Of a stretch of 64,000 nucleotides of DNA, positions 1 through 64,000 are shown piece after piece. Position 1 is the first letter of the stretch; each line of letters opens with the position of its first letter. The DNA is from Lacticaseibacillus absianus (GTDB lineage Bacteria; Bacillota; Bacilli; Lactobacillales; Lactobacillaceae). The DNA is taken from assembly GCF_013407595.1 (NCBI RefSeq), contig NZ_JABEKX010000001.1:390522-454521 (forward strand). Direction: 5' to 3'. The notes beneath the pieces were generated by a model. The model saw only the letters and a program-made list of their open reading frames with translations, made no database searches and was not told where the DNA came from. The position numbers and the translations under genes are program-made.

Positions 1-13
1 TTTTTTGAATAAA

Positions 14-41
14 TTGAATATTCGCCAACAATAATCATATT
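14..41 (+). promoter_or_regulatory. possible promoter of the fucose operon
   Basis: TTGAAT at 14-19 and CATATT at 36-41 are separated by 16 bases in an AT-rich stretch ahead of fucI. The match to the sigma-A consensus is moderate. A gene further upstream, outside the window, could also transcribe the operon. Confidence 0.3.
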
Positions 42-80
42 TGTTCAGTTTAAGTCTAAAAGCTGGTAACATCAAGAAAC

Positions 81-94
81 AGAAAGCGTTTTCC
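81..94 (+). promoter_or_regulatory. cre site (CcpA operator) before fucI
   Basis: AGAAAGCGTTTTCC matches the catabolite responsive element core (AAAGCG.TTTC) with mismatches only at the outer bases. It lies between the possible promoter and the fucI ribosome binding site. CcpA binding there would block transcription of the fucose operon when preferred sugars are present. Confidence 0.65.
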
Positions 95-113
95 CTTAAA
101 GGAGGAAATCAGA

Positions 114-1901
114 ATGTTGGACATGACTTTTCCGAAGATCGGCATTCGGCCGACGATCGATGGCCGCCGGCACGGTATCCGCGAGTCACTAGAGGACCAG
201 ACGATGCAGATGGCGCAAGCCGTGGCCAAGCTGCTCGAGCGCACGCTGCGCTACCCGGACGGGACGCCGGTGCAGACCGTGATCGCCGACTCGACCATCG
301 GCGGCGTCGCAGAGGCGGCGCGTGCTAAGGCCAAGTTCGACCGCGCCGGGATCTGTGGCACGATCACCGTCACGCCGTGCTGGTGTTACGGCAGCGAGAC
401 GATGGACATGAGCCCCGACCTGCCGCACGCGATCTGGGGTTTCAACGGAACGGAGCGCCCGGGCGCCGTCTACCTGGCGGCAGTGCTAGCCGCGCATGCG
501 CAAAAAGGCATCCCGGCCTTCGGGATCTACGGCCACGACGTGCAAGACGCTGACGCCACCGCGATCCCGGCGGATGTGGCGACCAAGCTGATCCGCTTCG
601 CCAAGGGGGCGCTGGCCACCGGGTTGATGCACAATAAGTCATACTTATCCATCGGCGGCGTCGCGATGGGGATCGCCGGGTCGACTGTCGATCCAGACTT
701 TTTCCAGGATTACCTGGGGATGCGCACCGAGTACGTGGACATGTCCGAACTCACGCGGCGCATCGACGAGCACATCTACGACGAGGCGGAATTCCAGCAG
801 GCGCTGGCCTGGGCGCACGAGAAGACGCCGATCGGCCCAGATCTCTACAACGCGGACAATCCGTTGCAGTTCGATGACGCGGCCAAAGAGGAACAATTGC
901 AGGCCAGCATCAAGATGCTGATGATCACGCGGGACCTGATGCTCGGCAACCCGCGCCTCGCCGAGCTGGGCTTTGCCGAAGAGGCGGAGGGCCACTTCGC
1001 GCTCGCCGGTGGGTTCCAGGGGCAGCGCCAGTGGACCGACCACTTCCCGAACGGCGACTACATGGAGGCGCTGATCAACTCGCAGTTCGACTGGACCGGC
1101 AAGCACGCGCCGCAGATCCTGGCGACCGAGAACGACAGCCTGAACGGCGCGACGATGCTCTTCAGCTACCTGCTGACGAACACGCCGCAGATCTTCGTCG
1201 ACGTGCGCACCTTCTGGAGCCCCGCGGCCGTCGAACGGGTGACCGGTGAGCGGCTGACAGGCCTGGGCCAAGACGGCTTCTTGCACCTCAGCAACTCCGG
1301 GGCCCAGACGCTCGACGCGACCGGCCAGGAGACCGAAGACGGGCACCCGGCGATCAAGCCGTTCTGGGCGCTCAGCGACGCTGAAGTCGAGGCGAACCTG
1401 GCGCACACGCGCTGGATCCCGGCCAACACCGGCTACTTCCGCGGCGGCGGCTTTTCCAGCAACTACGTCACGACCGGTGGCGACCAGGGCATGCCGGTGA
1501 CGATGAGCCGCCTGAACCTGGTCAAGGGCCTCGGCCCGGTGTTGCAGATCGCCGAAGGGTACGCCATCGACCTGCCGGACCACGTGTTCGACACGATCAA
1601 CCAGCGGACCGATCCGGGCTGGCCGTCCACCTTCTTCGTGCCGCGTCTGACCGGTAGTGGCGCCTTCAAGTCAGTGTACGACGTGATGGATAACTGGGGC
1701 GCTAACCACGGCGGCGTCTCATATGGGCACATCGGGGCAGACCTGATCACCCTGGCGGCGATGCTCCGCATTCCGGTGAACATGCACAACGTCCCCGAAG
1801 ACCAACTGTTCCGGCCGCGGGCCTGGCAGTTGCACGGCACGGCGAACGCTGAGGCTGCAGACTTCGCGGCGTGCAAGACATTCGGCCCGCTGTACCGGTG
1901 A
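114..1901 (+). CDS. fucI: L-fucose isomerase
   Basis: This 595-residue protein has the length and overall sequence of FucI, which converts L-fucose to L-fuculose in the cytoplasm using a divalent metal, normally Mn2+. The N-terminus ([16 protein letters not shown]) and the segment around [13 protein letters not shown] are typical of the family. The ATG at 114 has an excellent ribosome binding site (AAAGGAGG) at 98-105. It is the first gene of a run of five co-directional genes with short gaps: an FGGY kinase, a fucosidase, a sugar symporter and a secreted hydrolase. A cre site just upstream points to catabolite control. D-arabinose is a known side substrate of the family, but the fucosidase context favours fucose. 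Confidence 0.93.
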
Positions 1902-1947
1902 GCGGGCAGCGATCAGCGCCAGACGCAGTTAAGGGAGGGCAACAGCG

Positions 1948-3468
1948 ATGACACCGAAACATCTGATTGCGATCGACCTCGGGGCCAGCTCGGGACGCCT
2001 GATCTCGGGGACCTTCGACGGGCGGACGCTGACGACCGCGCCACAGTTTCGCTTCAGCAACCAGCCGGTCGAACAAAACGGCCGGCGTTACTGGGACGTC
2101 TTGAAGCTCTATCAGGAGATCAAGTACGGCCTGAACCTCGCCAGCCAGGCCCTCGGCCGGCTGGACAGCCTGGCGGTCGACACCTGGGGCGTGGATTACG
2201 GCCTCGTCTCCGCGCGCGACGAGCTCCTGATGGCGCCGCACAGCTACCGGGACACCCGCGCCGTGCCGTACGCCCAGCAGTTCGAGGCCAAGCTGCCCGC
2301 TGCGACGCAGTTCGCCCAGACCGGCAACTTCCCGGCGGCGATCAACTCGAACCTGCAGCTGTTCGCCGACCTTCAGCGCCACCCCTTCCTGAGCGACGCG
2401 GTCGCACAGGTGCTCTTCATGCCAGGGCTGGTGAGCTGGTTCTTGAGCGGCCAGGCCGTCAACGAGTACACGATCGCCTCGACTAGTGGCCTGCTCAACG
2501 CGACCACACGGCAGTGGGACCACGCGCTGATGGCTGAGCTGGGCATCCCGCACCAGTGGTTCACACCGGTCAGCCTGGGTGGGGTCGACCTCGGGCCGAT
2601 CCTACCAGAGATCGCCCAGGAGCGGCAGCTCAACCCCGACTTGCGGGTGATCGCAGGGGCGGGGCACGACACCGCGGCCGCGCTGCTCGGGCTTCCGATC
2701 GATCCGGCGGCGCGCGAAGACGTCGCCTTCATCAGCTCGGGGACGTGGTCGATCGTCGGGCGGCAGACTGCCCGACCGGTCTTGTCCGGCGCGGCCTTCG
2801 ACCATGGCCTGACCAACGAAGGGACCTTCGACGGCGGCAACCGCCTGTTGAAGAACGTCACGGGGCTGTGGATCGTGCAGCAGCTGCAGGCCGAGTGGTC
2901 GTACCAAGGGGCCGTGGTGACCTACGCCGAGATGGCGGCCGAAGCGGCCGCGGTCAGCGACAACCACAGCTACATCGACCCCAACGACCCCTGGTTCAGT
3001 GAACCGGGCCAGATGGTGCAGCGGATCACGGACTACCTCGACTTGACCCAACAGGCCCGGCCGCGCTCGCGCGGCCACCTGTTGCGGATCGTGTACGAGA
3101 GCCTCGCCTTGGCCTACCGCCAGACGCTCGATCAACTCGCGGCGGCGACCGGCAAGCCGATCCAGGTGGTGCACCTGTTCGGCGGGGGGATCCAGAACCA
3201 ACTGCTCGTGCAGCTGACCGCCGACTTCACGCAGCGCGAGATCGTCGCGGGACCGGTGGAGGCGAGCGTGATGGGGAACCTGGTGAGCCAGCTTCTTGTC
3301 GAGGCCCACTTGGATCCAGCTGAAGCGGTGGCGGTCCTTCGCGCCTCGTTCACGGTCGAGCGCGTGCAGCCCGCGACCGACGACCCGCACACTGCGGTCG
3401 CCGCCTTTGCGGCACTCGCACGCCCCGACACCACCCCGACACCACCCCGGCACCGCGCCATTGACTAA
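1948..3468 (+). CDS. FGGY sugar kinase, L-fuculokinase or rhamnulokinase type
   Basis: A 506-residue kinase of the FGGY family. The N-terminal phosphate-binding loop (IAIDLGASSGRL) and the second ATPase-domain segment (VIAGAGHDTAAALLGLP) are clear. The sequence resembles the RhaB branch, but the position after fucI and before an alpha-L-fucosidase makes L-fuculose the probable substrate, giving L-fuculose 1-phosphate. The start at 1948 follows AAGGGAGGG with normal spacing. The 46-base gap to fucI and the 22-base gap to the next gene support an operon. The aldolase that would split fuculose 1-phosphate is not in this window. Kinase family is certain; substrate is inferred from context. Confidence 0.85.
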   Translation: MTPKHLIAIDLGASSGRLISGTFDGRTLTTAPQFRFSNQPVEQNGRRYWDVLKLYQEIKYGLNLASQALGRLDSLAVDTWGVDYGLVSARDELLMAPHSYRDTRAVPYAQQFEAKLPAATQFAQTGNFPAAINSNLQLFADLQRHPFLSDAVAQVLFMPGLVSWFLSGQAVNEYTIASTSGLLNATTRQWDHALMAELGIPHQWFTPVSLGGVDLGPILPEIAQERQLNPDLRVIAGAGHDTAAALLGLPIDPAAREDVAFISSGTWSIVGRQTARPVLSGAAFDHGLTNEGTFDGGNRLLKNVTGLWIVQQLQAEWSYQGAVVTYAEMAAEAAAVSDNHSYIDPNDPWFSEPGQMVQRITDYLDLTQQARPRSRGHLLRIVYESLALAYRQTLDQLAAATGKPIQVVHLFGGGIQNQLLVQLTADFTQREIVAGPVEASVMGNLVSQLLVEAHLDPAEAVAVLRASFTVERVQPATDDPHTAVAAFAALARPDTTPTPPRHRAID

Positions 3469-3490
3469 ACAATAGATAGGACGGGTAAAC

Positions 3491-4651
3491 ATGATCAAAA
3501 ACAAACGTGACCAACTGCCAGACTGGTTCAAGCAGGCCGACCTCGGTATCTTCATTCACTGGGGGGTCTACTCGGTCCCGGCGTACGCACCGGTCGAATC
3601 GGATGACTTCGACACGATCTCGCGTAACGAGAACGACGCCTACCTTTTCAAGCACTCCCCGTACTCGGAGTGGTACGCCAACTCGCTGAGGATCCCGGGG
3701 TCAGACGTCGCGGAGTTCCACGCGAAACACTACCCGGGCAAGCGCTACGAGCGCGATTTTGCCAACGAGTTCAAGCAGACCGCCAAGAACGTCGACCCGG
3801 AGCAGTGGGTGACCAGCTTCAAGAAGGCGGGCGCCAAGTATGTGGTGCTGGTCTCCAAGCATCACGATGGCTTCCAGCTCTATGATTCCAAGGTGCTCAA
3901 CCCCTTCGCCCCCGAGTACCACCTGGACTTCGACTTCGTCGGCCAGCTGGCGGCGGCCTGCCGTGCGCAGGGGCTGAAGTTCGGCGTCTACTATTCCTCG
4001 CTGTTGGATTGGACCTTCACCGAGAAGCCGGTCCGGCTCCTGGCTGACATGCTGCTGGGCAACAACAACAAGCCGGTGTACACCGACTACGCCCTCAACC
4101 AGTGGAAAGAGATCATCGACCGCTACCACCCGGACCTGCTCTGGAGCGATATCGGTTACCCGGCAGATGACCGGATCGAGGACCTGTTCGCCTACTACTA
4201 TAACGCCGTGCCGGATGGCATCATCAACGACCGCTGGAACCAGTACCCGAACTTCCTGCGCAACCCGGTGGGCCGCTGGGCGTTCGAGCGGGCAGCCCGC
4301 TACGTGACGAAGAAGCCGAACCCGTCCAAGAAGCTGATGGCCGCCAAGTACTACGACTACCGCACGACGGAATACACGCTCGACGTGGATCCGGAGGACA
4401 ACTGGTTCGAGATGTGCCGCGGCATGGACCGGTCGTTCGGCTATAACCAGTATTCCCCGCAAAGCAACTACGTGACGGCGGCCGCTGTGCGCGAGATGCT
4501 CGCGAAGCTGGTGCCGATGCGCGGCCGCCTGCTGCTCAACGTCGGCCCGGACAAGAACGGGCAGATCCCTGAGTTCCAACAGGCGATCCTCGACGACCTT
4601 GCGACTACCGCCACTACTCAAGCCACGACTGGAGGCGATCAACTTGGCTAA
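3491..4651 (+). CDS. intracellular alpha-L-fucosidase, GH29
   Basis: A 386-residue glycoside hydrolase of family GH29, which releases L-fucose from fucosylated oligosaccharides with retention of configuration. Seen in the sequence: FIHWGVYSVPAYAPVES near the N-terminus, the active-site segment SKHHDGF at residues 122-128, and DLLWSDIGYP with Asp220 as the likely nucleophile. The C-terminal segment RLLLNVGPDKNGQIPE is also typical. There is no signal peptide, so substrates must be imported first, probably by the next gene. It resembles the short intracellular Alf enzymes of lactobacilli that cut fucosyl-GlcNAc linkages. Its stop codon overlaps the proposed TTG start of the transporter gene. 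Confidence 0.9.
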   Translation: MIKNKRDQLPDWFKQADLGIFIHWGVYSVPAYAPVESDDFDTISRNENDAYLFKHSPYSEWYANSLRIPGSDVAEFHAKHYPGKRYERDFANEFKQTAKNVDPEQWVTSFKKAGAKYVVLVSKHHDGFQLYDSKVLNPFAPEYHLDFDFVGQLAAACRAQGLKFGVYYSSLLDWTFTEKPVRLLADMLLGNNNKPVYTDYALNQWKEIIDRYHPDLLWSDIGYPADDRIEDLFAYYYNAVPDGIINDRWNQYPNFLRNPVGRWAFERAARYVTKKPNPSKKLMAAKYYDYRTTEYTLDVDPEDNWFEMCRGMDRSFGYNQYSPQSNYVTAAAVREMLAKLVPMRGRLLLNVGPDKNGQIPEFQQAILDDLATTATTQATTGGDQLG

Positions 4652-6083
4652 GCCAGGTGTCGTGCCACCCGCTGAATCGACTGCCGCACCGGTGACTACG
4701 CGCTCGGAACGGCTCTCTTACTGGATCTATTACCTGGGCCAGGCGATGGCGTACGTCGTCTTGATGGGGTTCTCGACCAGTTACCTGATGATGATCGGCG
4801 TCAACCTGGGCGCCGTGGCCACCGCCATGTTCGTCGCCAAGCTCTGGGACGTGTTTGCCGACGCGATCTTCGGCGTCTTGTATGACAAAGTCAAATGGAA
4901 GAGCGGCAACAAGTCGATCCCGTGGCTGCGGCTCGCCAGCTTCACCGTCCCGGTCACCACGGTGCTCCTGTTCCTGATCCCGTCCGGCGTGAGCCCGGCC
5001 TTCAAGCTTGTCTGGTTCGTGGTCGCCTACATCCTGTGGGACACCAGCTACACGATGAGCGACGTGCCGATCTACGCGATGGTCACCAGCATGACCAACC
5101 AGGTCAACGAACGCAACCAGATCCTGTCGATGGCGCGCCTGTTCGCGCTCGGGGGCTCCTTCGTGGTCTCGGTGATCGCGCCGCTGTTGCTGAGTGAAAA
5201 AGTGGGGATGAGCTTCTCCAGCATGGCGCTGGTGATCTCAGCGCTGGTCCTGGTCACGATGTTCCCTGTCTCCGTCTTCGGCAAGGAGCGGATCAAGGTG
5301 CGCAGCGGCGAAAGCACGCACTACGCCTTCAAGGACATCCTCGCATACCTGAAGCACAACAAGTTCCTAGTTCTCTACTACCTGGGCTACCTGTTCTGGG
5401 GGATCTCCGCGACGGACACGGTCACCAGCCTGTTCACCGCGTACTACCTGTTCGGCACCGCCGCCTTTGCGACCGTCGCGACGCTGGTCGTCGCGCTGCC
5501 GACCATCATCATCTCCCCGTTCATGGGCCGGATCCTGCAGCGGATCGATAAGTTCAAGCTGTACTTCTGGAGCATGGTCGGCTTGGCCGCCATGAGCTAT
5601 GTGATGTTCGCCGTTGGGTACCACAACACCACGCTGTACCTGCTGGTCTTGGTCATTCGCGCCATCCCGCTGGGCATCGTCGGGGTGCTCGGGTTGACTT
5701 TCACCCCGGACATCGTCGAGTACGGGCTGTACAAGACCCACATTGACGCGCGCGGGATCGCGTTTGCCTTCCAGTCTTTCGTCGCCAAGCTGAGCTCCAT
5801 GAACTCACCGCTGGGGCTGTTCCTGCTGAGCCTGTTCGGCTGGAAGACCGTCGAGGCAGCCAACTTCGCGGAGCTCGCGCGCAAAGGCGTTGAGCAAAGC
5901 GCCGGGGCGCTCGGCGGGCTGTGGGCGACCAATGCGCTGGTCCCAGCGATCGGGTGCACCCTGGCCGTGATCCCGCTTCTGTTCTACAAACTCAACGACC
6001 ATGACGTTCAGCTGATGGCGAAGTACAACTCCGGCGAGCTCGACCTCGAGGCCGCCAACCGCCAGATGACGCACAAATACTGA
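4644..6083 (+). CDS. GPH-family (MelB-like) sugar:cation symporter
   Basis: A 479-residue protein with about 12 membrane segments in the glycoside-pentoside-hexuronide symporter pattern, including DTSYTMSDVPIYAM, YDKVKWKSGNKSIPW and the late DIVEYGLYKT segment. The likely start is the TTG at 4644, because GGAGG at 4631-4635 lies 8 bases before it. An ATG at 4599 in the same frame lies deep inside the fucosidase gene and has no comparable ribosome binding site. The start overlaps the fucosidase stop by 8 bases, suggesting translational coupling. It probably imports fucose or a fucosyl-disaccharide for the cytoplasmic fucosidase. The substrate is inferred from the operon only. Confidence 0.82.
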   Translation: MAKPGVVPPAESTAAPVTTRSERLSYWIYYLGQAMAYVVLMGFSTSYLMMIGVNLGAVATAMFVAKLWDVFADAIFGVLYDKVKWKSGNKSIPWLRLASFTVPVTTVLLFLIPSGVSPAFKLVWFVVAYILWDTSYTMSDVPIYAMVTSMTNQVNERNQILSMARLFALGGSFVVSVIAPLLLSEKVGMSFSSMALVISALVLVTMFPVSVFGKERIKVRSGESTHYAFKDILAYLKHNKFLVLYYLGYLFWGISATDTVTSLFTAYYLFGTAAFATVATLVVALPTIIISPFMGRILQRIDKFKLYFWSMVGLAAMSYVMFAVGYHNTTLYLLVLVIRAIPLGIVGVLGLTFTPDIVEYGLYKTHIDARGIAFAFQSFVAKLSSMNSPLGLFLLSLFGWKTVEAANFAELARKGVEQSAGALGGLWATNALVPAIGCTLAVIPLLFYKLNDHDVQLMAKYNSGELDLEAANRQMTHKY

Positions 6084-6138
6084 TCCGGCCAGGCGCCGGG
6101 CAGTCACCACCAAATTAACCCTTGAGGAGTGGCGTAAC

Positions 6139-8448
6139 GTGAATAAGAAGATCCGTAATTTTGGCCTGACCCTGGTCGCCGCCTTGACCCTGGGCGGCTA
6201 CGTGAGCCCGGCCGTCGTGACCAGCGCCCAAGCGGCGACCATCGAGCGGCTCCCGGACCTCACCAAGTCCCCGAGCACGACGCAGGTGCAACAAGCCCTC
6301 GACGAGTTCGACGCGCAGTCCGGCGACCGCTCTGTCTCCGACTTACAAAAACAGATCGGCAACGCCTTGTTCAACCTGATCTTCAAGCAGGGGAGCCTGC
6401 AAGCCTTCCAGCGGACCCTGGATGACCTGGGCCTCGGCGGGCTGGTCGGCGGGCTGATGCCGGCCGCGAGCACGACCGCGATGAGCCCGGAGTACGCCGC
6501 CGTGCAGGCGGAGTTCAAGGCCTTTGAGGCCGGTACGACCAACTGGCTGGCGTCGGTCCCCAAGAAGCGCGACCTGACGATCGACTACAACGACGCCTAC
6601 GGGCAGGGGAAGTTGCACGCGACCTACGTGCCGAATCCCACCCCGACCAAGAAGACGATGATCGTGGTGCACGGTTACCTCGCCTCCGGGGTCGAAAGCG
6701 CGCTGTGGGGCAAGCTGGCCGCCGACCTGGGCTACAACCTGCTGCTGCCGGATCAGCGCAGCCACGGTCAGTCTAGCGGGGACTACGTTGATTTTGGCTA
6801 CTACGCCCGCTACGACTTGGTCAAGTGGGTCAAGGCCGTCGACCGGCTCAACGGGCCGGACTCCGCGGTCGTCTTGTACGGCAATTCGATGGGCTCCGGC
6901 GCGATCACGCAGGCCGCCGGGATGGCGGACCTGCCACGCTCGGTCAAGGGCATCGTCGCCGAGGCGGGCTTCGCCGATGTGCGCGAGCTGTTCACCAACT
7001 ACACGGACAACCTGATCACCTACCTGCGTGAGCTGGGCCAGTCTTGGGGGCTGCTCGCGCCGGTCTACCAGTTCGGCTTGAGCAAGCTGCTGGAGGTCTT
7101 CGACACCCAGAAGCTGCTCAACGTCATCAGCACGCTGGTCCGCCAGCATGAGGGGATGGCGCTGGAGGCGATCTCGCCGAAGGCCACCCTGGCCGCCGAG
7201 CGGCCGGAGTTGAGCATGCTGTTCATCGACACGGAAGACGATTCGCTGATCCCGTACGAGCACACCGTGACCAACTACCAGGCGGCCGCGGCCCAGGACA
7301 AGAAGCTCTGGCTGCTGCCGGGGACGCTGGGTGGGCACACGTCGGCGATCCAGGACTACCGGCTGTTCAAGCGCCAGATGCAGCAGTTCACCACCCGCGT
7401 GATGGCGGGCAAGGTCATGTCGCGCGACGGGCTGCGCTTCCAGGAATTGTTCGCGCAGGCGCAGACGGTCAACCGCAACCTGTTCACCAACGCCCAGCTG
7501 GCCACCCGCGACGCGGCGCTGCGTCAAGTGCAGACTGACTCGCTGGCCGCCCAGCCGGATTACCCGGCGCTGATCGCCCGGCTGCAGACCATGCGGCGCA
7601 CCGATCCCGTCGCCCCGATGCGCCTCAGCGCACCGGTGGCCTTGACCAACGCGACACGCTTTGCCGCGCTCAGCAAGGGGGACCTCGGCACCGTGCAAGT
7701 CGGCGACTACTCGACTTTCTACGTCGACGCGCCGGTCGCCGGCGACTACGAGCTGACTTTCGACTTCCAGACGCGGGATCTGATCACCATTCCGGGCACC
7801 GTGCTGGACAACAGCCTGACACTGAACCAGATCAAGACGGTGTACGGCAAGAACACGCCGACCCCGTTGGCCCGCTTCGATCTGCCGCAGACCTTCCAGC
7901 AGAAGGCGCAGATGAAAAAGACGATCCACCTCGCCAAGGGCCGCGCCGTGCTCCAGCTGGCCAGCCAGACCGACAAGCTCTGGCTGAACAACGTGACGCT
8001 GCGGCCGGCCCCGGCGGACCGCGCCGTCCGCCTGCCGGCAACGCCGCAAGGCACCGTCAGCTTTGCCGCCGCGTCGTTCTCGGCGGCGGCCGACGGGGGC
8101 TACTTCGCCCTTCAAGGCGACAAGATCGGCTACACCGGCCGAAGCGGCGGGCAGTTCCAGTACACCCTGGCAGCGGCACCGGCGGGCAGTTACACCGTGC
8201 AGTTCCAGTATGCGACGCCTAACCTCAACGCGAAGCTCCGCCTGGCGCTCGTTGATGCGACCCAGCAGGTGATCGCGACGACCGAGGTGCAGGCCTCGCA
8301 GAACAACTGGTTCGGCCTGTTCGACCGGATAACCACCAGCCCGGCGGCCAAGCTGACCATCACCGATCCGGCGCGGGTCAAGTACCTGCGCGTGATCAAC
8401 CAGGGCGACTCGCTCGTCTTGGGCCAGTTCACCATCACACATGATTAG
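6139..8448 (+). CDS. large secreted alpha/beta hydrolase with C-terminal beta-sandwich modules
   Basis: A 769-residue exported protein. The GTG at 6139 follows TTGAGGAGTGG. Residues 1-33 form a Sec signal peptide ending in SAQAA. Residues 170-410 contain an alpha/beta-hydrolase fold: HGYLASG (oxyanion loop), nucleophile elbow YGNSMGSG with Ser250, a late acidic residue in DTEDDSLIP, and His400 in GGHTSA. Residues 500-769 look like two beta-rich, carbohydrate-binding-like modules. There is no LPXTG anchor. It ends the fucose operon and is followed by a strong terminator. A role in removing acyl groups from extracellular fucosylated glycans is plausible but is only inferred from context; lipase or general esterase activity is equally possible. 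Confidence 0.75.
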   Translation: MNKKIRNFGLTLVAALTLGGYVSPAVVTSAQAATIERLPDLTKSPSTTQVQQALDEFDAQSGDRSVSDLQKQIGNALFNLIFKQGSLQAFQRTLDDLGLGGLVGGLMPAASTTAMSPEYAAVQAEFKAFEAGTTNWLASVPKKRDLTIDYNDAYGQGKLHATYVPNPTPTKKTMIVVHGYLASGVESALWGKLAADLGYNLLLPDQRSHGQSSGDYVDFGYYARYDLVKWVKAVDRLNGPDSAVVLYGNSMGSGAITQAAGMADLPRSVKGIVAEAGFADVRELFTNYTDNLITYLRELGQSWGLLAPVYQFGLSKLLEVFDTQKLLNVISTLVRQHEGMALEAISPKATLAAERPELSMLFIDTEDDSLIPYEHTVTNYQAAAAQDKKLWLLPGTLGGHTSAIQDYRLFKRQMQQFTTRVMAGKVMSRDGLRFQELFAQAQTVNRNLFTNAQLATRDAALRQVQTDSLAAQPDYPALIARLQTMRRTDPVAPMRLSAPVALTNATRFAALSKGDLGTVQVGDYSTFYVDAPVAGDYELTFDFQTRDLITIPGTVLDNSLTLNQIKTVYGKNTPTPLARFDLPQTFQQKAQMKKTIHLAKGRAVLQLASQTDKLWLNNVTLRPAPADRAVRLPATPQGTVSFAAASFSAAADGGYFALQGDKIGYTGRSGGQFQYTLAAAPAGSYTVQFQYATPNLNAKLRLALVDATQQVIATTEVQASQNNWFGLFDRITTSPAAKLTITDPARVKYLRVINQGDSLVLGQFTITHD

Positions 8449-8456
8449 CACGACCG

Positions 8457-8481
8457 GGAGGGGCAAGCGCCCCTCCTTTTT
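8457..8481 (+). terminator. Rho-independent terminator of the fucose operon
   Basis: GGAGGGGC at 8457-8464 pairs with GCCCCTCC at 8469-8476 across a 4-base loop, followed by five T. It sits 8 bases after the secreted hydrolase stop codon. Confidence 0.9.
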
Positions 8482-8821
8482 GTCGTTATCATAATCGTGC
8501 AAAAAATATCAGATAAAATAACGAATCGTACGGAATCGTCCCACGAATAGGTCGGCAGGTGCACGCGTGGGACAAACCCGGTAAGTTAGGGCGGTTAGGC
8601 GATGCCAGTGTCGAGGGGTCAAAACCGAGACTTCTCACACCGCTTTTTTACCACACGCTAAAATAACATTTTTTGCAACGAGTTTTTACAAAATATGACT
8701 TAAAATCTAGCGGATCTGCATGGTAAAGTTGAGGGGTTAAACGTTCTGTCTGCGGCAGCGCGCAGTTGGGTGCCGACGCTGCCGGGGACTGGTTGGACAC
8801 AGAGGAAGGTAGAGGGATATT
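8482..8821. other. intergenic region with an 8-bp inverted repeat
   Basis: This 340-base AT-richer region holds no gene I can support. GTCCCACG at 8538-8545 and CGTGGGAC at 8566-8573 form a perfect inverted repeat with a 20-base spacer, possibly an operator. The promoter of the following LPXTG gene should lie in the AT-rich part around 8640-8740, but I could not choose a convincing -35/-10 pair. Confidence 0.4.
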
Positions 8822-10144
8822 ATGACGAAAAAGTTGACATTGGGCTACGTACTGATGGCTGGGGCCGTCCTGGCGACACTGGCGGGCCAGCCACAAGCAG
8901 GCGTGCACGCATCGGAACAGGCGCCGGCCACCGCGACGAGCGCAGACGCGACGCCGCAGGCCAGTGAGGCGAGCGCTACGGCGACGACCAGCACGGTCCC
9001 TGCCGGTCAGACGGTCAAGACGACCGGGACGACGGACACCATCAGCCCCGCCGATGCGGACACGACCGACTACAAGAACGTCGGGGAGAACGCGAAGGTG
9101 ATGGTCTCCCAGCAGTATGACGACGACGGGAACAAGCTCGACACCTACAAGGCCACCGCGGTGAACCGCGACGCCTTTATCGGCGACGATGCCCCAGACA
9201 GCAACGAAGGGGTGACCCTGCTGGATGCGGCGACGATCATGGACGGCGACACCACGCACTACGCGGAATACGTCAATGGCGCGTGGCAGGTCAACGGCCT
9301 GACCATGAACGGCGGCCAAAAAGTGGCCGGCCGCGAAAGCTTCGACGTGGATGTGACCGCCGTGCTCAACGGCAGCGAGATCACCCACGATTTCACCCTG
9401 GCGGATGGCGTCAAGGTCCAGGTCGGCAAGACCGAACACGACCAGGCGCTGAACGACAAGTACGGCAACACCATGGTCACCGGGACCTATCTGACCGTCT
9501 CCGTGTACGGGGAAAACACCTTCGACGACAACTGGCAGGGTCGCGTCGGTGAGCCTGACACCATCGGCCAGATGGGCACCGGGTTCGTGAACGTACCGTT
9601 CACCTTCCACTACTACACCGCAGCGGGTGAGCTGATGACCGGGACCCTGAACTTCGTGAATGGGGCCAAGGTGACCGCGCCGACAGACACGGACACGGAT
9701 AAGGGCACGACCACCCCGGATCCGGATACGGACAAGGGCACGACCACCCCGGATCCGGATACGGACAAGGGCACGACCACCCCGGATCCAGACACGGATA
9801 AGGGCACGACCACCCCGGACCCAGACACGGATAAGGGCACGACCACCCCGGATCCAGATACGGACAAGGGCACGACGACGCCAGATCCTGACGCCGACAA
9901 GGGCACGACCACCCCGGCGCCGAAGCAAGACGCCCCGCAACCGGCCACCGATCCGAAGACCCCAGCCAAGGCGCCTGCGCCGAAGACCGTGACCAAGGCC
10001 GCGGCGACCAAGACGGCCAAGGCGATCGACCAAAAGGCTGCGCTGCCGCAAACCGGCGAGGCGAGCTCCAGCATGGCCCTGCTCGGGCTGTCGCTGCTGG
10101 CCCTGCTCGGCATGGGCGAGGTCGTACGCAAGCGCAAGGCCTAA
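8822..10144 (+). CDS. LPXTG cell-wall-anchored protein with DTDKGTTTPDP repeats
   Basis: A 440-residue surface protein. Residues 1-32 are a signal peptide. Residues 60-285 form a globular region I do not recognise, with many Tyr, Asp and Thr residues. Residues 291-367 are seven 11-residue repeats (DTDKGTTTPDP), a wall-spanning linker. The C-terminus has the sortase signal LPQTGEASSS, a hydrophobic stretch and a basic tail. Sortase A would attach it to peptidoglycan. It is monocistronic, with its own terminator downstream. No adhesin family is recognised in the globular part, so ligand and role are unknown. Confidence 0.85.
   Translation: MTKKLTLGYVLMAGAVLATLAGQPQAGVHASEQAPATATSADATPQASEASATATTSTVPAGQTVKTTGTTDTISPADADTTDYKNVGENAKVMVSQQYDDDGNKLDTYKATAVNRDAFIGDDAPDSNEGVTLLDAATIMDGDTTHYAEYVNGAWQVNGLTMNGGQKVAGRESFDVDVTAVLNGSEITHDFTLADGVKVQVGKTEHDQALNDKYGNTMVTGTYLTVSVYGENTFDDNWQGRVGEPDTIGQMGTGFVNVPFTFHYYTAAGELMTGTLNFVNGAKVTAPTDTDTDKGTTTPDPDTDKGTTTPDPDTDKGTTTPDPDTDKGTTTPDPDTDKGTTTPDPDTDKGTTTPDPDADKGTTTPAPKQDAPQPATDPKTPAKAPAPKTVTKAAATKTAKAIDQKAALPQTGEASSSMALLGLSLLALLGMGEVVRKRKA
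9692..9922 (+). repeat. seven tandem 33-bp coding repeats
   Basis: Seven copies of a 33-base unit encode DTDKGTTTPDP; the last copy is degenerate (DADKGTTTPAP). Differences among copies are mostly synonymous. Copy number is likely to vary between strains. Confidence 0.95.
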
Positions 10145-10159
10145 TCAAGACGAACACGG

Positions 10160-10186
10160 ACCGTCCACGCGTTGGGCGGTTTTTTT
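10160..10186 (+). terminator. terminator of the LPXTG gene
   Basis: ACCGTCC at 10160-10166 pairs with GGGCGGT at 10174-10180 (one G-T pair), followed by seven T. Confidence 0.8.
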
Positions 10187-10202
10187 GATCCGTCGACCGC
10201 CC

Positions 10203-10232
10203 AAAAAACGCCACCCGGCTCTGCGGGTGGCG
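10203..10232 (-). terminator. terminator of the coiled-coil membrane protein gene
   Basis: On the minus strand the perfect 9-bp stem CGCCACCCG/CGGGTGGCG (10209-10217 with 10224-10232) is followed by six T. It lies 20 bases past the minus-strand stop codon and converges with the previous terminator. Confidence 0.88.
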
Positions 10233-10251
10233 TGAGGGTAGTCGGTCGCGG

Positions 10252-12273
10252 TTATTCGGCCGCCGGGGCCAGGGTCGGGTCCTGGGTCTTCGCCGCGGCG
10301 GCGTGGCGCGCCTGGGCGATGAAGCCACCGAGAATGGTGAAGACTGCGGTGGTCAGCACGACGCCGGCGAGCACCAGCGGGTTCAGGGTCACGGTGAGCG
10401 CGCCGCCGCTCAAGTTCTTGATCACCGACGGGACGATCAGCATCAGTGCGCCGGTCGTCAAGGCGCTGGCGCCGGTGAGGAGCCCACCGGTCAGCCAGGT
10501 CAAGCGGCGCAGCGCAGCCGCGACTTCACCGCGCGGCTTGTCCTTGACCCCGCCGAGGACGCTGAACAAGGCGGCGGTCACGCTGATCAAGCCGAGGAGC
10601 GCGAAGCCGAACCACGGCCATGCCGGGGCGCTGGTGGTCAGTACCGGGGCGACGGCGCGCCCGGCCTTGGGCTTTGTGATGGTGGTGCCGAGCGTCGTCA
10701 GCACGCTTTCCGCCTGCGCCAACTGTTTTTGGCCCGCGCGGAGCTGCTTGGTCGCGTCGGCCTTGCCGCTCACGTACAAGGCGTGGTTCTTGTCCCACTC
10801 GGCTTGCCCGGCGTCGACTTGCGCCTTCTGGGTCGTGTAGGTCTGGACCCCGGCCTGATAGGACTTCTCACCCTGCTGGAACTGGGCGAGGCCCGCCTGG
10901 TAGGCCGTCTCGTTGCGGTCGTACTCCGCCTGGCCGGTGAGGTACTGCTGCAGGCCATCGGCGTACTGTGCCCGCCCGTTGTAGTACTGGGCGGACTGGG
11001 TCGCGAACTCCTGGCGCCCGGCTTGCAGCGTCTTGGCGCCGGCTGCGAGGGCTTGCTCGCCGGCGGCCACCTGGCGTTGGCCGGCCTCATAGGCCGCGAT
11101 CTGGGCCTCGCCGTCTTTGATCTGGGTCGCCAGCGACTGCTTCAGTTCGCTGAAGGTGGCCGTGAATTCGGCGCTGCCGAGAACCTTGGCGAGCGCGTCG
11201 GCCTTGGCCAGCCGCTGACTCAGCGTCGCTTCCGGCAGGGCGACCACGGTGGTCAGCGCGCTCAGGTCAGCCTGAGGGGCGAAGGTCTTGACCTGTGGCA
11301 AAAAGCCTTGGAGCTGCGCGGCCACCGGCAGGATCGCCTGCGTGACCGCGTCTAACCCCTGGCTGACCGCCGTGCCGGCCTGGTTGAAGCTCTGGATCAC
11401 CGTTGGCTGGACTGCGGCGGTGACCTGCGCGGTCGTCGCGTCGATGACTTCCGTTGGGGTGCCATCAGGCAGGGCCGGCATGTTCGCCGCGACGGCCTGC
11501 TGCGTCAGGCCGGCATACAGTGGGGCGATGTCCGCCGCCACCGCGTCTTGCTTGGCCGTGGCCAGCGCCGTGGCCCGGGTGGCGAACTGGGCCCAGGTCG
11601 TCAGCCCGTCGAACAGCGGGGCAGCGTCGCCGAGCTGCGGACCGACCGTCTGGCGCGGGTCCTTCATCGCGGCGACCAGCTGCGGGAGCTGATCGCTGAG
11701 CTTGGCCAGGGCCGCCTGGGCCTGCTTGCCCTGCGCGATCGTCTGTCGGCCCGTCGCGACGGCCGCGGCGTTGGCGGCCAGCTGCGCTTTGCCGGCGTTC
11801 AGCTCCGCCTGCTTAGTCGCCAGGGTCTTGGCGCCGTCCGCCAGCTGCTGGCGGCCCGCCTCAAGCTGTGGGGCGGCGTCATCGAGCTGCTGCTTAGCGT
11901 CCGCCAGCTGACCCGCAGCGGCGTCGAGCGCCTGCTTGCCCGCGTCGAGCTGCACCGAGGCGTCCGCTAACGGGCCGCGGTTGGCGTCGAGCTGCTGCTT
12001 GCCGGTCGCGAGCTGGATCTTGGCTTCGGCCAGCTGCTGGTGGTAGCCGGTCAGCTGGTCGGCACCGTCGTCGAGTTGCTGTTTGGCCGAGCTGAGTTGC
12101 TTGGCGGCCGCCGCCTTGCCCTTGACGTAGGTGACATAGCCCTTCTTGTACTGCGCACTGGTCTGGTCGACCACCGTGCCCACCGCGGTCGTCGCCGTGA
12201 CGGCGCCGGATGCGGCGGCCACCAGCAAGGCGCCCAATAGCGTGCGGGTCCCAAATGTATACTTTGACACCAC
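10252..12273 (-). CDS. membrane protein with long heptad-repeat coiled coil (YhgE/Pip-like architecture)
   Basis: A 673-residue protein. After an N-terminal hydrophobic segment (about residues 8-35), residues 45-530 are almost entirely helical, with repeated Gly-x-x-x-Leu/Ala spacing (QLxxAKQQLDxG, QLAxGxKxL). The C-terminal 140 residues hold about three membrane segments (PWFGFALLGLISVTAALFSV, LLTGASALTTGALMLIVPS, LVLAGVVLTTAVFTILGGF). This resembles the YhgE/Pip family, in which an extracytoplasmic helical stalk is anchored by C-terminal membrane helices. The full six-helix ABC-2 part is not seen. A GTG at 12271-12273, or the next GTG, follows GGAGGA. The gene stands alone. Role unknown. 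Confidence 0.75.
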   Translation of the reverse strand: MVSKYTFGTRTLLGALLVAAASGAVTATTAVGTVVDQTSAQYKKGYVTYVKGKAAAAKQLSSAKQQLDDGADQLTGYHQQLAEAKIQLATGKQQLDANRGPLADASVQLDAGKQALDAAAGQLADAKQQLDDAAPQLEAGRQQLADGAKTLATKQAELNAGKAQLAANAAAVATGRQTIAQGKQAQAALAKLSDQLPQLVAAMKDPRQTVGPQLGDAAPLFDGLTTWAQFATRATALATAKQDAVAADIAPLYAGLTQQAVAANMPALPDGTPTEVIDATTAQVTAAVQPTVIQSFNQAGTAVSQGLDAVTQAILPVAAQLQGFLPQVKTFAPQADLSALTTVVALPEATLSQRLAKADALAKVLGSAEFTATFSELKQSLATQIKDGEAQIAAYEAGQRQVAAGEQALAAGAKTLQAGRQEFATQSAQYYNGRAQYADGLQQYLTGQAEYDRNETAYQAGLAQFQQGEKSYQAGVQTYTTQKAQVDAGQAEWDKNHALYVSGKADATKQLRAGQKQLAQAESVLTTLGTTITKPKAGRAVAPVLTTSAPAWPWFGFALLGLISVTAALFSVLGGVKDKPRGEVAAALRRLTWLTGGLLTGASALTTGALMLIVPSVIKNLSGGALTVTLNPLVLAGVVLTTAVFTILGGFIAQARHAAAAKTQDPTLAPAAE

Positions 12274-12451
12274 TTATTCCTCCTTCGTTCGGTCCACTAT
12301 AAAAATAACAAAATAATATCGTGTGTTTATCGTAAGCGCTACCAAAACTGATTTGAAGCCCTTTGTGCGAAGTTGGCATTTCGCCGTTTTTTGGTCATTA
12401 TGCCGTCACAGATCGCCACAGTCCGCCATGGCGGTCGAGATAAAAAAACCT

Positions 12452-12478
12452 TTAGCACTCGCTTGACAAGAGTGCTAA
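12452..12478 (+). promoter_or_regulatory. CIRCE operator (HrcA site)
   Basis: TTAGCACTC-N9-GAGTGCTAA is a perfect match to the CIRCE inverted repeat bound by the heat-shock repressor HrcA. It encloses the -35 box of the hsp20 promoter. Confidence 0.96.
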
Positions 12479-12491
12479 AGGTGACTATCAT
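12463..12491 (+). promoter_or_regulatory. sigma-A promoter of hsp20 embedded in CIRCE
   Basis: TTGACA at 12463-12468, a 17-base spacer and TATCAT at 12486-12491. The -35 box lies in the loop of the CIRCE element, so bound HrcA would exclude RNA polymerase. The transcript would carry a leader of about 140 bases before the hsp20 start. Confidence 0.88.
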
Positions 12492-12635
12492 GTATTATGT
12501 AAACAAGGAAAGAGTCACCGCCGGGCGAGCGGCAAACTTGCCCGCAGGCGCCGGACCTTGTTAGCATGAGTGTGGATCGAACCTGTCGCACTGTCAGGCG
12601 TCTCGCACGCTGAATCTATTTTTTGGGAGGAATTT

Positions 12636-13067
12636 ATGATGGCGAATGATTTGATGAATCGTAATGACTGGTTGGCAGACCCGTTCTTCGATATGGGTCG
12701 GCGCTTCAATGAGTTCTTTGCCCCGGACAGCCAGGCCAAGGTGCTCAAGACCGACATCAAGGAAACCGAGTCGAGCTACGTCGCCAAGGTCGACGTGCCA
12801 GGGATCGCCAAGGACGCGATCAAGCTGAACTACCAAGACAACGTGCTGTCCATCAGCGTCAAGAAGGACGACTTTACCGACCACGCCGATCAGCAAGGCA
12901 ACGTCTTGATGAGCGAGCGGCACTACGGCGCGATGAGCCGCAGCTACCGCCTGCCCAACGTCGATGAAGGCAACATCAAGGCCGCATACGCAGACGGCGT
13001 GCTGACCGTGACCCTGCCGAAGCTGACCGAGCAGCCGAAGAATCCCCACACGATCGAGATCGACTGA
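12636..13067 (+). CDS. hsp20: Hsp20/alpha-crystallin small heat-shock protein
   Basis: A 143-residue small heat-shock protein that holds unfolding proteins in an ATP-independent way. The alpha-crystallin domain spans about residues 35-130 (TDIKETESSYVAKVDVPGI, then NVLSISVKK and DGVLTVTLPK). The ATG at 12636 or the adjacent ATG at 12639 follows GGGAGG at 12625-12630; an upstream in-frame ATG at 12570 lacks a ribosome binding site. Control by HrcA is shown by the CIRCE promoter. The gene is monocistronic, with a strong terminator at 13091-13135. Confidence 0.95.
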   Translation: MMANDLMNRNDWLADPFFDMGRRFNEFFAPDSQAKVLKTDIKETESSYVAKVDVPGIAKDAIKLNYQDNVLSISVKKDDFTDHADQQGNVLMSERHYGAMSRSYRLPNVDEGNIKAAYADGVLTVTLPKLTEQPKNPHTIEID

Positions 13068-13090
13068 TCGCTGACCGTTGATCATGACAA

Positions 13091-13135
13091 CACCGCACCG
13101 ACGCCTCATTTGAGGGGCACCGGTGCGGTGTTTTT
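13091..13135 (+). terminator. terminator of hsp20
   Basis: CACCGCACCG at 13091-13100 pairs with CGGTGCGGTG at 13121-13130, with an inner GCCTC/GAGG hairpin, followed by five T. It may also serve the convergent minus-strand gene. Confidence 0.85.
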
Positions 13136-13140
13136 GGCGT

Positions 13141-14121
13141 CTAATCGCGGCGCAGGCCGTAGTTGATCTTTCCTGCTAGGCTGATGAAGTACTCGGCCAG
13201 CTGGGTGGCCGCGGTCGGGTCGGCGGGGCCGAGCCCGAAGGCGATCTGCGGGTTCAAGATCGCCCGCGGGGCCAGCTTCTCTGTCGGCGTGTGCTTGGCG
13301 CGCTTCTTGGTCGCCGGCATGGTCTGGGTCAAGGCGCGCAGCGGCGTCTGGCCGAACGCCACCGGCGGATCCGCCTCGGGGGCCGGCGTGAGCGCTGGCA
13401 GCGCAGCCTTGGCCGGCGCGCTGGGTTCAGGCGGCGCCGCTGGGGCGGCCGGGGCCGCTGGCGTGCTGGCGACTGGCGCGGATGACGATGCGGCACTGGC
13501 GCTGCTGGCCGTCGCGGGCGTGCTGCTGGCGGCCGCCGGGGCGACCAAGCGGATGGTGAAGGTCGCTGGGGTGGCGGTGAAGGTCGCCGGGGTCAGCGTG
13601 TCGTTGGCCTGCACCTGGTAGCCGGCAGTCGTGTAGGCGAGCAGGACGTTGCCAACGTTGAAGGCGATCGCCGTACCGACGGTGCCGGTGTAGTGCTGCT
13701 GGGCCAGCAGGGCGCCAGTCTCATCGACGATGTTCAGCGTGGCGCGGCCGGTCTGGGTCGCGCTCGACTCGCTGGTCGCCTTGGGCTGCACGCGGATCGT
13801 CAGGGTCTGCTCGGCCGCCGTCAGGGTGTAGGACACCGCGATCGGCTGATCGGCGCTGCGGACGTAGCCATTCGGCGCGACGACGGCGAATGTGCCGGTG
13901 TTGCCGATCTGACCGGTCAGCGTGCTGACGGCGACCAGTGCGTTGTTGTCCGCCACGTTGACGTATTGGATCGTCAGCGTGGCCGCCGCGGCGACGGCAT
14001 CCGGCTGCGGCGCGGCGTGGACAGGGGCGCCTGGCGTCGCGAAGTGCAGCGCCATCAAGGAGCCGGCGATCACCGCCGTCGTGGTCCCGACTTGGCGGAG
14101 CTTATGGCCGTCAAGCGTCAT
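13141..14121 (-). CDS. secreted MucBP-like protein with Pro/Ala-rich tail
   Basis: A 326-residue exported protein. The ATG at 14119-14121 follows AGAGGG by 8 bases; a GTG three codons upstream is less well placed. A signal peptide ends near PVHAAPQ. Residues 45-200 are beta-rich and resemble two MucBP-like modules (LTIQYVNVADNNALV, then LNIVDETGALLAQQHYTG). Residues 195-260 are low-complexity Ala/Pro/Ser. No LPXTG or membrane anchor is seen, so it is probably released or held non-covalently. The start overlaps the stop of the upstream Mga-like gene by 11 bases, indicating translational coupling. MucBP modules in lactobacilli bind mucus glycans, but the match here is weak. Confidence 0.65.
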   Translation of the reverse strand: MTLDGHKLRQVGTTTAVIAGSLMALHFATPGAPVHAAPQPDAVAAAATLTIQYVNVADNNALVAVSTLTGQIGNTGTFAVVAPNGYVRSADQPIAVSYTLTAAEQTLTIRVQPKATSESSATQTGRATLNIVDETGALLAQQHYTGTVGTAIAFNVGNVLLAYTTAGYQVQANDTLTPATFTATPATFTIRLVAPAAASSTPATASSASAASSSAPVASTPAAPAAPAAPPEPSAPAKAALPALTPAPEADPPVAFGQTPLRALTQTMPATKKRAKHTPTEKLAPRAILNPQIAFGLGPADPTAATQLAEYFISLAGKINYGLRRD

Positions 14122-15595
14122 GGGGGGCACCCTCTTTCTTGAACAGGCGCGAGGTCTTGGCCTGCCGGATCATCAGGATCATGTCGGCGAGCTGGGACCA
14201 GTCGTTCGGCGTCGGCGGGTTCTGCCAGATTACCTGCGCGGCCCGGACTCCGGTTGCACGAAAATCCGAGATATAGATGTCCGTTTTGGCCGTGGCGGTG
14301 GTCTGGATCACGAGGTGGGCCTGGGTGAAGGCGTTGAGCGTCGTGATGATGTAGTCCGTGTACAGCGGACCCTGGGAGAAGTCGACACAGACGTAGACCT
14401 GGTCGTTCATCATCTGCGGCGGGATCGCCGAGATCAGTGCGAACATGTAGCTGAAATACAGGTTCGTCGCCATCGTCGTGGTCAGGGGCAGGGCGGTCGT
14501 GTGGCCGATCGTCTGGATGAACTGCACGAGCACGATGTCGAAGCCGGGGTACAGCTCGCGGAAGAAGGTCACCGCCTCTGGGTCGATGAAGGTCGTCGGC
14601 TCGATGAAGAAGGTGGTGAACTGCAGGTGCAGGTGGTACAGGGTCTCGCGCAGCTCGGTCTGATCCAGCGCTTGCGTGGCGAACAGGCCGCCTTGTTCGC
14701 TGAGCGCGGCCATCAGTGAGTCGGTCAGGGTGGTCGCCTGGGGGAAGGCCGCGGCCAAGCACGGCGCGTCCGGCAGCGGCAGGTAGCCCTGCGCGATCAG
14801 GAACAAGTAGAGGTAATCCAGCTCCGTCGCGCTGACGGGGATGGTGCTGGCCAGCACGGCCCCGCAGGCCCGCTGCAGCGTCTGGCCGGTCGGTGTGACC
14901 AGCGTGGGGTCCAGCAACGGGGCTTGGAAGGTCTCTGAATTCTGGACCCGCAAGAGCCACAGCTTCATGAACAGGCGCAGCTTGGTGGTCTGTGTCGGCT
15001 TGAGCGTGCCCAGCAGCGGCCCGATCGCCGTGAACAGGCGGTCGACCAGCGCGTCGAGCTCGGGGAACGCCGGGGCGACCCCGGCGTACATCGTGTAGTA
15101 GAGCTCGAACAGGCTCAAGCGGGTGGTGAACTCGGGATCGGTGACGCTGCCGGTCGGGGTGAAAAAGCCGGCTGCTTCCAGGTCTGTGTTCAGCTTGGCG
15201 GCCACGCTGTAGAAGGCCGGTGTGGAGATCGACTGGCGCTTGATATACTCGCGCCGCGTCATCTGGTTGCTGTAGAAGAAGTGGTATTCGAGCACCAAAA
15301 ACGCGCTGGCGCGGTGCAGATACGTCAGCGCCAGCTGCTGTAGCGTGTAAGTGGTGATGTTGTTGGCGCGCCAAAACCCGCGAGTGCTTTCATCCAGATA
15401 TGCCGGCACCGGCGGGTCGAGCGCCTTGAGGTCGAGGTTGATCATCTCGAAGGCCTTATTGATCTGATACGCCGTCAAGTCCCACTGCTCGCTCAGCGTG
15501 CGCTTGTCGAGCGCGACCGTCGCGCGCTGAAGGATCGACCGCAAGATCGCGTAGTGGCGCTGGTCGTCCTTATCGAAGAGAAAACTGTAATTCAT
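14111..15595 (-). CDS. Mga-like helix-turn-helix transcriptional regulator
   Basis: A 494-residue protein with the layout of Mga/AtxA-type regulators: N-terminal winged helices (residues 10-60 with TLSEQWDLTAYQINKAFEMI, and about 85-150), a long helical middle that in relatives resembles PTS regulatory domains, and a C-terminal EIIB-like part. The ATG at 15593-15595 follows GGGAG by 9 bases; the GTG two codons upstream is too close. A TATAAT box lies at 15629-15634. In streptococci such proteins activate surface-protein genes, and here the next gene encodes a secreted MucBP-like protein. Whether PTS phosphorylation controls it cannot be judged from sequence alone. Confidence 0.75.
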   Translation of the reverse strand: MNYSFLFDKDDQRHYAILRSILQRATVALDKRTLSEQWDLTAYQINKAFEMINLDLKALDPPVPAYLDESTRGFWRANNITTYTLQQLALTYLHRASAFLVLEYHFFYSNQMTRREYIKRQSISTPAFYSVAAKLNTDLEAAGFFTPTGSVTDPEFTTRLSLFELYYTMYAGVAPAFPELDALVDRLFTAIGPLLGTLKPTQTTKLRLFMKLWLLRVQNSETFQAPLLDPTLVTPTGQTLQRACGAVLASTIPVSATELDYLYLFLIAQGYLPLPDAPCLAAAFPQATTLTDSLMAALSEQGGLFATQALDQTELRETLYHLHLQFTTFFIEPTTFIDPEAVTFFRELYPGFDIVLVQFIQTIGHTTALPLTTTMATNLYFSYMFALISAIPPQMMNDQVYVCVDFSQGPLYTDYIITTLNAFTQAHLVIQTTATAKTDIYISDFRATGVRAAQVIWQNPPTPNDWSQLADMILMIRQAKTSRLFKKEGAPHDA

Positions 15596-15628
15596 CTGCA
15601 CCGCTCCCGTGTCGTGTTGTCTGTTCCC

Positions 15629-15634
15629 ATTATA
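15629..15634 (-). promoter_or_regulatory. -10 box of the Mga-like gene
   Basis: A perfect TATAAT on the minus strand lies 34 bases before the start codon. No clear -35 box is present, which is common for activated or self-regulated promoters. Confidence 0.55.
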
Positions 15635-15676
15635 CCTGGTCTTTGCAGATTAATGGTCCCGATTTTGACCCCATCG

Positions 15677-15717
15677 GTGTCTGCGTTTATTGACCGATCA
15701 GCAAAAAACGCAGACAC
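15677..15717. promoter_or_regulatory. long palindrome upstream of the Mga-like gene
   Basis: A 16-base arm at 15677-15692 and its complement at 15702-15717 match at 15 of 16 positions around a 9-base loop. The core TTG-N9-CAAAAAAC resembles the inverted repeat at 19883-19913. It could be an operator or a bidirectional terminator. Confidence 0.5.
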
Positions 15718-15733
15718 TGGCCGGCCGCGATCA

Positions 15734-16020
15734 GGCCAACGCGGGGGCGCCTTGCTTCGGTTCGGCTTCGCCTCACGCCGCAGGAATAGCGGCACGGGTC
15801 AGCGACGCCAGACCCCTCGGATCTAGGAGCGGTCCAAAGCGCCCGGCTAGGCTAGCCGTCCCGCTAAGGGCGGCCTTGCGCCGCTCTGGCACCGTCGAGC
15901 GCCGGACTCGCAACGCGGGCGCGTCTAGCCACGCTCAGCACGTCGAGCCTCAGTGCGGGCTCAACGCACTGAGCGAGGTTAGCCGTCCCGCTAAGCCCGC
16001 AGTCCTATGCGCTGGTTATC
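15734..16020 (+). repeat. intergenic repeat family, copy 1
   Basis: About 290 bases beginning GCCAACGCGGG and ending CGCTGGTTATC. It is closely matched by copy 2 directly downstream, by 18960-19231, and by an inverted shorter copy near 42.7 kb. It contains perfect hairpins such as CTCAGTGCG/CGCACTGAG. Open frames across it differ between copies and have no ribosome binding sites, so I do not consider it coding. Confidence 0.85.
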
Positions 16021-16326
16021 GTCGAGCGCCGCTAGGCCAACGCGGGCGCGTCTTGCTTCCGTTCGGCTTCGCCTTACTTCGCAGGACACATGAAACATAG
16101 CGGCATGGGTCAGCTACGCCGGGCCCCTCGGACCCAGGAACGGTCCAAGGCGCCCGGCTAGGTTAGCCGTTCCGCTAAGGGCGGCCTTGCGCCGCTCTGG
16201 CACCGTCGAGCGCCGAACTCGCAACGCGGGTGCGTCTAGCCACGCTCAGCACGTCGAGCCTCAGTGCGGGCTCAACGCACTGAGCGAGGCTAGCCGTCCC
16301 GCTAAGCCCGCGAGTCCTATGCTCTG
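16021..16326 (+). repeat. intergenic repeat family, copy 2
   Basis: A direct repeat of copy 1 with scattered substitutions and a small insertion near 16088. The hairpin CTCAGTGCG/CGCACTGAG is conserved. Confidence 0.85.
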
Positions 16327-16328
16327 GC

Positions 16329-16362
16329 AAAAAAAACAAAGCCCGGCAATGGTGGGCTTTGT
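16329..16362 (-). terminator. minus-strand terminator hairpin
   Basis: On the minus strand ACAAAGCCC (16354-16362) pairs perfectly with GGGCTTTGT (16336-16344) and is followed by a run of T. No protein gene lies upstream on that strand, so it may end a small RNA. Confidence 0.75.
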
Positions 16363-16622
16363 CCTGGTGGAAGCTATGATCGACACCCGTGGGAGGAGTG
16401 CCGACGAAGTATTGTGCAGGTGCGTTGGGGGACGCACCATGAGGCTATCTTACCCAGCCTGACGGTGGCGTCAAGGGGGGCACCGGGGCGCCAGTCGGGC
16501 CGAAACCGTCAGGTGAGGATTTCTCCCGTTTTTGACGGGTTTGGCGTGGCAGCGCATCGGCCGGGGTAACATGGACCTTGTTCATCGGCCCCGTGCCGAG
16601 CTCACATTAATCCGTAGATGAG
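16363..16622 (-). other. structured intergenic region, possible minus-strand small RNA
   Basis: No gene is supported here. The stretch has several hairpins, for example GGTGCGT/ACGCACC at 16419-16438 and CCCGT/ACGGG near 16523-16537. On the minus strand it leads into the terminator at 16329-16362. I could not match it to 6S RNA, SRP RNA, RNase P RNA, tmRNA or a known riboswitch. Confidence 0.3.
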
Positions 16623-16673
16623 ATGTCGCCCATGATCCTACGATTCCGTGCACCAAGTAAAGGAGGTCCACTC

Positions 16674-17420
16674 ATGCAAGAGACGAAGCCGCAGCCGATG
16701 GTCAGACAAAACCGCCTGATCGTGCGCTACGTGGATCAAGATGGTCATAAGTTGAATGACGATCTCAGTATTTTTGGCGCGATCGACAGTGAATACACCG
16801 TGAACGTGCCAGCGTTCGCCGGGTTCCGCCTGATCGCCCAGTCGCGCCCCAGTACCGGGGTGATGCCGACCGATGAGGCCCCGACCCTGACGCTGACTTA
16901 CTCGAAGCTCGCGTCGGTCATGGTGCTCGAAGACGGGCGCAAGCCGCAGGAACTGAAGTTGCAGGCGGACCCAGACGCGCCCGGCGAGCTGGTCCCACTG
17001 CAGCTCCCGCACCGCAGCGACGAGAAGCGCTACTACCTCAAGACCGCCAGCGGTTACGAGCTGATCACCGACCCGGCCCACTTCGTGCCGGCCGCGCCGT
17101 CGACGCGCACCGCGGTGTACGCGATGATGCCGCTGGAGTCGCTGGCCACCCCAGAAGTCCCGGCCGCCCCAGCGCCTGCGAAGGCCGCGCCTGCCGGTCG
17201 CGACGGCAAGGTCGACACCGCGTCGACCACCCCAGAAGTGCCCGCCGCGCACCGCCCGGCGGACCAGGCGATCGTTTTGCTGATGGCCAAGGCGCTACAC
17301 CAGCAGGCGATGTTGCTCGACCACAACGTGGAGGCCGACTTGTTGAAAACAGAACAGGTCGCGACCCTGATGACGAACATGCGCGCGTTCATGCAGGCAC
17401 TGGCCCTGATGACGCACTGA
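16674..17420 (+). CDS. cytoplasmic MucBP-like protein of unknown function
   Basis: A 248-residue protein. The ATG at 16674 follows a near-perfect AAAGGAGG. Residues 13-80 (RLIVRYVDQDGHKL through LTLTYSKL) look like a MucBP-type beta module, and residues 80-160 may be a second, diverged module. A Pro/Ala linker (150-195) leads to a helical C-terminal region (205-248). Unusually for a MucBP-like protein, there is no signal peptide and no anchor, so it is either cytoplasmic or exported by another route. It is followed at 16 bases by a small interrupted gene and then an SseB-domain gene. The module assignment is by eye. Confidence 0.6.
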   Translation: MQETKPQPMVRQNRLIVRYVDQDGHKLNDDLSIFGAIDSEYTVNVPAFAGFRLIAQSRPSTGVMPTDEAPTLTLTYSKLASVMVLEDGRKPQELKLQADPDAPGELVPLQLPHRSDEKRYYLKTASGYELITDPAHFVPAAPSTRTAVYAMMPLESLATPEVPAAPAPAKAAPAGRDGKVDTASTTPEVPAAHRPADQAIVLLMAKALHQQAMLLDHNVEADLLKTEQVATLMTNMRAFMQALALMTH

Positions 17421-17436
17421 CTAAGGAGGAACTCAC

Positions 17437-17619
17437 ATGAACTACGAACAGATCGAATCACTGATCAACCTGACCCCGATGAAAATGCTGACCGCTAACA
17501 TGAAGCAAGTCGCTTAGGCGATCGAAGACTCCGTGGACCAAGGCGAGACGAGTAAGGTCAAGGACCTGGTCCGCAGCGGCAACCAGCTGCTGGATGCCAT
17601 CGGCAAGCTGAACGGCTGA
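17437..17619 (+). pseudogene. small helical protein gene interrupted by an in-frame TAG
   Basis: A 60-codon frame with an excellent ribosome binding site (AAGGAGG, 17423-17429) starts at the ATG at 17437. Codon 27 is TAG (17515-17517), after which the same frame continues to a TGA at 17617-17619. Both halves look coding and helical (QIESLINLTPMKMLTANMKQ and KVKDLVRSGNQLLDAIGKL). A single-base change such as CAG or TGG to TAG would explain it. Readthrough or a sequencing error cannot be excluded. It lies between the MucBP-like gene and the SseB-domain gene. No family recognised. Confidence 0.5.
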
Positions 17620-17653
17620 CCACGCGCAGGCGCATGAAAGAAGGGGTGTCCTG

Positions 17654-18508
17654 ATGATAGACCCACAAGAGATGACTGCGGTCACGTCGCCGAGTGTCGT
17701 ACCGACGCCGCCGACGTTGCAAGGCGGGGCCATGGCGATTCAGCTGAATCGCTTCATCGGCGATCCGCTGAACGAAGACACGGCGCGACGGTTTGCCAGC
17801 ATGCTGCAGACCGCGCAGTTCGAGGCGCTGGTCAAAGTGGCCACGACGGGTCAGGTGCAACGCGATGACGTCAAGCCGACGATGACCATGCGCCTCGGCG
17901 TCACCACCTATCTGGCCGACGGGCAGCAGTATATCCCGGTGTTCACCGACGCGGCGACGCGGCAACACTTCACGCAGCACATGGGCGCGAACCTCGACAT
18001 GCGCAATTTCGCATTCGCGACCGCCGAGCTGATGCAGGAGGTCCGGCGCCTCGGCGTGCACGGTCTGCTGGTCAACCCCGGTCGCCAGTCGTTCCCGCTG
18101 ACGCTCGACTACTGGGACTACATCACGCGCGTCGTGCCGGTGATGGAAGCCGAGGTCGAGCGCGTCAGCATCGAGGCGCTGACCATCGACAAGCTGGTCT
18201 TGTCCCGCGCGCTGACCCGTGCCGCCAAGCGACTGCACGGCGTCAAGCAGCTCTGGACGACGAATGTGCGTGAGACCACCAACGGCCCGCTGGCGCTCGC
18301 GATCATTGCCGATTACACCGGGACCCCGGCCGAGTTCGACCGCAAGTGTGCCCGCGCGTTGGTCGTGGCCTGCCGAGGCCTGCTGGCCGCAGATCAAGAC
18401 GTTCTGATCGGCACGACCGCCGATCCGCTCGGGCAGACCATCAGCGGACAGATCACCCCGGTGTACCAGGCGACCGGGTTCTTGGGAAGGAAGATCAATT
18501 ATGATTAG
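17654..18508 (+). CDS. SseB-domain protein, paralogue 1
   Basis: A 284-residue soluble protein with the SseB-type fold: residues 40-145 match the N-terminal domain (TYLADGQQYIPVFTDAATRQHF, then GLLVNPGRQSFPLTLDYW), and residues 155-275 fit the C-terminal domain. No signal peptide or membrane segment is seen. SseB-domain proteins were named for enhanced serine sensitivity, and their biochemical role is unclear. It shares many positions with the product of the gene at 20102, including YLADGQ.Y.P.FT, the PG..S.P.TL.YW.YI segment, and a C-terminal LGQ.I motif. The start follows AAGGGGTG. The next small gene overlaps its end by 8 bases. Confidence 0.7.
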   Translation: MIDPQEMTAVTSPSVVPTPPTLQGGAMAIQLNRFIGDPLNEDTARRFASMLQTAQFEALVKVATTGQVQRDDVKPTMTMRLGVTTYLADGQQYIPVFTDAATRQHFTQHMGANLDMRNFAFATAELMQEVRRLGVHGLLVNPGRQSFPLTLDYWDYITRVVPVMEAEVERVSIEALTIDKLVLSRALTRAAKRLHGVKQLWTTNVRETTNGPLALAIIADYTGTPAEFDRKCARALVVACRGLLAADQDVLIGTTADPLGQTISGQITPVYQATGFLGRKINYD

Positions 18509-18695
18509 TCGTTACCGCAATCAAGTGCCGACCAAAAAAGAGGCCCAAGACTTCCAGCGCGAGCTGAAGCTGCTCAAGCCGCTGACCAAAAGCCCGGTGC
18601 GCGTCACCGCGATGGCCCCTGCAGCGACCTTCGGCGAACCCGTCGACCTGGGGATCTTCCCGCAGTTGACGGTATTGAAGCAACGCGAAGCGTAA
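18501..18695 (+). CDS. small hypothetical protein coupled to SseB paralogue 1
   Basis: A 64-residue basic protein, probably with one helix (KKEAQDFQRELKLLKPLTK) and a short C-terminal strand region. The ATG lies inside the last codons of the SseB-domain gene and follows GGGAAGGAAG, indicating translational coupling. No family recognised. A strong terminator lies 36 bases downstream, so it ends this small operon. Confidence 0.55.
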   Translation: MISRYRNQVPTKKEAQDFQRELKLLKPLTKSPVRVTAMAPAATFGEPVDLGIFPQLTVLKQREA

Positions 18696-18730
18696 GTGTG
18701 CGGGGCAAGGGGATGTGACACAACCCTGAA

Positions 18731-18786
18731 AAAAGGAACCAAGACTGGAAATCCGCTTAGGAGAATTTCCGATCTTGGTCCTTTTT
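18731..18786 (+). terminator. terminator of the first SseB operon
   Basis: A long imperfect stem (AAGGAACCAAGA with TCTTGGTCCTT, plus GGAAA with TTTCC) is followed by five T and preceded by A-runs, so it could work in both directions. Confidence 0.85.
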
Positions 18787-18959
18787 GCTTCTCGTCAGAC
18801 AGCCTTTTTAAGGCGGTCATGTCATCGGCCCCTGAAAAAAGGCAGAAAGGTGAGCCGTCCTGCTAAGAAGCCCGGGAGATGCGCACAACATTGTGGCTTT
18901 GGGGCTGACGTTGGGCGGGAACTCACCAATGGTTGGGTGCTTGCTTACTACTTCCCGAT

Positions 18960-19231
18960 CGTCGTCGAGCTCTGCAAGGCCAACGCGGGCGCATCTTGCT
19001 TCCGTTCGGCTTCGCCTCACGCCGCAGGACACCTTGGACCCAGGAGCGGTCCAAGGCGCCCGGCTAGGCTAGCCGTCCCGCTAAGGGCGGCCTTGCGCCG
19101 CTCTGGTGACGTCGAGCTGCGGACTCGCAACGCGGGCGCGTCTAGCTACGCACAGTACGTCGAGCCTAAGTGCGGGCTCAACGCACTGAGCTAGGCTAGT
19201 CGTCCCGCTAAGTCCGCGAGTCCTCCGCTCT
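18960..19231 (+). repeat. intergenic repeat family, copy 3
   Basis: This copy begins GTCGTCGAGCTCTGCAAGGCC and shares with copies 1 and 2 the blocks CCAACGCGGGCGC, GGTCCAAGGCGCCCGGCTAG, GGCGGCCTTGCGCCGCTCTGG and the CTCA...TGAG hairpin region, with about 10% substitutions by eye. Confidence 0.85.
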
Positions 19232-19244
19232 GGTTTCAGACACA

Positions 19245-19281
19245 CCAAAGCCGCCCTCAGGGCACCTGAGGACGCCTTTGG
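19245..19281. other. strong hairpin of unknown role
   Basis: A 17-base arm (19245-19261) with one mismatch is complementary to 19265-19281 over a 3-base loop. There is no T-run, so it is not a standard terminator. Confidence 0.5.
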
Positions 19282-19880
19282 CTGACTACCGCGGCTGTCC
19301 CGCGGGGGCGCCCGGCCGGGGGTGAACGGTCTGCCATCGACCAGCCGGGTGGTGACGCGGTCAGTCTGCGTCACCGTCTTGATTATCCCGCCAGATTCAG
19401 ACCGTCTGGCGTGGCAGCGTGCAGTTGCACCGATCACCACCGTCTTGCCTTGTGCCCGGTGGTGTCATCCGACTTAGACCAGCTAACGTGAGCATACTCA
19501 TCACGCCTCACCGTATCGATACTCCGGGCCTAGCCTACTGAGGAAGCAATATCCCCTGGATGATTTCGGCTACCCGTCGGTGAACGACCGCGTTGCGCTG
19601 ACGCGATCACCAGGCGAGCTCCCCTTGGATTATCTGCAGTCTACTGCGAATCGGTTTTTGGGGCAAACAAAACGACTTGCGAGGGGAGCTGCGGGCGATC
19701 ACAAGTAATCTGTAGACATCTTAAGGGCGCTGGATCGAATGAAGACGATGAATCGATTGGGACGGAGACGGTGCAGGTGCTTAATGTAGCGCTGACGGTG
19801 GCAGCGCAGAACGCTGGGTTGTTGGAGAGCGATGAGTGGACCGGGTGCAGGGGCCAGTGACCGGTGCCGGTCGGGGGCTT

Positions 19881-19915
19881 CTCGGTTTTTTGATCGACGG
19901 GCAAAAAACGCAGAA
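19881..19915. promoter_or_regulatory. palindrome related to the one at 15677-15717
   Basis: GTTTTTTG and CAAAAAAC are perfect arms around 9 bases, extended outward with two mismatches. The same T-rich/A-rich core and similar loop occur ahead of the Mga-like gene. It lies about 190 bases before the second SseB-domain gene. Confidence 0.4.
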
Positions 19916-20101
19916 ACAGAGGCGGTTAATTCCATTAACCAACATGCTAAGATGACTTCATCAGACGTCACCGTGAGAAGCGTGGCGTCATTGACGGAGT
20001 GTCAAGTGCGCCACGTGTGAGCATCTCGCCACGCCTTAAGACCACAGTGTGTTGACTTTGGGGAAAGTCGCACACGTTCAGCCGGTCGGAGGAAAACAGA
20101 G

Positions 20102-20932
20102 ATGACGAATAATTACAGCGGTCAGATCGCCGCACCGCAGCTGCGGCTGGTCCAGCCCGGGGAGCACCCGGCAGTGAGCCCGCAGCCGGTGCCGACGAAT
20201 TTTGCCGATCAGCTCGCGCAGTTCATCGCGCACCCACAAGACATGATGGTCGAGCGGCGCTTCGCCGCGCGCCTGCTGAAGTTGACCGTGTTTGTCCCGG
20301 CGCTTGAGGGCCCGGGCAAGCAGCGGCTGGCCAAGACGACCTACCTTGCAGACGGACAGGCCTATGTCCCGGCGTTCACCACGGCGGCGGCATGCGCCGC
20401 GTTTATCGCCACGGCGGCCGGGACCACCTGGCCGATGACGCCACAAGCACTCGAGATGAGCACGGTGATGACGGCCAGTGAGCAGTACGCACTAGCCGGG
20501 GCCCTGCTGGATCCGGGGACGAGCTCGATGCCCGTCACGCTGGCGTACTGGCGCTATATCAACCGGGTGATGCCGGTGATCGATCCCGAACTGAGTGCGG
20601 TCGCACTGCTGCCGGAGGCCTTCGACCTGACGGGGGTCAGCGCCGCGCTGGCGGCGTGTGTCGCGCAGGTGGCGGGGATCACCGCGTACTGGGCGGTGCC
20701 GGTGCGCCTGACGCCAGACGACACGGTGTGCTTGGCGGTGATGGCGGCGTACCGCGGTGATCCGGTGGTGTTCGACACCCAGATCGCCCGCGAGCTCGCG
20801 GCGGCGTGTCAGCCCGCCGTGCCCGCCGCTGTCGACATTGTCACCGGGACGTTGCAAGACGACCTGGGACAATACATCGCCCACCACTGCGCCTCGGTCC
20901 GCACCGAGACGCGCCAGCGACACCATGCCTGA
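20102..20932 (+). CDS. SseB-domain protein, paralogue 2
   Basis: A 276-residue paralogue of the protein at 17654. Residues 55-150 hold the N-terminal SseB-type domain (TTYLADGQAYVPAFTTAAACAAF, then GALLDPGTSSMPVTLAYWRY), and residues 155-265 the C-terminal part, ending near DDLGQYIAHH. It is soluble, with no signal peptide. The start follows GGAGGA by 8 bases. A hairpin with a T-run separates it from the next small gene and the tandem Rgg-like regulator, so those may be expressed by partial readthrough. Function unknown; the pairing of two SseB paralogues in one island suggests that they act together or in parallel. Confidence 0.68.
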   Translation: MTNNYSGQIAAPQLRLVQPGEHPAVSPQPVPTNFADQLAQFIAHPQDMMVERRFAARLLKLTVFVPALEGPGKQRLAKTTYLADGQAYVPAFTTAAACAAFIATAAGTTWPMTPQALEMSTVMTASEQYALAGALLDPGTSSMPVTLAYWRYINRVMPVIDPELSAVALLPEAFDLTGVSAALAACVAQVAGITAYWAVPVRLTPDDTVCLAVMAAYRGDPVVFDTQIARELAAACQPAVPAAVDIVTGTLQDDLGQYIAHHCASVRTETRQRHHA

Positions 20933-20952
20933 GTGGGGGCGTGTGCAGACGC

Positions 20953-21001
20953 CCGCTCGCCCCTTCGAGGACCCATATCGAGGTGACGAGCGGACTTTTT
21001 T
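20953..21001 (+). terminator. terminator or attenuator between paralogue 2 and the regulator genes
   Basis: CCGCTCG at 20953-20959 pairs with CGAGCGG at 20987-20993, with weaker inner pairing, followed by a T-run. The next ribosome binding site starts only 14 bases later. Confidence 0.55.
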
Positions 21002-21026
21002 GGGTACAGACCCGCAGGAGGCAACG

Positions 21027-21275
21027 ATGGAAGACCCGCTGATCGACCTTGGTGGTTTCACCCGCCAGTCGCAGACGACCTGGACGGACGCGCAAGGCCG
21101 CACCGTGACGCAGACCCAATACGACCACGCGCTGATCGTCGTGACGGTCGCTGACCCGGTGACCCAGACGATCCACGTGCAGAGCAACTGCCAGTGGCTG
21201 CGCGCCGGGCAGCGGTGGCGGCCGGACCTGAGCCAGCGTGACGCGGACTGGGCTCCACGGGGGGTGAGCCGATGA
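21027..21275 (+). CDS. small hypothetical protein coupled to the tandem Rgg-like regulator
   Basis: An 82-residue protein. The ATG at 21027 follows CAGGAGG with 5 bases of spacing. The centre is beta-rich (TVTQTQYDHALIVVTVADP) and the C-terminus has several Trp and Arg residues. No signal peptide, membrane segment or known domain. Its last four bases (ATGA) contain the start of the regulator gene, so the two are translationally coupled. A role as a partner or modulator of the regulator is only a guess from position. Confidence 0.55.
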   Translation: MEDPLIDLGGFTRQSQTTWTDAQGRTVTQTQYDHALIVVTVADPVTQTIHVQSNCQWLRAGQRWRPDLSQRDADWAPRGVSR

Positions 21276-23101
21276 CAGAAGTCGCCTTGATCGATTTTAT
21301 CGACCAGACCCGCCGGATGAAGCACGTCTCGATCCAGGCCCTGGGGCGGTCGGCCGGGCTCTCGAGCTCGACGTACAAGCGGCTGCGTGAGGGGCAAGCA
21401 GAGCTCAAGATCCATGTCTTGATGAACCTGATGACGGCGCTGCGCCTGGAGATGAGTGACATCGACCCGTACCTGGCCGACGACCTGCTGACGACGCAGA
21501 CGACGCTATCGGCGACGCAAGAGCTGATCAACGCGATCGTGAGGCGACAGGTGCCGCCGAGCGCGATGAGCGCCCACAGCCAGCGACTGCGGGCGGTCGC
21601 GACGCGCTCCGGCCTGCCCGGTGATGACTTACAGGCGCAGTACGCGGAGCTGATGGAGGCCAAACTGACGGGCGACGTCAGCGCGGCCGAACGCCGCGCG
21701 CTCGACTTGTACGGGGCGCTGACGACCTACACGGCCTGGACCGGCTTCGAGTACCAGCTGATCTTGCCGTGCATCAGCTTCCTCGCCTACACGCAGCTCA
21801 AGCGGCTGGCCGTACGCTTCTTCGGTGCGACGATGCCGGTGGTCTCGGCAGTCGCGGCGGAGGCGGTCGATGATGACTACATGGCGATGCTGAGCAACGT
21901 GATCGCGACGCGGCAGTCGGCACATGTCGGGCTGGTGATCGGCTGGATGCAGGCGCGCAAGACGCAGGCGGACCGCATGAAGTACCAGCTCTACCTGCGC
22001 TTCGCCCACATCGTCGAACAGGCGCTCCTGGTCGGCGCCGCCAAGGCTGAGGGGCAGTACCGGACGCTCCAGACCGTCTTGCTGCGGATCTGGCCGGACC
22101 AGGACTGCCCGTTCGCGAGCGTCTTCACCCGGCTCTGGGCCCAAGTTGAGCGGCTGTCTCGAGTCCGGCACCTGTCGACCCCGGCGGTGCCCAGCGGGGT
22201 GCCGATGCCGCTGGCGGCGCCGCTTGAGAACTTCGGTGCGCTGGTCAGCCGCTACCGGCAGGCCAAGCGGGAGCGCGGCGACGCGCTGCGCAAGGCGCTC
22301 TACGTGTCCAAGTCCGCGTTCTACCGCTTCTTCAGCGAAGGGGCGGACGCGAAGCTGACCGTGTTGATGGCAGCCTTCGACTACCTGCGCATCGACGGGG
22401 CTGACCTTGTCACGGCCCTAGAGGCGACCGAGCTGCCACTCGCCGCCGCCGCGCGGGAGACGTTCGCGCTGGTCGATACGCCACCGACGACGGCCATCGA
22501 GTTGCAGTACCTGCAGACGCAGATCGCCAGCCTGAAGACTCAGGCCGCCGCCACCGGTAACGTCGGCTTCGCGCAGCTCGCAACGCTGGTGGAGATCACG
22601 TGGCTACACGCGAGCGATGCGCCGCTGGCCGAGGCCAAGGCGATCGCGGCGCTGTACGCTGACCTGACCGCCTATGACAGTTGGAACGCCTTCGAGTACC
22701 GGCTGGTGATCCGGCTGCTGCCGGGGCTGGACTTCAAGGTCGCGGCCTTCCTGTTCGACCGGCTGATCCGCACCGAGCGCACCCGCAGCGCGACGATCAA
22801 CGGTCTGACGCCAGAAGACCTCGACGCCGTCTACATGGGTTTGCTGCAGAGCGCACTGCGCTCCGGTGTGCAGGCGAATATTCAGCAGGCGACTGCGTGG
22901 ATCATGGAGCGGCGCACGCCGTCCACCGCCATCGGCTTCCGGCTCAGCCAGGCGGTGGTCCGCGAGAGCATGAGCGTGCAGGAAGCGGAGGTCCGGCTGA
23001 ACGACACGGATCTGGAGAATGCGCTGTGCGCGCTGTTCCCCGCGTCCATGGCGTTGCGGATCGCCACCCGCGTGCGGCTGTTCTGGCAGGACGTGGCGTG
23101 A
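21272..23101 (+). CDS. tandem (single-chain) Rgg-like transcriptional regulator
   Basis: A 609-residue protein made of two similar halves. Each half has an N-terminal helix-turn-helix (residues 5-60: VSIQALGRSAGLSSSTYKRL; residues 318-380: LRKALYVSKSAFYRFFSEG) followed by about 190 residues of helices. Matching landmarks are YTAWTGFEYQLILP near residue 153 and YDSWNAFEYRLVIR near residue 467, a period of about 315 residues. The W..FEY.L pattern and helical repeats resemble the peptide-sensing domain of Rgg/MutR regulators, which are normally about 285 residues and act as dimers. A fused dimer is therefore the simplest reading. No short signalling-peptide gene was identified nearby. The adhesin genes downstream could be targets. 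Confidence 0.65.
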   Translation: MTEVALIDFIDQTRRMKHVSIQALGRSAGLSSSTYKRLREGQAELKIHVLMNLMTALRLEMSDIDPYLADDLLTTQTTLSATQELINAIVRRQVPPSAMSAHSQRLRAVATRSGLPGDDLQAQYAELMEAKLTGDVSAAERRALDLYGALTTYTAWTGFEYQLILPCISFLAYTQLKRLAVRFFGATMPVVSAVAAEAVDDDYMAMLSNVIATRQSAHVGLVIGWMQARKTQADRMKYQLYLRFAHIVEQALLVGAAKAEGQYRTLQTVLLRIWPDQDCPFASVFTRLWAQVERLSRVRHLSTPAVPSGVPMPLAAPLENFGALVSRYRQAKRERGDALRKALYVSKSAFYRFFSEGADAKLTVLMAAFDYLRIDGADLVTALEATELPLAAAARETFALVDTPPTTAIELQYLQTQIASLKTQAAATGNVGFAQLATLVEITWLHASDAPLAEAKAIAALYADLTAYDSWNAFEYRLVIRLLPGLDFKVAAFLFDRLIRTERTRSATINGLTPEDLDAVYMGLLQSALRSGVQANIQQATAWIMERRTPSTAIGFRLSQAVVRESMSVQEAEVRLNDTDLENALCALFPASMALRIATRVRLFWQDVA

Positions 23102-23514
23102 GGGGTGAACTAGTGGCGACGGTTAACGATATAATGCGTTTTTTAATTCGTTTTTATTGAAATGTGACATAAAATGCGAAGATTCACATGATAATATAAA
23201 TCCCGAATCAGTGACCCCCATGAACTAACTACTTACGGCCACCGGGCAACGTCTGCTGCGTAGGCGCTGTCCGGTGGCCGTTTGGCGCATCTTGGGCAGC
23301 AGTGAACGTGATGGCGAGTCCCTGATTTGACCGGTTTTCGCAACCCAGCGACCGGGCCCGGTAAGATAGTCACATAGCCTAACGTCGTCAGGCTGCCGCG
23401 TGCAGCTTGATCGCCGGTCAATGCCTCGGTAAGTGCCGGGCACGGGCCGCGTTCGGGCGAGACGAAGCATGACCTGACCACGAGGATCAGGGGCGTTCAT
23501 GAGGAGGAATCGGA
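23102..23514. other. promoter region of the first giant adhesin
   Basis: A gene-free region of 413 bases. The first 110 bases are AT-rich with TATAAT-like boxes (near 23130 and 23192) and two copies of a CGTTTTTTA-like motif. The rest is GC-rich and contains a hairpin at 23235-23281. Regulation by the Rgg-like or Mga-like proteins is possible but unproven. Confidence 0.4.
23235..23283 (+). terminator. hairpin, possible terminator
   Basis: ACGGCCACCGG at 23235-23245 and CCGGTGGCCGT at 23271-23281 are perfect 11-base arms, followed by only three T. It may end the regulator transcript. Confidence 0.5.
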
Positions 23515-26500
23515 ATGTATCGATGCAGTAAGGGGTCGCGGCTTCTACGCGACACAGCTGAAGAAAAGCGCCACTACAAGATGTACAAGAAGGGCAAGCT
23601 CTGGATGACCGCCGGGCTCTCTTTGCTGTATGCCGGCATGATGTTGACGAATCAGTTGCAAGAAGTCCATGCCGATGAAGCCGATGGCGCGACTGCCGTA
23701 GTGGCCGACCAAGCGGCGACGACGGAGACCACGACGCAAGGCGGCGTGGTGCTCCAGAGCAGCAAGCAGGCCGCGGCGACCACCGCAAGTGCGCAGACGA
23801 CTCCAACGGCCGAACCGGCCGCGACTGGCGCTACCGCCAGTGCGGCGGGCAAGACGGCGACGGCTGATGCGGCTGAAGCGACCGAGATCACCGATCCGAC
23901 GACCGCGACTGCCTCTGTCGCGGCGATCATCGGCACCGGCGTCACCCTGCAAGACCAGACAGTCACTAGTGACCAGGTCGAAGAAGCGCGGGTCTATTCG
24001 GTGACCCTGACCCAGGGCCTCGTCGCACCAGCATGGACCGCGGCGGATTTTGACGTCGCAAACTTATCGAGCGAATCGGGCACCTACGCCGTGACCTTGA
24101 GCGCTAAGGGCCTGCGCGCGCTGCAAGACGCGAACCCGAGTTACCGGGTGACGGCGGCCAATGTGGCCGCGGGGCACCTGATTGTGACCGCAGCGCAGTC
24201 CGCAGAGACCAAGACCTCAGCAACTGAGGCCGAAGTGACCACACAGGCTGCCCAGACGACTGCGGACACGGCAACGACCGAAGACGCCGCGACGATCGCT
24301 GCGACTGAGACCGAGACGACGCCGGTACCTGTCGCGGCCACCAACCGCTACAGCAGCGCGACGGCCCAGAACCTGGCCGAGGGTGCCGCCAAGACGCTGG
24401 CGCAGATCAAGGTCTTCGTGGCCCAAGACGACGCGCTGGCCGCAGCCGACGAGACCGACAACATCGTCAACAACGCGGCGATGAAGGCCCTTGAACAGCA
24501 CATGACTACGGAAGCGGCAGCCATTGCTGACCTGACGGTGGAAGCTGAGGCGCTGTCCGTCACCGACGTCGAACAGGCGCTGGCGAAGCTGACTCAGGCC
24601 GCCAAGCTCCTCAACACGATGAACCAGGAACTGACCCAAGCGGCGTCGATGCTGGACAAGGACAAGTACGGCTACAAGCTCGGCGCCAAGCAGACCGCCG
24701 AAGATGCGCTGGCTCAAGCCGCGCTGCCGGATAACGTGTCCGCCATCGTCGATGACTATGGGGATCTGATCATCACGGCGTCCAGCGAGTCTAGCTACCA
24801 GGCCGCCGTGCAGGCACTGAAGGATCAGGGCCTGATCGGGGCGTTCCGGGAAATTGTAGACCCGAATGATCAGGCGGCGACGCATGTGGGGACGAATATC
24901 TTTGATGAGCAGGGGCACTATCGGGTGATCGCGGCATCACAAAGAGATTTCGCTGATGGGAAAATGACAGTCGCGGATATTGACTTGACGGGTATTGACC
25001 CAGACAACATTGTGGCGGCATATTTTGTGGCTCAGGCAGAAGCTGGTGATTCAGCTACACAGGCGAATCTGGTGAATGGTGGTCAGCTACAACTCTACTG
25101 GGATGACTTTACAATTAATCCAGGACGATATTTTGCGGGATATACGGCTGACAGCGACCATTCAAAGATCTCTTCTGCTGGGTTTGGTGGCTATCAACTC
25201 CCGGTTATGGCTGCGGGAAATGCGAATAACAATGCCTTCTTGGCGTACGTTAATGACCTTGATCTGGCGCGACAGTTAGCGGGAGGAAAGCATAGAGTAG
25301 CAGTTGGCTTGCCAGGGGTAAAAGCGGGTAGTTGGAATAGTGTATCTGTGTTCGTGGTCGTTCGTGACCCTAATGCGCCGCTTTCTCGCGTCACGATCAA
25401 TGATTCAGGGGCTGCCACAGGTAGCACCAACAGTACCTCAGTTTTGACCATCCAATCGAATATTGCTAAAGGTTACCAAATCCCTGACGGGGCTGAGCTA
25501 AATGTCATGATTGGTCAGGGGTCTTTTCCAGATACTGGTGATTCTATCACGGGGACAGCCTCTGTTGATGGCGGGCCAGATACGCCACTAAACATCAAGG
25601 TGGTAGCGCCTGCCGAGGGCTGGATTAATGCTATCTCCGCAGATGTGAATGTGCAAGCGGGAGACACAGCGGGTTCGGTGACTGCTACGTTTAAGCTTTT
25701 TAATAAGGCGGGTTCCGGCCGGGATACCATGGGCTTTATCGTTCAGCAGATCGAGATCGAAGCCCAGGGGGCCAAGTTTCATTACCTAAGTAGCGAAACC
25801 GGTTTGCCAGTTGGCGTCGGTCTGCAGGGAGGCGAGCCGTTCACTGATGTGAACGGGGAGACGACCACACCGATGATCGACGAGAAAGGCACGTTCCTGC
25901 TTCAAGGGGCGCCTGGCGACCCGATCCCGCGGGAAGAAGTGGATATTCCTGGTTATTTCCTGTCTGGGAGCGAGACCGGCGACACCGACTGGAAGTTCAA
26001 GGCCAATGGGAGCACGATTGTCAAGTACTACTACACCCCGAACACTCAGAAGATCAATGTTACGTATGTGGATGACGACGCAACAGATCCACAGGACTTA
26101 TCTGCCTTTGCTGAGACCATGAGTGGTAAGACGGACGCTGACGCTGACGACACCTTGTGGGACTTTGCCAGCGCTGGGTACGAATGGGTCGGAGAAGAGG
26201 ACCAGTCGCAAGGCGCGCAAGGCTTGGGGACGAATGCCGATCACACCACGTTGACCGGGATCTACACGACGACCGAAGAGCTCGACCCAATCACGCGCAA
26301 ACTCGTCACTGGCACCGAGACCGACCAATCCATCGTGATCCACCTAAAGCACAAAGTGACCGCGACTGAACTCGGGTTCTCGGTCAGTCGTGAGGTTCAA
26401 CTTCTCGAACAGGGGACGGAGACCGAACTGCAGGCCCCACTGCTTCAGGCGGATCTGCCAGACCCGGCCGACCGCGTTACGGATGCGGATAAGTCTGGGG

Positions 26501-29500
26501 TGACCTGGCACGTGGTCTCTCTGTTCGATGAGGCGACACAGACGGACCTCGGTTACGACACGAACGGCGACGGGATCGCTGATACCAGCGATCCGTTGAG
26601 TGCAGCGTACCTTGATGCGGGCGAAAGCGATACCCTCGCGGCGATCACGGTCCCGACCATCAGCGGTTACACGGCGGTGGCGGTCACCGGGGATACCCAA
26701 CCTGGGGATACCGCCACAACGATCGGGGCACTGACGATCGGCTCCGATTACAACGGCGCTAACGAGCTCAAGCTCACGGTTTACTATCAGAAGAACGTGG
26801 CCGAGGCGAGTGTGCAGATCAGCGGCTTCGAGAAGGTCTATGACAACGATTCGTCGCAGGATCCGACGACGTTCACCCTGACGTCTGCCGATCCGGCGCT
26901 CCAGATTCCGGCACTGACTGAGGACGATTTTGACCTGAGTGCCGTCTCACAAGAAGTCGGCACCTATGACATCAAGCTGTCCGCCGCCGGCTTACAAAAA
27001 CTACAGGAGGCGAACCCGTCGTATTACCTCACGACGGCTTCGATTGGCGTTGGCCACTTCACCGTCACCCCGGCAGAAGTGTCCGTTACGCTGGCATACC
27101 TCCAGAAGATGTATGACGGCCAGGCGTTCCCTCAGGCGACGGCAGACGAGCAGGCGAAGATCGATAGCTATATCAATTGTTTCGACGTACCGACGCTGGG
27201 GATCACCCCAGTTCTGACGATCGGCGACCTGAGCGCGTTCGTCGATGTTGGGGACTATGACATCACCCTGGCACCTATCGACATGACGAGTGCGGCGAAC
27301 CGGAACTATCACTTCACCGTTGAACCGGGGATCCTGCGCATCTATGATGCCGCAGCGACGAATCCTAACCAGTTGCTGATGAGCCAGCCGACCGAGACGA
27401 TCACGTATCAATATGAGAATGGGGACCGTGCCAACGTCTGGAATACCGACGGCACGCCGGCACCGAACGGTGAGGGGCGGTTGAACACACACACCGAGAC
27501 CGTCACCTTCACCCGTCTTGGGTACGCGCCGATGGCGTATACCAATATGATCGATTACAGCGAGTGGACACCGACCACGGTTAGCTTCAACGCTGTCGAT
27601 ACGCCGTCGATCGTGGGTTACACCGCTGATGTGACGACTGTGGCGGCGACGCCGGCGACGGCTGACGGGCAGCCGATCGCGGTCATCGTGACTTACAAGG
27701 CGAATGAGCAAAAAGCCGTGATCACCTACGTCGACGATAGCGCCGGTGGCGTGACCGTGCATACCGACACCATGACTGGCGGTAGCGCAGCGCAACTCGA
27801 CTACACCGTCGTGCGTCGGGCGATTGAACATGGCCTGCTCACGCAAGGCTATCTGATCGACGGGGACGACCTACCGACCGGCAACGTGATCACCTTCGAT
27901 ACTGATGACCTGGTGAACCAAACCTACACGATCCACCTGAAGCATAGCGTCACCACGATCACGCCAGACGAGCCGGGCACACCGGGCGAGCCGATCAAGC
28001 CAGGGTTACCTGACTGGCCGGCAGACTCCGCAAAGGCGCAGCTTGAGCGGACCGTGACCCAGCGCGTGCAGTACGTCTACGCCAAGGGGGGTAAGGTCGC
28101 CGACGATATCATCACGACCAAGACCTTCCAGCGCACCGGAACTGTGGACAACGTGACCGGTAAGGTCACCAACTTCACCGACTGGGTGGCAGTAGACGGG
28201 GACAGCTTCGACGTGCTGACCAGCCCTGAACAGGCGGGTTACACGCCGGATCTGACCGCGACGGAGGCCTACACCGTGAACGCGAACACTGGGGATATGA
28301 ACCTGGTGGTCACCTACACGACAGACGGCCAGCGGATCTTGATCAACTACGTTGATGACGATGCGAGTGGTGTGACGGTCCACACGGACACCTTGACCGG
28401 TGGCAGTGAGACGACGCACAACTACACCAATGTACGCCAGGCGATCGAAGGCGGGCTGCTTAGTCTCGGCTACCTGATCGACGGAGACGACCTGCCAATC
28501 GGCAACGTCGTGACCTTCGATACGGATACCAAGACAGATCAGACTTACACCGTTCACCTGAAGCACAGTACGACTGAGATCACGCCAGACGAGCCGGGCA
28601 CACCGGGCGAGCCGATCAAGCCAGGGTTACCTGACTGGCCGGCAGACTCCGCGAAGGCCCAGCTCGAACACACCGTGACCCAGCGCGTTCAGTACGTCTA
28701 CGCTAAGGGCGGCAAAGTGGCTGCGGACGTGGTCAATGTCAAAGTCTTCCAGCGCACCGGAACTGTGGACAACGTGACCGGTAAGGTCACCAACTTCACC
28801 GACTGGGTGGCAGTAGACGGGGACAGCTTCGACGCATTGACCAGCCCTGAACAGGCAGGTTACACGCCGGATCTGACCGCAACGGACGCCTACACCGTGA
28901 ACGCGAACACTGGGGATATGAACCTGGTGGTCACCTACACGGCGGACCAGCAACAGCTGCGGGTCGTCTTCTTCGATGATACGACGCATCAGTGGCTGGC
29001 GACGAAGTACGCGACCGGGGAGACTGGCACGACGAGCCTGTACCGGACCGATTCCGACATCGCGATGTACCTGCGACTCGGCTTCGAGCTGGTGTCGGAT
29101 GGTTATCCGACGACGGGCATCGTGTTCGACACCGACTCTACGCATCACCAGACTTACGGCGTGCACCTGAAGCACGGGATGGTCACGGCCACCCCAGCGC
29201 AGCCAGGGAAGCCGGGGCAAGCAATCGACATGGATAATCCGGACGGGCCGAAGTGGCCGGCGGAGACCGGAATCGATGGCCTACAGCGGGTGATCACGCA
29301 GACGATCCACTATTTCTACCAGGATCAGACGCAGGCGCATGCGGATGTGGTCGATCAAGTGACCTTCACCCGTACGGCGACGGTCGACAAGGTCACTGGC
29401 GCGACGGTCTTCACCGACTGGGTCGCCGTGGACCAGGATACGACTTTTGACGCCAAGACCAGCCCGAAGTTGACGGGATACACAGCGACGCCTCAGGCGA

Positions 29501-29823
29501 TCGCGGCGGTCACAGGGCTGAACGCGGCAAGTGCAGATATGGAAGAGACGGTCATCTACGTCCGAGTGACGGACCCGACCGGCCCGACCGATCCGAAGGG
29601 GCCGAAGACGCCTCAAACGACAGTCGATCCGAATGAACCGCAGGGGCCAGCACTTCAGCCACTCGACTCACGCGTCGACGACACGACGACCGACACACCG
29701 GCAGTGGGGCAACTGCCGCAAACGGGCGACGAGAAAAATCAACTGCTTGCTGCGACCGGGCTCAGCCTGATCGGCATGCTTGGACTCGCGGGGGCGATGG
29801 TCAAGCGGCGGCGTGAGGAATAA
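23515..29823 (+). CDS. giant LPXTG adhesin with KxYKxGKxW signal, MBG and MucBP/Mub modules
   Basis: A 2102-residue surface protein. The ATG at 23515 follows GAGGAGGAA. Residues 22-53 carry the signal motif KMYKKGKLW and a hydrophobic stretch. A Thr/Ala-rich region is followed by an MBG-like module (about 150-230), a helical region (280-400), and a globular, lower-GC segment (about 445-740) that looks like a ligand-binding domain. Then come MucBP-like modules (FHYLSSETGLPVG; INVTYVDDDATDP), MBG modules with KVYDND and KMYDGQ, and Mub-type repeats with TYVDDSAGGVTVHTDTMTGG. The C-terminus has LPQTGDEKNQ, a hydrophobic segment and an RRREE tail. It probably binds mucin or other host or partner glycans. 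KxYKxGKxW signals are known for accessory-Sec substrates, but no secA2 or secY2 is in the window. Confidence 0.9.
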   Translation: MYRCSKGSRLLRDTAEEKRHYKMYKKGKLWMTAGLSLLYAGMMLTNQLQEVHADEADGATAVVADQAATTETTTQGGVVLQSSKQAAATTASAQTTPTAEPAATGATASAAGKTATADAAEATEITDPTTATASVAAIIGTGVTLQDQTVTSDQVEEARVYSVTLTQGLVAPAWTAADFDVANLSSESGTYAVTLSAKGLRALQDANPSYRVTAANVAAGHLIVTAAQSAETKTSATEAEVTTQAAQTTADTATTEDAATIAATETETTPVPVAATNRYSSATAQNLAEGAAKTLAQIKVFVAQDDALAAADETDNIVNNAAMKALEQHMTTEAAAIADLTVEAEALSVTDVEQALAKLTQAAKLLNTMNQELTQAASMLDKDKYGYKLGAKQTAEDALAQAALPDNVSAIVDDYGDLIITASSESSYQAAVQALKDQGLIGAFREIVDPNDQAATHVGTNIFDEQGHYRVIAASQRDFADGKMTVADIDLTGIDPDNIVAAYFVAQAEAGDSATQANLVNGGQLQLYWDDFTINPGRYFAGYTADSDHSKISSAGFGGYQLPVMAAGNANNNAFLAYVNDLDLARQLAGGKHRVAVGLPGVKAGSWNSVSVFVVVRDPNAPLSRVTINDSGAATGSTNSTSVLTIQSNIAKGYQIPDGAELNVMIGQGSFPDTGDSITGTASVDGGPDTPLNIKVVAPAEGWINAISADVNVQAGDTAGSVTATFKLFNKAGSGRDTMGFIVQQIEIEAQGAKFHYLSSETGLPVGVGLQGGEPFTDVNGETTTPMIDEKGTFLLQGAPGDPIPREEVDIPGYFLSGSETGDTDWKFKANGSTIVKYYYTPNTQKINVTYVDDDATDPQDLSAFAETMSGKTDADADDTLWDFASAGYEWVGEEDQSQGAQGLGTNADHTTLTGIYTTTEELDPITRKLVTGTETDQSIVIHLKHKVTATELGFSVSREVQLLEQGTETELQAPLLQADLPDPADRVTDADKSGVTWHVVSLFDEATQTDLGYDTNGDGIADTSDPLSAAYLDAGESDTLAAITVPTISGYTAVAVTGDTQPGDTATTIGALTIGSDYNGANELKLTVYYQKNVAEASVQISGFEKVYDNDSSQDPTTFTLTSADPALQIPALTEDDFDLSAVSQEVGTYDIKLSAAGLQKLQEANPSYYLTTASIGVGHFTVTPAEVSVTLAYLQKMYDGQAFPQATADEQAKIDSYINCFDVPTLGITPVLTIGDLSAFVDVGDYDITLAPIDMTSAANRNYHFTVEPGILRIYDAAATNPNQLLMSQPTETITYQYENGDRANVWNTDGTPAPNGEGRLNTHTETVTFTRLGYAPMAYTNMIDYSEWTPTTVSFNAVDTPSIVGYTADVTTVAATPATADGQPIAVIVTYKANEQKAVITYVDDSAGGVTVHTDTMTGGSAAQLDYTVVRRAIEHGLLTQGYLIDGDDLPTGNVITFDTDDLVNQTYTIHLKHSVTTITPDEPGTPGEPIKPGLPDWPADSAKAQLERTVTQRVQYVYAKGGKVADDIITTKTFQRTGTVDNVTGKVTNFTDWVAVDGDSFDVLTSPEQAGYTPDLTATEAYTVNANTGDMNLVVTYTTDGQRILINYVDDDASGVTVHTDTLTGGSETTHNYTNVRQAIEGGLLSLGYLIDGDDLPIGNVVTFDTDTKTDQTYTVHLKHSTTEITPDEPGTPGEPIKPGLPDWPADSAKAQLEHTVTQRVQYVYAKGGKVAADVVNVKVFQRTGTVDNVTGKVTNFTDWVAVDGDSFDALTSPEQAGYTPDLTATDAYTVNANTGDMNLVVTYTADQQQLRVVFFDDTTHQWLATKYATGETGTTSLYRTDSDIAMYLRLGFELVSDGYPTTGIVFDTDSTHHQTYGVHLKHGMVTATPAQPGKPGQAIDMDNPDGPKWPAETGIDGLQRVITQTIHYFYQDQTQAHADVVDQVTFTRTATVDKVTGATVFTDWVAVDQDTTFDAKTSPKLTGYTATPQAIAAVTGLNAASADMEETVIYVRVTDPTGPTDPKGPKTPQTTVDPNEPQGPALQPLDSRVDDTTTDTPAVGQLPQTGDEKNQLLAATGLSLIGMLGLAGAMVKRRREE
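24850..25735 (+). other. low-GC mosaic segment inside the first adhesin gene
   Basis: Codon choice changes abruptly here to A/T-ending codons (GTA, AAT, TTT, GGT), while both flanks use almost only G/C-ending codons. The frame stays open. The encoded segment (about residues 445-740) looks globular. This suggests replacement of the binding domain by recombination with lower-GC DNA. Confidence 0.75.
28006..28950 (+). repeat. near-identical tandem Mub-type repeats in the first adhesin
   Basis: Two consecutive units of about 612 bases are nearly identical over long stretches, for example from GATCACGCCAGACGAGCCGG (27957 and 28578) through the NVTGKVTNFTDWVAVDGDSF segment. This indicates recent duplication or gene conversion. 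Confidence 0.8.
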
Positions 29824-29864
29824 GCGGAAAAATATGCGCATCCCTGAACTGGGGTGACATCACT

Positions 29865-29935
29865 GAATATTGTGGGGTATTCATCAAGTCGTCCTGATCC
29901 GTCAGGACGGTTTGGTTGAGTACCCCAAATATTTG
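29865..29935 (+). promoter_or_regulatory. nested inverted repeats in the leader of the second adhesin gene
   Basis: An imperfect outer stem (29865-29882 with 29918-29935, core TGGGGTA/TACCCCA) encloses a perfect 8-base hairpin CGTCCTGA/TCAGGACG (29890-29897 with 29902-29909). It ends 9 bases before the ribosome binding site. It may be an attenuator, an mRNA-stability element or a protein-binding site. Confidence 0.45.
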
Positions 29936-29954
29936 GTCGAAATGGAGGAGCAAG

Positions 29955-32900
29955 ATGCAAAAGTACTTATTTCATGAGGTGGAAATGGCGTATCGGCAAA
30001 GCGAGCACAAGCGGCTGTACAAAGCCAAGAAGCGCTGGCTCGTCAGCAGCCTCTCCGTGGCCACGTTAGCGCTTGGCACGATGGCGGTGTCCGAAGCGGT
30101 CCTTAGCCAGCCGGCGCAGACTGTGCATGCCGGTGGGATCCCGACACCGATGACCGTCAGCTTGGGCACGACGGTCAATACGAAGGTGTACGATGGCACG
30201 CCGGATTTTGCGGACATCCAGATTGCGAAGATCACCGGTATTTCTAACCCCAATGTGCCGACGTTGACGCCGGACGACATCGACTTCAGCGCAGTTGGTG
30301 CGGACGCAGGCAGCTACGATATCGCGTTGTCGCCAGCCGGTGAAGCCAAGGTGCTGGCGGCCAACCCGGATTGCACCGATGGCATCAAGAAGGCAAGTGG
30401 CAGAGTGACGATCACCAAGCGGCCGATCACGATCACGCCTGATAATCTGACTTGGGAAGTCGGCACCCCGAAGCCGGCCTACACGGCAACGGTGGACGGC
30501 CTGCTGCCGGGGATGACAGCGCCGGCATACACGATCCAGACGACGCGGGAGATCGCTGAAGGGAACTTCGGCACGACTACGCTTGAAGTGATCTATGACA
30601 AGAATGAGAAAAACTTCAAGATCGACGCCAAGACCGGCACACTGACGGTCACCGGGCACGTCATGTCCGCGCAGGTGGGCAACGTGACGAAGGAAGAAGA
30701 CGGTTACAAGATCTTCACAACCGTCCCGACGGTCACCATGAGCAACGGTGACGTGATCACCGACTTGACCACCGATGATTTTAACTGGGATCAGGTCCAG
30801 GCCGCACCGGGCCGCTACGCGATCACCCTGAGCAATCAGGGGATCGCGGCGATCAAGGCCCGTTACGGGAGCAGTACCTCACTGCCAGACGACCAGATCA
30901 CCGCGGGCTACGCGATCATCACGGCTAAAGGCGGGACGACCACACCGGCCACTGCCTTGCACGCGACCGTCGGCGGTCTGCACAAGACTTACGATGGCAA
31001 CACGACCTTCACCGACCTGCCAGAGGTGACCCTGGACAACGGGGCGACTGTACCGACGCTAACGGCGACCGATTTCGACTTCAGTAAGGTCCAGGCGAAT
31101 GCTGGTAACTACACGGTGACGTTGACGCAAAGCGGCGTGGACAAGATCGTTGCCGCGAACACGGACACGACGCTGGCACTCACAGATGTTAAAGCGGGCC
31201 AAGTCGTGATCGACAAGGCGGAAGCGACGATCACCGCAGATGCGGCAAATAAGGTCGAAGGCGACGCCGACCCAGCGCTAACCGCGACGGTTGAAGGGGC
31301 AGTCAACGGCGAGACACTCAACTACACGGTGGCGCGTGATGCGGGCGAAACCGCCGGCGACTACGCGATCACTGTGACGGCGGGGACTAACCCGAACTAT
31401 GACGTCAAGGTGACAGGTGAAACCTTCACAATCACCGCTAAGCCAGTAGCGCCGAAGACGGCGTTGAAGGCGACCGTCGGTGATTTGCGCAAGACCTATG
31501 ACGGCACGACGGACTTCGCTGACCTGCCGGCAGTCACCCTAGACAATGGGGCAACGGTACCGACGTTGACCGCAGCCGATTTTGACGTCTCTGCCGTGCT
31601 AGCAGACGCCGGCAACTATACCGTCACGCTCAACCAAGCGGGCGTGGACAAGCTCGTCGCGGCGAATGCCAACACAACCTTGGTCTTGGCCGATGTCACC
31701 GCAGGCCAAGTCGTGATCGACAAGGCGCAGGCGACGATCACCGCAAATGATGCGAATAAGGTCGAAGGCGACGCCGAACCTGCCCTGACGGCAACTGTCG
31801 ACGGGGCGGTCAACGGGGAGACCCTGGACTACACCGTGGCGCGTGACGCGGGCGAAACGGCCGGCGACTACGCGATCACCGTGACGGCGGGGGCCAACCC
31901 GAACTACGCCGTCACCGTGGCTGGTGGGACGTTCACGATCAATGAACAGCCGGTAACACCGACAACCGTACTTCATGCGATGGTCGCAGGACTGACCAAG
32001 ACCTACGACGGGAATGTAGACTTTACAGATGTGCCGGCAGTGATCCTGGACCACGGGGCGACCGTACCGACGTTGACTGCGGATGACTTCGATTTCAGCG
32101 AGGTCCAGGCGGATGCCGGGACCTACACCGTCACGCTTAACCAATCTGGCGTGGACAAGATCGTTGCCGCGAACACCGACACGACCTTGGCCCTGACCGA
32201 CGTCACGGCGGGCCAGGTCGTGATCGATAAGGCTCAGGCAACGATCACCGCAGATGATGCGAATAAGATCGAAGGCGACGCTGAGCCAACGCTGACTGCC
32301 ACGGTCGACGGGGCCGTCAACGGCGAGACGCTCAACTACACCGTAGCGCGTGACGCTGGTGAAACCGCTGGCGACTACGCGATCACTGTGACGGCGGGGA
32401 GCAACCCGAACTACGACGTCACCGTAGCCGGCGGGACTTTCACCATCACGGCGCAGGCGACGACTGCGCTTCACGCAACGGTCGGCGAGCTGCGCAAGAC
32501 CTACGACGGCACGGCAGCCTTCACTGACCTGCCGGCAGTCACCCTAGACAACGGGGCAACGGTGCCGACGTTGACCGTGGATGATTTCGACTTCAGTGAG
32601 GTCCAGGCGGATGCGGGGACCTACACCGTCACGCTCAGCCAATCTGGCGTGGACAAGATCGTCGCGGCGAACACCGACACGACGCTGGCCCTGACCGATG
32701 TCACGGCGGGCCAAGTCGTGATCGATAAGGCCCAGGCGACGATTACCGCAGATGATGCGAATAAGGTCGAAGGTGACACTGAGCCAACGCTGACCGCAAC
32801 GGTCGACGGCGCGGTCAACGGGGAGACCCTGGACTACACCGTGGCCCGTGATGCCGGTGAAACCGCTGGCGACTACGCGATCACCGTGACGGCGGGGGCC

Positions 32901-35900
32901 AACCCGAACTACGATGTGACCGTGGCCGGCGGGACCTTTACCATCACGGCACCGGCCTTCAAGGCCACGATCGGTGAGATCCGCAAGGTCTACGACGGCA
33001 CGACGGCGTTCAGTGACCTGCCGGAAGTGACCCTGACCAACGGCGCGACGGTGCCGGTCCTGACGGTGGCTGATTTTAACTTCGACGCCGTGGGCGCCGG
33101 GGCTGGGCGCTACCAGCTGACGCTGAGCCAAAGCGGGCTGGATAAGCTTGCGGCGGCCGATCCAAGTCTGGCGCTGACCGCAGACGACGTGAGCGCCGGT
33201 CGGGCGATCATCGAGCAGGCGCAGGCAACCATCACGGTGGATGACCTGGTCAAAATCGATGGTGACCCTGATCCTGTGTTGACGGCGACCGTCACCGGGA
33301 CCGTTGCCGGCGAGACGCTCGACTACACGCTCACCCGCGACCCTGGCGACAGGCTGGGCGCCCACGCCATCAATGTGACGCTCGGTGACAACCTGAACTA
33401 TGCGATCCAGGTCACGCCGGGCACGCTAACGATCAAGCCGCGGCCAGTCGTGACCACGACGGCCCTGACGGCGACGGTCGGTGGGCTGCACAAAACCTAT
33501 GACGGGACGCCGGCCTTCACTGACCTGCCGGCAGTCACCCTGGATAACGGGGCGATGGTGCCGACGCTGACCATAGATGACTTCGACTTCAGCGGGGTCC
33601 AGGCGGATGCTGGGACCTACACTGTGACGCTCAACCAAGCGGGCGTGGCCAAGATCGTGGCGGCCAACGCCAGCACGACCTTGGCCCTGGCCGACGTCAC
33701 CGCTGGCCAAGTCGTGATCGACAAGGCGGAAGCGACGATCACCGCAGATGACGCGAACAAGGTCGAAGGTGACGCCGAGCCCGCCCTGACCGCGACGGTC
33801 GACGGCGCGGTCAACGGGGAGACCCTGGACTACGCCGTGACCCGTGACGCCGGCGAAACCGCTGGTGACTATGCGATCACCGTGACGGCAGGCGCCAACC
33901 CGAACTACGACGTCACCGTAGCCGGCGGGACCTTCACCATCACGGCGCAACCGGCGACTGTGCTTCACGCGACGGTCAGTGGCCTGACCAAGACCTATGA
34001 CGGGACGCCGGCCTTCACTGACCTGCCGGCAGTCACGCTGGATAACGGGGCGACGGTACCGACGTTGACCGTGGATGATTTCGACTTTTCCGCCGTTGAG
34101 GCGAATGCGGGCAGCTACGTCGTCACGCTGAGCCAAAGTGGTGTGGATAAGCTCGTCGCGGCCAACGCCAACACGACCTTAGCCATGGCTGACGTCACTG
34201 CCGGGCAAGTCGTGATCGACAAGGCGCAAGCGACGATCACCGCAGATGATGCGAATAAGGTCGAAGGCGATGCCGAGCCAACGCTGACCGCGACGGTCGA
34301 CGGCGCGGTCAACGGGGAGACCCTGGACTACACCGTGACCCGTGACGCCGGTGAAACGGCCGGCGACTACGCGATCACCGTGACGGCAGGGACCAACCCG
34401 AACTACGCCGTCACTGTGGCCGGCGGGACGTTCACCATCAGTGAACAGCCGGCAACGCCGACGATTGCGCTTCACGCGACGGTCGGTGGGCTGACCAAGA
34501 CCTATGACGGGACGCCGGCGTTCACTGACCTGCCGACAGTCACCCTGGATAACGGGGCGACCGTGCCGGCGCTAACGGCAGACGATTTCGACTTTTCCGC
34601 CGTTGAGGCGAATGCGGGCAGCTACACCGTCACGCTGAGCCAAGCGGGTGTGGACAAGCTCGTCGCGGCGAACGCCAATACGACCTTGGCCCTGGCCGAC
34701 GTGACCGCGGGCCAAGTCGTGATCGACAAGGCCCAGGCGACGATCACTGCCGACGCGGCAGGGAAGGTCGAAGGCGCCGCCGAGCCAACGCTGACGGCGA
34801 CGGTCGACGGCGCAGTCAACGGCGAGACCCTTGATTACACCGTGGCCCGTGACGCCGGTGAAACCGCTGGCGACTACGCGATCACCGTGACGGCGGGGAG
34901 CAACCCGAACTACGACGTCACCGTGGCCGGCGGGACCTTCACGATCAGTGACCAGCCGGCGACACCGACGACTGCGCTTCACGTGATGATCAGCGCGCTG
35001 ACCAAGACCTATGACGGGACGGCGGCCTTCACTGACCTGCCGGCAGTCACGCTGGATAACGGGGCGACGGTGCCGGCGCTAACGGCAGACGATTTCGACT
35101 TTTCCGCCGTTGAGGCGAATGCGGGCAGCTACACCGTGACGCTGAGCCCAAGCGGCGTGGCGAAGCTGCTGGCAGCGAACCCGAACACGACGCTGGCCCT
35201 GGCCGACATCACGGGTGGCGCCGTTGTGATCGATAAGGCGCCCGTCACGATCACCGCGGATGCGGCGACCAAGACTGAAGGGGCGGCCGATCCGACGCTG
35301 ACGGCAACGGTCGTCGGTGCAGTCGCTGGGGAGACCCTCGATTACACCGTGACCCGAGACGCAGGCGAAGCGACTGGCGATTACGCGCTCACCGTGACCG
35401 TTGGGGATAACCCGAACTACGACGTGACCGTTGTGACGGCGGCCGCCGGGTGGTTCACCATCTCCGAACCGCAGGTGACACCGGCGACGGCGCTTCACGC
35501 GACGGTCGGTGGGCTGACCAAGACCTACGACGGGACGACGACCTTCCCTGACCTGCCGGCAGTCACCTTGGACAATGGCGTGACCGTGCCAGACCTGACG
35601 GCAGACGATTTCGACTTCTCCGCGGTTGACGCGAATGCGGGCAGCTACACCGTGACGCTGAGCCCAAGCGGCGTGGCGAAGCTGCTGGCGGCGAACCCGA
35701 ACACGACGCTGGCCCTGGCCGACATCACGGCTGGCACCGTCGTGATCGACAAGGCCCAGGCGACGATCACCGCAGCAGCGGCGACCAAGGTCGAAGGGGC
35801 GGCGGAGCCGACCCTGACCGCGACGGTCACCGGGGCAGTCGACGGGGAGACCCTCGACTACACGGTGGCGCGCGAACCAGGCGAAGCGGCCGGCGACTAC

Positions 35901-36419
35901 GCGATCACCGTGACCGCCGGGGATGACCCGAACTACACGGTCACCCTGGTCGGTAGCACCTTCACGATCGTGGCGGCAACGCCGGACGACCCAGACCAGT
36001 CAGGCGACCCGGACAACTCGGGCGATCCAGACCAGTCGGGTGACCCGGACAACTCGGGCGACCCAGACCAGTCAGGTGACCCGGACAACTCGGGCGACCC
36101 AGACCAGTCAGGTGACCCGGACAACTCGGGCGACCCAGACCAGTCAGGCGATCCAGACACGCCGGTCAAGCCAGACGTGCCGGGGACACCGGTCAAGCGG
36201 GTCACACCGACCGAACCGGCCGCACCGAACGCGACGGCGCACCTGGAGGAGGCGCCGACCACCGGGACGCAAGCGACAGCCGCAGCTGGCAGGGGTGCCA
36301 GCGCGACGACGCTGCCGCAGACGGGCGAGACCCCGTCGCTCCTGGGGCTGTTGGGCATGATGATCATGGGTATGATCGGGGCCTTGGGGATCCATCGGCG
36401 GTCCCCCAAGACCAAGTAA
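29955..36419 (+). CDS. giant LPXTG adhesin with ten tandem MBG repeats
   Basis: A 2154-residue surface protein. The ATG at 29955 follows GGAGGAG; an earlier in-frame ATG at 29916 has no ribosome binding site. The N-terminus carries a KxYKxGKxW-like motif (RLYKAKKRW) and a signal peptide ending near HAGG. After two diverged MBG-like modules, residues 333-2005 hold ten units of about 168 residues. Each unit has a first part with KTYDG and TLDNGATVPTLT and a second part with ITADDANKVEGDAEPTLTA and DYTVARDAGETAGDYAITV. A DPDQSGDPDNSG linker and LPQTGETPSL with a membrane tail follow. MBG modules form elongated stalks. No obvious ligand-binding head is seen, so it may act as a long spacer or biofilm protein. 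Confidence 0.9.
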   Translation: MQKYLFHEVEMAYRQSEHKRLYKAKKRWLVSSLSVATLALGTMAVSEAVLSQPAQTVHAGGIPTPMTVSLGTTVNTKVYDGTPDFADIQIAKITGISNPNVPTLTPDDIDFSAVGADAGSYDIALSPAGEAKVLAANPDCTDGIKKASGRVTITKRPITITPDNLTWEVGTPKPAYTATVDGLLPGMTAPAYTIQTTREIAEGNFGTTTLEVIYDKNEKNFKIDAKTGTLTVTGHVMSAQVGNVTKEEDGYKIFTTVPTVTMSNGDVITDLTTDDFNWDQVQAAPGRYAITLSNQGIAAIKARYGSSTSLPDDQITAGYAIITAKGGTTTPATALHATVGGLHKTYDGNTTFTDLPEVTLDNGATVPTLTATDFDFSKVQANAGNYTVTLTQSGVDKIVAANTDTTLALTDVKAGQVVIDKAEATITADAANKVEGDADPALTATVEGAVNGETLNYTVARDAGETAGDYAITVTAGTNPNYDVKVTGETFTITAKPVAPKTALKATVGDLRKTYDGTTDFADLPAVTLDNGATVPTLTAADFDVSAVLADAGNYTVTLNQAGVDKLVAANANTTLVLADVTAGQVVIDKAQATITANDANKVEGDAEPALTATVDGAVNGETLDYTVARDAGETAGDYAITVTAGANPNYAVTVAGGTFTINEQPVTPTTVLHAMVAGLTKTYDGNVDFTDVPAVILDHGATVPTLTADDFDFSEVQADAGTYTVTLNQSGVDKIVAANTDTTLALTDVTAGQVVIDKAQATITADDANKIEGDAEPTLTATVDGAVNGETLNYTVARDAGETAGDYAITVTAGSNPNYDVTVAGGTFTITAQATTALHATVGELRKTYDGTAAFTDLPAVTLDNGATVPTLTVDDFDFSEVQADAGTYTVTLSQSGVDKIVAANTDTTLALTDVTAGQVVIDKAQATITADDANKVEGDTEPTLTATVDGAVNGETLDYTVARDAGETAGDYAITVTAGANPNYDVTVAGGTFTITAPAFKATIGEIRKVYDGTTAFSDLPEVTLTNGATVPVLTVADFNFDAVGAGAGRYQLTLSQSGLDKLAAADPSLALTADDVSAGRAIIEQAQATITVDDLVKIDGDPDPVLTATVTGTVAGETLDYTLTRDPGDRLGAHAINVTLGDNLNYAIQVTPGTLTIKPRPVVTTTALTATVGGLHKTYDGTPAFTDLPAVTLDNGAMVPTLTIDDFDFSGVQADAGTYTVTLNQAGVAKIVAANASTTLALADVTAGQVVIDKAEATITADDANKVEGDAEPALTATVDGAVNGETLDYAVTRDAGETAGDYAITVTAGANPNYDVTVAGGTFTITAQPATVLHATVSGLTKTYDGTPAFTDLPAVTLDNGATVPTLTVDDFDFSAVEANAGSYVVTLSQSGVDKLVAANANTTLAMADVTAGQVVIDKAQATITADDANKVEGDAEPTLTATVDGAVNGETLDYTVTRDAGETAGDYAITVTAGTNPNYAVTVAGGTFTISEQPATPTIALHATVGGLTKTYDGTPAFTDLPTVTLDNGATVPALTADDFDFSAVEANAGSYTVTLSQAGVDKLVAANANTTLALADVTAGQVVIDKAQATITADAAGKVEGAAEPTLTATVDGAVNGETLDYTVARDAGETAGDYAITVTAGSNPNYDVTVAGGTFTISDQPATPTTALHVMISALTKTYDGTAAFTDLPAVTLDNGATVPALTADDFDFSAVEANAGSYTVTLSPSGVAKLLAANPNTTLALADITGGAVVIDKAPVTITADAATKTEGAADPTLTATVVGAVAGETLDYTVTRDAGEATGDYALTVTVGDNPNYDVTVVTAAAGWFTISEPQVTPATALHATVGGLTKTYDGTTTFPDLPAVTLDNGVTVPDLTADDFDFSAVDANAGSYTVTLSPSGVAKLLAANPNTTLALADITAGTVVIDKAQATITAAAATKVEGAAEPTLTATVTGAVDGETLDYTVAREPGEAAGDYAITVTAGDDPNYTVTLVGSTFTIVAATPDDPDQSGDPDNSGDPDQSGDPDNSGDPDQSGDPDNSGDPDQSGDPDNSGDPDQSGDPDTPVKPDVPGTPVKRVTPTEPAAPNATAHLEEAPTTGTQATAAAGRGASATTLPQTGETPSLLGLLGMMIMGMIGALGIHRRSPKTK
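30951..35972 (+). repeat. ten tandem repeats of about 500 bp encoding MBG units
   Basis: Units begin with ALHATVGGL.KTYDG-type sequences near 30954, 31460, 31971, 32466, 32958, 33464, 33960, 34464, 34974 and 35488. Most pairs look highly similar by eye; the unit at 32958 and the last two are more diverged. Confidence 0.92.
35988..36149 (+). repeat. nine tandem 18-bp coding repeats (DPDQSG/DPDNSG)
   Basis: Nine alternating units encode an acidic Ser/Gly linker between the MBG stalk and the sortase signal. Confidence 0.93.
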
Positions 36420-36454
36420 CGACGCCATCGGCTGAGCGATCACGGCTCGGCGGG

Positions 36455-36483
36455 AAAAAGGGCCTGCATGCCAGGCCCTTTTT
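36455..36483. terminator. terminator of the second adhesin gene
   Basis: AAAAAGGGCCTG and CAGGCCCTTTTT form a symmetric hairpin with flanking A and T runs, so it can act in both directions. Confidence 0.9.
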
Positions 36484-36503
36484 GGCGTCCAGTCAATCAG
36501 GTG

Positions 36504-36531
36504 TTCACGGTGCGGCGGAATACGGTATAGT
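36504..36531 (+). promoter_or_regulatory. promoter of the AbrB-like/membrane fusion gene
   Basis: TTCACG at 36504-36509, a 16-base spacer and TATAGT at 36526-36531. Confidence 0.5.
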
Positions 36532-36561
36532 AAGGGAAGATTCAGCAATGGAGGGGACAAT

Positions 36562-37743
36562 GTGAAAGACGAAGGACCGCGCCAGGCGGTGCAGCTGCCC
36601 GCAGAGGTGTGTGCGCAGCTGGGGCTTGAGGCGGGGACGCCGATGCAGTTGGTGATCAAGAATGACGGGGTGACGATCCGCCCCGAGCCGGCCGAGCGGA
36701 TGCGCAACCGCCGCTTGTTTCTGGTCTGGCCGCTGATCGTGTCAGCGGTGATGACGGTCGGCGTCTACGCGTACTGGGTGATGCAGGGCTACGAGACGAT
36801 GTCGTTGACCGGCGGCCGCTACTCGGTGGCCAGCTTCGTGATCGGCTGCGGGCTGGTGACCGGGGTGCTGATGTTCGCCGGCTTCTTCATCAAAACGCGT
36901 AATGAAGGCGAAAACCGGTTCTCGCGGCAGATCTACTGGCGGAATTTTCCCGTCATCCTGCTGGCGTTCGGGGTGATCCTGGGGCTGGCGCTGCTGGGGA
37001 TCTTCTGGGTCTTCGGCCAGATGTTCCCGGGGGCGAGCTTCGACCTGGTGACGGCGGCGCTGGTGTTCTTGGTGTTCATCCTGATCGCCAACGCCTGCAT
37101 GGTCGCCGCCGCCTTATCGATCAACGCGGCGATGCTGAGCACGCTGCTGACGCTGGTGGTCATCACCGGGGTCGTGATCTCGATGGCGGCCAACGGCGAG
37201 CGCCGCTGGTGGCAGTACAACCTGAGCTTCTTAGGCACCAAGATGGCGAGCTACGCCTGGCAGTTCAACCTGACACTGGTGATGTCGGCGCTTCTGATGA
37301 TCGCCTTAGTCGACTACCTGTTCGTCCAGCTGCACGAGCAGTACCCGCACAACTGGCGTCTGACGACGCTGCGGTGGCTGCTGACGCTGGTCGCCGTCGA
37401 CTTGGCGCTGGTCGGGTTGTTCCCGAATGACGCCAGCTCGCACCTGCTGCACGACGAGGCGGCGGGGATGTTGGTCACGATCATCACGGTCTTGATCATC
37501 GCGATCCGCTGGCTGCTGCCAGGCGTCACGCGGGAATTCCTGTACGGCTCCTACGCGGTCGGCGGGGTGCTGATGCTCCTGAACTTCGGCTTCCGGCTCT
37601 TCCGCTACCCGTCGCTGACCGCCTTTGAGATCCAAGGCTTCGCGTTGGCGTTCGGCTGGTTGCTCCTGCTGTTCAACAGGATTCGGGTGCTGGCGGCGAC
37701 CGGCACGGCGGTCTGGCGGGTGACGGTGATGCCACAGGATTGA
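36562..37743 (+). CDS. membrane protein with N-terminal AbrB-like domain (DUF998-like)
   Basis: A 393-residue protein starting at GTG 36562 after GGAGGGG. Residues 8-42 (QAVQLPAEVCAQLGLEAGTPM, then LVIKNDGVTIRPEP) match the swapped-hairpin AbrB/SpoVT pattern, in which a loop-hinge-loop binds DNA. Residues 50-390 contain about ten hydrophobic membrane helices. The membrane part resembles DUF998-type proteins of lactobacilli. Such a fusion could tether a DNA-binding or dimerising domain to the membrane, or the small domain may serve only in assembly. The next gene, a metal ATPase, has its own promoter overlapping this gene's end. Confidence 0.7.
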   Translation: MKDEGPRQAVQLPAEVCAQLGLEAGTPMQLVIKNDGVTIRPEPAERMRNRRLFLVWPLIVSAVMTVGVYAYWVMQGYETMSLTGGRYSVASFVIGCGLVTGVLMFAGFFIKTRNEGENRFSRQIYWRNFPVILLAFGVILGLALLGIFWVFGQMFPGASFDLVTAALVFLVFILIANACMVAAALSINAAMLSTLLTLVVITGVVISMAANGERRWWQYNLSFLGTKMASYAWQFNLTLVMSALLMIALVDYLFVQLHEQYPHNWRLTTLRWLLTLVAVDLALVGLFPNDASSHLLHDEAAGMLVTIITVLIIAIRWLLPGVTREFLYGSYAVGGVLMLLNFGFRLFRYPSLTAFEIQGFALAFGWLLLLFNRIRVLAATGTAVWRVTVMPQD

Positions 37744-37768
37744 TTTTTCAGTTTAGAATCGTTATAAT
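37740..37768 (+). promoter_or_regulatory. promoter of the metal ATPase gene
   Basis: TTGATT at 37740-37745, a 17-base spacer and a perfect TATAAT at 37763-37768. The -35 box overlaps the stop codon of the upstream gene. Confidence 0.8.
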
Positions 37769-37800
37769 GTAGACAACGAGGAAAAACGGAGGGATCAGCG

Positions 37801-39603
37801 ATGCACAATTATCGGCGGCTATGGGCAGTGTTAACGGTGGGGGCGGTGGCGCTCCTGTGTGCCTTCGGGTTCGGGCAGGCGCGCTGGGCGCAGGGCATCA
37901 TCACGGTACTCGGCTCCCTGATCGCGCTGTTGATGCTGATCGACATGATCAAGACGCTGCGCGCCGGATCCTTCGGCGTCGACCTGCTAGCGATCACCGC
38001 GGTGGTCGCGACGCTGGCCGTCGGCGAGTACTGGGCCGCCTTGATCGTCTTGCTGATGCTGACCGGGGGCGACGCGCTGGAAGACTACGCCGCCCATGTC
38101 GCCAACCGTGACCTCAAGCGCCTGCTGGACAACACGCCGACGCAGGCGCACCGGCTGGTCGACGGGACGCTGACCAGTGTGCCCGTTGATGACGTCGCGG
38201 TGGGCGATACCATCGTGGTCAAGCCCAGCGAGCTGGTGCCTGTCGATGGGATCGTGACCGCAGGCACCAGCCTGGTCGACGAGGCGAGCCTGACCGGGGA
38301 GTCCCGGCCGGTGGACAAGGCCCCAGGCGCCGACCTGATGAGCGGTACGGTCAACGGTGACGCCGCGCTGACCGTGCGGGTGACCAAGACCGCTGCGGAC
38401 AGCCAGTACCAAGGGATCGTCAAGCTGGTGCGCGAGTCCGAGGCGCGCCCGGCGCATTTTGTCCGCATGGCCGACCGCTACGCCGTGCCGTTCACGCTGG
38501 TCGCCTACGCGATCGCCGGGGTGGCCTGGGCGCTGTCCGGTGACCCGGTCCGGCTGGCCGAGGTGCTGGTGGTCGCGAGCCCCTGTCCGCTGATCCTGGC
38601 GGCGCCGGTCGCCTTGGTGTCGGGGATGAGTCGCACCAGCCGCGCCGGCATCATCGTCAAGTCGGGCACGGCGATCGAGCAGCTGGCGACCGCACGCACC
38701 GTGGCCTTCGATAAGACCGGTACGATCACTCAAGGGGTGCTGGCGGTCGATCAGGTCACCGCGGTGGCCGGTGACGCAGAGACGCTGTTGCAGCTAGCCG
38801 CCAGCGCCGAACAGCAATCCACTCACATCCTCGCCCGCTCGCTCGTCAGCGCGGTCGGCGCGGCCCAGCTGCTCGAAGCGACGGCGGTCGAGGAGGCGAC
38901 GAGCTTCGGCGTGTCCGCGACGATCAATGGGCAGGCGGTGCGCGTCGGCAAGGCCGATTACGTCGGCGCCCCGGCACCCGTCGCAGCGACCGCGGTCTAC
39001 GTCAGCGTCGCCGGCGCCTACGCGGGGGTGATCACCTTCACCGACCGGACGCGCCCGGAAGCGGCGCGGACGATCCGCGCGCTGCACGGCCTCGGTGTGC
39101 AGGAGACGCTGATGATCTCCGGCGATGCGCAGCCGATCGCGGCCGCTGTCGCCGAGGAAGTCGGCATCGACAACGTCTATGCCGAACAACTGCCAGCCGA
39201 TAAGATCGCGGTGCTCGACGGCCTCAAGCCGACCCAGCGGCCGGTGATCATGGTCGGCGATGGCGTCAACGACGCGCCGTCTCTGGCCGTCGCCGACGTC
39301 GGCATCGCGATGGGCGCACACGGCGCGACTGCGGCGTCCGAATCCGCCGACGCGGTGATCCTGCGCGACGACCTGACCAAGGTCGCCGGGGCGGTGCTGA
39401 TCGCCCAAGACACGATGCGCATCGCCAAAGAAGCCGTCTGGATCGGCATCCTCATCTGCACGGGGCTGATGCTGATCGCCAGCGTCGGCGTGATCCCCGC
39501 GATCATCGGGGCGATGTTCCAGGAAGTCGTCGACACCGTCTCGATCCTCTACGCCCTGCGCGCACGCAAGGGCCGGCGGGACGCGGACGCGGTGGCGCGG
39601 TGA
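37801..39603 (+). CDS. P1B-type heavy-metal-transporting ATPase with SPC motif
   Basis: A 600-residue metal-transport ATPase. It has the phosphorylation site DKTGT at Asp304, the TGES loop, GDGVNDAP and about eight membrane helices. The membrane metal site reads SPC (Ser260-Pro261-Cys262) instead of CPC, as in the P1B-4 group (cobalt, zinc or iron exporters). There is no N-terminal HMA domain or His-rich tail. The last helix region reads FQEVVDTVSILYAL and lacks the HEGGT signature expected of P1B-4. Export of a divalent metal is likely, but the metal cannot be fixed. The ATG follows GGAGGGATC. Monocistronic. Confidence 0.85.
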   Translation: MHNYRRLWAVLTVGAVALLCAFGFGQARWAQGIITVLGSLIALLMLIDMIKTLRAGSFGVDLLAITAVVATLAVGEYWAALIVLLMLTGGDALEDYAAHVANRDLKRLLDNTPTQAHRLVDGTLTSVPVDDVAVGDTIVVKPSELVPVDGIVTAGTSLVDEASLTGESRPVDKAPGADLMSGTVNGDAALTVRVTKTAADSQYQGIVKLVRESEARPAHFVRMADRYAVPFTLVAYAIAGVAWALSGDPVRLAEVLVVASPCPLILAAPVALVSGMSRTSRAGIIVKSGTAIEQLATARTVAFDKTGTITQGVLAVDQVTAVAGDAETLLQLAASAEQQSTHILARSLVSAVGAAQLLEATAVEEATSFGVSATINGQAVRVGKADYVGAPAPVAATAVYVSVAGAYAGVITFTDRTRPEAARTIRALHGLGVQETLMISGDAQPIAAAVAEEVGIDNVYAEQLPADKIAVLDGLKPTQRPVIMVGDGVNDAPSLAVADVGIAMGAHGATAASESADAVILRDDLTKVAGAVLIAQDTMRIAKEAVWIGILICTGLMLIASVGVIPAIIGAMFQEVVDTVSILYALRARKGRRDADAVAR

Positions 39604-39610
39604 CCGAAGA

Positions 39611-39659
39611 AGCCAAAACAGCGGCCCTGTGCATCGTGCACAAGGCCGCTGTTTTGGCT
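39611..39659. terminator. bidirectional terminator
   Basis: Perfect 16-base arms at 39611-39626 and 39644-39659 with an inner GTGCA/TGCAC hairpin. The stem contains A and T runs for both directions. It separates the convergent ATPase and GH1 genes. Confidence 0.9.
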
Positions 39660-39672
39660 GTTCGTCTCGGGG

Positions 39673-41046
39673 CTAGCGCAGTGCCGCCCCGTTGCTCTCG
39701 AAGACCTGCTTGAACCAAGCGAAGGACTTCTTCGGGATCCGGCGCAGGTCGCGGATCTCGCTGTTAGTGCGGTTGACGTAGACGGCGCCATAGCGCTTGT
39801 CCATGTTGCCGCCGGAGCTCGGGATGTCGATCAGGCCCCAGCCGAGGTAGCCGATCACCTCGACGCCATCTTGTTCGATCGCGTCTTTCATTGCCTGGAT
39901 GTGCTGGCGGTGGTAGTCGATGCGGTAGTCGTCTTGGATCTGCTCGGTGGTGTCCGGCTCGCGGATGCCGATGCCGTTTTCGATCGCGAACATCGGCAGG
40001 TGGTACTCGTTGTAGACGCGGGTAAAAATGTCCCGGAAGCCCAGTGGATCGACGTTCCAGTCCCATTCATTGGCCTGCGTGTAGGAATTGTGCACCATGC
40101 CGTAGTCGAGGTAGCGATTCGGGATGGTGTTGATCGGTACCCGGCTGGCGTCGATCGAGTGAGAGCGATAGTAGGAGAAGGCGATGAAGTCGCTGTACAG
40201 GTCGTCGAAGGCGTCCTGGTCCGAGTCTTGCCAGTCGAACTGCAGGCGGTGGGTCTTGGTGAAGGTCAGCCACTCGTTGGAGTAGTGGCCGTGCACGAAG
40301 ACGTCCAGCAGGTTGCGGTTCATGAACTCGTTGATCTGGCGGGCGTAGAGGATGTCGCGCGGGTTGTTCGTCGCCGGGTAGCACTCTTCGTAGGCGAGCA
40401 TCCCGCCGATCTTGGCGTCGGTCTTGGCGTGCAGGTAGTTGGCGACCTGGGCGTGGGCGGTCATCACGTGGTGGGTGATGGTGTAGATCGCCGCGTCGCT
40501 TTCGCCGCCTTCCAGCGCCCCGGCGTAGACACGGGCGTAGCTGGTCGAGTAGAGGTTCTGCTCGTTGAAGGTGATCCAGTACGGCACGAGGTCGGCGAAT
40601 TCGTCCACCATGCGCTTACCGAAGCGCACGAAGGCGTCGACGACATGGCGGCTGAGGAAGCCGTTGTATTTTTCGGCCAGGGCCAGCGGCATGTCGAAGT
40701 GGTAGAGGCAGATCATCGGGGTGATGCCGCGGGCGATCAGGGCCTTGATCTGGGCGCGGTAAAACGCGATGCCTTCCTCGTTGAACGCCCCGTCACCGGT
40801 GGGGCAGACGCGGCTCCAGCCGATCTGGAACCGGTAGCAGTTCATGCCCATCTGCTGCATCAGGTCGAAGTCTTCCTCGTAGCGGTGGTACTCGTCGATG
40901 GTGACGGCCCAGTCCATGTTGTTCGGGCCGGCTGGCCGTGGATCGTAGATGGACGGGCCGCGCCCGCCTTCGTGCTGGCCGCCTTCGGTCTGCATGCTAG
41001 ACGTGGAATTGCCCCATAAAAACCCGGTTGGTAGTGCTTGACTCAT
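39673..41046 (-). CDS. GH1 beta-glucosidase / 6-phospho-beta-glucosidase
   Basis: A 457-residue GH1 enzyme. The acid/base TFNEQN (Glu162) and the nucleophile IENGIG (Glu356) are present, and the N-terminus GFLWGNSTSSMQTEG is typical. The C-terminal phosphate-recognition pattern (SSGGNMDKRYG, with Ser, Lys and Tyr) points to 6-phosphorylated substrates brought in by a PTS. The ATG follows AAGGAGGAG. A cre site lies 35-48 bases upstream of the start. It is divergent from the EIIB/EIIA genes, with the GntR gene between them, so the locus is a beta-glucoside utilisation unit. Confidence 0.9.
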   Translation of the reverse strand: MSQALPTGFLWGNSTSSMQTEGGQHEGGRGPSIYDPRPAGPNNMDWAVTIDEYHRYEEDFDLMQQMGMNCYRFQIGWSRVCPTGDGAFNEEGIAFYRAQIKALIARGITPMICLYHFDMPLALAEKYNGFLSRHVVDAFVRFGKRMVDEFADLVPYWITFNEQNLYSTSYARVYAGALEGGESDAAIYTITHHVMTAHAQVANYLHAKTDAKIGGMLAYEECYPATNNPRDILYARQINEFMNRNLLDVFVHGHYSNEWLTFTKTHRLQFDWQDSDQDAFDDLYSDFIAFSYYRSHSIDASRVPINTIPNRYLDYGMVHNSYTQANEWDWNVDPLGFRDIFTRVYNEYHLPMFAIENGIGIREPDTTEQIQDDYRIDYHRQHIQAMKDAIEQDGVEVIGYLGWGLIDIPSSGGNMDKRYGAVYVNRTNSEIRDLRRIPKKSFAWFKQVFESNGAALR

Positions 41047-41080
41047 GCTGTTAACTCCTCCTTGTCGACTTAGTGAACGC

Positions 41081-41094
41081 TGTTAGCGCTCTCA
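41081..41094 (-). promoter_or_regulatory. cre site upstream of the minus-strand GH1 gene
   Basis: TGTTAGCGCTCTCA fits the cre consensus at every conserved position. It implies repression by CcpA. Confidence 0.8.
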
Positions 41095-41118
41095 TTTTAA
41101 CGGAGAACGCGCCGGAGT

Positions 41119-41826
41119 TCAATTGCTGCTGAGGTGGGCTGAGTGGAAGTAGAAGCTGAACCCTGGATAGGCGTAGATCGAGCGTGAAAAGTTGAAGATC
41201 ACGTTGTTGCGCATGTAGTTGATCTGCGCGAGCGACAGCATCGAGGTGCCGGGGCGCAGGTCCATCAAGTCGGCGCGGTCGGGGCCGATCGTGACCAGGG
41301 ACATGAAGTCGTCGCTGGAGTACGGATCGATGTCGTAGGTGTCCTTGAGAAAATCAAAGACGGAGGTCTCCAGCGCCTCAGTCGAGATGAACGGCACGAC
41401 GTCGCGCATGTAATAGGCTTCCTCCAGGCAGTACAGCGTGTCATTGAGGTAGCGCAAGCGGATGATGCGCCAGAGGTCCTCGTCTGGTGAGATCTTCATG
41501 GTCTGCGCCAGCGGGATCTGGGCCGCGTTGACCTTATCGAACGTGACGACCTGCGACTTCAGCGGGCCGTGCTTGACCAGCGACTTGCCCGCCCCGATGG
41601 ACAGATTCACGGTCATCTTGCCCTGCAGCTGCAGCTCGTTGATATAGTAGCCGCTCCCTTGCACGCGCCGCAGCAGCCCGTGCTGGTACACGACGTCGAT
41701 GGCCCGGCGGATCGTGTTCCGACTGACTTTGTACTGGTTCATCAGCTGCTGCTCCGTGGGCAGCTTGGTGGTGAACTGGCCAGACTCGATGGCCTGGATC
41801 AATTCCTCAGCGATTTCGTGATACAT
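41119..41826 (-). CDS. GntR/HutC-family repressor with UTRA domain
   Basis: A 235-residue regulator: winged helix-turn-helix at residues 3-66 (TEQQLMNQYKVSRNTIRRAI, then GSGYYIN) and a UTRA ligand-binding domain at about residues 80-235. The ATG at 41824-41826 follows GGAGGG; an in-frame TTG at 41841 is less likely. By analogy with BglR/TreR-type proteins, it probably represses the neighbouring GH1 and PTS genes and is released by a phosphorylated sugar. The palindrome at 41855-41875 is a candidate operator. Confidence 0.88.
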   Translation of the reverse strand: MYHEIAEELIQAIESGQFTTKLPTEQQLMNQYKVSRNTIRRAIDVVYQHGLLRRVQGSGYYINELQLQGKMTVNLSIGAGKSLVKHGPLKSQVVTFDKVNAAQIPLAQTMKISPDEDLWRIIRLRYLNDTLYCLEEAYYMRDVVPFISTEALETSVFDFLKDTYDIDPYSSDDFMSLVTIGPDRADLMDLRPGTSMLSLAQINYMRNNVIFNFSRSIYAYPGFSFYFHSAHLSSN

Positions 41827-41854
41827 ACGCGCCCTCCACAAATTTCTTGATACA

Positions 41855-41875
41855 GGTACTTGTTTTATTGGTACC
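41855..41875. promoter_or_regulatory. candidate GntR operator
   Basis: GGTAC at 41855-41859 and GTACC at 41871-41875 form an inverted repeat that overlaps the -35 region of the PTS promoter and lies just upstream of the GntR gene. Confidence 0.5.
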
Positions 41876-41888
41876 CACGTATTATTAT
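41860..41888 (+). promoter_or_regulatory. promoter of the PTS EIIB-EIIA genes
   Basis: TTGTTT at 41860-41865, a 17-base spacer and TATTAT at 41883-41888, overlapping the candidate operator. Confidence 0.6.
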
Positions 41889-41898
41889 AGCATTGTAA

Positions 41899-41912
41899 TG
41901 AAAGCGGTTAAA
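41899..41912 (+). promoter_or_regulatory. cre site before the PTS genes
   Basis: TGAAAGCGGTTAAA matches cre with one mismatch near the 3' end. It lies just downstream of the promoter, a common place for CcpA repression. Confidence 0.6.
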
Positions 41913-41955
41913 CATCGCCGCAAAAAAAATATTTAGCTCAAGGGAGAGGTAAATT

Positions 41956-42276
41956 ATGGCAGAAAAGACGATCATGCTGGTGTGCTCCGCCGGGATGTCC
42001 ACGAGTCTCTTGGTTTCTAAGATGCAAAAGGCAGCCGCAGCAGAAGGCGTTGACGCTGAGATTTTTGCAACCGCTTCATCCGATGCAGACCACATGCTGG
42101 GCGAAAAGCACCCAGACATCCTGATGCTCGGACCTCAGGTTCGCTACATGCTCGGCCAGTTCCAGAAGAAGGTCGACATTCCCGTTGAAGTCATCAACAT
42201 GCAGGATTACGGCATGATGAACGGTGAAAAGGTGCTCAAAGAAGCCCTGACCTCCATCGAAGCTGCCGGCAAGTAA
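41956..42276 (+). CDS. PTS EIIB component, lactose/cellobiose family
   Basis: A 106-residue EIIB. The phospho-accepting Cys10 lies in the loop LVCSAGMSTSLLV. The protein passes phosphate from EIIA to the sugar bound by EIIC during uptake of cellobiose, chitobiose or related beta-glucosides. The start follows AGGGAGAGG. EIIA follows after 67 bases. No EIIC gene is present nearby, so the permease must be encoded elsewhere. Confidence 0.94.
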   Translation: MAEKTIMLVCSAGMSTSLLVSKMQKAAAAEGVDAEIFATASSDADHMLGEKHPDILMLGPQVRYMLGQFQKKVDIPVEVINMQDYGMMNGEKVLKEALTSIEAAGK

Positions 42277-42343
42277 CCTGACCCACCGCACAAATGGGCC
42301 GATCCGACTGCGTTGCGTCGGCCTCATCTAAAGGAGTTTAAGC

Positions 42344-42667
42344 ATGGCTGAAGAAGAAGAACAGAACATGGAGACCATCATGGGGCTCATCATCAATGGC
42401 GGTAACGCCAAGAGCTCCGCATTCGAAGCGATCGCAGCGGCCAAAGAAGGCGACTTCGACAAGGCTGACGACAAGTTGAAGGAAGCTGACGGCTTCCTGG
42501 TCGAAGCGCACAACGCCCAGACCAAGATGCTGACGGCGGAAGCCAACGGCGACCACGCGAAGGTCACCTTGCTCATGGTCCACTCGCAAGACCACTTGAT
42601 GACAAGCATCACGTTCCGCGACCTCGCAGGCGAGATCGTTGACTTGTACAAGCGCTTGGACAAGTAG
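42344..42667 (+). CDS. PTS EIIA component, lactose/cellobiose family
   Basis: A 107-residue helical EIIA that forms trimers in this family. The active His80 lies in MVHSQDHLMTS. It transfers phosphate from HPr to the EIIB next door. The start follows AAAGGAG. A strong terminator directly downstream suggests that most transcripts end here, before the GH1 gene. Confidence 0.94.
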   Translation: MAEEEEQNMETIMGLIINGGNAKSSAFEAIAAAKEGDFDKADDKLKEADGFLVEAHNAQTKMLTAEANGDHAKVTLLMVHSQDHLMTSITFRDLAGEIVDLYKRLDK

Positions 42668-42682
42668 GCATCTGCGCAATCA

Positions 42683-42710
42683 AGCTGGGGCAGCGATGCC
42701 CCGGCTTTTT
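42683..42710 (+). terminator. terminator after EIIA
   Basis: AGCTGGGGCA and TGCCCCGGCT (one mismatched pair) around a GCGA loop, followed by T. Confidence 0.85.
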
Positions 42711-42714
42711 GTTA

Positions 42715-44422
<1,708 letters not shown>

Positions 44423-44434
44423 GCGCCACGACTG

Positions 44435-44459
44435 CCAGCTGTTTATCAGCTGGTTTTTT
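44435..44459 (+). terminator. terminator of the GH1 gene
   Basis: CCAGCTG and CAGCTGG, 5-base loop, followed by six T. Confidence 0.9.
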
Positions 44460-44524
44460 GTTGTAGAGTGAAGCGGAGGCGTATATAGGGCGACAGGTTT
44501 CAGTGTAGCTCCAGACGGTCTGTG

Positions 44525-44563
44525 GAGTGAGGCAAAGCCGAATGGGAACAAGATGCTTGTCTG
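44525..44563 (-). repeat. degenerate fragment of the intergenic repeat family
   Basis: GAGGCAAAGCCGAATGGGAA and the following CAAGATGCT are a diverged reverse complement of the CTTGCTTCCGTTCGGCTTCG block of copies 1-3. Confidence 0.55.
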
Positions 44564-44690
44564 TTGCCTCCGTGTAGCACGACGATGCCAGAGCGAAGGC
44601 CCCACGGACTGATCGAGCCGTGTCCGGCGCTGGTACCCGCCAGGCACTTGCGGTATGCTAGTCCGCAGAAGCACGGAGGAGGTCACCTGG

Positions 44691-45527
44691 ATGGCAGAGA
44701 CACAACGGATCGCGTTACTGGCCGATATTCACGGCAATCAGACGGCGCTGGAGGCGGTGCTGGCGGATGCCCGCGCAATCGGGGCGACGGCGTATTGGTG
44801 CCTAGGGGATGTGTTCTTGCCCGGGCCAGCCACGGGGGCACTGGTCACGCTGCTGGAGGCGGTGCACCCACAGGTCTGGCTGAACGGCAACTGGGAGCAG
44901 GTGATGCTTGCGATCGCGGGCCACGCTCAGCCGGTGGACGCCCCGACGCTGGTCTATCTGGCCGAGCTGACGCTGTACGCGCAGGCGCACCTGACACCGG
45001 CGCAGTGGGCGGCGATCGCCGCCCGGCCGATCACGACGACCACTCAGGTCAACGGCCTGACGATCGTCGCGGCGCACAACGCGCGGACGAGCGCGGACGG
45101 GCGGATGCTGTACCCTGCCCAGCCGCAGTTGGCGTTCGACGCCTTGGTGGCGGGGGCAGATATCGCGGTGTACGGGCACACGCACCAGCAGGTGATGCGG
45201 CCGAGCAGCCAGGGCCAGATGATCCTCAACCCAGGCGCAGTGGGCCAGCCGTACAGCCCGTGGCAGCCGTTTTTTGCCGATCAGCGCGCGCATTACGCGG
45301 TGCTGACGATCGATCCAGCGGGGCGCTACGACGTCACGTTCCGCAAGGTGTCGTACGATATCGCCGCGGAGATCGCCCGCGCCAAGGCGCAGGGGGTGCC
45401 ATACTTCGAGCAGTACCGCCACTTGCGCGAGACGGGCAGCACGATCACGCACGATCAGGACTTGCTGGCGCGAGTGAACGCCGAGACGGGGTACGACCGA
45501 GACGTTGCGGCGCACTTCGGGCGGTGA
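44691..45527 (+). CDS. calcineurin-like metallophosphoesterase
   Basis: A 278-residue protein with the metallophosphoesterase motifs in order: ADIHGNQTALEAVL (D-x-H), CLGDVFLPGP (GD), NGNWEQVM (GN-like) and YGHTHQQV (GHTH), then LNPGAVGQP. It needs two metal ions. The substrate is unknown; relatives act on cyclic nucleotides, dinucleotides or nucleic acids. The ATG at 44691 follows GGAGGAGG; an in-frame ATG at 44655 has no ribosome binding site. It is a single gene, followed by a separate surface-protein gene. Confidence 0.85.
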   Translation: MAETQRIALLADIHGNQTALEAVLADARAIGATAYWCLGDVFLPGPATGALVTLLEAVHPQVWLNGNWEQVMLAIAGHAQPVDAPTLVYLAELTLYAQAHLTPAQWAAIAARPITTTTQVNGLTIVAAHNARTSADGRMLYPAQPQLAFDALVAGADIAVYGHTHQQVMRPSSQGQMILNPGAVGQPYSPWQPFFADQRAHYAVLTIDPAGRYDVTFRKVSYDIAAEIARAKAQGVPYFEQYRHLRETGSTITHDQDLLARVNAETGYDRDVAAHFGR

Positions 45528-45645
45528 TCAAGCGGGCAAAATCTGATTTTTTGACGCTAGCCGACATGTGAAACCTGTTACAATCAAGCCAATTAGATGA
45601 GTGATTTGTCTGGCAATGGGTTGAGAACAATGGGAGGCACACAAG

Positions 45646-46818
45646 ATGATCTGTGACAAAGGGCACAAGAAGCGTTCAACTTGGGTAATCATCGGCGTGG
45701 CTGCGTTGACACTGTTTAGCGCGCAGCTAGGGGCACAGACGGTGCAGGCGGATACGGAGCCGGTCACGGCGACGACTGCGACGCAAGCAACGATCGCCGT
45801 TGAATACCGCGACACGGCCACGAATGAAGTGGTCGGTACACTGGATCTGACTGACCAGTACGACACCGAGTTCGCCACGCGCTCGCAAGAGATCGGGCAA
45901 AACATTCCGACGGGGTACACGCTCGACCAGACGCGCTTGCCTGACCAACTGCCGATGTACTTCGGCGACCCGACGGTGACCGCGTTAACGTTCTACGTGA
46001 AGCAACTCGCAGATGTGACGATCCCGGTCGAGTATCGAGACACGGCCACGAATCAGTTGGTCAGCACGCTGACCTTGACGGCCCAGTACGACACCGAATT
46101 TTCCACCCGCTCGCAAGAGATCGGGCAAAACATTCCGACGGGGTACACGCTCGACCAGACGCGCTTGCCTGAACAGTTACCGATGTACTTCGGCGACCCG
46201 GCGGTGCCCGCGTTGACGGTCTACGTGAAGCAACTCGCAGACGTGACGATCCCGGTCGAGTATCGAGACACGGCCACGAATCAGTTGGTCGGCACGCTGA
46301 CCTTGACGGCCCAGTACGACACCGAATTTTCCACCCGCTCGCAAGCGATCGGGCAAAACATTCCGGCGGGCTATACGATCGATCAGACCCGCCTGCCCGT
46401 CCAACTGCCGATGTACTTCGGCGACCCGGCGGTGACCCGCATCACACTGTACGTGGTCAAGAAGACTCAAGGTGGCCATGGCGACAATGGGAACAATGGT
46501 AATGCGGGCGACAACGGTAATCAAGGGAATTCAGGCCACAAGGGCAACGGCAGTGATCAAGGACACTCAGGCAACCAGGGCAACCAGGGCAACACAGGCG
46601 GCAACGGCGGTGCGATCCGGCACACAACGACGACCAAGCCGCGGCGAGTGGCCGAAACAGGGGCTACACCCAAGCAGACGGTGACCGATGCGAAGGGGCA
46701 GCTGCCGCAGACCGGCGATGAGGCTGGCCACAACCTGCAAGCCGCAGGGGCGTTGACGCTATTAGCCGTCAGCATGATGAGCCTGCTCGGCGTAGCCCGC
46801 CGCAAGAAGCAAGGCTGA
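45646..46818 (+). CDS. LPXTG surface protein with three MucBP-like repeats
   Basis: A 390-residue wall-anchored protein. Residues 1-36 form a signal peptide ending near TVQAD. Three 76-residue repeats follow (TIPVEYRDTATNQLVGTL, then QEIGQNIPTGYTLDQTRLP). A Gly/Asn/Gln-rich linker (about 278-325) leads to LPQTGDEAGH, a hydrophobic segment and an RRKKQG tail. The repeats look like short MucBP modules. The start follows GGGAGG. It may bind mucus-type glycans; the ligand is unknown. Confidence 0.88.
   Translation: MICDKGHKKRSTWVIIGVAALTLFSAQLGAQTVQADTEPVTATTATQATIAVEYRDTATNEVVGTLDLTDQYDTEFATRSQEIGQNIPTGYTLDQTRLPDQLPMYFGDPTVTALTFYVKQLADVTIPVEYRDTATNQLVSTLTLTAQYDTEFSTRSQEIGQNIPTGYTLDQTRLPEQLPMYFGDPAVPALTVYVKQLADVTIPVEYRDTATNQLVGTLTLTAQYDTEFSTRSQAIGQNIPAGYTIDQTRLPVQLPMYFGDPAVTRITLYVVKKTQGGHGDNGNNGNAGDNGNQGNSGHKGNGSDQGHSGNQGNQGNTGGNGGAIRHTTTTKPRRVAETGATPKQTVTDAKGQLPQTGDEAGHNLQAAGALTLLAVSMMSLLGVARRKKQG
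45784..46464 (+). repeat. three tandem 228-bp coding repeats
   Basis: Units start near 45784, 46012 and 46240. Units 2 and 3 are nearly identical at the DNA level. Confidence 0.9.
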
Positions 46819-46849
46819 TCGTGTTGGTCAGCGGCGTGGCCGCACGTCG

Positions 46850-46907
46850 CATTGAAACAAGCCAGTGGCGGGATCCTCGGATCGCCGACCACTGGCTTGT
46901 TTCAATG
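46850..46907. terminator. perfect 19-bp inverted repeat, likely terminator
   Basis: Arms at 46850-46868 and 46889-46907 are perfectly complementary with a 20-base loop. There is no long T-run outside the stem; the stem itself contains GGCTTGTTTC, which could supply the U-rich part. Confidence 0.65.
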
Positions 46908-47076
46908 GGGCCAAGGCATGCGCAATGGCTGCCCAGACCAAGGCGTGTCGCCGAACGCCCGCTGAACCGATCGCGCCGCCTTCACCACGTGCCGATCAGG
47001 GGAGCTGCCGGTTTCGTGTGATGGACGGGAGCCTGCCCCCGGTGCGGGTCGTGCCCGCTCAGCGTCCTGGCGTGTC

Positions 47077-48591
47077 TCACCGCTCGCCCAGCGGCCGGTG
47101 CTTGAACAGCATCGTCGCGGCCACGGCCTGCTGCCAGCCCTCGTACAGGTTGGCGCGTTCTGCCGCTCCCATCTGGGGCGTGAAGCGGTGGCCGATCGTT
47201 GCGATCGCCTGCAGCTCATCGGTGCTCGCCCAGTAGCCGACCGCCAGCCCGGCGAGAAAGGCGGCGCCCATCGCGGTGGTCTCAAGGTTGGCCGCGCGTT
47301 CAAGCGGCGTGGCGAGCAGGTCGGCCTGGAACTGCATCAGGTAGTCGTTGTTCGCGGCCCCGCCGTCCACGCGCAGTGCGGGGATCGCGATACCGGTGTC
47401 TTGGACCATCGTGTCGACGACGTCGCGGGTCTGGTAGGCCAGAGCTTGCAAGGTCGCTTTGACAAAATCCTCGCGGGTCGTGCCACGGGTCAGCCCGAAG
47501 ACCGCCCCGCGGGCATCGGCATCCCAGTAAGGCGCCCCCAACCCGGTGAAGGCCGGGACCACGTAGACTTCGTTGTGGCTCTTGGAGCGCAGGGCGATCT
47601 CCTCGGAGTCCGCGGCGTGTTCAAGCAGCTGCATCGCGTCGCGCAGCCACTGCATCGCGCTGCCGGAGACGAAGACCGAGCCTTCGAGCGCGTAAGTGAC
47701 CTGGCCGTTCAGGCCGTAGCCGATGGTGGTCAGTAGGTTATTGGCCGACATCGTTGGCGTCGTGCCGGTGTTCATCACGATGAAGGAGCCGGTGCCGTAA
47801 GTGTTTTTGACCATCCCTGGCTCGAGCGCGAGCTGGCCGAACAAGGCCGCCTGCTGGTCGCCGGCCATCCCGGCGATCGGGACTGCGCTGCCGTAGAAGT
47901 GGGGGCCAGCGGTGTAGCCGTAAACTTCCGCGTTGCTGCGGACCTCCGGCAGCATCGCCCGCGGGATGTTCAGCAGGGCCAAGATGTCGGCATCCCACTT
48001 GAGCGTGTGGATGTTGAACAGCATGGTCCGGCTGGCGTTCGTGTAGTCGGTCACGTGGATCGCGCCGCCAGACAGCTTCCAGGCCAGCCAGGTGTCGATC
48101 GTCCCGAACAGCAGCTCGCCGCGTTCCGCCCGCGCCTGGGCGCCGGGGACCTGGTCGAGCAGCCAGCGGACCTTGGTCGCGGAAAAATACGCGTCGATGA
48201 TCAGGCCCGTTTTGGCGTGGATCATGTCGGCGTGCCCCGCGGCCTTCAAGCTGGCGGCGATCTCGTTGGTCTGCCGCGACTGCCAGACGATCGCGTTGTG
48301 GATCGGCAGCCCGGTGTCCTTGTCCCAGATCACCGTGGTCTCGCGCTGGTTCGTGATGCCGATGCCCGCGATCTGCTTGGGCTGAATGCCGCTACTGATG
48401 AAGGCGCGCGATAGCGTGGCTAGCACCGCGGTCCAGATCTCGTTGGGGTCGTGTTCGACCCAGCCGGGTTGGGGAAAATACTGCGTGAACTCCTGCTGGG
48501 CATCGGCTTGGATCCGCCCAGCGTGGTCGATGATCAGGGCCCGCGTCGAGGTGGTGCCTTCGTCGATCGCTAAGATGTAGTTGTCTGTCAT
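47077..48591 (-). CDS. glpK: glycerol kinase
   Basis: A 504-residue GlpK that phosphorylates glycerol to sn-glycerol 3-phosphate with ATP. The N-terminus [15 protein letters not shown], the [10 protein letters not shown] segment and [14 protein letters not shown] are typical. His231 in GPHFYG corresponds to the residue phosphorylated by PTS HPr in enterococcal and Bacillus GlpK, so activity is probably linked to PTS state. The ATG follows AAAGGAG. No glycerol facilitator or glycerol-3-phosphate oxidase is adjacent. Confidence 0.96.
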
Positions 48592-48745
48592 TCGAAACTC
48601 CTTTGCGGCGCATTTGCCCTAATGGTAGCGCAACCAGACGGCGCTCACAACCCGCCCCGGCCGCAAGCCGCACGTGAGTTCAGACCAGAGCCCAATGCCG
48701 CGCGAAGCTCGGCTTGGTAAAGTGAAAGGCAAAGGGGTGGGGTAG

Positions 48746-49138
48746 GTGCGCAAATGGATGATCGATCTCGGTGGGCTGGCGGTGATCTTGGCAGCGGTGA
48801 TGCTGGTGGCCCCGCTGACGACACGCGACCAGACGACCCCCGGGGCGGCGATGCTCGACCGTATGAATCCGCTGCTGCCGACGCACACCGTCTATGTCAG
48901 CACCACTACCGATCACATCGAGCAGACCCGCAACGCTCACGGGGGTCTGGACTACCGCTATCGCCTGACCAGCTACGACCGCTGCGGGTGCCCACGCCGT
49001 CTGCTGATCACCGTCACCGACCACCCGCTTGCGCCGACCGCTTACCTGAAGGTCCGGGCCAAGGGGCAGACCGTGCTCGGCTGGCACGCGGTGCGCTACC
49101 GGCAGCTTCCCGCGCGGGTGCAAGCGCACTTACGCTGA
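48746..49138 (+). CDS. YxeA-like (DUF1093) small exported protein
   Basis: A 130-residue protein with one N-terminal hydrophobic segment (LGGLAVILAAVMLVAP), which anchors or exports it. The remainder has the beta-rich YxeA pattern: YVSTTTDHIEQ, DYRYRLTSYD..G, then AYLKVRAKGQTVLGWHAVRY and a final QAHL. It starts at GTG 48746 after AAAGGGGTGGGG. Function unknown; relatives are small extracytoplasmic proteins. Confidence 0.7.
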   Translation: MRKWMIDLGGLAVILAAVMLVAPLTTRDQTTPGAAMLDRMNPLLPTHTVYVSTTTDHIEQTRNAHGGLDYRYRLTSYDRCGCPRRLLITVTDHPLAPTAYLKVRAKGQTVLGWHAVRYRQLPARVQAHLR

Positions 49139-49223
49139 GGGCTGAGCTGAGGCCCGGTGGCCACTGACGGTTGCGGTCTGCGCTGCGCCGCGGTATGCTG
49201 GATCGACGAAGGTGGGTGATCAC

Positions 49224-49736
49224 ATGGTGAGCGATCGACTAGATGAACAATGGGATCTTTATGACCGGGCGCTGCACCGGCTCGGCACTCAGCGCCGCGG
49301 TGATCCGATGCCGCCTGGGACGGTCCATCTGACCGTGGCCGCCTTGGTGTTTGGCCCAGACGGTCGGGTGCTCCTGCAGCGCCGCAGTCCGCAGAAGCTG
49401 CACCGGCCGAACACTTGGGACGCTTCTGCTGGTGGCTCGGTCCTGCTCGAGGAGACGCCGGCCCAGGCAGTCCGCCGCGAGGTGCAAGAGGAGCTGGGGC
49501 TGACGTTGGCGTTCGCCCCGGCGGATCGCTTCGCGCGCGTCTGGCACGCGACTTGGGTGGAGGACTGGTTCACGGTCGGGTTGCCGACGGTGCCGGTGCT
49601 TCACCGCCAGCAGACAGAAGTTGCAGCGTTGACGTGGTGCGCCGTCGCCAGCGCCTGTGCGCGCTTGGCGGCGCAAGGCGACGCGGCGTATGCCGACCAA
49701 GTGCGTGCCGCGCAGGCGTGGCTGGCGCGGCCATAG
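49224..49736 (+). CDS. Nudix hydrolase
   Basis: A 170-residue Nudix enzyme. The Nudix box (GSVLLEETPAQAVRREVQEE and the following LGL) is complete, with the metal-binding REVQEE core. Such enzymes cleave nucleoside diphosphates linked to another group; the layout resembles the isopentenyl-diphosphate isomerase-like or YfcD-type Nudix proteins. The ATG at 49224 is chosen because AAGGTGGG lies about 9 bases before it. A terminator follows closely. Confidence 0.88.
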   Translation: MVSDRLDEQWDLYDRALHRLGTQRRGDPMPPGTVHLTVAALVFGPDGRVLLQRRSPQKLHRPNTWDASAGGSVLLEETPAQAVRREVQEELGLTLAFAPADRFARVWHATWVEDWFTVGLPTVPVLHRQQTEVAALTWCAVASACARLAAQGDAAYADQVRAAQAWLARP

Positions 49737-49752
49737 GTGGATCACGACAGGG

Positions 49753-49787
49753 ACTGGGGTCAAGGTCAAACTTGACCCCAGTTTTTT
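49753..49787 (+). terminator. terminator of the Nudix gene
   Basis: A perfect 12-base stem (ACTGGGGTCAAG/CTTGACCCCAGT), 6-base loop, then T-run. Confidence 0.93.
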
Positions 49788-49814
49788 GGGTCCGGCGATC
49801 GCGGTCGTCGCCCC

Positions 49815-50828
49815 CTATAGCTGAAGGAGCAAGAGCAGCGCCAAGGCGGCAACGGTCTGCAACCCCCCGACACCCAGACCGTACACCAGAAACTTGGGCC
49901 CTTGCTGCAAGAAGCGCGCGAGGTTCAACCGTAGCCCGATCGCGGCTAAGGCGATCGTCTCGAACCAGCCGGACAAGGTGTGGGCAGTCGTGGCCAGAGG
50001 CGCCGGCAGGCTGAGCGTGGAATTCAGGATGCACAGGACCAAGAAGCCGAGCACATACCAAGGCACCGGGAGTCGCCGCCCACGTTTGCGGGCCGCGATC
50101 GCGGCCCCGCCGCGAGGCTGGACCTTGCGGGTGAAGATGGCGACGACGGCGACGAGCATGATGATCCGGGTCAGCTTGAACAGCATGGCGTAGTTAACGG
50201 TGGCTTGGCTCAGCAGACTGGCCCCTGCGACGACTTGGCCGACCGATTGCAGCGTGCCACCGAGCAAGGCGCTTTTGGCGAGCAGGTCGTCACCGAAGAT
50301 CGCGACGCCGAGGAAGGGCAACGTCAGCATCATCACGGTGCCGAGCAAGTTGACGAGGGTGATGATCTGGCCTTTTTCCTCGTCATCGGCGGCGATGGCC
50401 GGGGCGATCGCACCGATCGCACTAGAGCCGCAGACGGCGTTCCCACCGGCCATCATCAGGCTCATCTTCTCACCGAACCCGAGGCGCCGGCCGAGCCCGT
50501 ACGCGCCTAGGATCACTGTGGCCATCATCGCGAGAACGTAGACCAGGCCGCGCCAGCCCATCTGGCCGATGGTCTGGAAGGTGACTGTTACGCCGAGCAG
50601 GACAACAGAGTATTCTAGTAGGCGGCTTTCGGCGAACTTGGTGCCGCTCGCCAACGTCGGGGCCTTCGCAAGCGTATTGCCAAGGACGATGCCCAGCAGG
50701 ATCGCCAGCGTGGCGCCCCCGAGCTGAGGCAGCAGCAGGCCGAGGCCTTTGGCGGCACAAGCGACGAGCAGTGCGAGCAACAACCCGGGGGCAAGCGTCC
50801 GGGCGCGGGTGGTCAAGGGGTGTGACAT
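49815..50828 (-). CDS. YeiH-family (UPF0324) putative anion exporter
   Basis: A 337-residue membrane protein with about ten helices and the family segments LGIVLGNTLAKAP, LLEYSVVLLGVTVTF, MMAGGNAVCGSSAIGA and GGTLQSVGQVVAGAS. Members are putative sulfate, sulfite or sulfonate exporters. The ATG at 50826-50828 follows GGAGGCG. It is divergent from a LysR-type gene 108 bases away, the usual arrangement for YeiH with its regulator. Confidence 0.88.
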   Translation of the reverse strand: MSHPLTTRARTLAPGLLLALLVACAAKGLGLLLPQLGGATLAILLGIVLGNTLAKAPTLASGTKFAESRLLEYSVVLLGVTVTFQTIGQMGWRGLVYVLAMMATVILGAYGLGRRLGFGEKMSLMMAGGNAVCGSSAIGAIAPAIAADDEEKGQIITLVNLLGTVMMLTLPFLGVAIFGDDLLAKSALLGGTLQSVGQVVAGASLLSQATVNYAMLFKLTRIIMLVAVVAIFTRKVQPRGGAAIAARKRGRRLPVPWYVLGFLVLCILNSTLSLPAPLATTAHTLSGWFETIALAAIGLRLNLARFLQQGPKFLVYGLGVGGLQTVAALALLLLLQL

Positions 50829-50879
50829 GAATAGCGCCTCCGATCTGTAATGGTTTGAGTATACCGAAGTTTTGTCATC

Positions 50880-50900
50880 GATATAATTGATTGATATAAT
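50880..50900. promoter_or_regulatory. direct repeat in the YeiH-LysR divergent promoter
   Basis: GATATAAT occurs twice (50880-50887 and 50893-50900) in the AT-rich space between the divergent genes. It could be a LysR binding site or overlapping -10 boxes. Confidence 0.4.
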
Positions 50901-50936
50901 AGGCGTTATCAGAAAATGTGATCGAAAGGATCCGGC

Positions 50937-51755
50937 ATGAAAAACCTCGAGACCTTCAAGGCGGTTTATGAGACACGCAGTTTCTCGCGGGCCGCGGCCC
51001 TGCTCTTTATCGCGCAGCCTACCGTCTCCGCACAGATCAAGGCGCTTGAAGCTGAGTTTGCCACGCCCCTGTTCATTCGCAACGGCCGCGGTGCGCTCGG
51101 GGTGACGCCGGCTGCCGAGCAGCTCTATGGTCGGGCCACCGCATTCCTTGACGACTGGGCGCAGCTGCATGCAAGCTTGGCCAGCGCCGCCCCTGTCAGA
51201 CGGTGTCGCCTGATTGCCTCACACACCTTCGCCACGGCGTTGCTCCCCAGCCTGCTGCCGCGGCTTGTGGCCCAGTTCCCCGCGGTGCAGTTCGACGTCG
51301 CGATGGCGAATTCACAGGCGGTGCTGCGGGCGTTGAGCGCCCATGACGCCGATCTGGGCTTCATCGAAAAACCGCTGACCACGCCGGGGCTGACCCGCAC
51401 GCCACTACAGCGCGACCAGCTCGTGCAAGTCGGTACCAGCGGCCCGTGGCTGGTGCGCGAACCGAGCTCTGGGGTGGGCTACTACACGCGGCGCTACCTG
51501 GCCGAGCAGAACCACCAGGAACCACAACTGCAGGTTGCCAGCAACGCGATCATCGTGGCCCTGCTGCATCAGGGCTTCGGGCGTGCGATCATCTCACAGC
51601 GCGCCAGTGCCGGGTTGGCAACCGTCGACCTCGGTCCGCGCTACCGCCGTCAGTTCTTCATGTTGGCGCGGACTGCGGCGGAGGCGGAGGCGGACCTCAG
51701 CGCCGCCGTCACGGCTTGGGCGCAGGCGGATCGCAGCGACCCAGACTTGCCGTGA
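50937..51755 (+). CDS. LysR-family transcriptional regulator
   Basis: A 272-residue LysR protein: winged helix at residues 1-60 (TRSFSRAAALLFIAQPTVSAQIKALE) and a periplasmic-binding-like effector domain at about 88-268. It is shorter than the usual 290-300 residues. It probably controls the divergent YeiH-type exporter, perhaps in response to a sulfur compound as in other YeiH-linked LysR proteins. The ATG follows GAAAGGATCC. Confidence 0.9.
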   Translation: MKNLETFKAVYETRSFSRAAALLFIAQPTVSAQIKALEAEFATPLFIRNGRGALGVTPAAEQLYGRATAFLDDWAQLHASLASAAPVRRCRLIASHTFATALLPSLLPRLVAQFPAVQFDVAMANSQAVLRALSAHDADLGFIEKPLTTPGLTRTPLQRDQLVQVGTSGPWLVREPSSGVGYYTRRYLAEQNHQEPQLQVASNAIIVALLHQGFGRAIISQRASAGLATVDLGPRYRRQFFMLARTAAEAEADLSAAVTAWAQADRSDPDLP

Positions 51756-51795
51756 CCCCGCGGACTCGGCTATGCTAAGGCAAAGGAGGTGCCAT

Positions 51796-52866
51796 ATGTT
51801 ACGTGTGTTCAAATGGCTGGGCATCGGGCTCGGTGCGGTGGTACTGGTGGTCGCCGGCTACATCGGCTACTTGTACCTGAGCTACCACCGCTTGCCTGAC
51901 GATCAGGCGCTCACGCCGCAGCATCGGGCTGCCGGTGCGCCGGTGCGCGTGGGGGAGACCTACACGGCGATGACGTATAACATCGGCTACGGGGCGTACC
52001 CACCGAGCTACAGCTTCTTCATGTCCGGCGGCAAGTACTCGCGCGCCTACAACAAGCAGGTCGTGCAGGCCAACCTTGCCGGCGTGATTGGAGTCACGGC
52101 GCAGCAGGCGCCGGATTTTGCCTTCTATCAGGAAGTCGACGTCGCTGGGGACCGGGCGTTCAACGTCGATGAGGTCGCGTTGCTCGACCGCGGCCTGCCG
52201 ACGTACAGCCGGGTCTACGGGCAAAACTACGATTCGGCGTACCTCTTCTACCCGCTGACCCAGCCGATCGGGCGCGCCAAGTCAGGGCTGGTGACGTTGA
52301 GCCGCCCCGGGATCACCAGTGCCCGACGCTACTCGCTGGCTGTCGACACCGATTACAACAAGTTCATGGACCTTGACCGTGCCTTCACCGTCACCCGCAC
52401 CGCCGTGACAGGGGGCCAGACGCTGGTGATGGTGAACATCCACATGTCTGCCTTCACGCCGAACCCCGCGATCCATCAGGCCCAGTTCGATAAGCTCTTC
52501 GCGTTCATCGCCGCGGAGTACGCCAAGGGCAACTACGTGATGGTGGCGGGGGACTACAACCACCGTGTCCTGCGCAACGCACCGGCCGTCTTCGGCACGC
52601 GGGGAGCGGATAAGACATGGACCCACCCGTTCCCGGTGGCCGATCTGCCGGCCGGGTTCTATGTCCCGACCCAGGGTCTGGCGGCGGCTAAAGTCCCCTC
52701 AGCGCGCGGGATGGATCGTGCGTACCAGCCGGGCAAGAGCTTCGTCACGTTGATCGATGGCTACATCCTGTCGCCGAACATCGCTGCGCAGACCGTGCAC
52801 GTGGTCGACACTGGCTTCCAGTACTCGGATCACAACCCGGTCGTGCTGACGTTCAAGCTTCAATGA
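51796..52866 (+). CDS. membrane-anchored endonuclease/exonuclease/phosphatase-family protein
   Basis: A 356-residue protein with an N-terminal membrane helix (LGIGLGAVVLVVAGYIGYLYL) and an extracytoplasmic EEP domain: MTYNIGYG, YQEVDV (Glu metal ligand), NIHMSAF, GDYNH and YSDHNPV (catalytic Asp-His). Members cleave phosphodiesters in lipids or nucleic acids. The ATG at 51796 follows a perfect AAAGGAGGT; upstream in-frame starts lie inside the LysR gene. A terminator follows. Confidence 0.85.
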   Translation: MLRVFKWLGIGLGAVVLVVAGYIGYLYLSYHRLPDDQALTPQHRAAGAPVRVGETYTAMTYNIGYGAYPPSYSFFMSGGKYSRAYNKQVVQANLAGVIGVTAQQAPDFAFYQEVDVAGDRAFNVDEVALLDRGLPTYSRVYGQNYDSAYLFYPLTQPIGRAKSGLVTLSRPGITSARRYSLAVDTDYNKFMDLDRAFTVTRTAVTGGQTLVMVNIHMSAFTPNPAIHQAQFDKLFAFIAAEYAKGNYVMVAGDYNHRVLRNAPAVFGTRGADKTWTHPFPVADLPAGFYVPTQGLAAAKVPSARGMDRAYQPGKSFVTLIDGYILSPNIAAQTVHVVDTGFQYSDHNPVVLTFKLQ

Positions 52867-52876
52867 CAACGCATAA

Positions 52877-52900
52877 CGCCCCGGTCAGCCGACCGGGGCG
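52877..52900. terminator. terminator between convergent genes
   Basis: CGCCCCGGTC pairs perfectly with GACCGGGGCG around AGCC, followed by TTGTTT on the plus strand. Confidence 0.8.
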
Positions 52901-52912
52901 TTGTTTGGTCAT

Positions 52913-54019
52913 TCAGTAGACAAAATCGAGGATCAACCAGCCCATTACCCCGAGGATCAAGAGGCCCAGAAGGTTCAAGCCGAAGAAGCCGAGGAAGAAC
53001 TTGCCCGAGTGGTGCCGGCCGAAGTTCGTGTACTCTTTGTAGACCAGCAGGTTGTTCATCGAGCCGATGATCGTGCCCAGCCCGCCGATGTTGGAGCCGA
53101 GGAACAGCGCGGCCGCCAGGTTCGTGAACTTGCCGATCAAGACGGTCGACGGCACGTTGCTGATCACCTGACTGGAGATGATCGACGTGAGGTAGACGGA
53201 GTGCTCGGTGCTCATCAGCCCGGAGATCAGGGTCACGACCCACGGGATCTGTTGTAGCACGCTGACGATCATGAAGAAGCCGCCGAACGTCAGCACAATG
53301 GCGTAATCGACGTCGCCCATGATCTTGGGGGAAAAGGCGAAGGCCAAAGCGATCGCCGCCACCGCGCCGACCCATGATGGGAGGACGTCGAAGACCCCCG
53401 CGAAGATGACGCCGGCCACGATACAGGTGATCACAGTTGGGCGTGCCTGGATGCGGATGTCACGCACTGGCACCGTCGGGATCGGCTGTTTTTGGACGAA
53501 CATCGTGAACAGGATCAGGAGCAAGACGCTGGCGATCAGCAGTGGGATGGACCAGCTGAAGAAGCGCGCGCCGTTGATGTGGTAGTGGTTCATCAAGAAG
53601 ATGTTGTGCGTGTTCCCGAACGGGGTGAACGCACTCCCGAAGTTCGCGGCCATGCCGATCAGCGTGACCGGCAAGATCTCCGGCAGGTGGTAGCGCTTGG
53701 CGACGCGCAGGTACAGCGGCACCAAGGTGATGACCGTCACGTCGTTCGTGAGGAACATCCCGGCGACGGTGGCCAGCGCGACGAACAGCCACGTCAGCTC
53801 GCGCGTGTTCTCGGCGTGGCTGGTCAGGCGGTAAGCGAAGTAGTCGAGGATATGCAGGTATTCGAAGATCTGGATGATCGTCATCATGGCCAAGATGGAC
53901 CACAATGTCGAAAAATTGATATCAGCCAGTCTTGGCTTGGCGAAGAACAGGCTGATCACTGCAATCACCGCGGTGATCTGTAGCACCCGGTCTTTTGCAA
54001 TGTTTTTGATTACGGTCAT
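52913..54019 (-). CDS. ArsB/NhaD-type ion transporter
   Basis: A 368-residue membrane protein with about ten helices. Typical segments are FLTNDVTVITLVPL, ANFGSAFTPFGNTHNIFL and SQVISNVPSTVLIG, the inverted-repeat half-sites of the ion transporter superfamily. Substrates in the family include anions, arsenite and Na+/H+; none can be chosen here. The ATG at 54017-54019 follows GGAGAG. A short palindrome (TTGCGC-N6-GCGCAA) lies at 54056-54073, upstream of the start. Confidence 0.82.
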   Translation of the reverse strand: MTVIKNIAKDRVLQITAVIAVISLFFAKPRLADINFSTLWSILAMMTIIQIFEYLHILDYFAYRLTSHAENTRELTWLFVALATVAGMFLTNDVTVITLVPLYLRVAKRYHLPEILPVTLIGMAANFGSAFTPFGNTHNIFLMNHYHINGARFFSWSIPLLIASVLLLILFTMFVQKQPIPTVPVRDIRIQARPTVITCIVAGVIFAGVFDVLPSWVGAVAAIALAFAFSPKIMGDVDYAIVLTFGGFFMIVSVLQQIPWVVTLISGLMSTEHSVYLTSIISSQVISNVPSTVLIGKFTNLAAALFLGSNIGGLGTIIGSMNNLLVYKEYTNFGRHHSGKFFLGFFGLNLLGLLILGVMGWLILDFVY

Positions 54020-54473
54020 GTTTACACTCTCCAAAAATGACTCAACGGTACTATTTTGCGCTTTATTGCGCAAGCTGACAACGGTCCGCATGTAAAACTA
54101 TCGTAAATGTAACACGGGGTCAACTAACTCGAAATACACGAAAAAACGCGGAAGAATCGCCATATAAATCCCGTTAAACCGGCATTCTTGTTTTTACGCC
54201 TCTGCAAAGCGGGTTTTGGTGCCACCTTGGATGTTGTGTAAAAAACGCGTAATAAGTGCCGATCTTGTCAATTCAGCGTAAACATTATTGCGGCGAGATG
54301 TCGGTGTCGTCACACGGTGGCCAGACTGTATTATTTTTGGAAGCGCTAACATTAATGGGTAATGTTGCGAAAATTGTTTGGGGTTTACAAAAGTTGACCC
54401 AAACCGGCGGGGCGGCGTTGCGTAAAATAGAGGGAGAAGCGTCGCGGCGACCGCGACGGACCGGAGGAGACAG
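54020..54473. other. AT-richer divergent intergenic region
   Basis: These 454 bases carry no gene I can support. They hold the TTGCGC-N6-GCGCAA palindrome (54056-54073), a good cre site (54338-54351), and the promoter regions of the ArsB/NhaD-type gene and the split membrane-protein gene. Confidence 0.5.
54338..54351 (+). promoter_or_regulatory. cre site
   Basis: TGGAAGCGCTAACA matches every conserved position of cre. It lies 123 bases before the split membrane-protein gene. Confidence 0.75.
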
Positions 54474-56588
54474 ATGAACGCAACCACACATGGCCGAAGC
54501 AGGTGGCGGCAAGGCATCGGGGCAGGCCTGATCGTGCTTGCCGTGACGTTGAGCGGGTTGGCGATCGCCACCATTGCCCCAACACCTGCGGCAAAGCTCC
54601 CGGCGTCAGGCACGATCACGACGATCACCCTGGTGCAAGACAGGGAGGGCCAGGCGACCGGCTACATTGCCGCGCTGCTGGATGGCCGCCAGTTCGCGGT
54701 GGACCGCGGCGCCTACACACAGTGGATGCGCCTGGGCGCCGGCACGATCGGTGCGGATAAGGTCGTGACGCATGCACTGCTTGCGCCGCGCGCAGCCTAT
54801 TGGCGCGCCGCGCTGTGGGGGGTGATGGCCGTGTGGAGCTTGCTCAAGGGGCTCGGCCTGCTGCTACGGGGACGGTGGCGGCCGGCCGGGGCGTGGCGCC
54901 AAGGGACCGGTGCGCTAGCTGCCACGGTCGTGATCGTCGCCGCAATGGGCGGCCTGGGGCAGCCCGCCTTACAGGCGCAAGCTGATCGGCACGCTGCGGC
55001 GGCGCCGACGAACGGGTGGGTCACCGCTAAGGCGGTCCAGCGCCTGGCCGTGGACCGCGGCCAGGCCACACACTTCGTCGTCGGCCTGAGCTATGTCACT
55101 GGCCAAGGGACCGTGGCCGCTTGGCAGCAAGTTGGGCCGACCACATACGCGCATCTGGCGCGCGGGCAGCAAATCACTGTGACACCGCTCACTGGTGGCG
55201 CAGGGGCCTTCATCCTCAAGGCCCCTGCCGGCAGCGATCCGCAGCTCGACTGGCTGTTGGCGCCCGCCCACCTGCTGTGGCTCATCTTATTGCCGGTGTG
55301 GACCGTCTTCGCCGTGGTGGACCTCAAGGGTGGCTCCCGGCGCCGTCGCCCGCCGCACGCCCCGAAGCCGGCGCGCCGACCGGGCCTTCAGCGGCCGCGG
55401 CAGTGGGCGAATGCGGCGCACCATCCCGCCCACCAGCTCGGCCGATTACCGCTACCGGTGGGCTGGCTGACGCTGACCGGTGCGCTGATCGTCATTACCG
55501 GCGGGTACGCCGTCTACCAGCCGCAGCTGCTTGCGCCGCAGTCGACTCACGCCGCGGTCGCTAGACCGCGTCCCGGCCAGCAGACTGTGAGTGCGGGCGA
55601 GGCGCGGGCCCACATTCTGGCGACCATGCCGGCGATGGCCCCTGCGGAACGCGGCCAGCAGTGGGCGGTGTAAGCGCAACTGACCGATGGGTACGCCCAG
55701 CTCGTCGCCGATCTGATGAACGGCCACAAGCGGACGACTGCGCAGCGCAAGGCGAACCGCACGCGCGTCGCGACGCTGGCTAAGCAGATCCAGGCGCCGA
55801 CCAGCCACGAGGGCCAAGCGCTGCGCACCTATGCGCATGACGTGGTCGAAGCCTTGACCTTCTTCGACAGCGCCAACGCGGATCAGGATGCCTTCGACGA
55901 CTACCTGCCAGATCACCTCGTCTACCTGTCGGCTGAGAGCATCGTCCTCAGCCACCAGTTCTACGATGATCGCGTGCCCAGCGGGCTGACTGCGATGGGC
56001 AAGGTGTACCAGAACGGCTGGGCGCAGGCCAAGCCGGCGGTCAGTGCCGCTGCGGCGTTCAGGGAAAACCAGACTCGCTGGTGCTACGCAACACAGCTGC
56101 AGTCCCGCAAGCAGATCCAAGCCAGCGCCCGACCGCTGTTGACCCTGTTTCAGCTCGAAGACGCCAGTCGCGCCGCCTACGACATCAAGGACGTGCACGT
56201 CGGCCAGCGCAAGCTGACGACGCCGGGGCTGACCCTGACCTTCGACCGCGCCCGTCGCGTCGGCAAGGACCGCCTGCTCGTCGTCTACACCGTCACGAAC
56301 CGCACGAAGCGCGCCTACCTGGCGTTGCACCTGCTCAACAACTTCGGCGTCGGCTTCACCCAGCGGACGGATCAGCGAGTCGACCAGAAGCTGACCACAC
56401 TGCCCTCGACGGCGGGTCTGACCGCCGCCGAGCGCAAGCTGGTCCAACGCGAGTCGCGCTACCTGCTGCCGGGCCAGACCAGCCAAGCGGCCGTGGTGGT
56501 CACCGGCACCGTGGCGACGGCCCCGGTCAATTACATCGTCGGTGGGGGCCGCAACCGGGTGCTGGCGACCTGGACACTGAGCGACTGA
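54474..56588 (+). pseudogene. membrane-protein gene split by an in-frame TAA
   Basis: The frame starting at ATG 54474 (after GGAGGAGA) runs 399 codons to a TAA at 55671-55673, then continues in the same frame without another stop to 56588, giving about 704 codons in all. The second part has no ribosome binding site at its first ATG (55716), so one gene broken by a nonsense change is the best reading. The first part has membrane helices near residues 14-35, 107-130, 143-160, 262-285 and 328-345, with extracytoplasmic loops between them. The second part is a helical region followed by a beta-rich domain ([18 protein letters not shown], then [14 protein letters not shown]) like DUF5067-type domains. 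The N-terminal product may still be made. Confidence 0.7.
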
Positions 56589-56598
56589 AGCCAAGCGT

Positions 56599-56622
56599 GG
56601 GGGCGCACCGCCCCCTTTTTTT
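56599..56622 (+). terminator. terminator after the split gene
   Basis: GGGGGC/GCCCCC with a 5-base loop and a run of seven T. Confidence 0.88.
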
Positions 56623-56659
56623 GCTATACTGGGAGCAGCAAAAACTGGAGGAGCAGCGT

Positions 56660-57139
56660 ATGAACATCAAGATCATCGGCGTCGGCAAGTTGAAGGAGAA
56701 GTACTTCAAGGATGGCATCGCCGAATACAAGAAGCGCCTCAATAAGTTCGCCAAGGTCGATATCGTCGAGGTGCCAGACGAGAAGGCCCCGGAGTCCCTG
56801 TCCGAAGCCGAGATGGCCCACGTCAAGGCCGTCGAAGGTGAACGCATCCTCGGCAAGATCAAGGACAAGGAGTGGGTGATCGCACTGGCCATCGAGGGCA
56901 AGCAGCGCAGCTCCGAGGCCTTCGCCCAGGAGCTCCAGGACCTGACCACCTACGGCCATTCCGACATCACCTTCGTCATCGGCGGCTCCCTGGGCCTCGC
57001 CCCGGCGGTCATGAAGCGCGCCGACAACACGCTGAGCTTCGGCAAGCTGACCATGCCGCACCAGCTGATGCGGTTGGTGCTGATCGAGCAGGTGTACCGG
57101 GCGTTCATGATCGGGATCGGGAGTCCGTATCATAAGTGA
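56660..57139 (+). CDS. rlmH: 23S rRNA (pseudouridine-1915-N3)-methyltransferase
   Basis: A 159-residue SPOUT-family enzyme that methylates pseudouridine 1915 in helix 69 of 23S rRNA, using S-adenosylmethionine. The knot segments [11 protein letters not shown] and [20 protein letters not shown] are characteristic, and the length matches the family. The ATG at 56660 follows GGAGGAG; a TATACT -10 box lies at 56625-56630. A conserved core gene, useful as a chromosomal marker. Confidence 0.97.
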
Positions 57140-57169
57140 GGCGGTTTTCTGTCATCCGGAGGTATGTTA

Positions 57170-57649
57170 ATGGCGATTCAGATTAGACGGTTTGAAACAG
57201 ATGATGCCGAAGAAGTAGCGGCACTTGTCGCACGAACGCTTCGAGAATCGAATGGCAAAGATTACTCTGCGAAATATATCGAAGAGGAGATCCATCGAAT
57301 GCCGGCAGCCTTCTTTGTTGAGAAGGCCAAACAGACTCATTTTTATGTCTTCTGTCATCAGGATCAAATCATCGGCACAGGGGCCATCGGATCTTACTGG
57401 GGAAGCGAGACTGAGTTCAGCCTGTTTGACATCTTTGTCCTTCCGGAATATCAAGGACGCGGTGTTGGTCGCCTGGTTATTGAAACACTTGAGGCAGACG
57501 AGTATTTCAAGCGGGCCCAACGGGTTGAAATCCCAGCATCGATTACGGGCGTCGACTTCTATCGTCACATGGGATATGACTTTAAGCGTGGTCATGCAGT
57601 CCTTGACGAGGAGCGGTTATACCGGCTAGAAAAGCACAAAGTACAGTGA
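57170..57649 (+). CDS. GNAT-family acetyltransferase
   Basis: A 159-residue N-acetyltransferase with the acetyl-CoA-binding segment LPEYQGRGVGRLVIETL and the C-terminal GVDFYRHMGYDF motif. The ATG at 57170 lies 7 bases after CCGGAGG; the ATG at 57164 is too close. The substrate is unknown. A/T-ending codons are frequent, unlike the neighbouring rlmH, which suggests recent acquisition. Confidence 0.88.
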   Translation: MAIQIRRFETDDAEEVAALVARTLRESNGKDYSAKYIEEEIHRMPAAFFVEKAKQTHFYVFCHQDQIIGTGAIGSYWGSETEFSLFDIFVLPEYQGRGVGRLVIETLEADEYFKRAQRVEIPASITGVDFYRHMGYDFKRGHAVLDEERLYRLEKHKVQ

Positions 57650-57889
57650 GCAACGAAAGATGAATATTTGAGACTGAATATGCGGGATGCCGGCGGGTAT
57701 CGTTTTCAGGTAACTGGATGTTTGACTGTTATCGCCAACCCCGGTTGATATTGGTTAAGTACGATGTTGATTATTCACGCGTTAAAGTGCAGGTAGACGA
57801 AATTGAACAGTTATATGCAAAAATCATACGCGCGACCATTAGCTATGCGCAGCGTATGGGCATCAGCGTAGAAGGATCTAGGAGGCATT

Positions 57890-58525
57890 ATGATGACGAT
57901 CGATGTGACGATAGCGTGGTCAGACGATCCGCAGGCGAATGTCCAAACGGTACAGACCATTTTGGCCGACTTACCTGAGTGGTTTGGCTTGCCGGAATCG
58001 ACGCAGTCGTATATTGATGAGGCGGCGCATCTGCCGCTATGGGTCGCGAAGACGCAGGGGAAGATCATTGGCTTTATCGATCTCAATGAAACCAGTTCTG
58101 CCACGGCTGAGATCAGCTGCATGGGGGTCCTCAAACAGTATCAGCACTTGGGTGTGGGCACCTTGCTGGTTGGGGCCCTCACTCAGTTTGCCCAGCAGCA
58201 GTACCAGTACCTTCAAGTGAAAACGGTCGATGAGGGCCACTACAAGCAGTACGACGAGACGATCCGGTTTTATGAAGCGATGGGATTCGGTCGACTTGAA
58301 GTCTTTCCGACGCTCTGGGACGCATGGAACCCGTGTTTGATCTTGGTTCAGCACCTCGGTCACTGCGCGGATCGTGATCAGAGGGAGACCGATATTGCCA
58401 GGACCGGCGCCCATCAACCCCGTCACCGACAGGGCAACCAGCGGCCCGATCGGCGCACCAAAACCACCGCGAACGATTTCACGCGTTCGCGGTGGCTTTT
58501 TGCTGTGTGCTCGATCAGTTGCTGA
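57890..58525 (+). CDS. GNAT-family acetyltransferase with an aberrant C-terminal extension
   Basis: A 211-residue frame. Residues 1-152 are a normal GNAT protein (MGVLKQYQHLGVGTLLVGAL for acetyl-CoA, then RFYEAMGFGRLEVFP). From about residue 155 onward (GHCADRDQRETDIARTGAHQ) the sequence is polar, Arg-rich and unlike a folded domain, and it runs through the terminator hairpin at 58464-58501. The original stop was therefore probably lost by deletion or recombination. The start follows TAGGAGG. Composition is lower in GC than the surroundings up to about 58340. Confidence 0.75.
   Translation: MMTIDVTIAWSDDPQANVQTVQTILADLPEWFGLPESTQSYIDEAAHLPLWVAKTQGKIIGFIDLNETSSATAEISCMGVLKQYQHLGVGTLLVGALTQFAQQQYQYLQVKTVDEGHYKQYDETIRFYEAMGFGRLEVFPTLWDAWNPCLILVQHLGHCADRDQRETDIARTGAHQPRHRQGNQRPDRRTKTTANDFTRSRWLFAVCSISC
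58464..58501. terminator. terminator hairpin between convergent genes
   Basis: CCACCGCGAAC pairs perfectly with GTTCGCGGTGG around 10 bases, followed by CTTTTT. It lies inside the extended acetyltransferase frame. Confidence 0.85.
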
Positions 58526-60305
58526 CGACCGGTTCGCCTAAGCCACTCAAGGTCTGGGCGAAGATGCGCAGGCGCTGGGCGTAGCTGGGGTGATCAGACT
58601 GCGCCGCGAGCACCTGCTTCAGGGTGCTGAGGTCGTCGGTGATGATCCCGTCAACGTCGGCGAAGACCATCGCGGCCATCGCGTCGCGGTCGTTGACGGT
58701 CCACGCCCACACGCCTTGATGGCGCGCGTGAACCGCGTCAACGAGGCTGGTATCGAGTGTGGAGTACTCGACGGTGTAGGCGCTCAGGTCAGTCTGCGGG
58801 GCGACCAGGCTGTACGGCATGATGAAGCTGACGTACAGCGCGGGGACTCGGCGGTGGAGCTGGACCATCAGTGGATAGTTCAACGAGTGCACGCGGTCAC
58901 CGTGCGCGATCAGGCGTTGGGCGTAGCGCTGGATAAAATGGGCCAGCATCTGGGGACTGTCGGCGCTTGTCGTTTTGAGCTCAACGATCAGCTTCTGATC
59001 CAGGGCCTCGGCGGTCGCGAGATAGTCATCGAAGCTCGCGAGCTTTGCGTGGTGCCCGTTCTCACGCACTGTGATCTGGGTCAGTTGCGCCAGGGTCAGT
59101 GAGTGCGGGGTGCGGTCGATCCCGGCCAAGGCGCGCAGGTCCTCGTCGTGGAGCACGATGAACTGGCCGTCTTTGGTCTCGTGCAGATCCATCTCGACGT
59201 AATCGGGCCGTTCAGCCGCGGTTTTGCGCAGCGCCGGCAGGGTGTTCTGCACGCCGTTACCGGCGTCGACCCCGCGGTGCGAGATCGTCAGAGGCTGTTC
59301 TGTCAAGGCGCCCCGCATATAGACCGCGCCGAACGCGGCCATGATCGCCACGATGAGGCCGCCGACGCCTAAGACCAGAGCCCGGCGGAGCCAGTGATGC
59401 CGGGGACGCAGCGTGCTGGGGACGCGATCGGCCGTCGGCGACTCGGGGGCGACGAGGAACAAGAGGAACAAGACGCTGCCCATGCCGGCGAGCAACTCTT
59501 GCCCCGCCAAGAGCAAGGTCAGTGTGGTGACCGCTGCTGGGAAGGCCACGCGGGTCTGATCCAAGGTAGTCTGCAGCGCGATCAGGCCGCTAGTCCACGC
59601 GTAGCTGAGCACCGCCATCAGCACGGTCAGCAGTGTCACGCGCCAGAGGTACTGCCAGACATGGTGGCGCGTCGCTTGCCAGGAGTGCCGGGCCGCGACC
59701 ATGAGGGGCTGATCGTGCAGGATCGTGTTCGGCAGCACGTGGATCCACCGGATGCCCAGCACCGTCACGACGAGGTAAAAAGCGAGCAAGAGGACGGCCA
59801 GCCAAGGTTTCGTCGCGATCCAATCGACGACAAATGTCGGGATCATCACCTTGCTCAGTAAGTCCGAGTGGATCACGATCCCGGCAAACGGCACGATCAA
59901 AAGCAGGTACAGGGCGAAGAAGCCGAAGCTCGCCAGCGAAAGGTGTCGCAGATCGCGAATGCCTTCCATGACGATCGTGCGAAGTCTGAGGCCGGTGCGG
60001 CGGCGGATATTGTCGATCCCGCCCAGCAACAGCGCGAACTGAAGGTAGACGAGTAACAAAATAAGCACTAGTAGCCCGAGCAAGCCGAGACTGGCGAACG
60101 GGTGCTGGGTGAGGACCGCCAGCACGTTATCCACGCCGAGGTAGGGGATGTGTGCGCGTTGCAGGAGCGCTGCTGTGATCCAGCGCAGCAGCGGCAGGAT
60201 GACGCCCGAGGTCAGGAGCGAGACCGCGCCGACCAGGAGCAGGTAGCTCCCCCAGCGCGCGCCAAACTCGCGTAGCAGGTGATAGACATAACGAAACGAT
60301 CGCAT
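58515..60305 (-). CDS. glycerophosphodiester phosphodiesterase with N-terminal membrane domain
   Basis: A 596-residue protein. Residues 1-335 hold six to eight membrane helices of the GDPD-associated membrane domain. From about residue 340 the catalytic GDPD domain follows: ISHRGVDAGNGVQNT, YVEMDLHETKDGQFIVLHD (metal-binding Glu and Asp), LIVELK, and the terminal VWAWTVND and DVDGIITD. It would cleave glycerophosphodiesters from lipid or teichoic acid turnover at the outer face of the membrane. The ATG follows CGGAGGCG. Single gene. Confidence 0.93.
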   Translation of the reverse strand: MRSFRYVYHLLREFGARWGSYLLLVGAVSLLTSGVILPLLRWITAALLQRAHIPYLGVDNVLAVLTQHPFASLGLLGLLVLILLLVYLQFALLLGGIDNIRRRTGLRLRTIVMEGIRDLRHLSLASFGFFALYLLLIVPFAGIVIHSDLLSKVMIPTFVVDWIATKPWLAVLLLAFYLVVTVLGIRWIHVLPNTILHDQPLMVAARHSWQATRHHVWQYLWRVTLLTVLMAVLSYAWTSGLIALQTTLDQTRVAFPAAVTTLTLLLAGQELLAGMGSVLFLLFLVAPESPTADRVPSTLRPRHHWLRRALVLGVGGLIVAIMAAFGAVYMRGALTEQPLTISHRGVDAGNGVQNTLPALRKTAAERPDYVEMDLHETKDGQFIVLHDEDLRALAGIDRTPHSLTLAQLTQITVRENGHHAKLASFDDYLATAEALDQKLIVELKTTSADSPQMLAHFIQRYAQRLIAHGDRVHSLNYPLMVQLHRRVPALYVSFIMPYSLVAPQTDLSAYTVEYSTLDTSLVDAVHARHQGVWAWTVNDRDAMAAMVFADVDGIITDDLSTLKQVLAAQSDHPSYAQRLRIFAQTLSGLGEPVVSN

Positions 60306-60430
60306 AAATTCGCCTCCGTGAATTTAGTCCAGCTTACCACAGGTCGCCGGCGGAACCTAAGCAGAGCACTCGGGCCAACCGAACGCCCCAAAAACGGAAA
60401 AACTGACCCGCACTCGGGCGTTGAGAACGG

Positions 60431-60436
60431 TATAAT
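60431..60436 (+). promoter_or_regulatory. -10 box of the small membrane-protein gene
   Basis: A perfect TATAAT, 40 bases upstream of the start codon. A convincing -35 box is not visible at the usual distance. Confidence 0.6.
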
Positions 60437-60475
60437 GGCGACACAATCACGTACCGACCAAAGGAGGGCCCCAAC

Positions 60476-60775
60476 ATGCAACTTGACCCAACGCACCGCT
60501 ACGCCCAACAGGCGACGCCACGCACCCAACGACTGTTTATTGGCACCAGCGTGATGACGCTGGTCTTCATTGCCCTGACCATCTGGCACAGCTGGTGGTG
60601 GGGCCTTGGCGTGGTGGCGATCGTGAGCTTCTGGGCGCTGTATTCGACGCAGATGAAAACCGTCCCGGTCGCCGACCTGACCGATCAGCAACTGCTGACG
60701 GTGCCGATGGTCGAGTGGCGGGCGTTCAAGCAGGCGTACCCGACGCAAGTCGCGAAGGCCGGCACGCGCGTCTAA
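60476..60775 (+). CDS. small membrane protein of unknown function
   Basis: A 99-residue protein with two adjacent hydrophobic helices (about residues 20-37 and 40-57) rich in Trp, and a C-terminal soluble part (TDQQLLTVPMVEWRAFKQAY). The start follows AAAGGAGGG. No family recognised. Confidence 0.7.
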   Translation: MQLDPTHRYAQQATPRTQRLFIGTSVMTLVFIALTIWHSWWWGLGVVAIVSFWALYSTQMKTVPVADLTDQQLLTVPMVEWRAFKQAYPTQVAKAGTRV

Positions 60776-60922
60776 CCGATCGACGCTGCCGTCAGGTTGC
60801 GGCGCGCACGACGACGAGCCGCCTTGGCATGCGCGGGCGGGCAGGCGGGCGGCTGAGTCGCTGACTTGCCTTAGCGGGCGAGATGCGGTATTATCACGCC
60901 AACACTAGAAGGAGGCGTGGGG

Positions 60923-61462
60923 ATGAAGACAGCGGATCAAACAGCGCGGCAGGCTGGTAATCGCTACTATGGGGCAGGCGGTTTCAGCGCGGTCACGGCA
61001 TTTTTCGGGAATTATGTGAATTTCAAGGGGCGCAGTACTCGCCGGGAGTATTGGTGGTTCACCCTATTTGCGGTGATCACCGGCTTCATCATTGGGGCGG
61101 TCTGGTTCGTGCAGATGTTCAGCCGGGTCGCGATGCTGACACAGCGGTATTCGGCGGCTGAGATCCAGGGGATGTCGCCGTGGGACCTCGTGTTCGGCGG
61201 CTCGGTGCCGCTGATGATCGTTGCCGGCGTCCTCTGGCTGGCCCTGCTAGCGCCGTCAACAGCGCTGGGGGTCCGGCGGTTCCGAGACGCCGGCGTGCAC
61301 TGGGGCTGGTACATCGCGCTGTTAGTACTGGCGTGGACGGTGAACCTCCTGCCGGCGACTTGGATCGGGCTGAGAAGCATGATCAGCCTGAGCGACTCGA
61401 TCGTGATCATCGTGATCGCAGCGCTCCCGAGCAAGCCGCTCCCGCCGCTTGACGAAGACTGA
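60923..61462 (+). CDS. DUF805-family membrane protein
   Basis: A 179-residue protein with the DUF805 signature FKGRSTRREYWWFTLF and a later LGVRRFRDAGVHWGWYI segment between about four membrane helices. The ATG at 60923 is 7 bases after AAGGAGG; the GTG at 60917 is too close. Function unknown; the family is widespread in the bacterial inner membrane. Confidence 0.88.
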   Translation: MKTADQTARQAGNRYYGAGGFSAVTAFFGNYVNFKGRSTRREYWWFTLFAVITGFIIGAVWFVQMFSRVAMLTQRYSAAEIQGMSPWDLVFGGSVPLMIVAGVLWLALLAPSTALGVRRFRDAGVHWGWYIALLVLAWTVNLLPATWIGLRSMISLSDSIVIIVIAALPSKPLPPLDED

Positions 61463-61472
61463 CAAGCGTTAG

Positions 61473-61574
61473 AGGCTGCGCCACCAAGCGGTTGTTAGCC
61501 CAGCGGATACGTGCGCCCCTCTGTCAGACCCGAACTTAGGGGCGACAGAGGGGCGCACTGTTTTGGCGCGGCCT
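61473..61574. mobile_element. palindromic element, short copy
   Basis: AGGCTGCGCCA at 61473-61483 and TGGCGCGGCCT at 61564-61574 are near-perfect terminal inverted repeats. Inside are a perfect 15-base stem (61511-61525 with 61544-61558) and the loop sequence ACCCGAACTTAGG. It shares TTAGCCCAG and ACCCGAACTTAGG with the element at 62603-62773. No transposase; possibly a MITE or the remains of an insertion sequence. It may also act as a terminator. Confidence 0.6.
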
Positions 61575-61689
61575 GTTCTGGACTCGTCAGGCGTCTCCCT
61601 CGGGCGTTGATTTTGGTACGGTCCCTTTTTGCCCGGATCAGGTGAGTTTGTGGTACATTAGTCATCAGATCGTTCGGGGAGGGCAACAC

Positions 61690-62592
61690 ATGCAACTATC
61701 CAAGACCAAGGCCAATACGCTGCTGATGCTGGCGGCGGTGATCTGGGGCGCCGGGTATATCTGGTCGAAACAGGCGACGAACGCCGGGCTGCCGGCGGGG
61801 GCGATCAACGCGCTGCGTGGACTGATCTACGCGGGGCTCGCCTACGCGTTCTTTCACCGTACGATCAACCGGATGACGCGACAGGACCTGCGCGTCGGAC
61901 TGATCGCGGGTGGGATCAACTTTCTCGGCTATCAGTTGCAGACACTGGGGCTGAGCTACACGACCCCGGCGAACAACGCCTTTTTGACCGCGACATACGT
62001 GGTCTTGGTGCCGTTCATCGTGTGGTTGGTGTTCCACCAACGCCCAGAGCGCAAGAGCTTCTTGGCGATCCTGATTTGTATGGTCGGGATGGGCTTTTTG
62101 ACCAACGTCTTCACTCAGGGGTTCGCCTTGCACATCGGGGACGCGCTGACCATCGTCTCGGCGGTGTTCTACGCCGGCCAGATCGTCTACTTCGGGATGG
62201 CAGACGGCACGCCGCCGTGGACGCTCGCCTTCATGCTGGGCGTGACGCAGGGCGTGTTCGGCGCGCTGTGGTCACTGCTGTTCGAGCGCGGCGCGTACGC
62301 GGCGATCGACTGGTCCGCCGGGCTGCCACCGGTGATCATCCTCGGGGTGGTCTCATCGTTTGGCGCCCAGACGCTGCAGCTGGTCGGCCAGCGGTTCACC
62401 GACCCCACGCCGGCGGGGCTGATCCTGATGACCGAGTCGATGTTCGGGACGCTGTTCTCCGTCGTGCTCGGCTTCGAGCCGTTCACGGCGAGCCTGCTGA
62501 TCGGCGGCTCACTGATCGTTTTGGCCCTGCTGACGATGCAGGTGGGGCTGCGCCGCCTGTGGCCGTTTCGACAGCGCGTCCGTGACCACTGA
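61690..62592 (+). CDS. EamA/DMT-superfamily transporter
   Basis: A 300-residue protein with ten membrane helices in two EamA halves (WGAGYIWSKQATNAGLPAG, then SYTTPANNAFLTATYVVLVP; second half SFGAQTLQLVGQRFTDPTPA and MTESMFGTLFSVVLG). Such proteins export metabolites or amino acids; the substrate is unknown. The ATG at 61690 follows GGGGAGGG. It stands between two related palindromic elements. Confidence 0.9.
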   Translation: MQLSKTKANTLLMLAAVIWGAGYIWSKQATNAGLPAGAINALRGLIYAGLAYAFFHRTINRMTRQDLRVGLIAGGINFLGYQLQTLGLSYTTPANNAFLTATYVVLVPFIVWLVFHQRPERKSFLAILICMVGMGFLTNVFTQGFALHIGDALTIVSAVFYAGQIVYFGMADGTPPWTLAFMLGVTQGVFGALWSLLFERGAYAAIDWSAGLPPVIILGVVSSFGAQTLQLVGQRFTDPTPAGLILMTESMFGTLFSVVLGFEPFTASLLIGGSLIVLALLTMQVGLRRLWPFRQRVRDH

Positions 62593-62602
62593 CTTGACGC
62601 TT

Positions 62603-62773
62603 ACAAGGGGCTGTGCCATAACGCGGTTTTAGCCCAGAGTATAAGAGCGATCCCCTGAAAAACCCGAACTTAGGTTTTGCAGGGGATCGCTCTTATACGG
62701 CTAGGGCGTTGCGTTATGGCACGTAACGTTCTGGAATAGTCGTGCCACCAGAGGTTATGGCACAGCCCCTTGT
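62603..62773. mobile_element. palindromic element, long copy with 20-bp terminal inverted repeats
   Basis: The terminal repeats at 62603-62622 and 62754-62773 are perfect over 20 bases. An inner perfect 18-base stem (62640-62657 with 62680-62697) surrounds the loop sequence ACCCGAACTTAGG. A further GTTATGGCAC occurs at 62713-62722. No coding capacity. It looks like a MITE or a decayed insertion sequence. Clear target-site duplications were not seen. Confidence 0.7.
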
Positions 62774-62850
62774 CGTCTCGTGATGGGCGCTGTCCGCGTG
62801 ATAGGGGCGTGGTTGGGGGGCAAAAAGGGCGTCGATCAGCCGGAGTTTGT
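62774..62850. other. remaining intergenic sequence
   Basis: I see nothing definable between the palindromic element and the operator-like repeat that follows. Confidence 0.4.
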
Positions 62851-62868
62851 GACGTTCTCATGAACGTC
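62851..62868. promoter_or_regulatory. operator-like palindrome
   Basis: GACGTTC and GAACGTC are perfect arms around TCAT, ending 12 bases before the -35 box of the next promoter. Confidence 0.5.
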
Positions 62869-62880
62869 TCATCAAATTGC

Positions 62881-62908
62881 TTGACATTATGCCACAGTCT
62901 TGTAAGCT
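62881..62908 (+). promoter_or_regulatory. promoter of the epimerase gene
   Basis: A perfect TTGACA at 62881-62886, a 16-base spacer and TAAGCT at 62903-62908. Confidence 0.6.
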
Positions 62909-62944
62909 GAGTTAAATTTGACTTTCAGGATCGGAGGGATCGCT

Positions 62945-64000
62945 TTGCAGATCACCACAGTTACGGCTCACCAGATGACCCTTCAGTTGCGCCAGCCCGC
63001 CACGGTCACCTTTGCCACGTTTTCCACCATCCCTAGCCTGCTCGTACGGGTCGAGACGGACACCGGATTGGTCGGTTACGGGGAGGCCAATCCCGTCGAG
63101 CAAGTCACCGGCGAGACTTGCGCCACTGAGCGCGCCGCCTTGGCGGTGTTGGCCCCGGTACTAGTCGGGCAGGACCCGCTGGCGATCGAACGGGCGCACC
63201 GCTTGATGGACGCTGCCTTGATCGGACACACGGCGTTGAAGGCCGGGATCGATCTGGCGCTATACGATCTGTTGGGCAAACAGGCCCAGCTCCCGCTCTA
63301 CCGGCTGCTGGGCGGCAACACCGACCGGGTGACGACAGACATCACGGTGATGCTCAACGCCGTCGACGTGATGGTGGCCGAGGCCGAGCAGCGTGTTGCC
63401 GAAGGGTTCACGCAGTTGAAGATCAAGACAGGCGTGGATGAGGCACACGACGTCGCGGTCGTCACCGGGATCCTGGCCGCCGTGCCCTCAACGGTGTCGC
63501 TCAAGCTGGACGCGAATCAGGGGTGGACCCCGAAGCAGACGATCCGCTTCATGAACCGCTTCGATGCGCCGAACCTGACGATCATCGAGCAGCCGTTGCC
63601 GGCCGCTGACCACGTCGGGAACCAGCTGATCCGGCCGCAGATCAGCCAGACGCTGATGCTGGATGAGCAGGTCCACAGCCCCGCGGACGCCGCAGCGGCG
63701 GTGGCCGCGGGCGAATGCGATGCGATCAACATCAAGCTGATGAAGTCGGCCGGGTTGTACGGGGCTGAGGGGATCAACCGGGTCGCAGAAGCAGCGGGGC
63801 GCCCCTGCATGATCGGCTGCATGGCCGAGAGCCGCATCGGGATCACGGCGGCGGTGCATTTTGCCGCGGCCCACGCCAACGTGCGCCACTGCGACCTAGA
63901 CGCCGTCTTATTGTTGGAAGAGACACCGTGGCTGAGCGGTGGCTTCACTCAGGTGGGCGAGCAGATGATCCTCAGTGACGCCCCCGGGTTGGGGCTGACG
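62945..64000 (+). CDS. enolase-superfamily enzyme, probable dipeptide (L-Ala-D/L-Glu) epimerase, partial
   Basis: The frame is open from the TTG at 62945 to the window edge (352 codons) and lacks only its C-terminal end. GGAGGG at 62933-62938 lies 6 bases before the TTG. The N-terminal capping domain (about residues 1-125) is followed by the barrel with LKIKTG (catalytic K-x-K), LDANQGW (metal Asp), IIEQPL (metal Glu), LDEQV (metal Asp) and NIKLMKSAG (second catalytic Lys). This is the muconate-lactonising-enzyme subgroup; dipeptide epimerases used in murein peptide recycling are the closest fit. o-Succinylbenzoate synthase is an alternative, but no menaquinone genes are near. Confidence 0.85.
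   Translation, partial: MQITTVTAHQMTLQLRQPATVTFATFSTIPSLLVRVETDTGLVGYGEANPVEQVTGETCATERAALAVLAPVLVGQDPLAIERAHRLMDAALIGHTALKAGIDLALYDLLGKQAQLPLYRLLGGNTDRVTTDITVMLNAVDVMVAEAEQRVAEGFTQLKIKTGVDEAHDVAVVTGILAAVPSTVSLKLDANQGWTPKQTIRFMNRFDAPNLTIIEQPLPAADHVGNQLIRPQISQTLMLDEQVHSPADAAAAVAAGECDAINIKLMKSAGLYGAEGINRVAEAAGRPCMIGCMAESRIGITAAVHFAAAHANVRHCDLDAVLLLEETPWLSGGFTQVGEQMILSDAPGLGLT

Follow-up and report, generated by a model that had tools for sequence, protein, structure and literature searches.

The window, by which we mean the whole stretch of 64,000 nucleotides under analysis, carries at 21272 to 23101, on the plus strand, an open reading frame (ORF) that runs from an ATG at 21272 to a stop codon at 23101 and encodes a two-unit ElrR/Rgg-like regulator of 609 amino acids. 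Its first unit (residues 1 to 295; 21272 to 22156, plus strand), with a Cro/C1-type helix-turn-helix (HTH) and a helical-repeat domain, is matched by a unit profile over residues 4 to 295 and is followed by a Pro/Ala-rich linker (approximately residues 296 to 313; 22157 to 22210, plus strand), which fills the gap between both unit matches and lies in a region where the predicted model has pLDDT values below 50 (residues 300 to 376). The second unit (residues 314 to 609; 22211 to 23098, plus strand), a diverged HTH and helical-repeat domain, is matched by the unit profile over its full extent, from residue 314 to residue 609.

The start codon of the regulator overlaps the stop codon of an ORF of 82 amino acids (21027 to 21275, plus strand) in the sequence ATGA, and the ATG of this 82-residue ORF is preceded at 5 nt by AGGAGG, a good Shine-Dalgarno sequence. 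The 4-base coupling to an 82-residue protein described in the sequence-only reading, a model's earlier interpretation of the letters, is thus present, with the upstream gene as the partner; this protein is an orphan, the best relative outside its own genome having an E value of 0.0375 when 30 Lacticaseibacillus genomes, its own included, were searched. Further upstream, a gene for an SseB-like protein of 276 amino acids (20102 to 20932, plus strand; PF07179, E 3.5e-5, 24.4 bits versus a cut-off of 21) opens an apparent operon composed of the SseB-like gene, the 82-residue orphan and, as the last gene, the regulator. An SseB-like gene (48% identical; 12827 to 13678 of region L032) also directly precedes the ortholog of the regulator in another Lacticaseibacillus genome, G023.

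Several other features lie upstream of this apparent operon. A second SseB-like protein, with 35% identity to the first over 245 amino acids, is encoded at 17654 to 18508, and a MucBP-domain protein (E 3.3e-9) at 16623 to 17420; on inspection by eye the latter has neither a clear signal peptide nor a clear anchor, and it is 41% identical over 159 amino acids to a protein found near a single-unit regulator in genome G002. These two genes are surrounded by mutually repeating short ORFs (15690 to 16462 and 18775 to 19194; 75 to 97% identical in translation), probably a dispersed DNA repeat. On the minus strand, at 14111 to 15601, lies a gene for an AcpB/EbpR/MafR (Mga-like) regulator, recognized by an NCBIfam match with an E value of 6.3e-15, which is below the family cut-off, and a 53% identical counterpart of it is located between the two doubled regulators of G023.

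Downstream, an intergenic region (23102 to 23514) with an AT-rich stretch is presumed to hold the promoter and operator of the gene that follows, which encodes a giant cell-wall adhesin of 2102 amino acids (23515 to 29823, plus strand) with a KxYKxGKxW signal, MBG, MucBP_2 and Muc_B2 repeats and an LPQTG anchor; the start at 23515 is that of the listed ORF, and the true start may be slightly downstream. The next gene (29916 to 36419, plus strand) encodes a second giant surface protein with a KxYKxGKxW signal, its anchor match being below the Pfam cut-off. Right after the regulator stop codon, a GTG-initiated ORF of 15 codons ending in MRFLIRFY was read by eye at 23113 to 23160; lying within the AT-rich stretch taken to be the promoter, it has probably arisen by chance. 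Among ORFs of at least 20 amino acids in 19890 to 20105 and 23090 to 23520, no SHP-like pheromone gene was recognized by eye.

Two homologous units in one chain

The two-unit architecture of the regulator is well supported. In a BLASTP comparison, residues 1 to 310 align with residues 311 to 609 at an E value of 2e-14 (24% identity over 276 columns), and the local-alignment score of one half against the other is 175, a value approached by none of 2000 shuffles (mean of 38, maximum of 77). The period of about 315 residues proposed from the letters alone is borne out by the motifs YTAWTGFEYQL at residue 153 and YDSWNAFEYRL at residue 468 (467 in the sequence-only reading), which are 315 residues apart, and so is the proposal of a 609-residue protein with two homologous halves.

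Assigning each half to a family was possible with profiles, which were needed because single-sequence searches of the halves against the Protein Data Bank (PDB) were unconvincing: nothing significant was retrieved with unit 1 (5v5t at E 1.1), and with unit 2 an HTH was the sole match (3tyr, E 0.0078). In hmmscan searches, the whole protein gave weak HTH matches only, unit 1 alone gave three weak Pfam HTH matches, all below cut-offs, and unit 2 alone gave no Pfam match; the NCBIfam VanU HTH model hits the HTH of unit 2 at E 9e-5, a score well short of the model's cut-off. A profile built from 17 one-unit homologs, with the window excluded and the database size set to 1000, recovers unit 1 at E 1.2e-55 and unit 2 at E 1.3e-41, one of the 17 singles (that of G002) being probably a shortened double. 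When the two halves of the 609-residue protein were combined with the 17 singles into a 19-unit profile, the best match was ElrR of Enterococcus faecalis (5v5t) at E 5.3e-16 over nearly its full length, followed by Rgg2 (2.5e-11), NrpR (9lth; 5.2e-10), a MutR/Rgg3 chain (3.4e-8) and, weakly, PrgX (0.13); the alignment with ElrR spans most of the unit, that with Rgg2, Rgg3/MutR and NrpR its first two-thirds or the HTH. Profiles of N-type (A8) and C-type (A7) units, each of which also includes singles, match one another at E 5.7e-43 over 295 columns, the N-type profile finding ElrR (5v5t) at E 3.9e-15 over positions 4 to 299 of 304 and the C-type profile finding NrpR (9lth) at E 2.2e-7 and ElrR at E 1.4e-5 over positions 4 to 255 of 300.

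The predicted structures point in the same direction. The full-length AlphaFold model (8 sequences; mean pLDDT of 61.2, pTM of 0.39), in which unit 1 lies mostly at pLDDT 65 to 85 and unit 2 lower, is not interpretable for packing of the halves. Its Foldseek search returned 43 chains at an E value of 0.001 or lower, superposed loosely (rmsd of 6 to 13.5 Å) and with the aligned half not specified, and all 43 are PrgX, ElrR, Rgg2, Rgg3, Rgg144, ComR, NrpR or a putative regulator of Listeria, with PrgX as the best row (E 5.9e-5). Unit 2 modeled alone (9 sequences; pLDDT of 64.3, pTM of 0.49) had no Foldseek match at an E value of 0.001 or lower; ElrR chains occupy its top five rows (E 1.8e-3 to 7.3e-3, TM scores of 0.44 to 0.52), and the first 37 rows all belong to the same superfamily except the Listeria putative regulator. 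An Xre-type N-terminal HTH is accordingly found in both units, in unit 1 by the weak Pfam matches and in unit 2 by the unit profile, and C-terminal helical repeats of the degenerate TPR kind are found by Foldseek in models of low to moderate confidence. A half lacking the HTH or the sensor fold, which would have spoken against the duplicated layout, was not seen; the profile and fold searches place both halves beside ElrR, Rgg and PrgX.

By HTH and fold, the protein is a member of the RRNPP superfamily, within its Rgg/PrgX/ElrR branch, and it is not a canonical Rgg: TIGR01716 (RGG_Cterm) matches neither the 609-residue regulator nor any other double and has one match elsewhere in the genome. 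The description of the protein as Rgg-like therefore stands as far as units of the ElrR/Rgg/PrgX kind, with an HTH plus helical repeats, are concerned, but ElrR is the nearest relative and, since TIGR01716 does not match, "ElrR/Rgg-like" is the right label. ElrR (5v5t, 5v5u), which gives both the best whole-unit profile match and the top fold match of unit 2, is a single unit of 306 amino acids, whereas the regulator described here has two diverged units per chain. The streptococcal Rgg2, Rgg3/MutR, Rgg144 and NrpR share the HTH and helical-repeat fold by profile and Foldseek, but are single units of 280 to 288 amino acids, and the doubles have no TIGR01716 match. PrgX of E. faecalis, a regulator of plasmid conjugation, is likewise a single unit; it heads the Foldseek rows of the full model but is a weak profile match.

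Two alternative rationales concerning the nature of the chain have to be weighed: (i) the protein could belong to a different long regulator class of similar length, the AcpB/EbpR/MafR (Mga/AtxA type) regulators, for which lengths near 500 amino acids are usual and one of which is encoded 5.7 kb away at 14111 to 15601, and (ii) only unit 1 could read DNA, with unit 2 as a degenerate tethered partner for dimerization or ligand sensing, so that the chain would be a one-headed mimic of an Rgg-like dimer. The first is extremely improbable, as NF053736 matches the neighbor only (below its cut-off) and not the 609-residue regulator, whose fold and profile matches are of the PrgX/Rgg/ElrR kind. The second would agree with the lack of a Pfam family for unit 2 alone, as against three weak HTH families for unit 1, and with the residue at the HTH turn, which is Tyr in the C-type units from both the window and G023, the corresponding first units having Gly and Asp, respectively. 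On the other hand, unit 2 does match an HTH structure (3tyr) and, below the cut-off, the VanU HTH model, and it keeps the Ser and the Arg that are invariant in all 19 aligned units; we consider a one-headed chain unlikely and favor two complete units, each with its own HTH.

Recurrence and history of the doubled form

The search for further fused copies suggested in the sequence-only reading was rewarded, and the doubled form is not a one-off. Nine firm two-unit proteins, in which both units reach an E value of 1.5e-15 or better with the singles-only profile, were found in four genomes. The window's own genome (G000) encodes four, namely, the 609-residue protein and proteins of 641 (C1:653k), 647 (C5:95k) and 627 (C1:992k) amino acids; two further Lacticaseibacillus genomes encode two each (612 and 590 amino acids on contig C15 of G023; 610 and 650 amino acids on contigs C16 and C28 of G010), and a genome of another genus of the same family (G072) encodes one of 610 amino acids on contig C14. 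Seven more proteins of 589 to 759 amino acids (G017 C24, G010 C6, G010 C27, G012 C1, G000 C6, G006 C4 and G011 C32) are candidate doubles with a clear first unit and a second unit that is detected at an E value below 0.01 in three and is unconvincing in the rest (0.29 to 26). With pooled profiles, their first and second halves match each other at E 1.6e-10 over 204 columns; their common profile of unit 1 finds Rgg144 (7.8e-11), a MutR/Rgg3 chain (1.6e-9) and Rgg2 (1.7e-9), and that of unit 2 retrieves ComR HTH rows only (E 0.43 and 0.47).

With the 609-residue protein as the query, 12 of 60 genomes, its own included, gave matches at an E value of 1e-5 or lower, all of them in one genus of the 25 sampled, and with a profile as the query 25 of 30 Lacticaseibacillus genomes gave matches at 1e-8 or lower. 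Searches with the A1 profile, in which 5 to 9 candidates were scored per genome and the counts are lower bounds, matched at least 16 of the 395 genomes searched in the order (at 1e-14) and at least 23 of 251 genomes of the family (at 1e-12); among the candidates scored, G072 is the sole genome outside Lacticaseibacillus to show a double. As a control, TIGR01716 matched 281 of the 395 genomes of the order, with at most 7 candidates scored per genome, and the matches listed have open frames of 197 to 349 amino acids, none of them doubled. A search of plasmids and one scan of viral contigs returned no relative.

The arrangement of units in a tree of 33 units indicates the order of events. First units pair with first units and second units with second units, both for the 609-residue protein and its G023 ortholog, which is full length and 30% identical (support of 97/95 and 100/97, respectively), and for the three other doubles of G000 (100/100 each), and the fusion therefore predates the splits among these doubles. 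Adjacent codirectional pairs of one-unit genes occur in Lacticaseibacillus nasuensis (G004), L. yichunensis (G020) and L. mingshuiensis (G021), where the first genes cluster together (95/86) and so do the second genes (94/85); clustering by position shows that a two-gene state exists. In contrast to the doubles, each of these tandem Rgg-like pairs encodes two polypeptides, the genes either overlapping or being separated by 16 nt. As 13 of the 30 inner branches are open and some rows are long-branched, both a single old fusion followed by losses and several fusions are possible.

The converse process may be seen in G002, where a one-unit gene of 329 amino acids starts with the linker of the 590-residue double of G023 and is 77% identical over 310 amino acids to the linker plus second unit of that protein, and lies at a position where some 10 kb present in the G023 locus, the first unit included, are missing. 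This gene is best read as a double that lost its first unit; an insertion in G023 is a possible alternative. Together with a double on contig C4 of G021 that is interrupted by a stop codon (an open piece of 425 amino acids covers unit 1 and runs into the first part of unit 2), the G002 locus, which retains the linker and second unit only, could be taken to suggest that the fusion is accidental or decaying and without function. The full-length G023 ortholog, at 30% identity, and the further proteins with both units open argue against this, and we regard a decaying fusion as very improbable.

Small proteins of 137 to 208 amino acids with the motif CxCDCG...SCGC were observed in six of the 12 retrieved regions and bracket the two-double locus of G023 (L032 4524 to 5150 and 15406 to 15906; the others lie at L034 10645 to 11058, L035 12670 to 13083, L038 7477 to 7956, L031 15449 to 16030 and L039 1626 to 2183). 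The segment after the motif presumably is AP2-like, judging by its appearance, and the two proteins tested had no Pfam match at an E value below 0.01.

Linkage to adhesin genes and proposed function

Thirteen KxYKxGKxW signals above the cut-off are present in the window's genome, and three of its four firm doubles (those of the window, C1:653k and C1:992k) are encoded directly before a KxYKxGKxW gene, with the next such signal on the same strand 459, 259 and 400 bp downstream. Random placement within 500 bp has a probability of about 0.001 per double and about 6e-9 for three of four, a calculation assuming an independence that is broken by two of the loci, since the C1:653k and C1:992k doubles are paralogs with 40% identity. 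Eight other KxYKxGKxW genes of the genome, those for which the upstream 4 to 5 kb was retrieved, have no such regulator there. In the other genus, the G072 double is followed on the same strand, after 69 nt, by a gene for an LPxTG-motif protein (found by regular expression, with a putative start codon), and a single-unit relative on contig C4 of G021 is divergent from a WxL protein gene about 440 bp away. Adjacency to a surface protein gene, of the kind seen for ElrR, is thus found for the double of the window and for the paralogous C1:653k and C1:992k doubles, and, in the strict sense of a position directly upstream, not for the C5, G023 and G010 doubles. The C5 double follows the gene for ribosomal protein L1, and its contig has no KxYKxGKxW gene downstream on the same strand; none of the two doubles each of G023 and G010 lies directly before a KxYKxGKxW gene, in G023 some 8.6 kb separating the nearer double from the closest same-strand signal downstream, and in G010 no signal being near; and none of the seven candidate doubles is within 5 kb of one.

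Shared words in the downstream regions provide leads for an operator. The 12-mer TTTTTATTGAAA, at 23151 in the window, is common to the regions downstream of the window and C1:992k doubles, and 13 of 500 shuffles yielded a word of that length shared within at least one of the three pairs. The 10-mer ATTAGTTAAT is present in the DNA that follows both the C1:653k and the C1:992k double and was rejected as a significant operator motif by itself, its length having been equaled in 54 of 500 shuffles. A further copy precedes one single-unit gene (G026) by 48 nt, and the three sites of this 10-mer, two of which served to choose the motif, compare with an average of 0.025 in shuffled flanks of 21 genes; both words are treated here as leads only.

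Taken together, we lean toward the interpretation that the protein is a covalent pseudo-dimer of the ElrR/Rgg type (RRNPP) that controls the neighboring adhesin gene. Each half would be a complete unit, with an N-terminal Xre-type HTH and a C-terminal sensor of degenerate, TPR-like helical repeats, and the chain most likely folds into an asymmetric "dimer" of its own two halves, with a pair of unlike DNA-reading heads, both of which may bind DNA. Acting most likely in cis, the regulator would control the KxYKxGKxW/LPXTG mucin-binding adhesin gene that starts some 0.4 kb beyond it, and the signal would be a small ligand in the cytoplasm, which is probably a peptide. Activation of the adhesin gene is the favored sign, with repression as the alternative. 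ElrR is reported to be an Rgg-like activator of the elrA operon of E. faecalis. It is described as a positive regulator of the elr operon of WxL/LPXTG surface proteins (PMC4522977), and it is by analogy with this role, together with the adjacency of the adhesin gene, that a cis activator is favored.

Alternatively, the regulator could control its own operon (the SseB-like and 82-residue genes) or distant genes, in which case the proximity of adhesin genes would reflect clustering in variable surface-gene regions. The SseB-like neighbor kept in G023, the position of the C5 double after the L1 gene with no KxYKxGKxW gene following, and the G023 and G010 doubles that do not directly precede such genes are all consistent with this explanation. 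It accounts less readily for three loci at which the next gene after a double, no more than 500 bp away and on the same strand, carries a KxYKxGKxW signal (P of about 6e-9, an independence assumed that the two paralogs break), as well as for the LPxTG-motif gene that follows the double in another genus, and it appears to us quite unlikely in comparison with control of the adjacent adhesin gene.

The RRNPP_detector description (PMC10075063) gives lengths of 285 to 473 amino acids for validated RRNPP receptors and a default filter that keeps proteins of 250 to 500 amino acids; at 609 amino acids the regulator falls outside this range, each unit of about 295 amino acids falls within it, and doubled receptors of 590 to 650 amino acids would consequently be missed in surveys using such a filter. 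No description of a doubled Rgg/RRNPP receptor was found in the literature searched, which consisted mostly of the openings of abstracts, with subscription journals sparsely represented.

On a broader and more speculative level, obligate single-chain pseudo-dimers might constitute a new class of RRNPP receptors, in which two nonequivalent DNA heads and ligand pockets, reading asymmetric operators and two signals (AND/OR logic), control the accessory-Sec-type adhesins of lactobacilli; this extends the idea of asymmetric operators or two peptides raised in the sequence-only reading, and we hold it to be doubtful though conceivable. If it is a natural covalent heterodimer, the regulator would offer, through separate mutation of its halves, a means of asking whether both protomers of an Rgg-type receptor must bind ligand and DNA. 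It is also a candidate for the local control of giant mucin-binding adhesins, in a genus that has uses in food.
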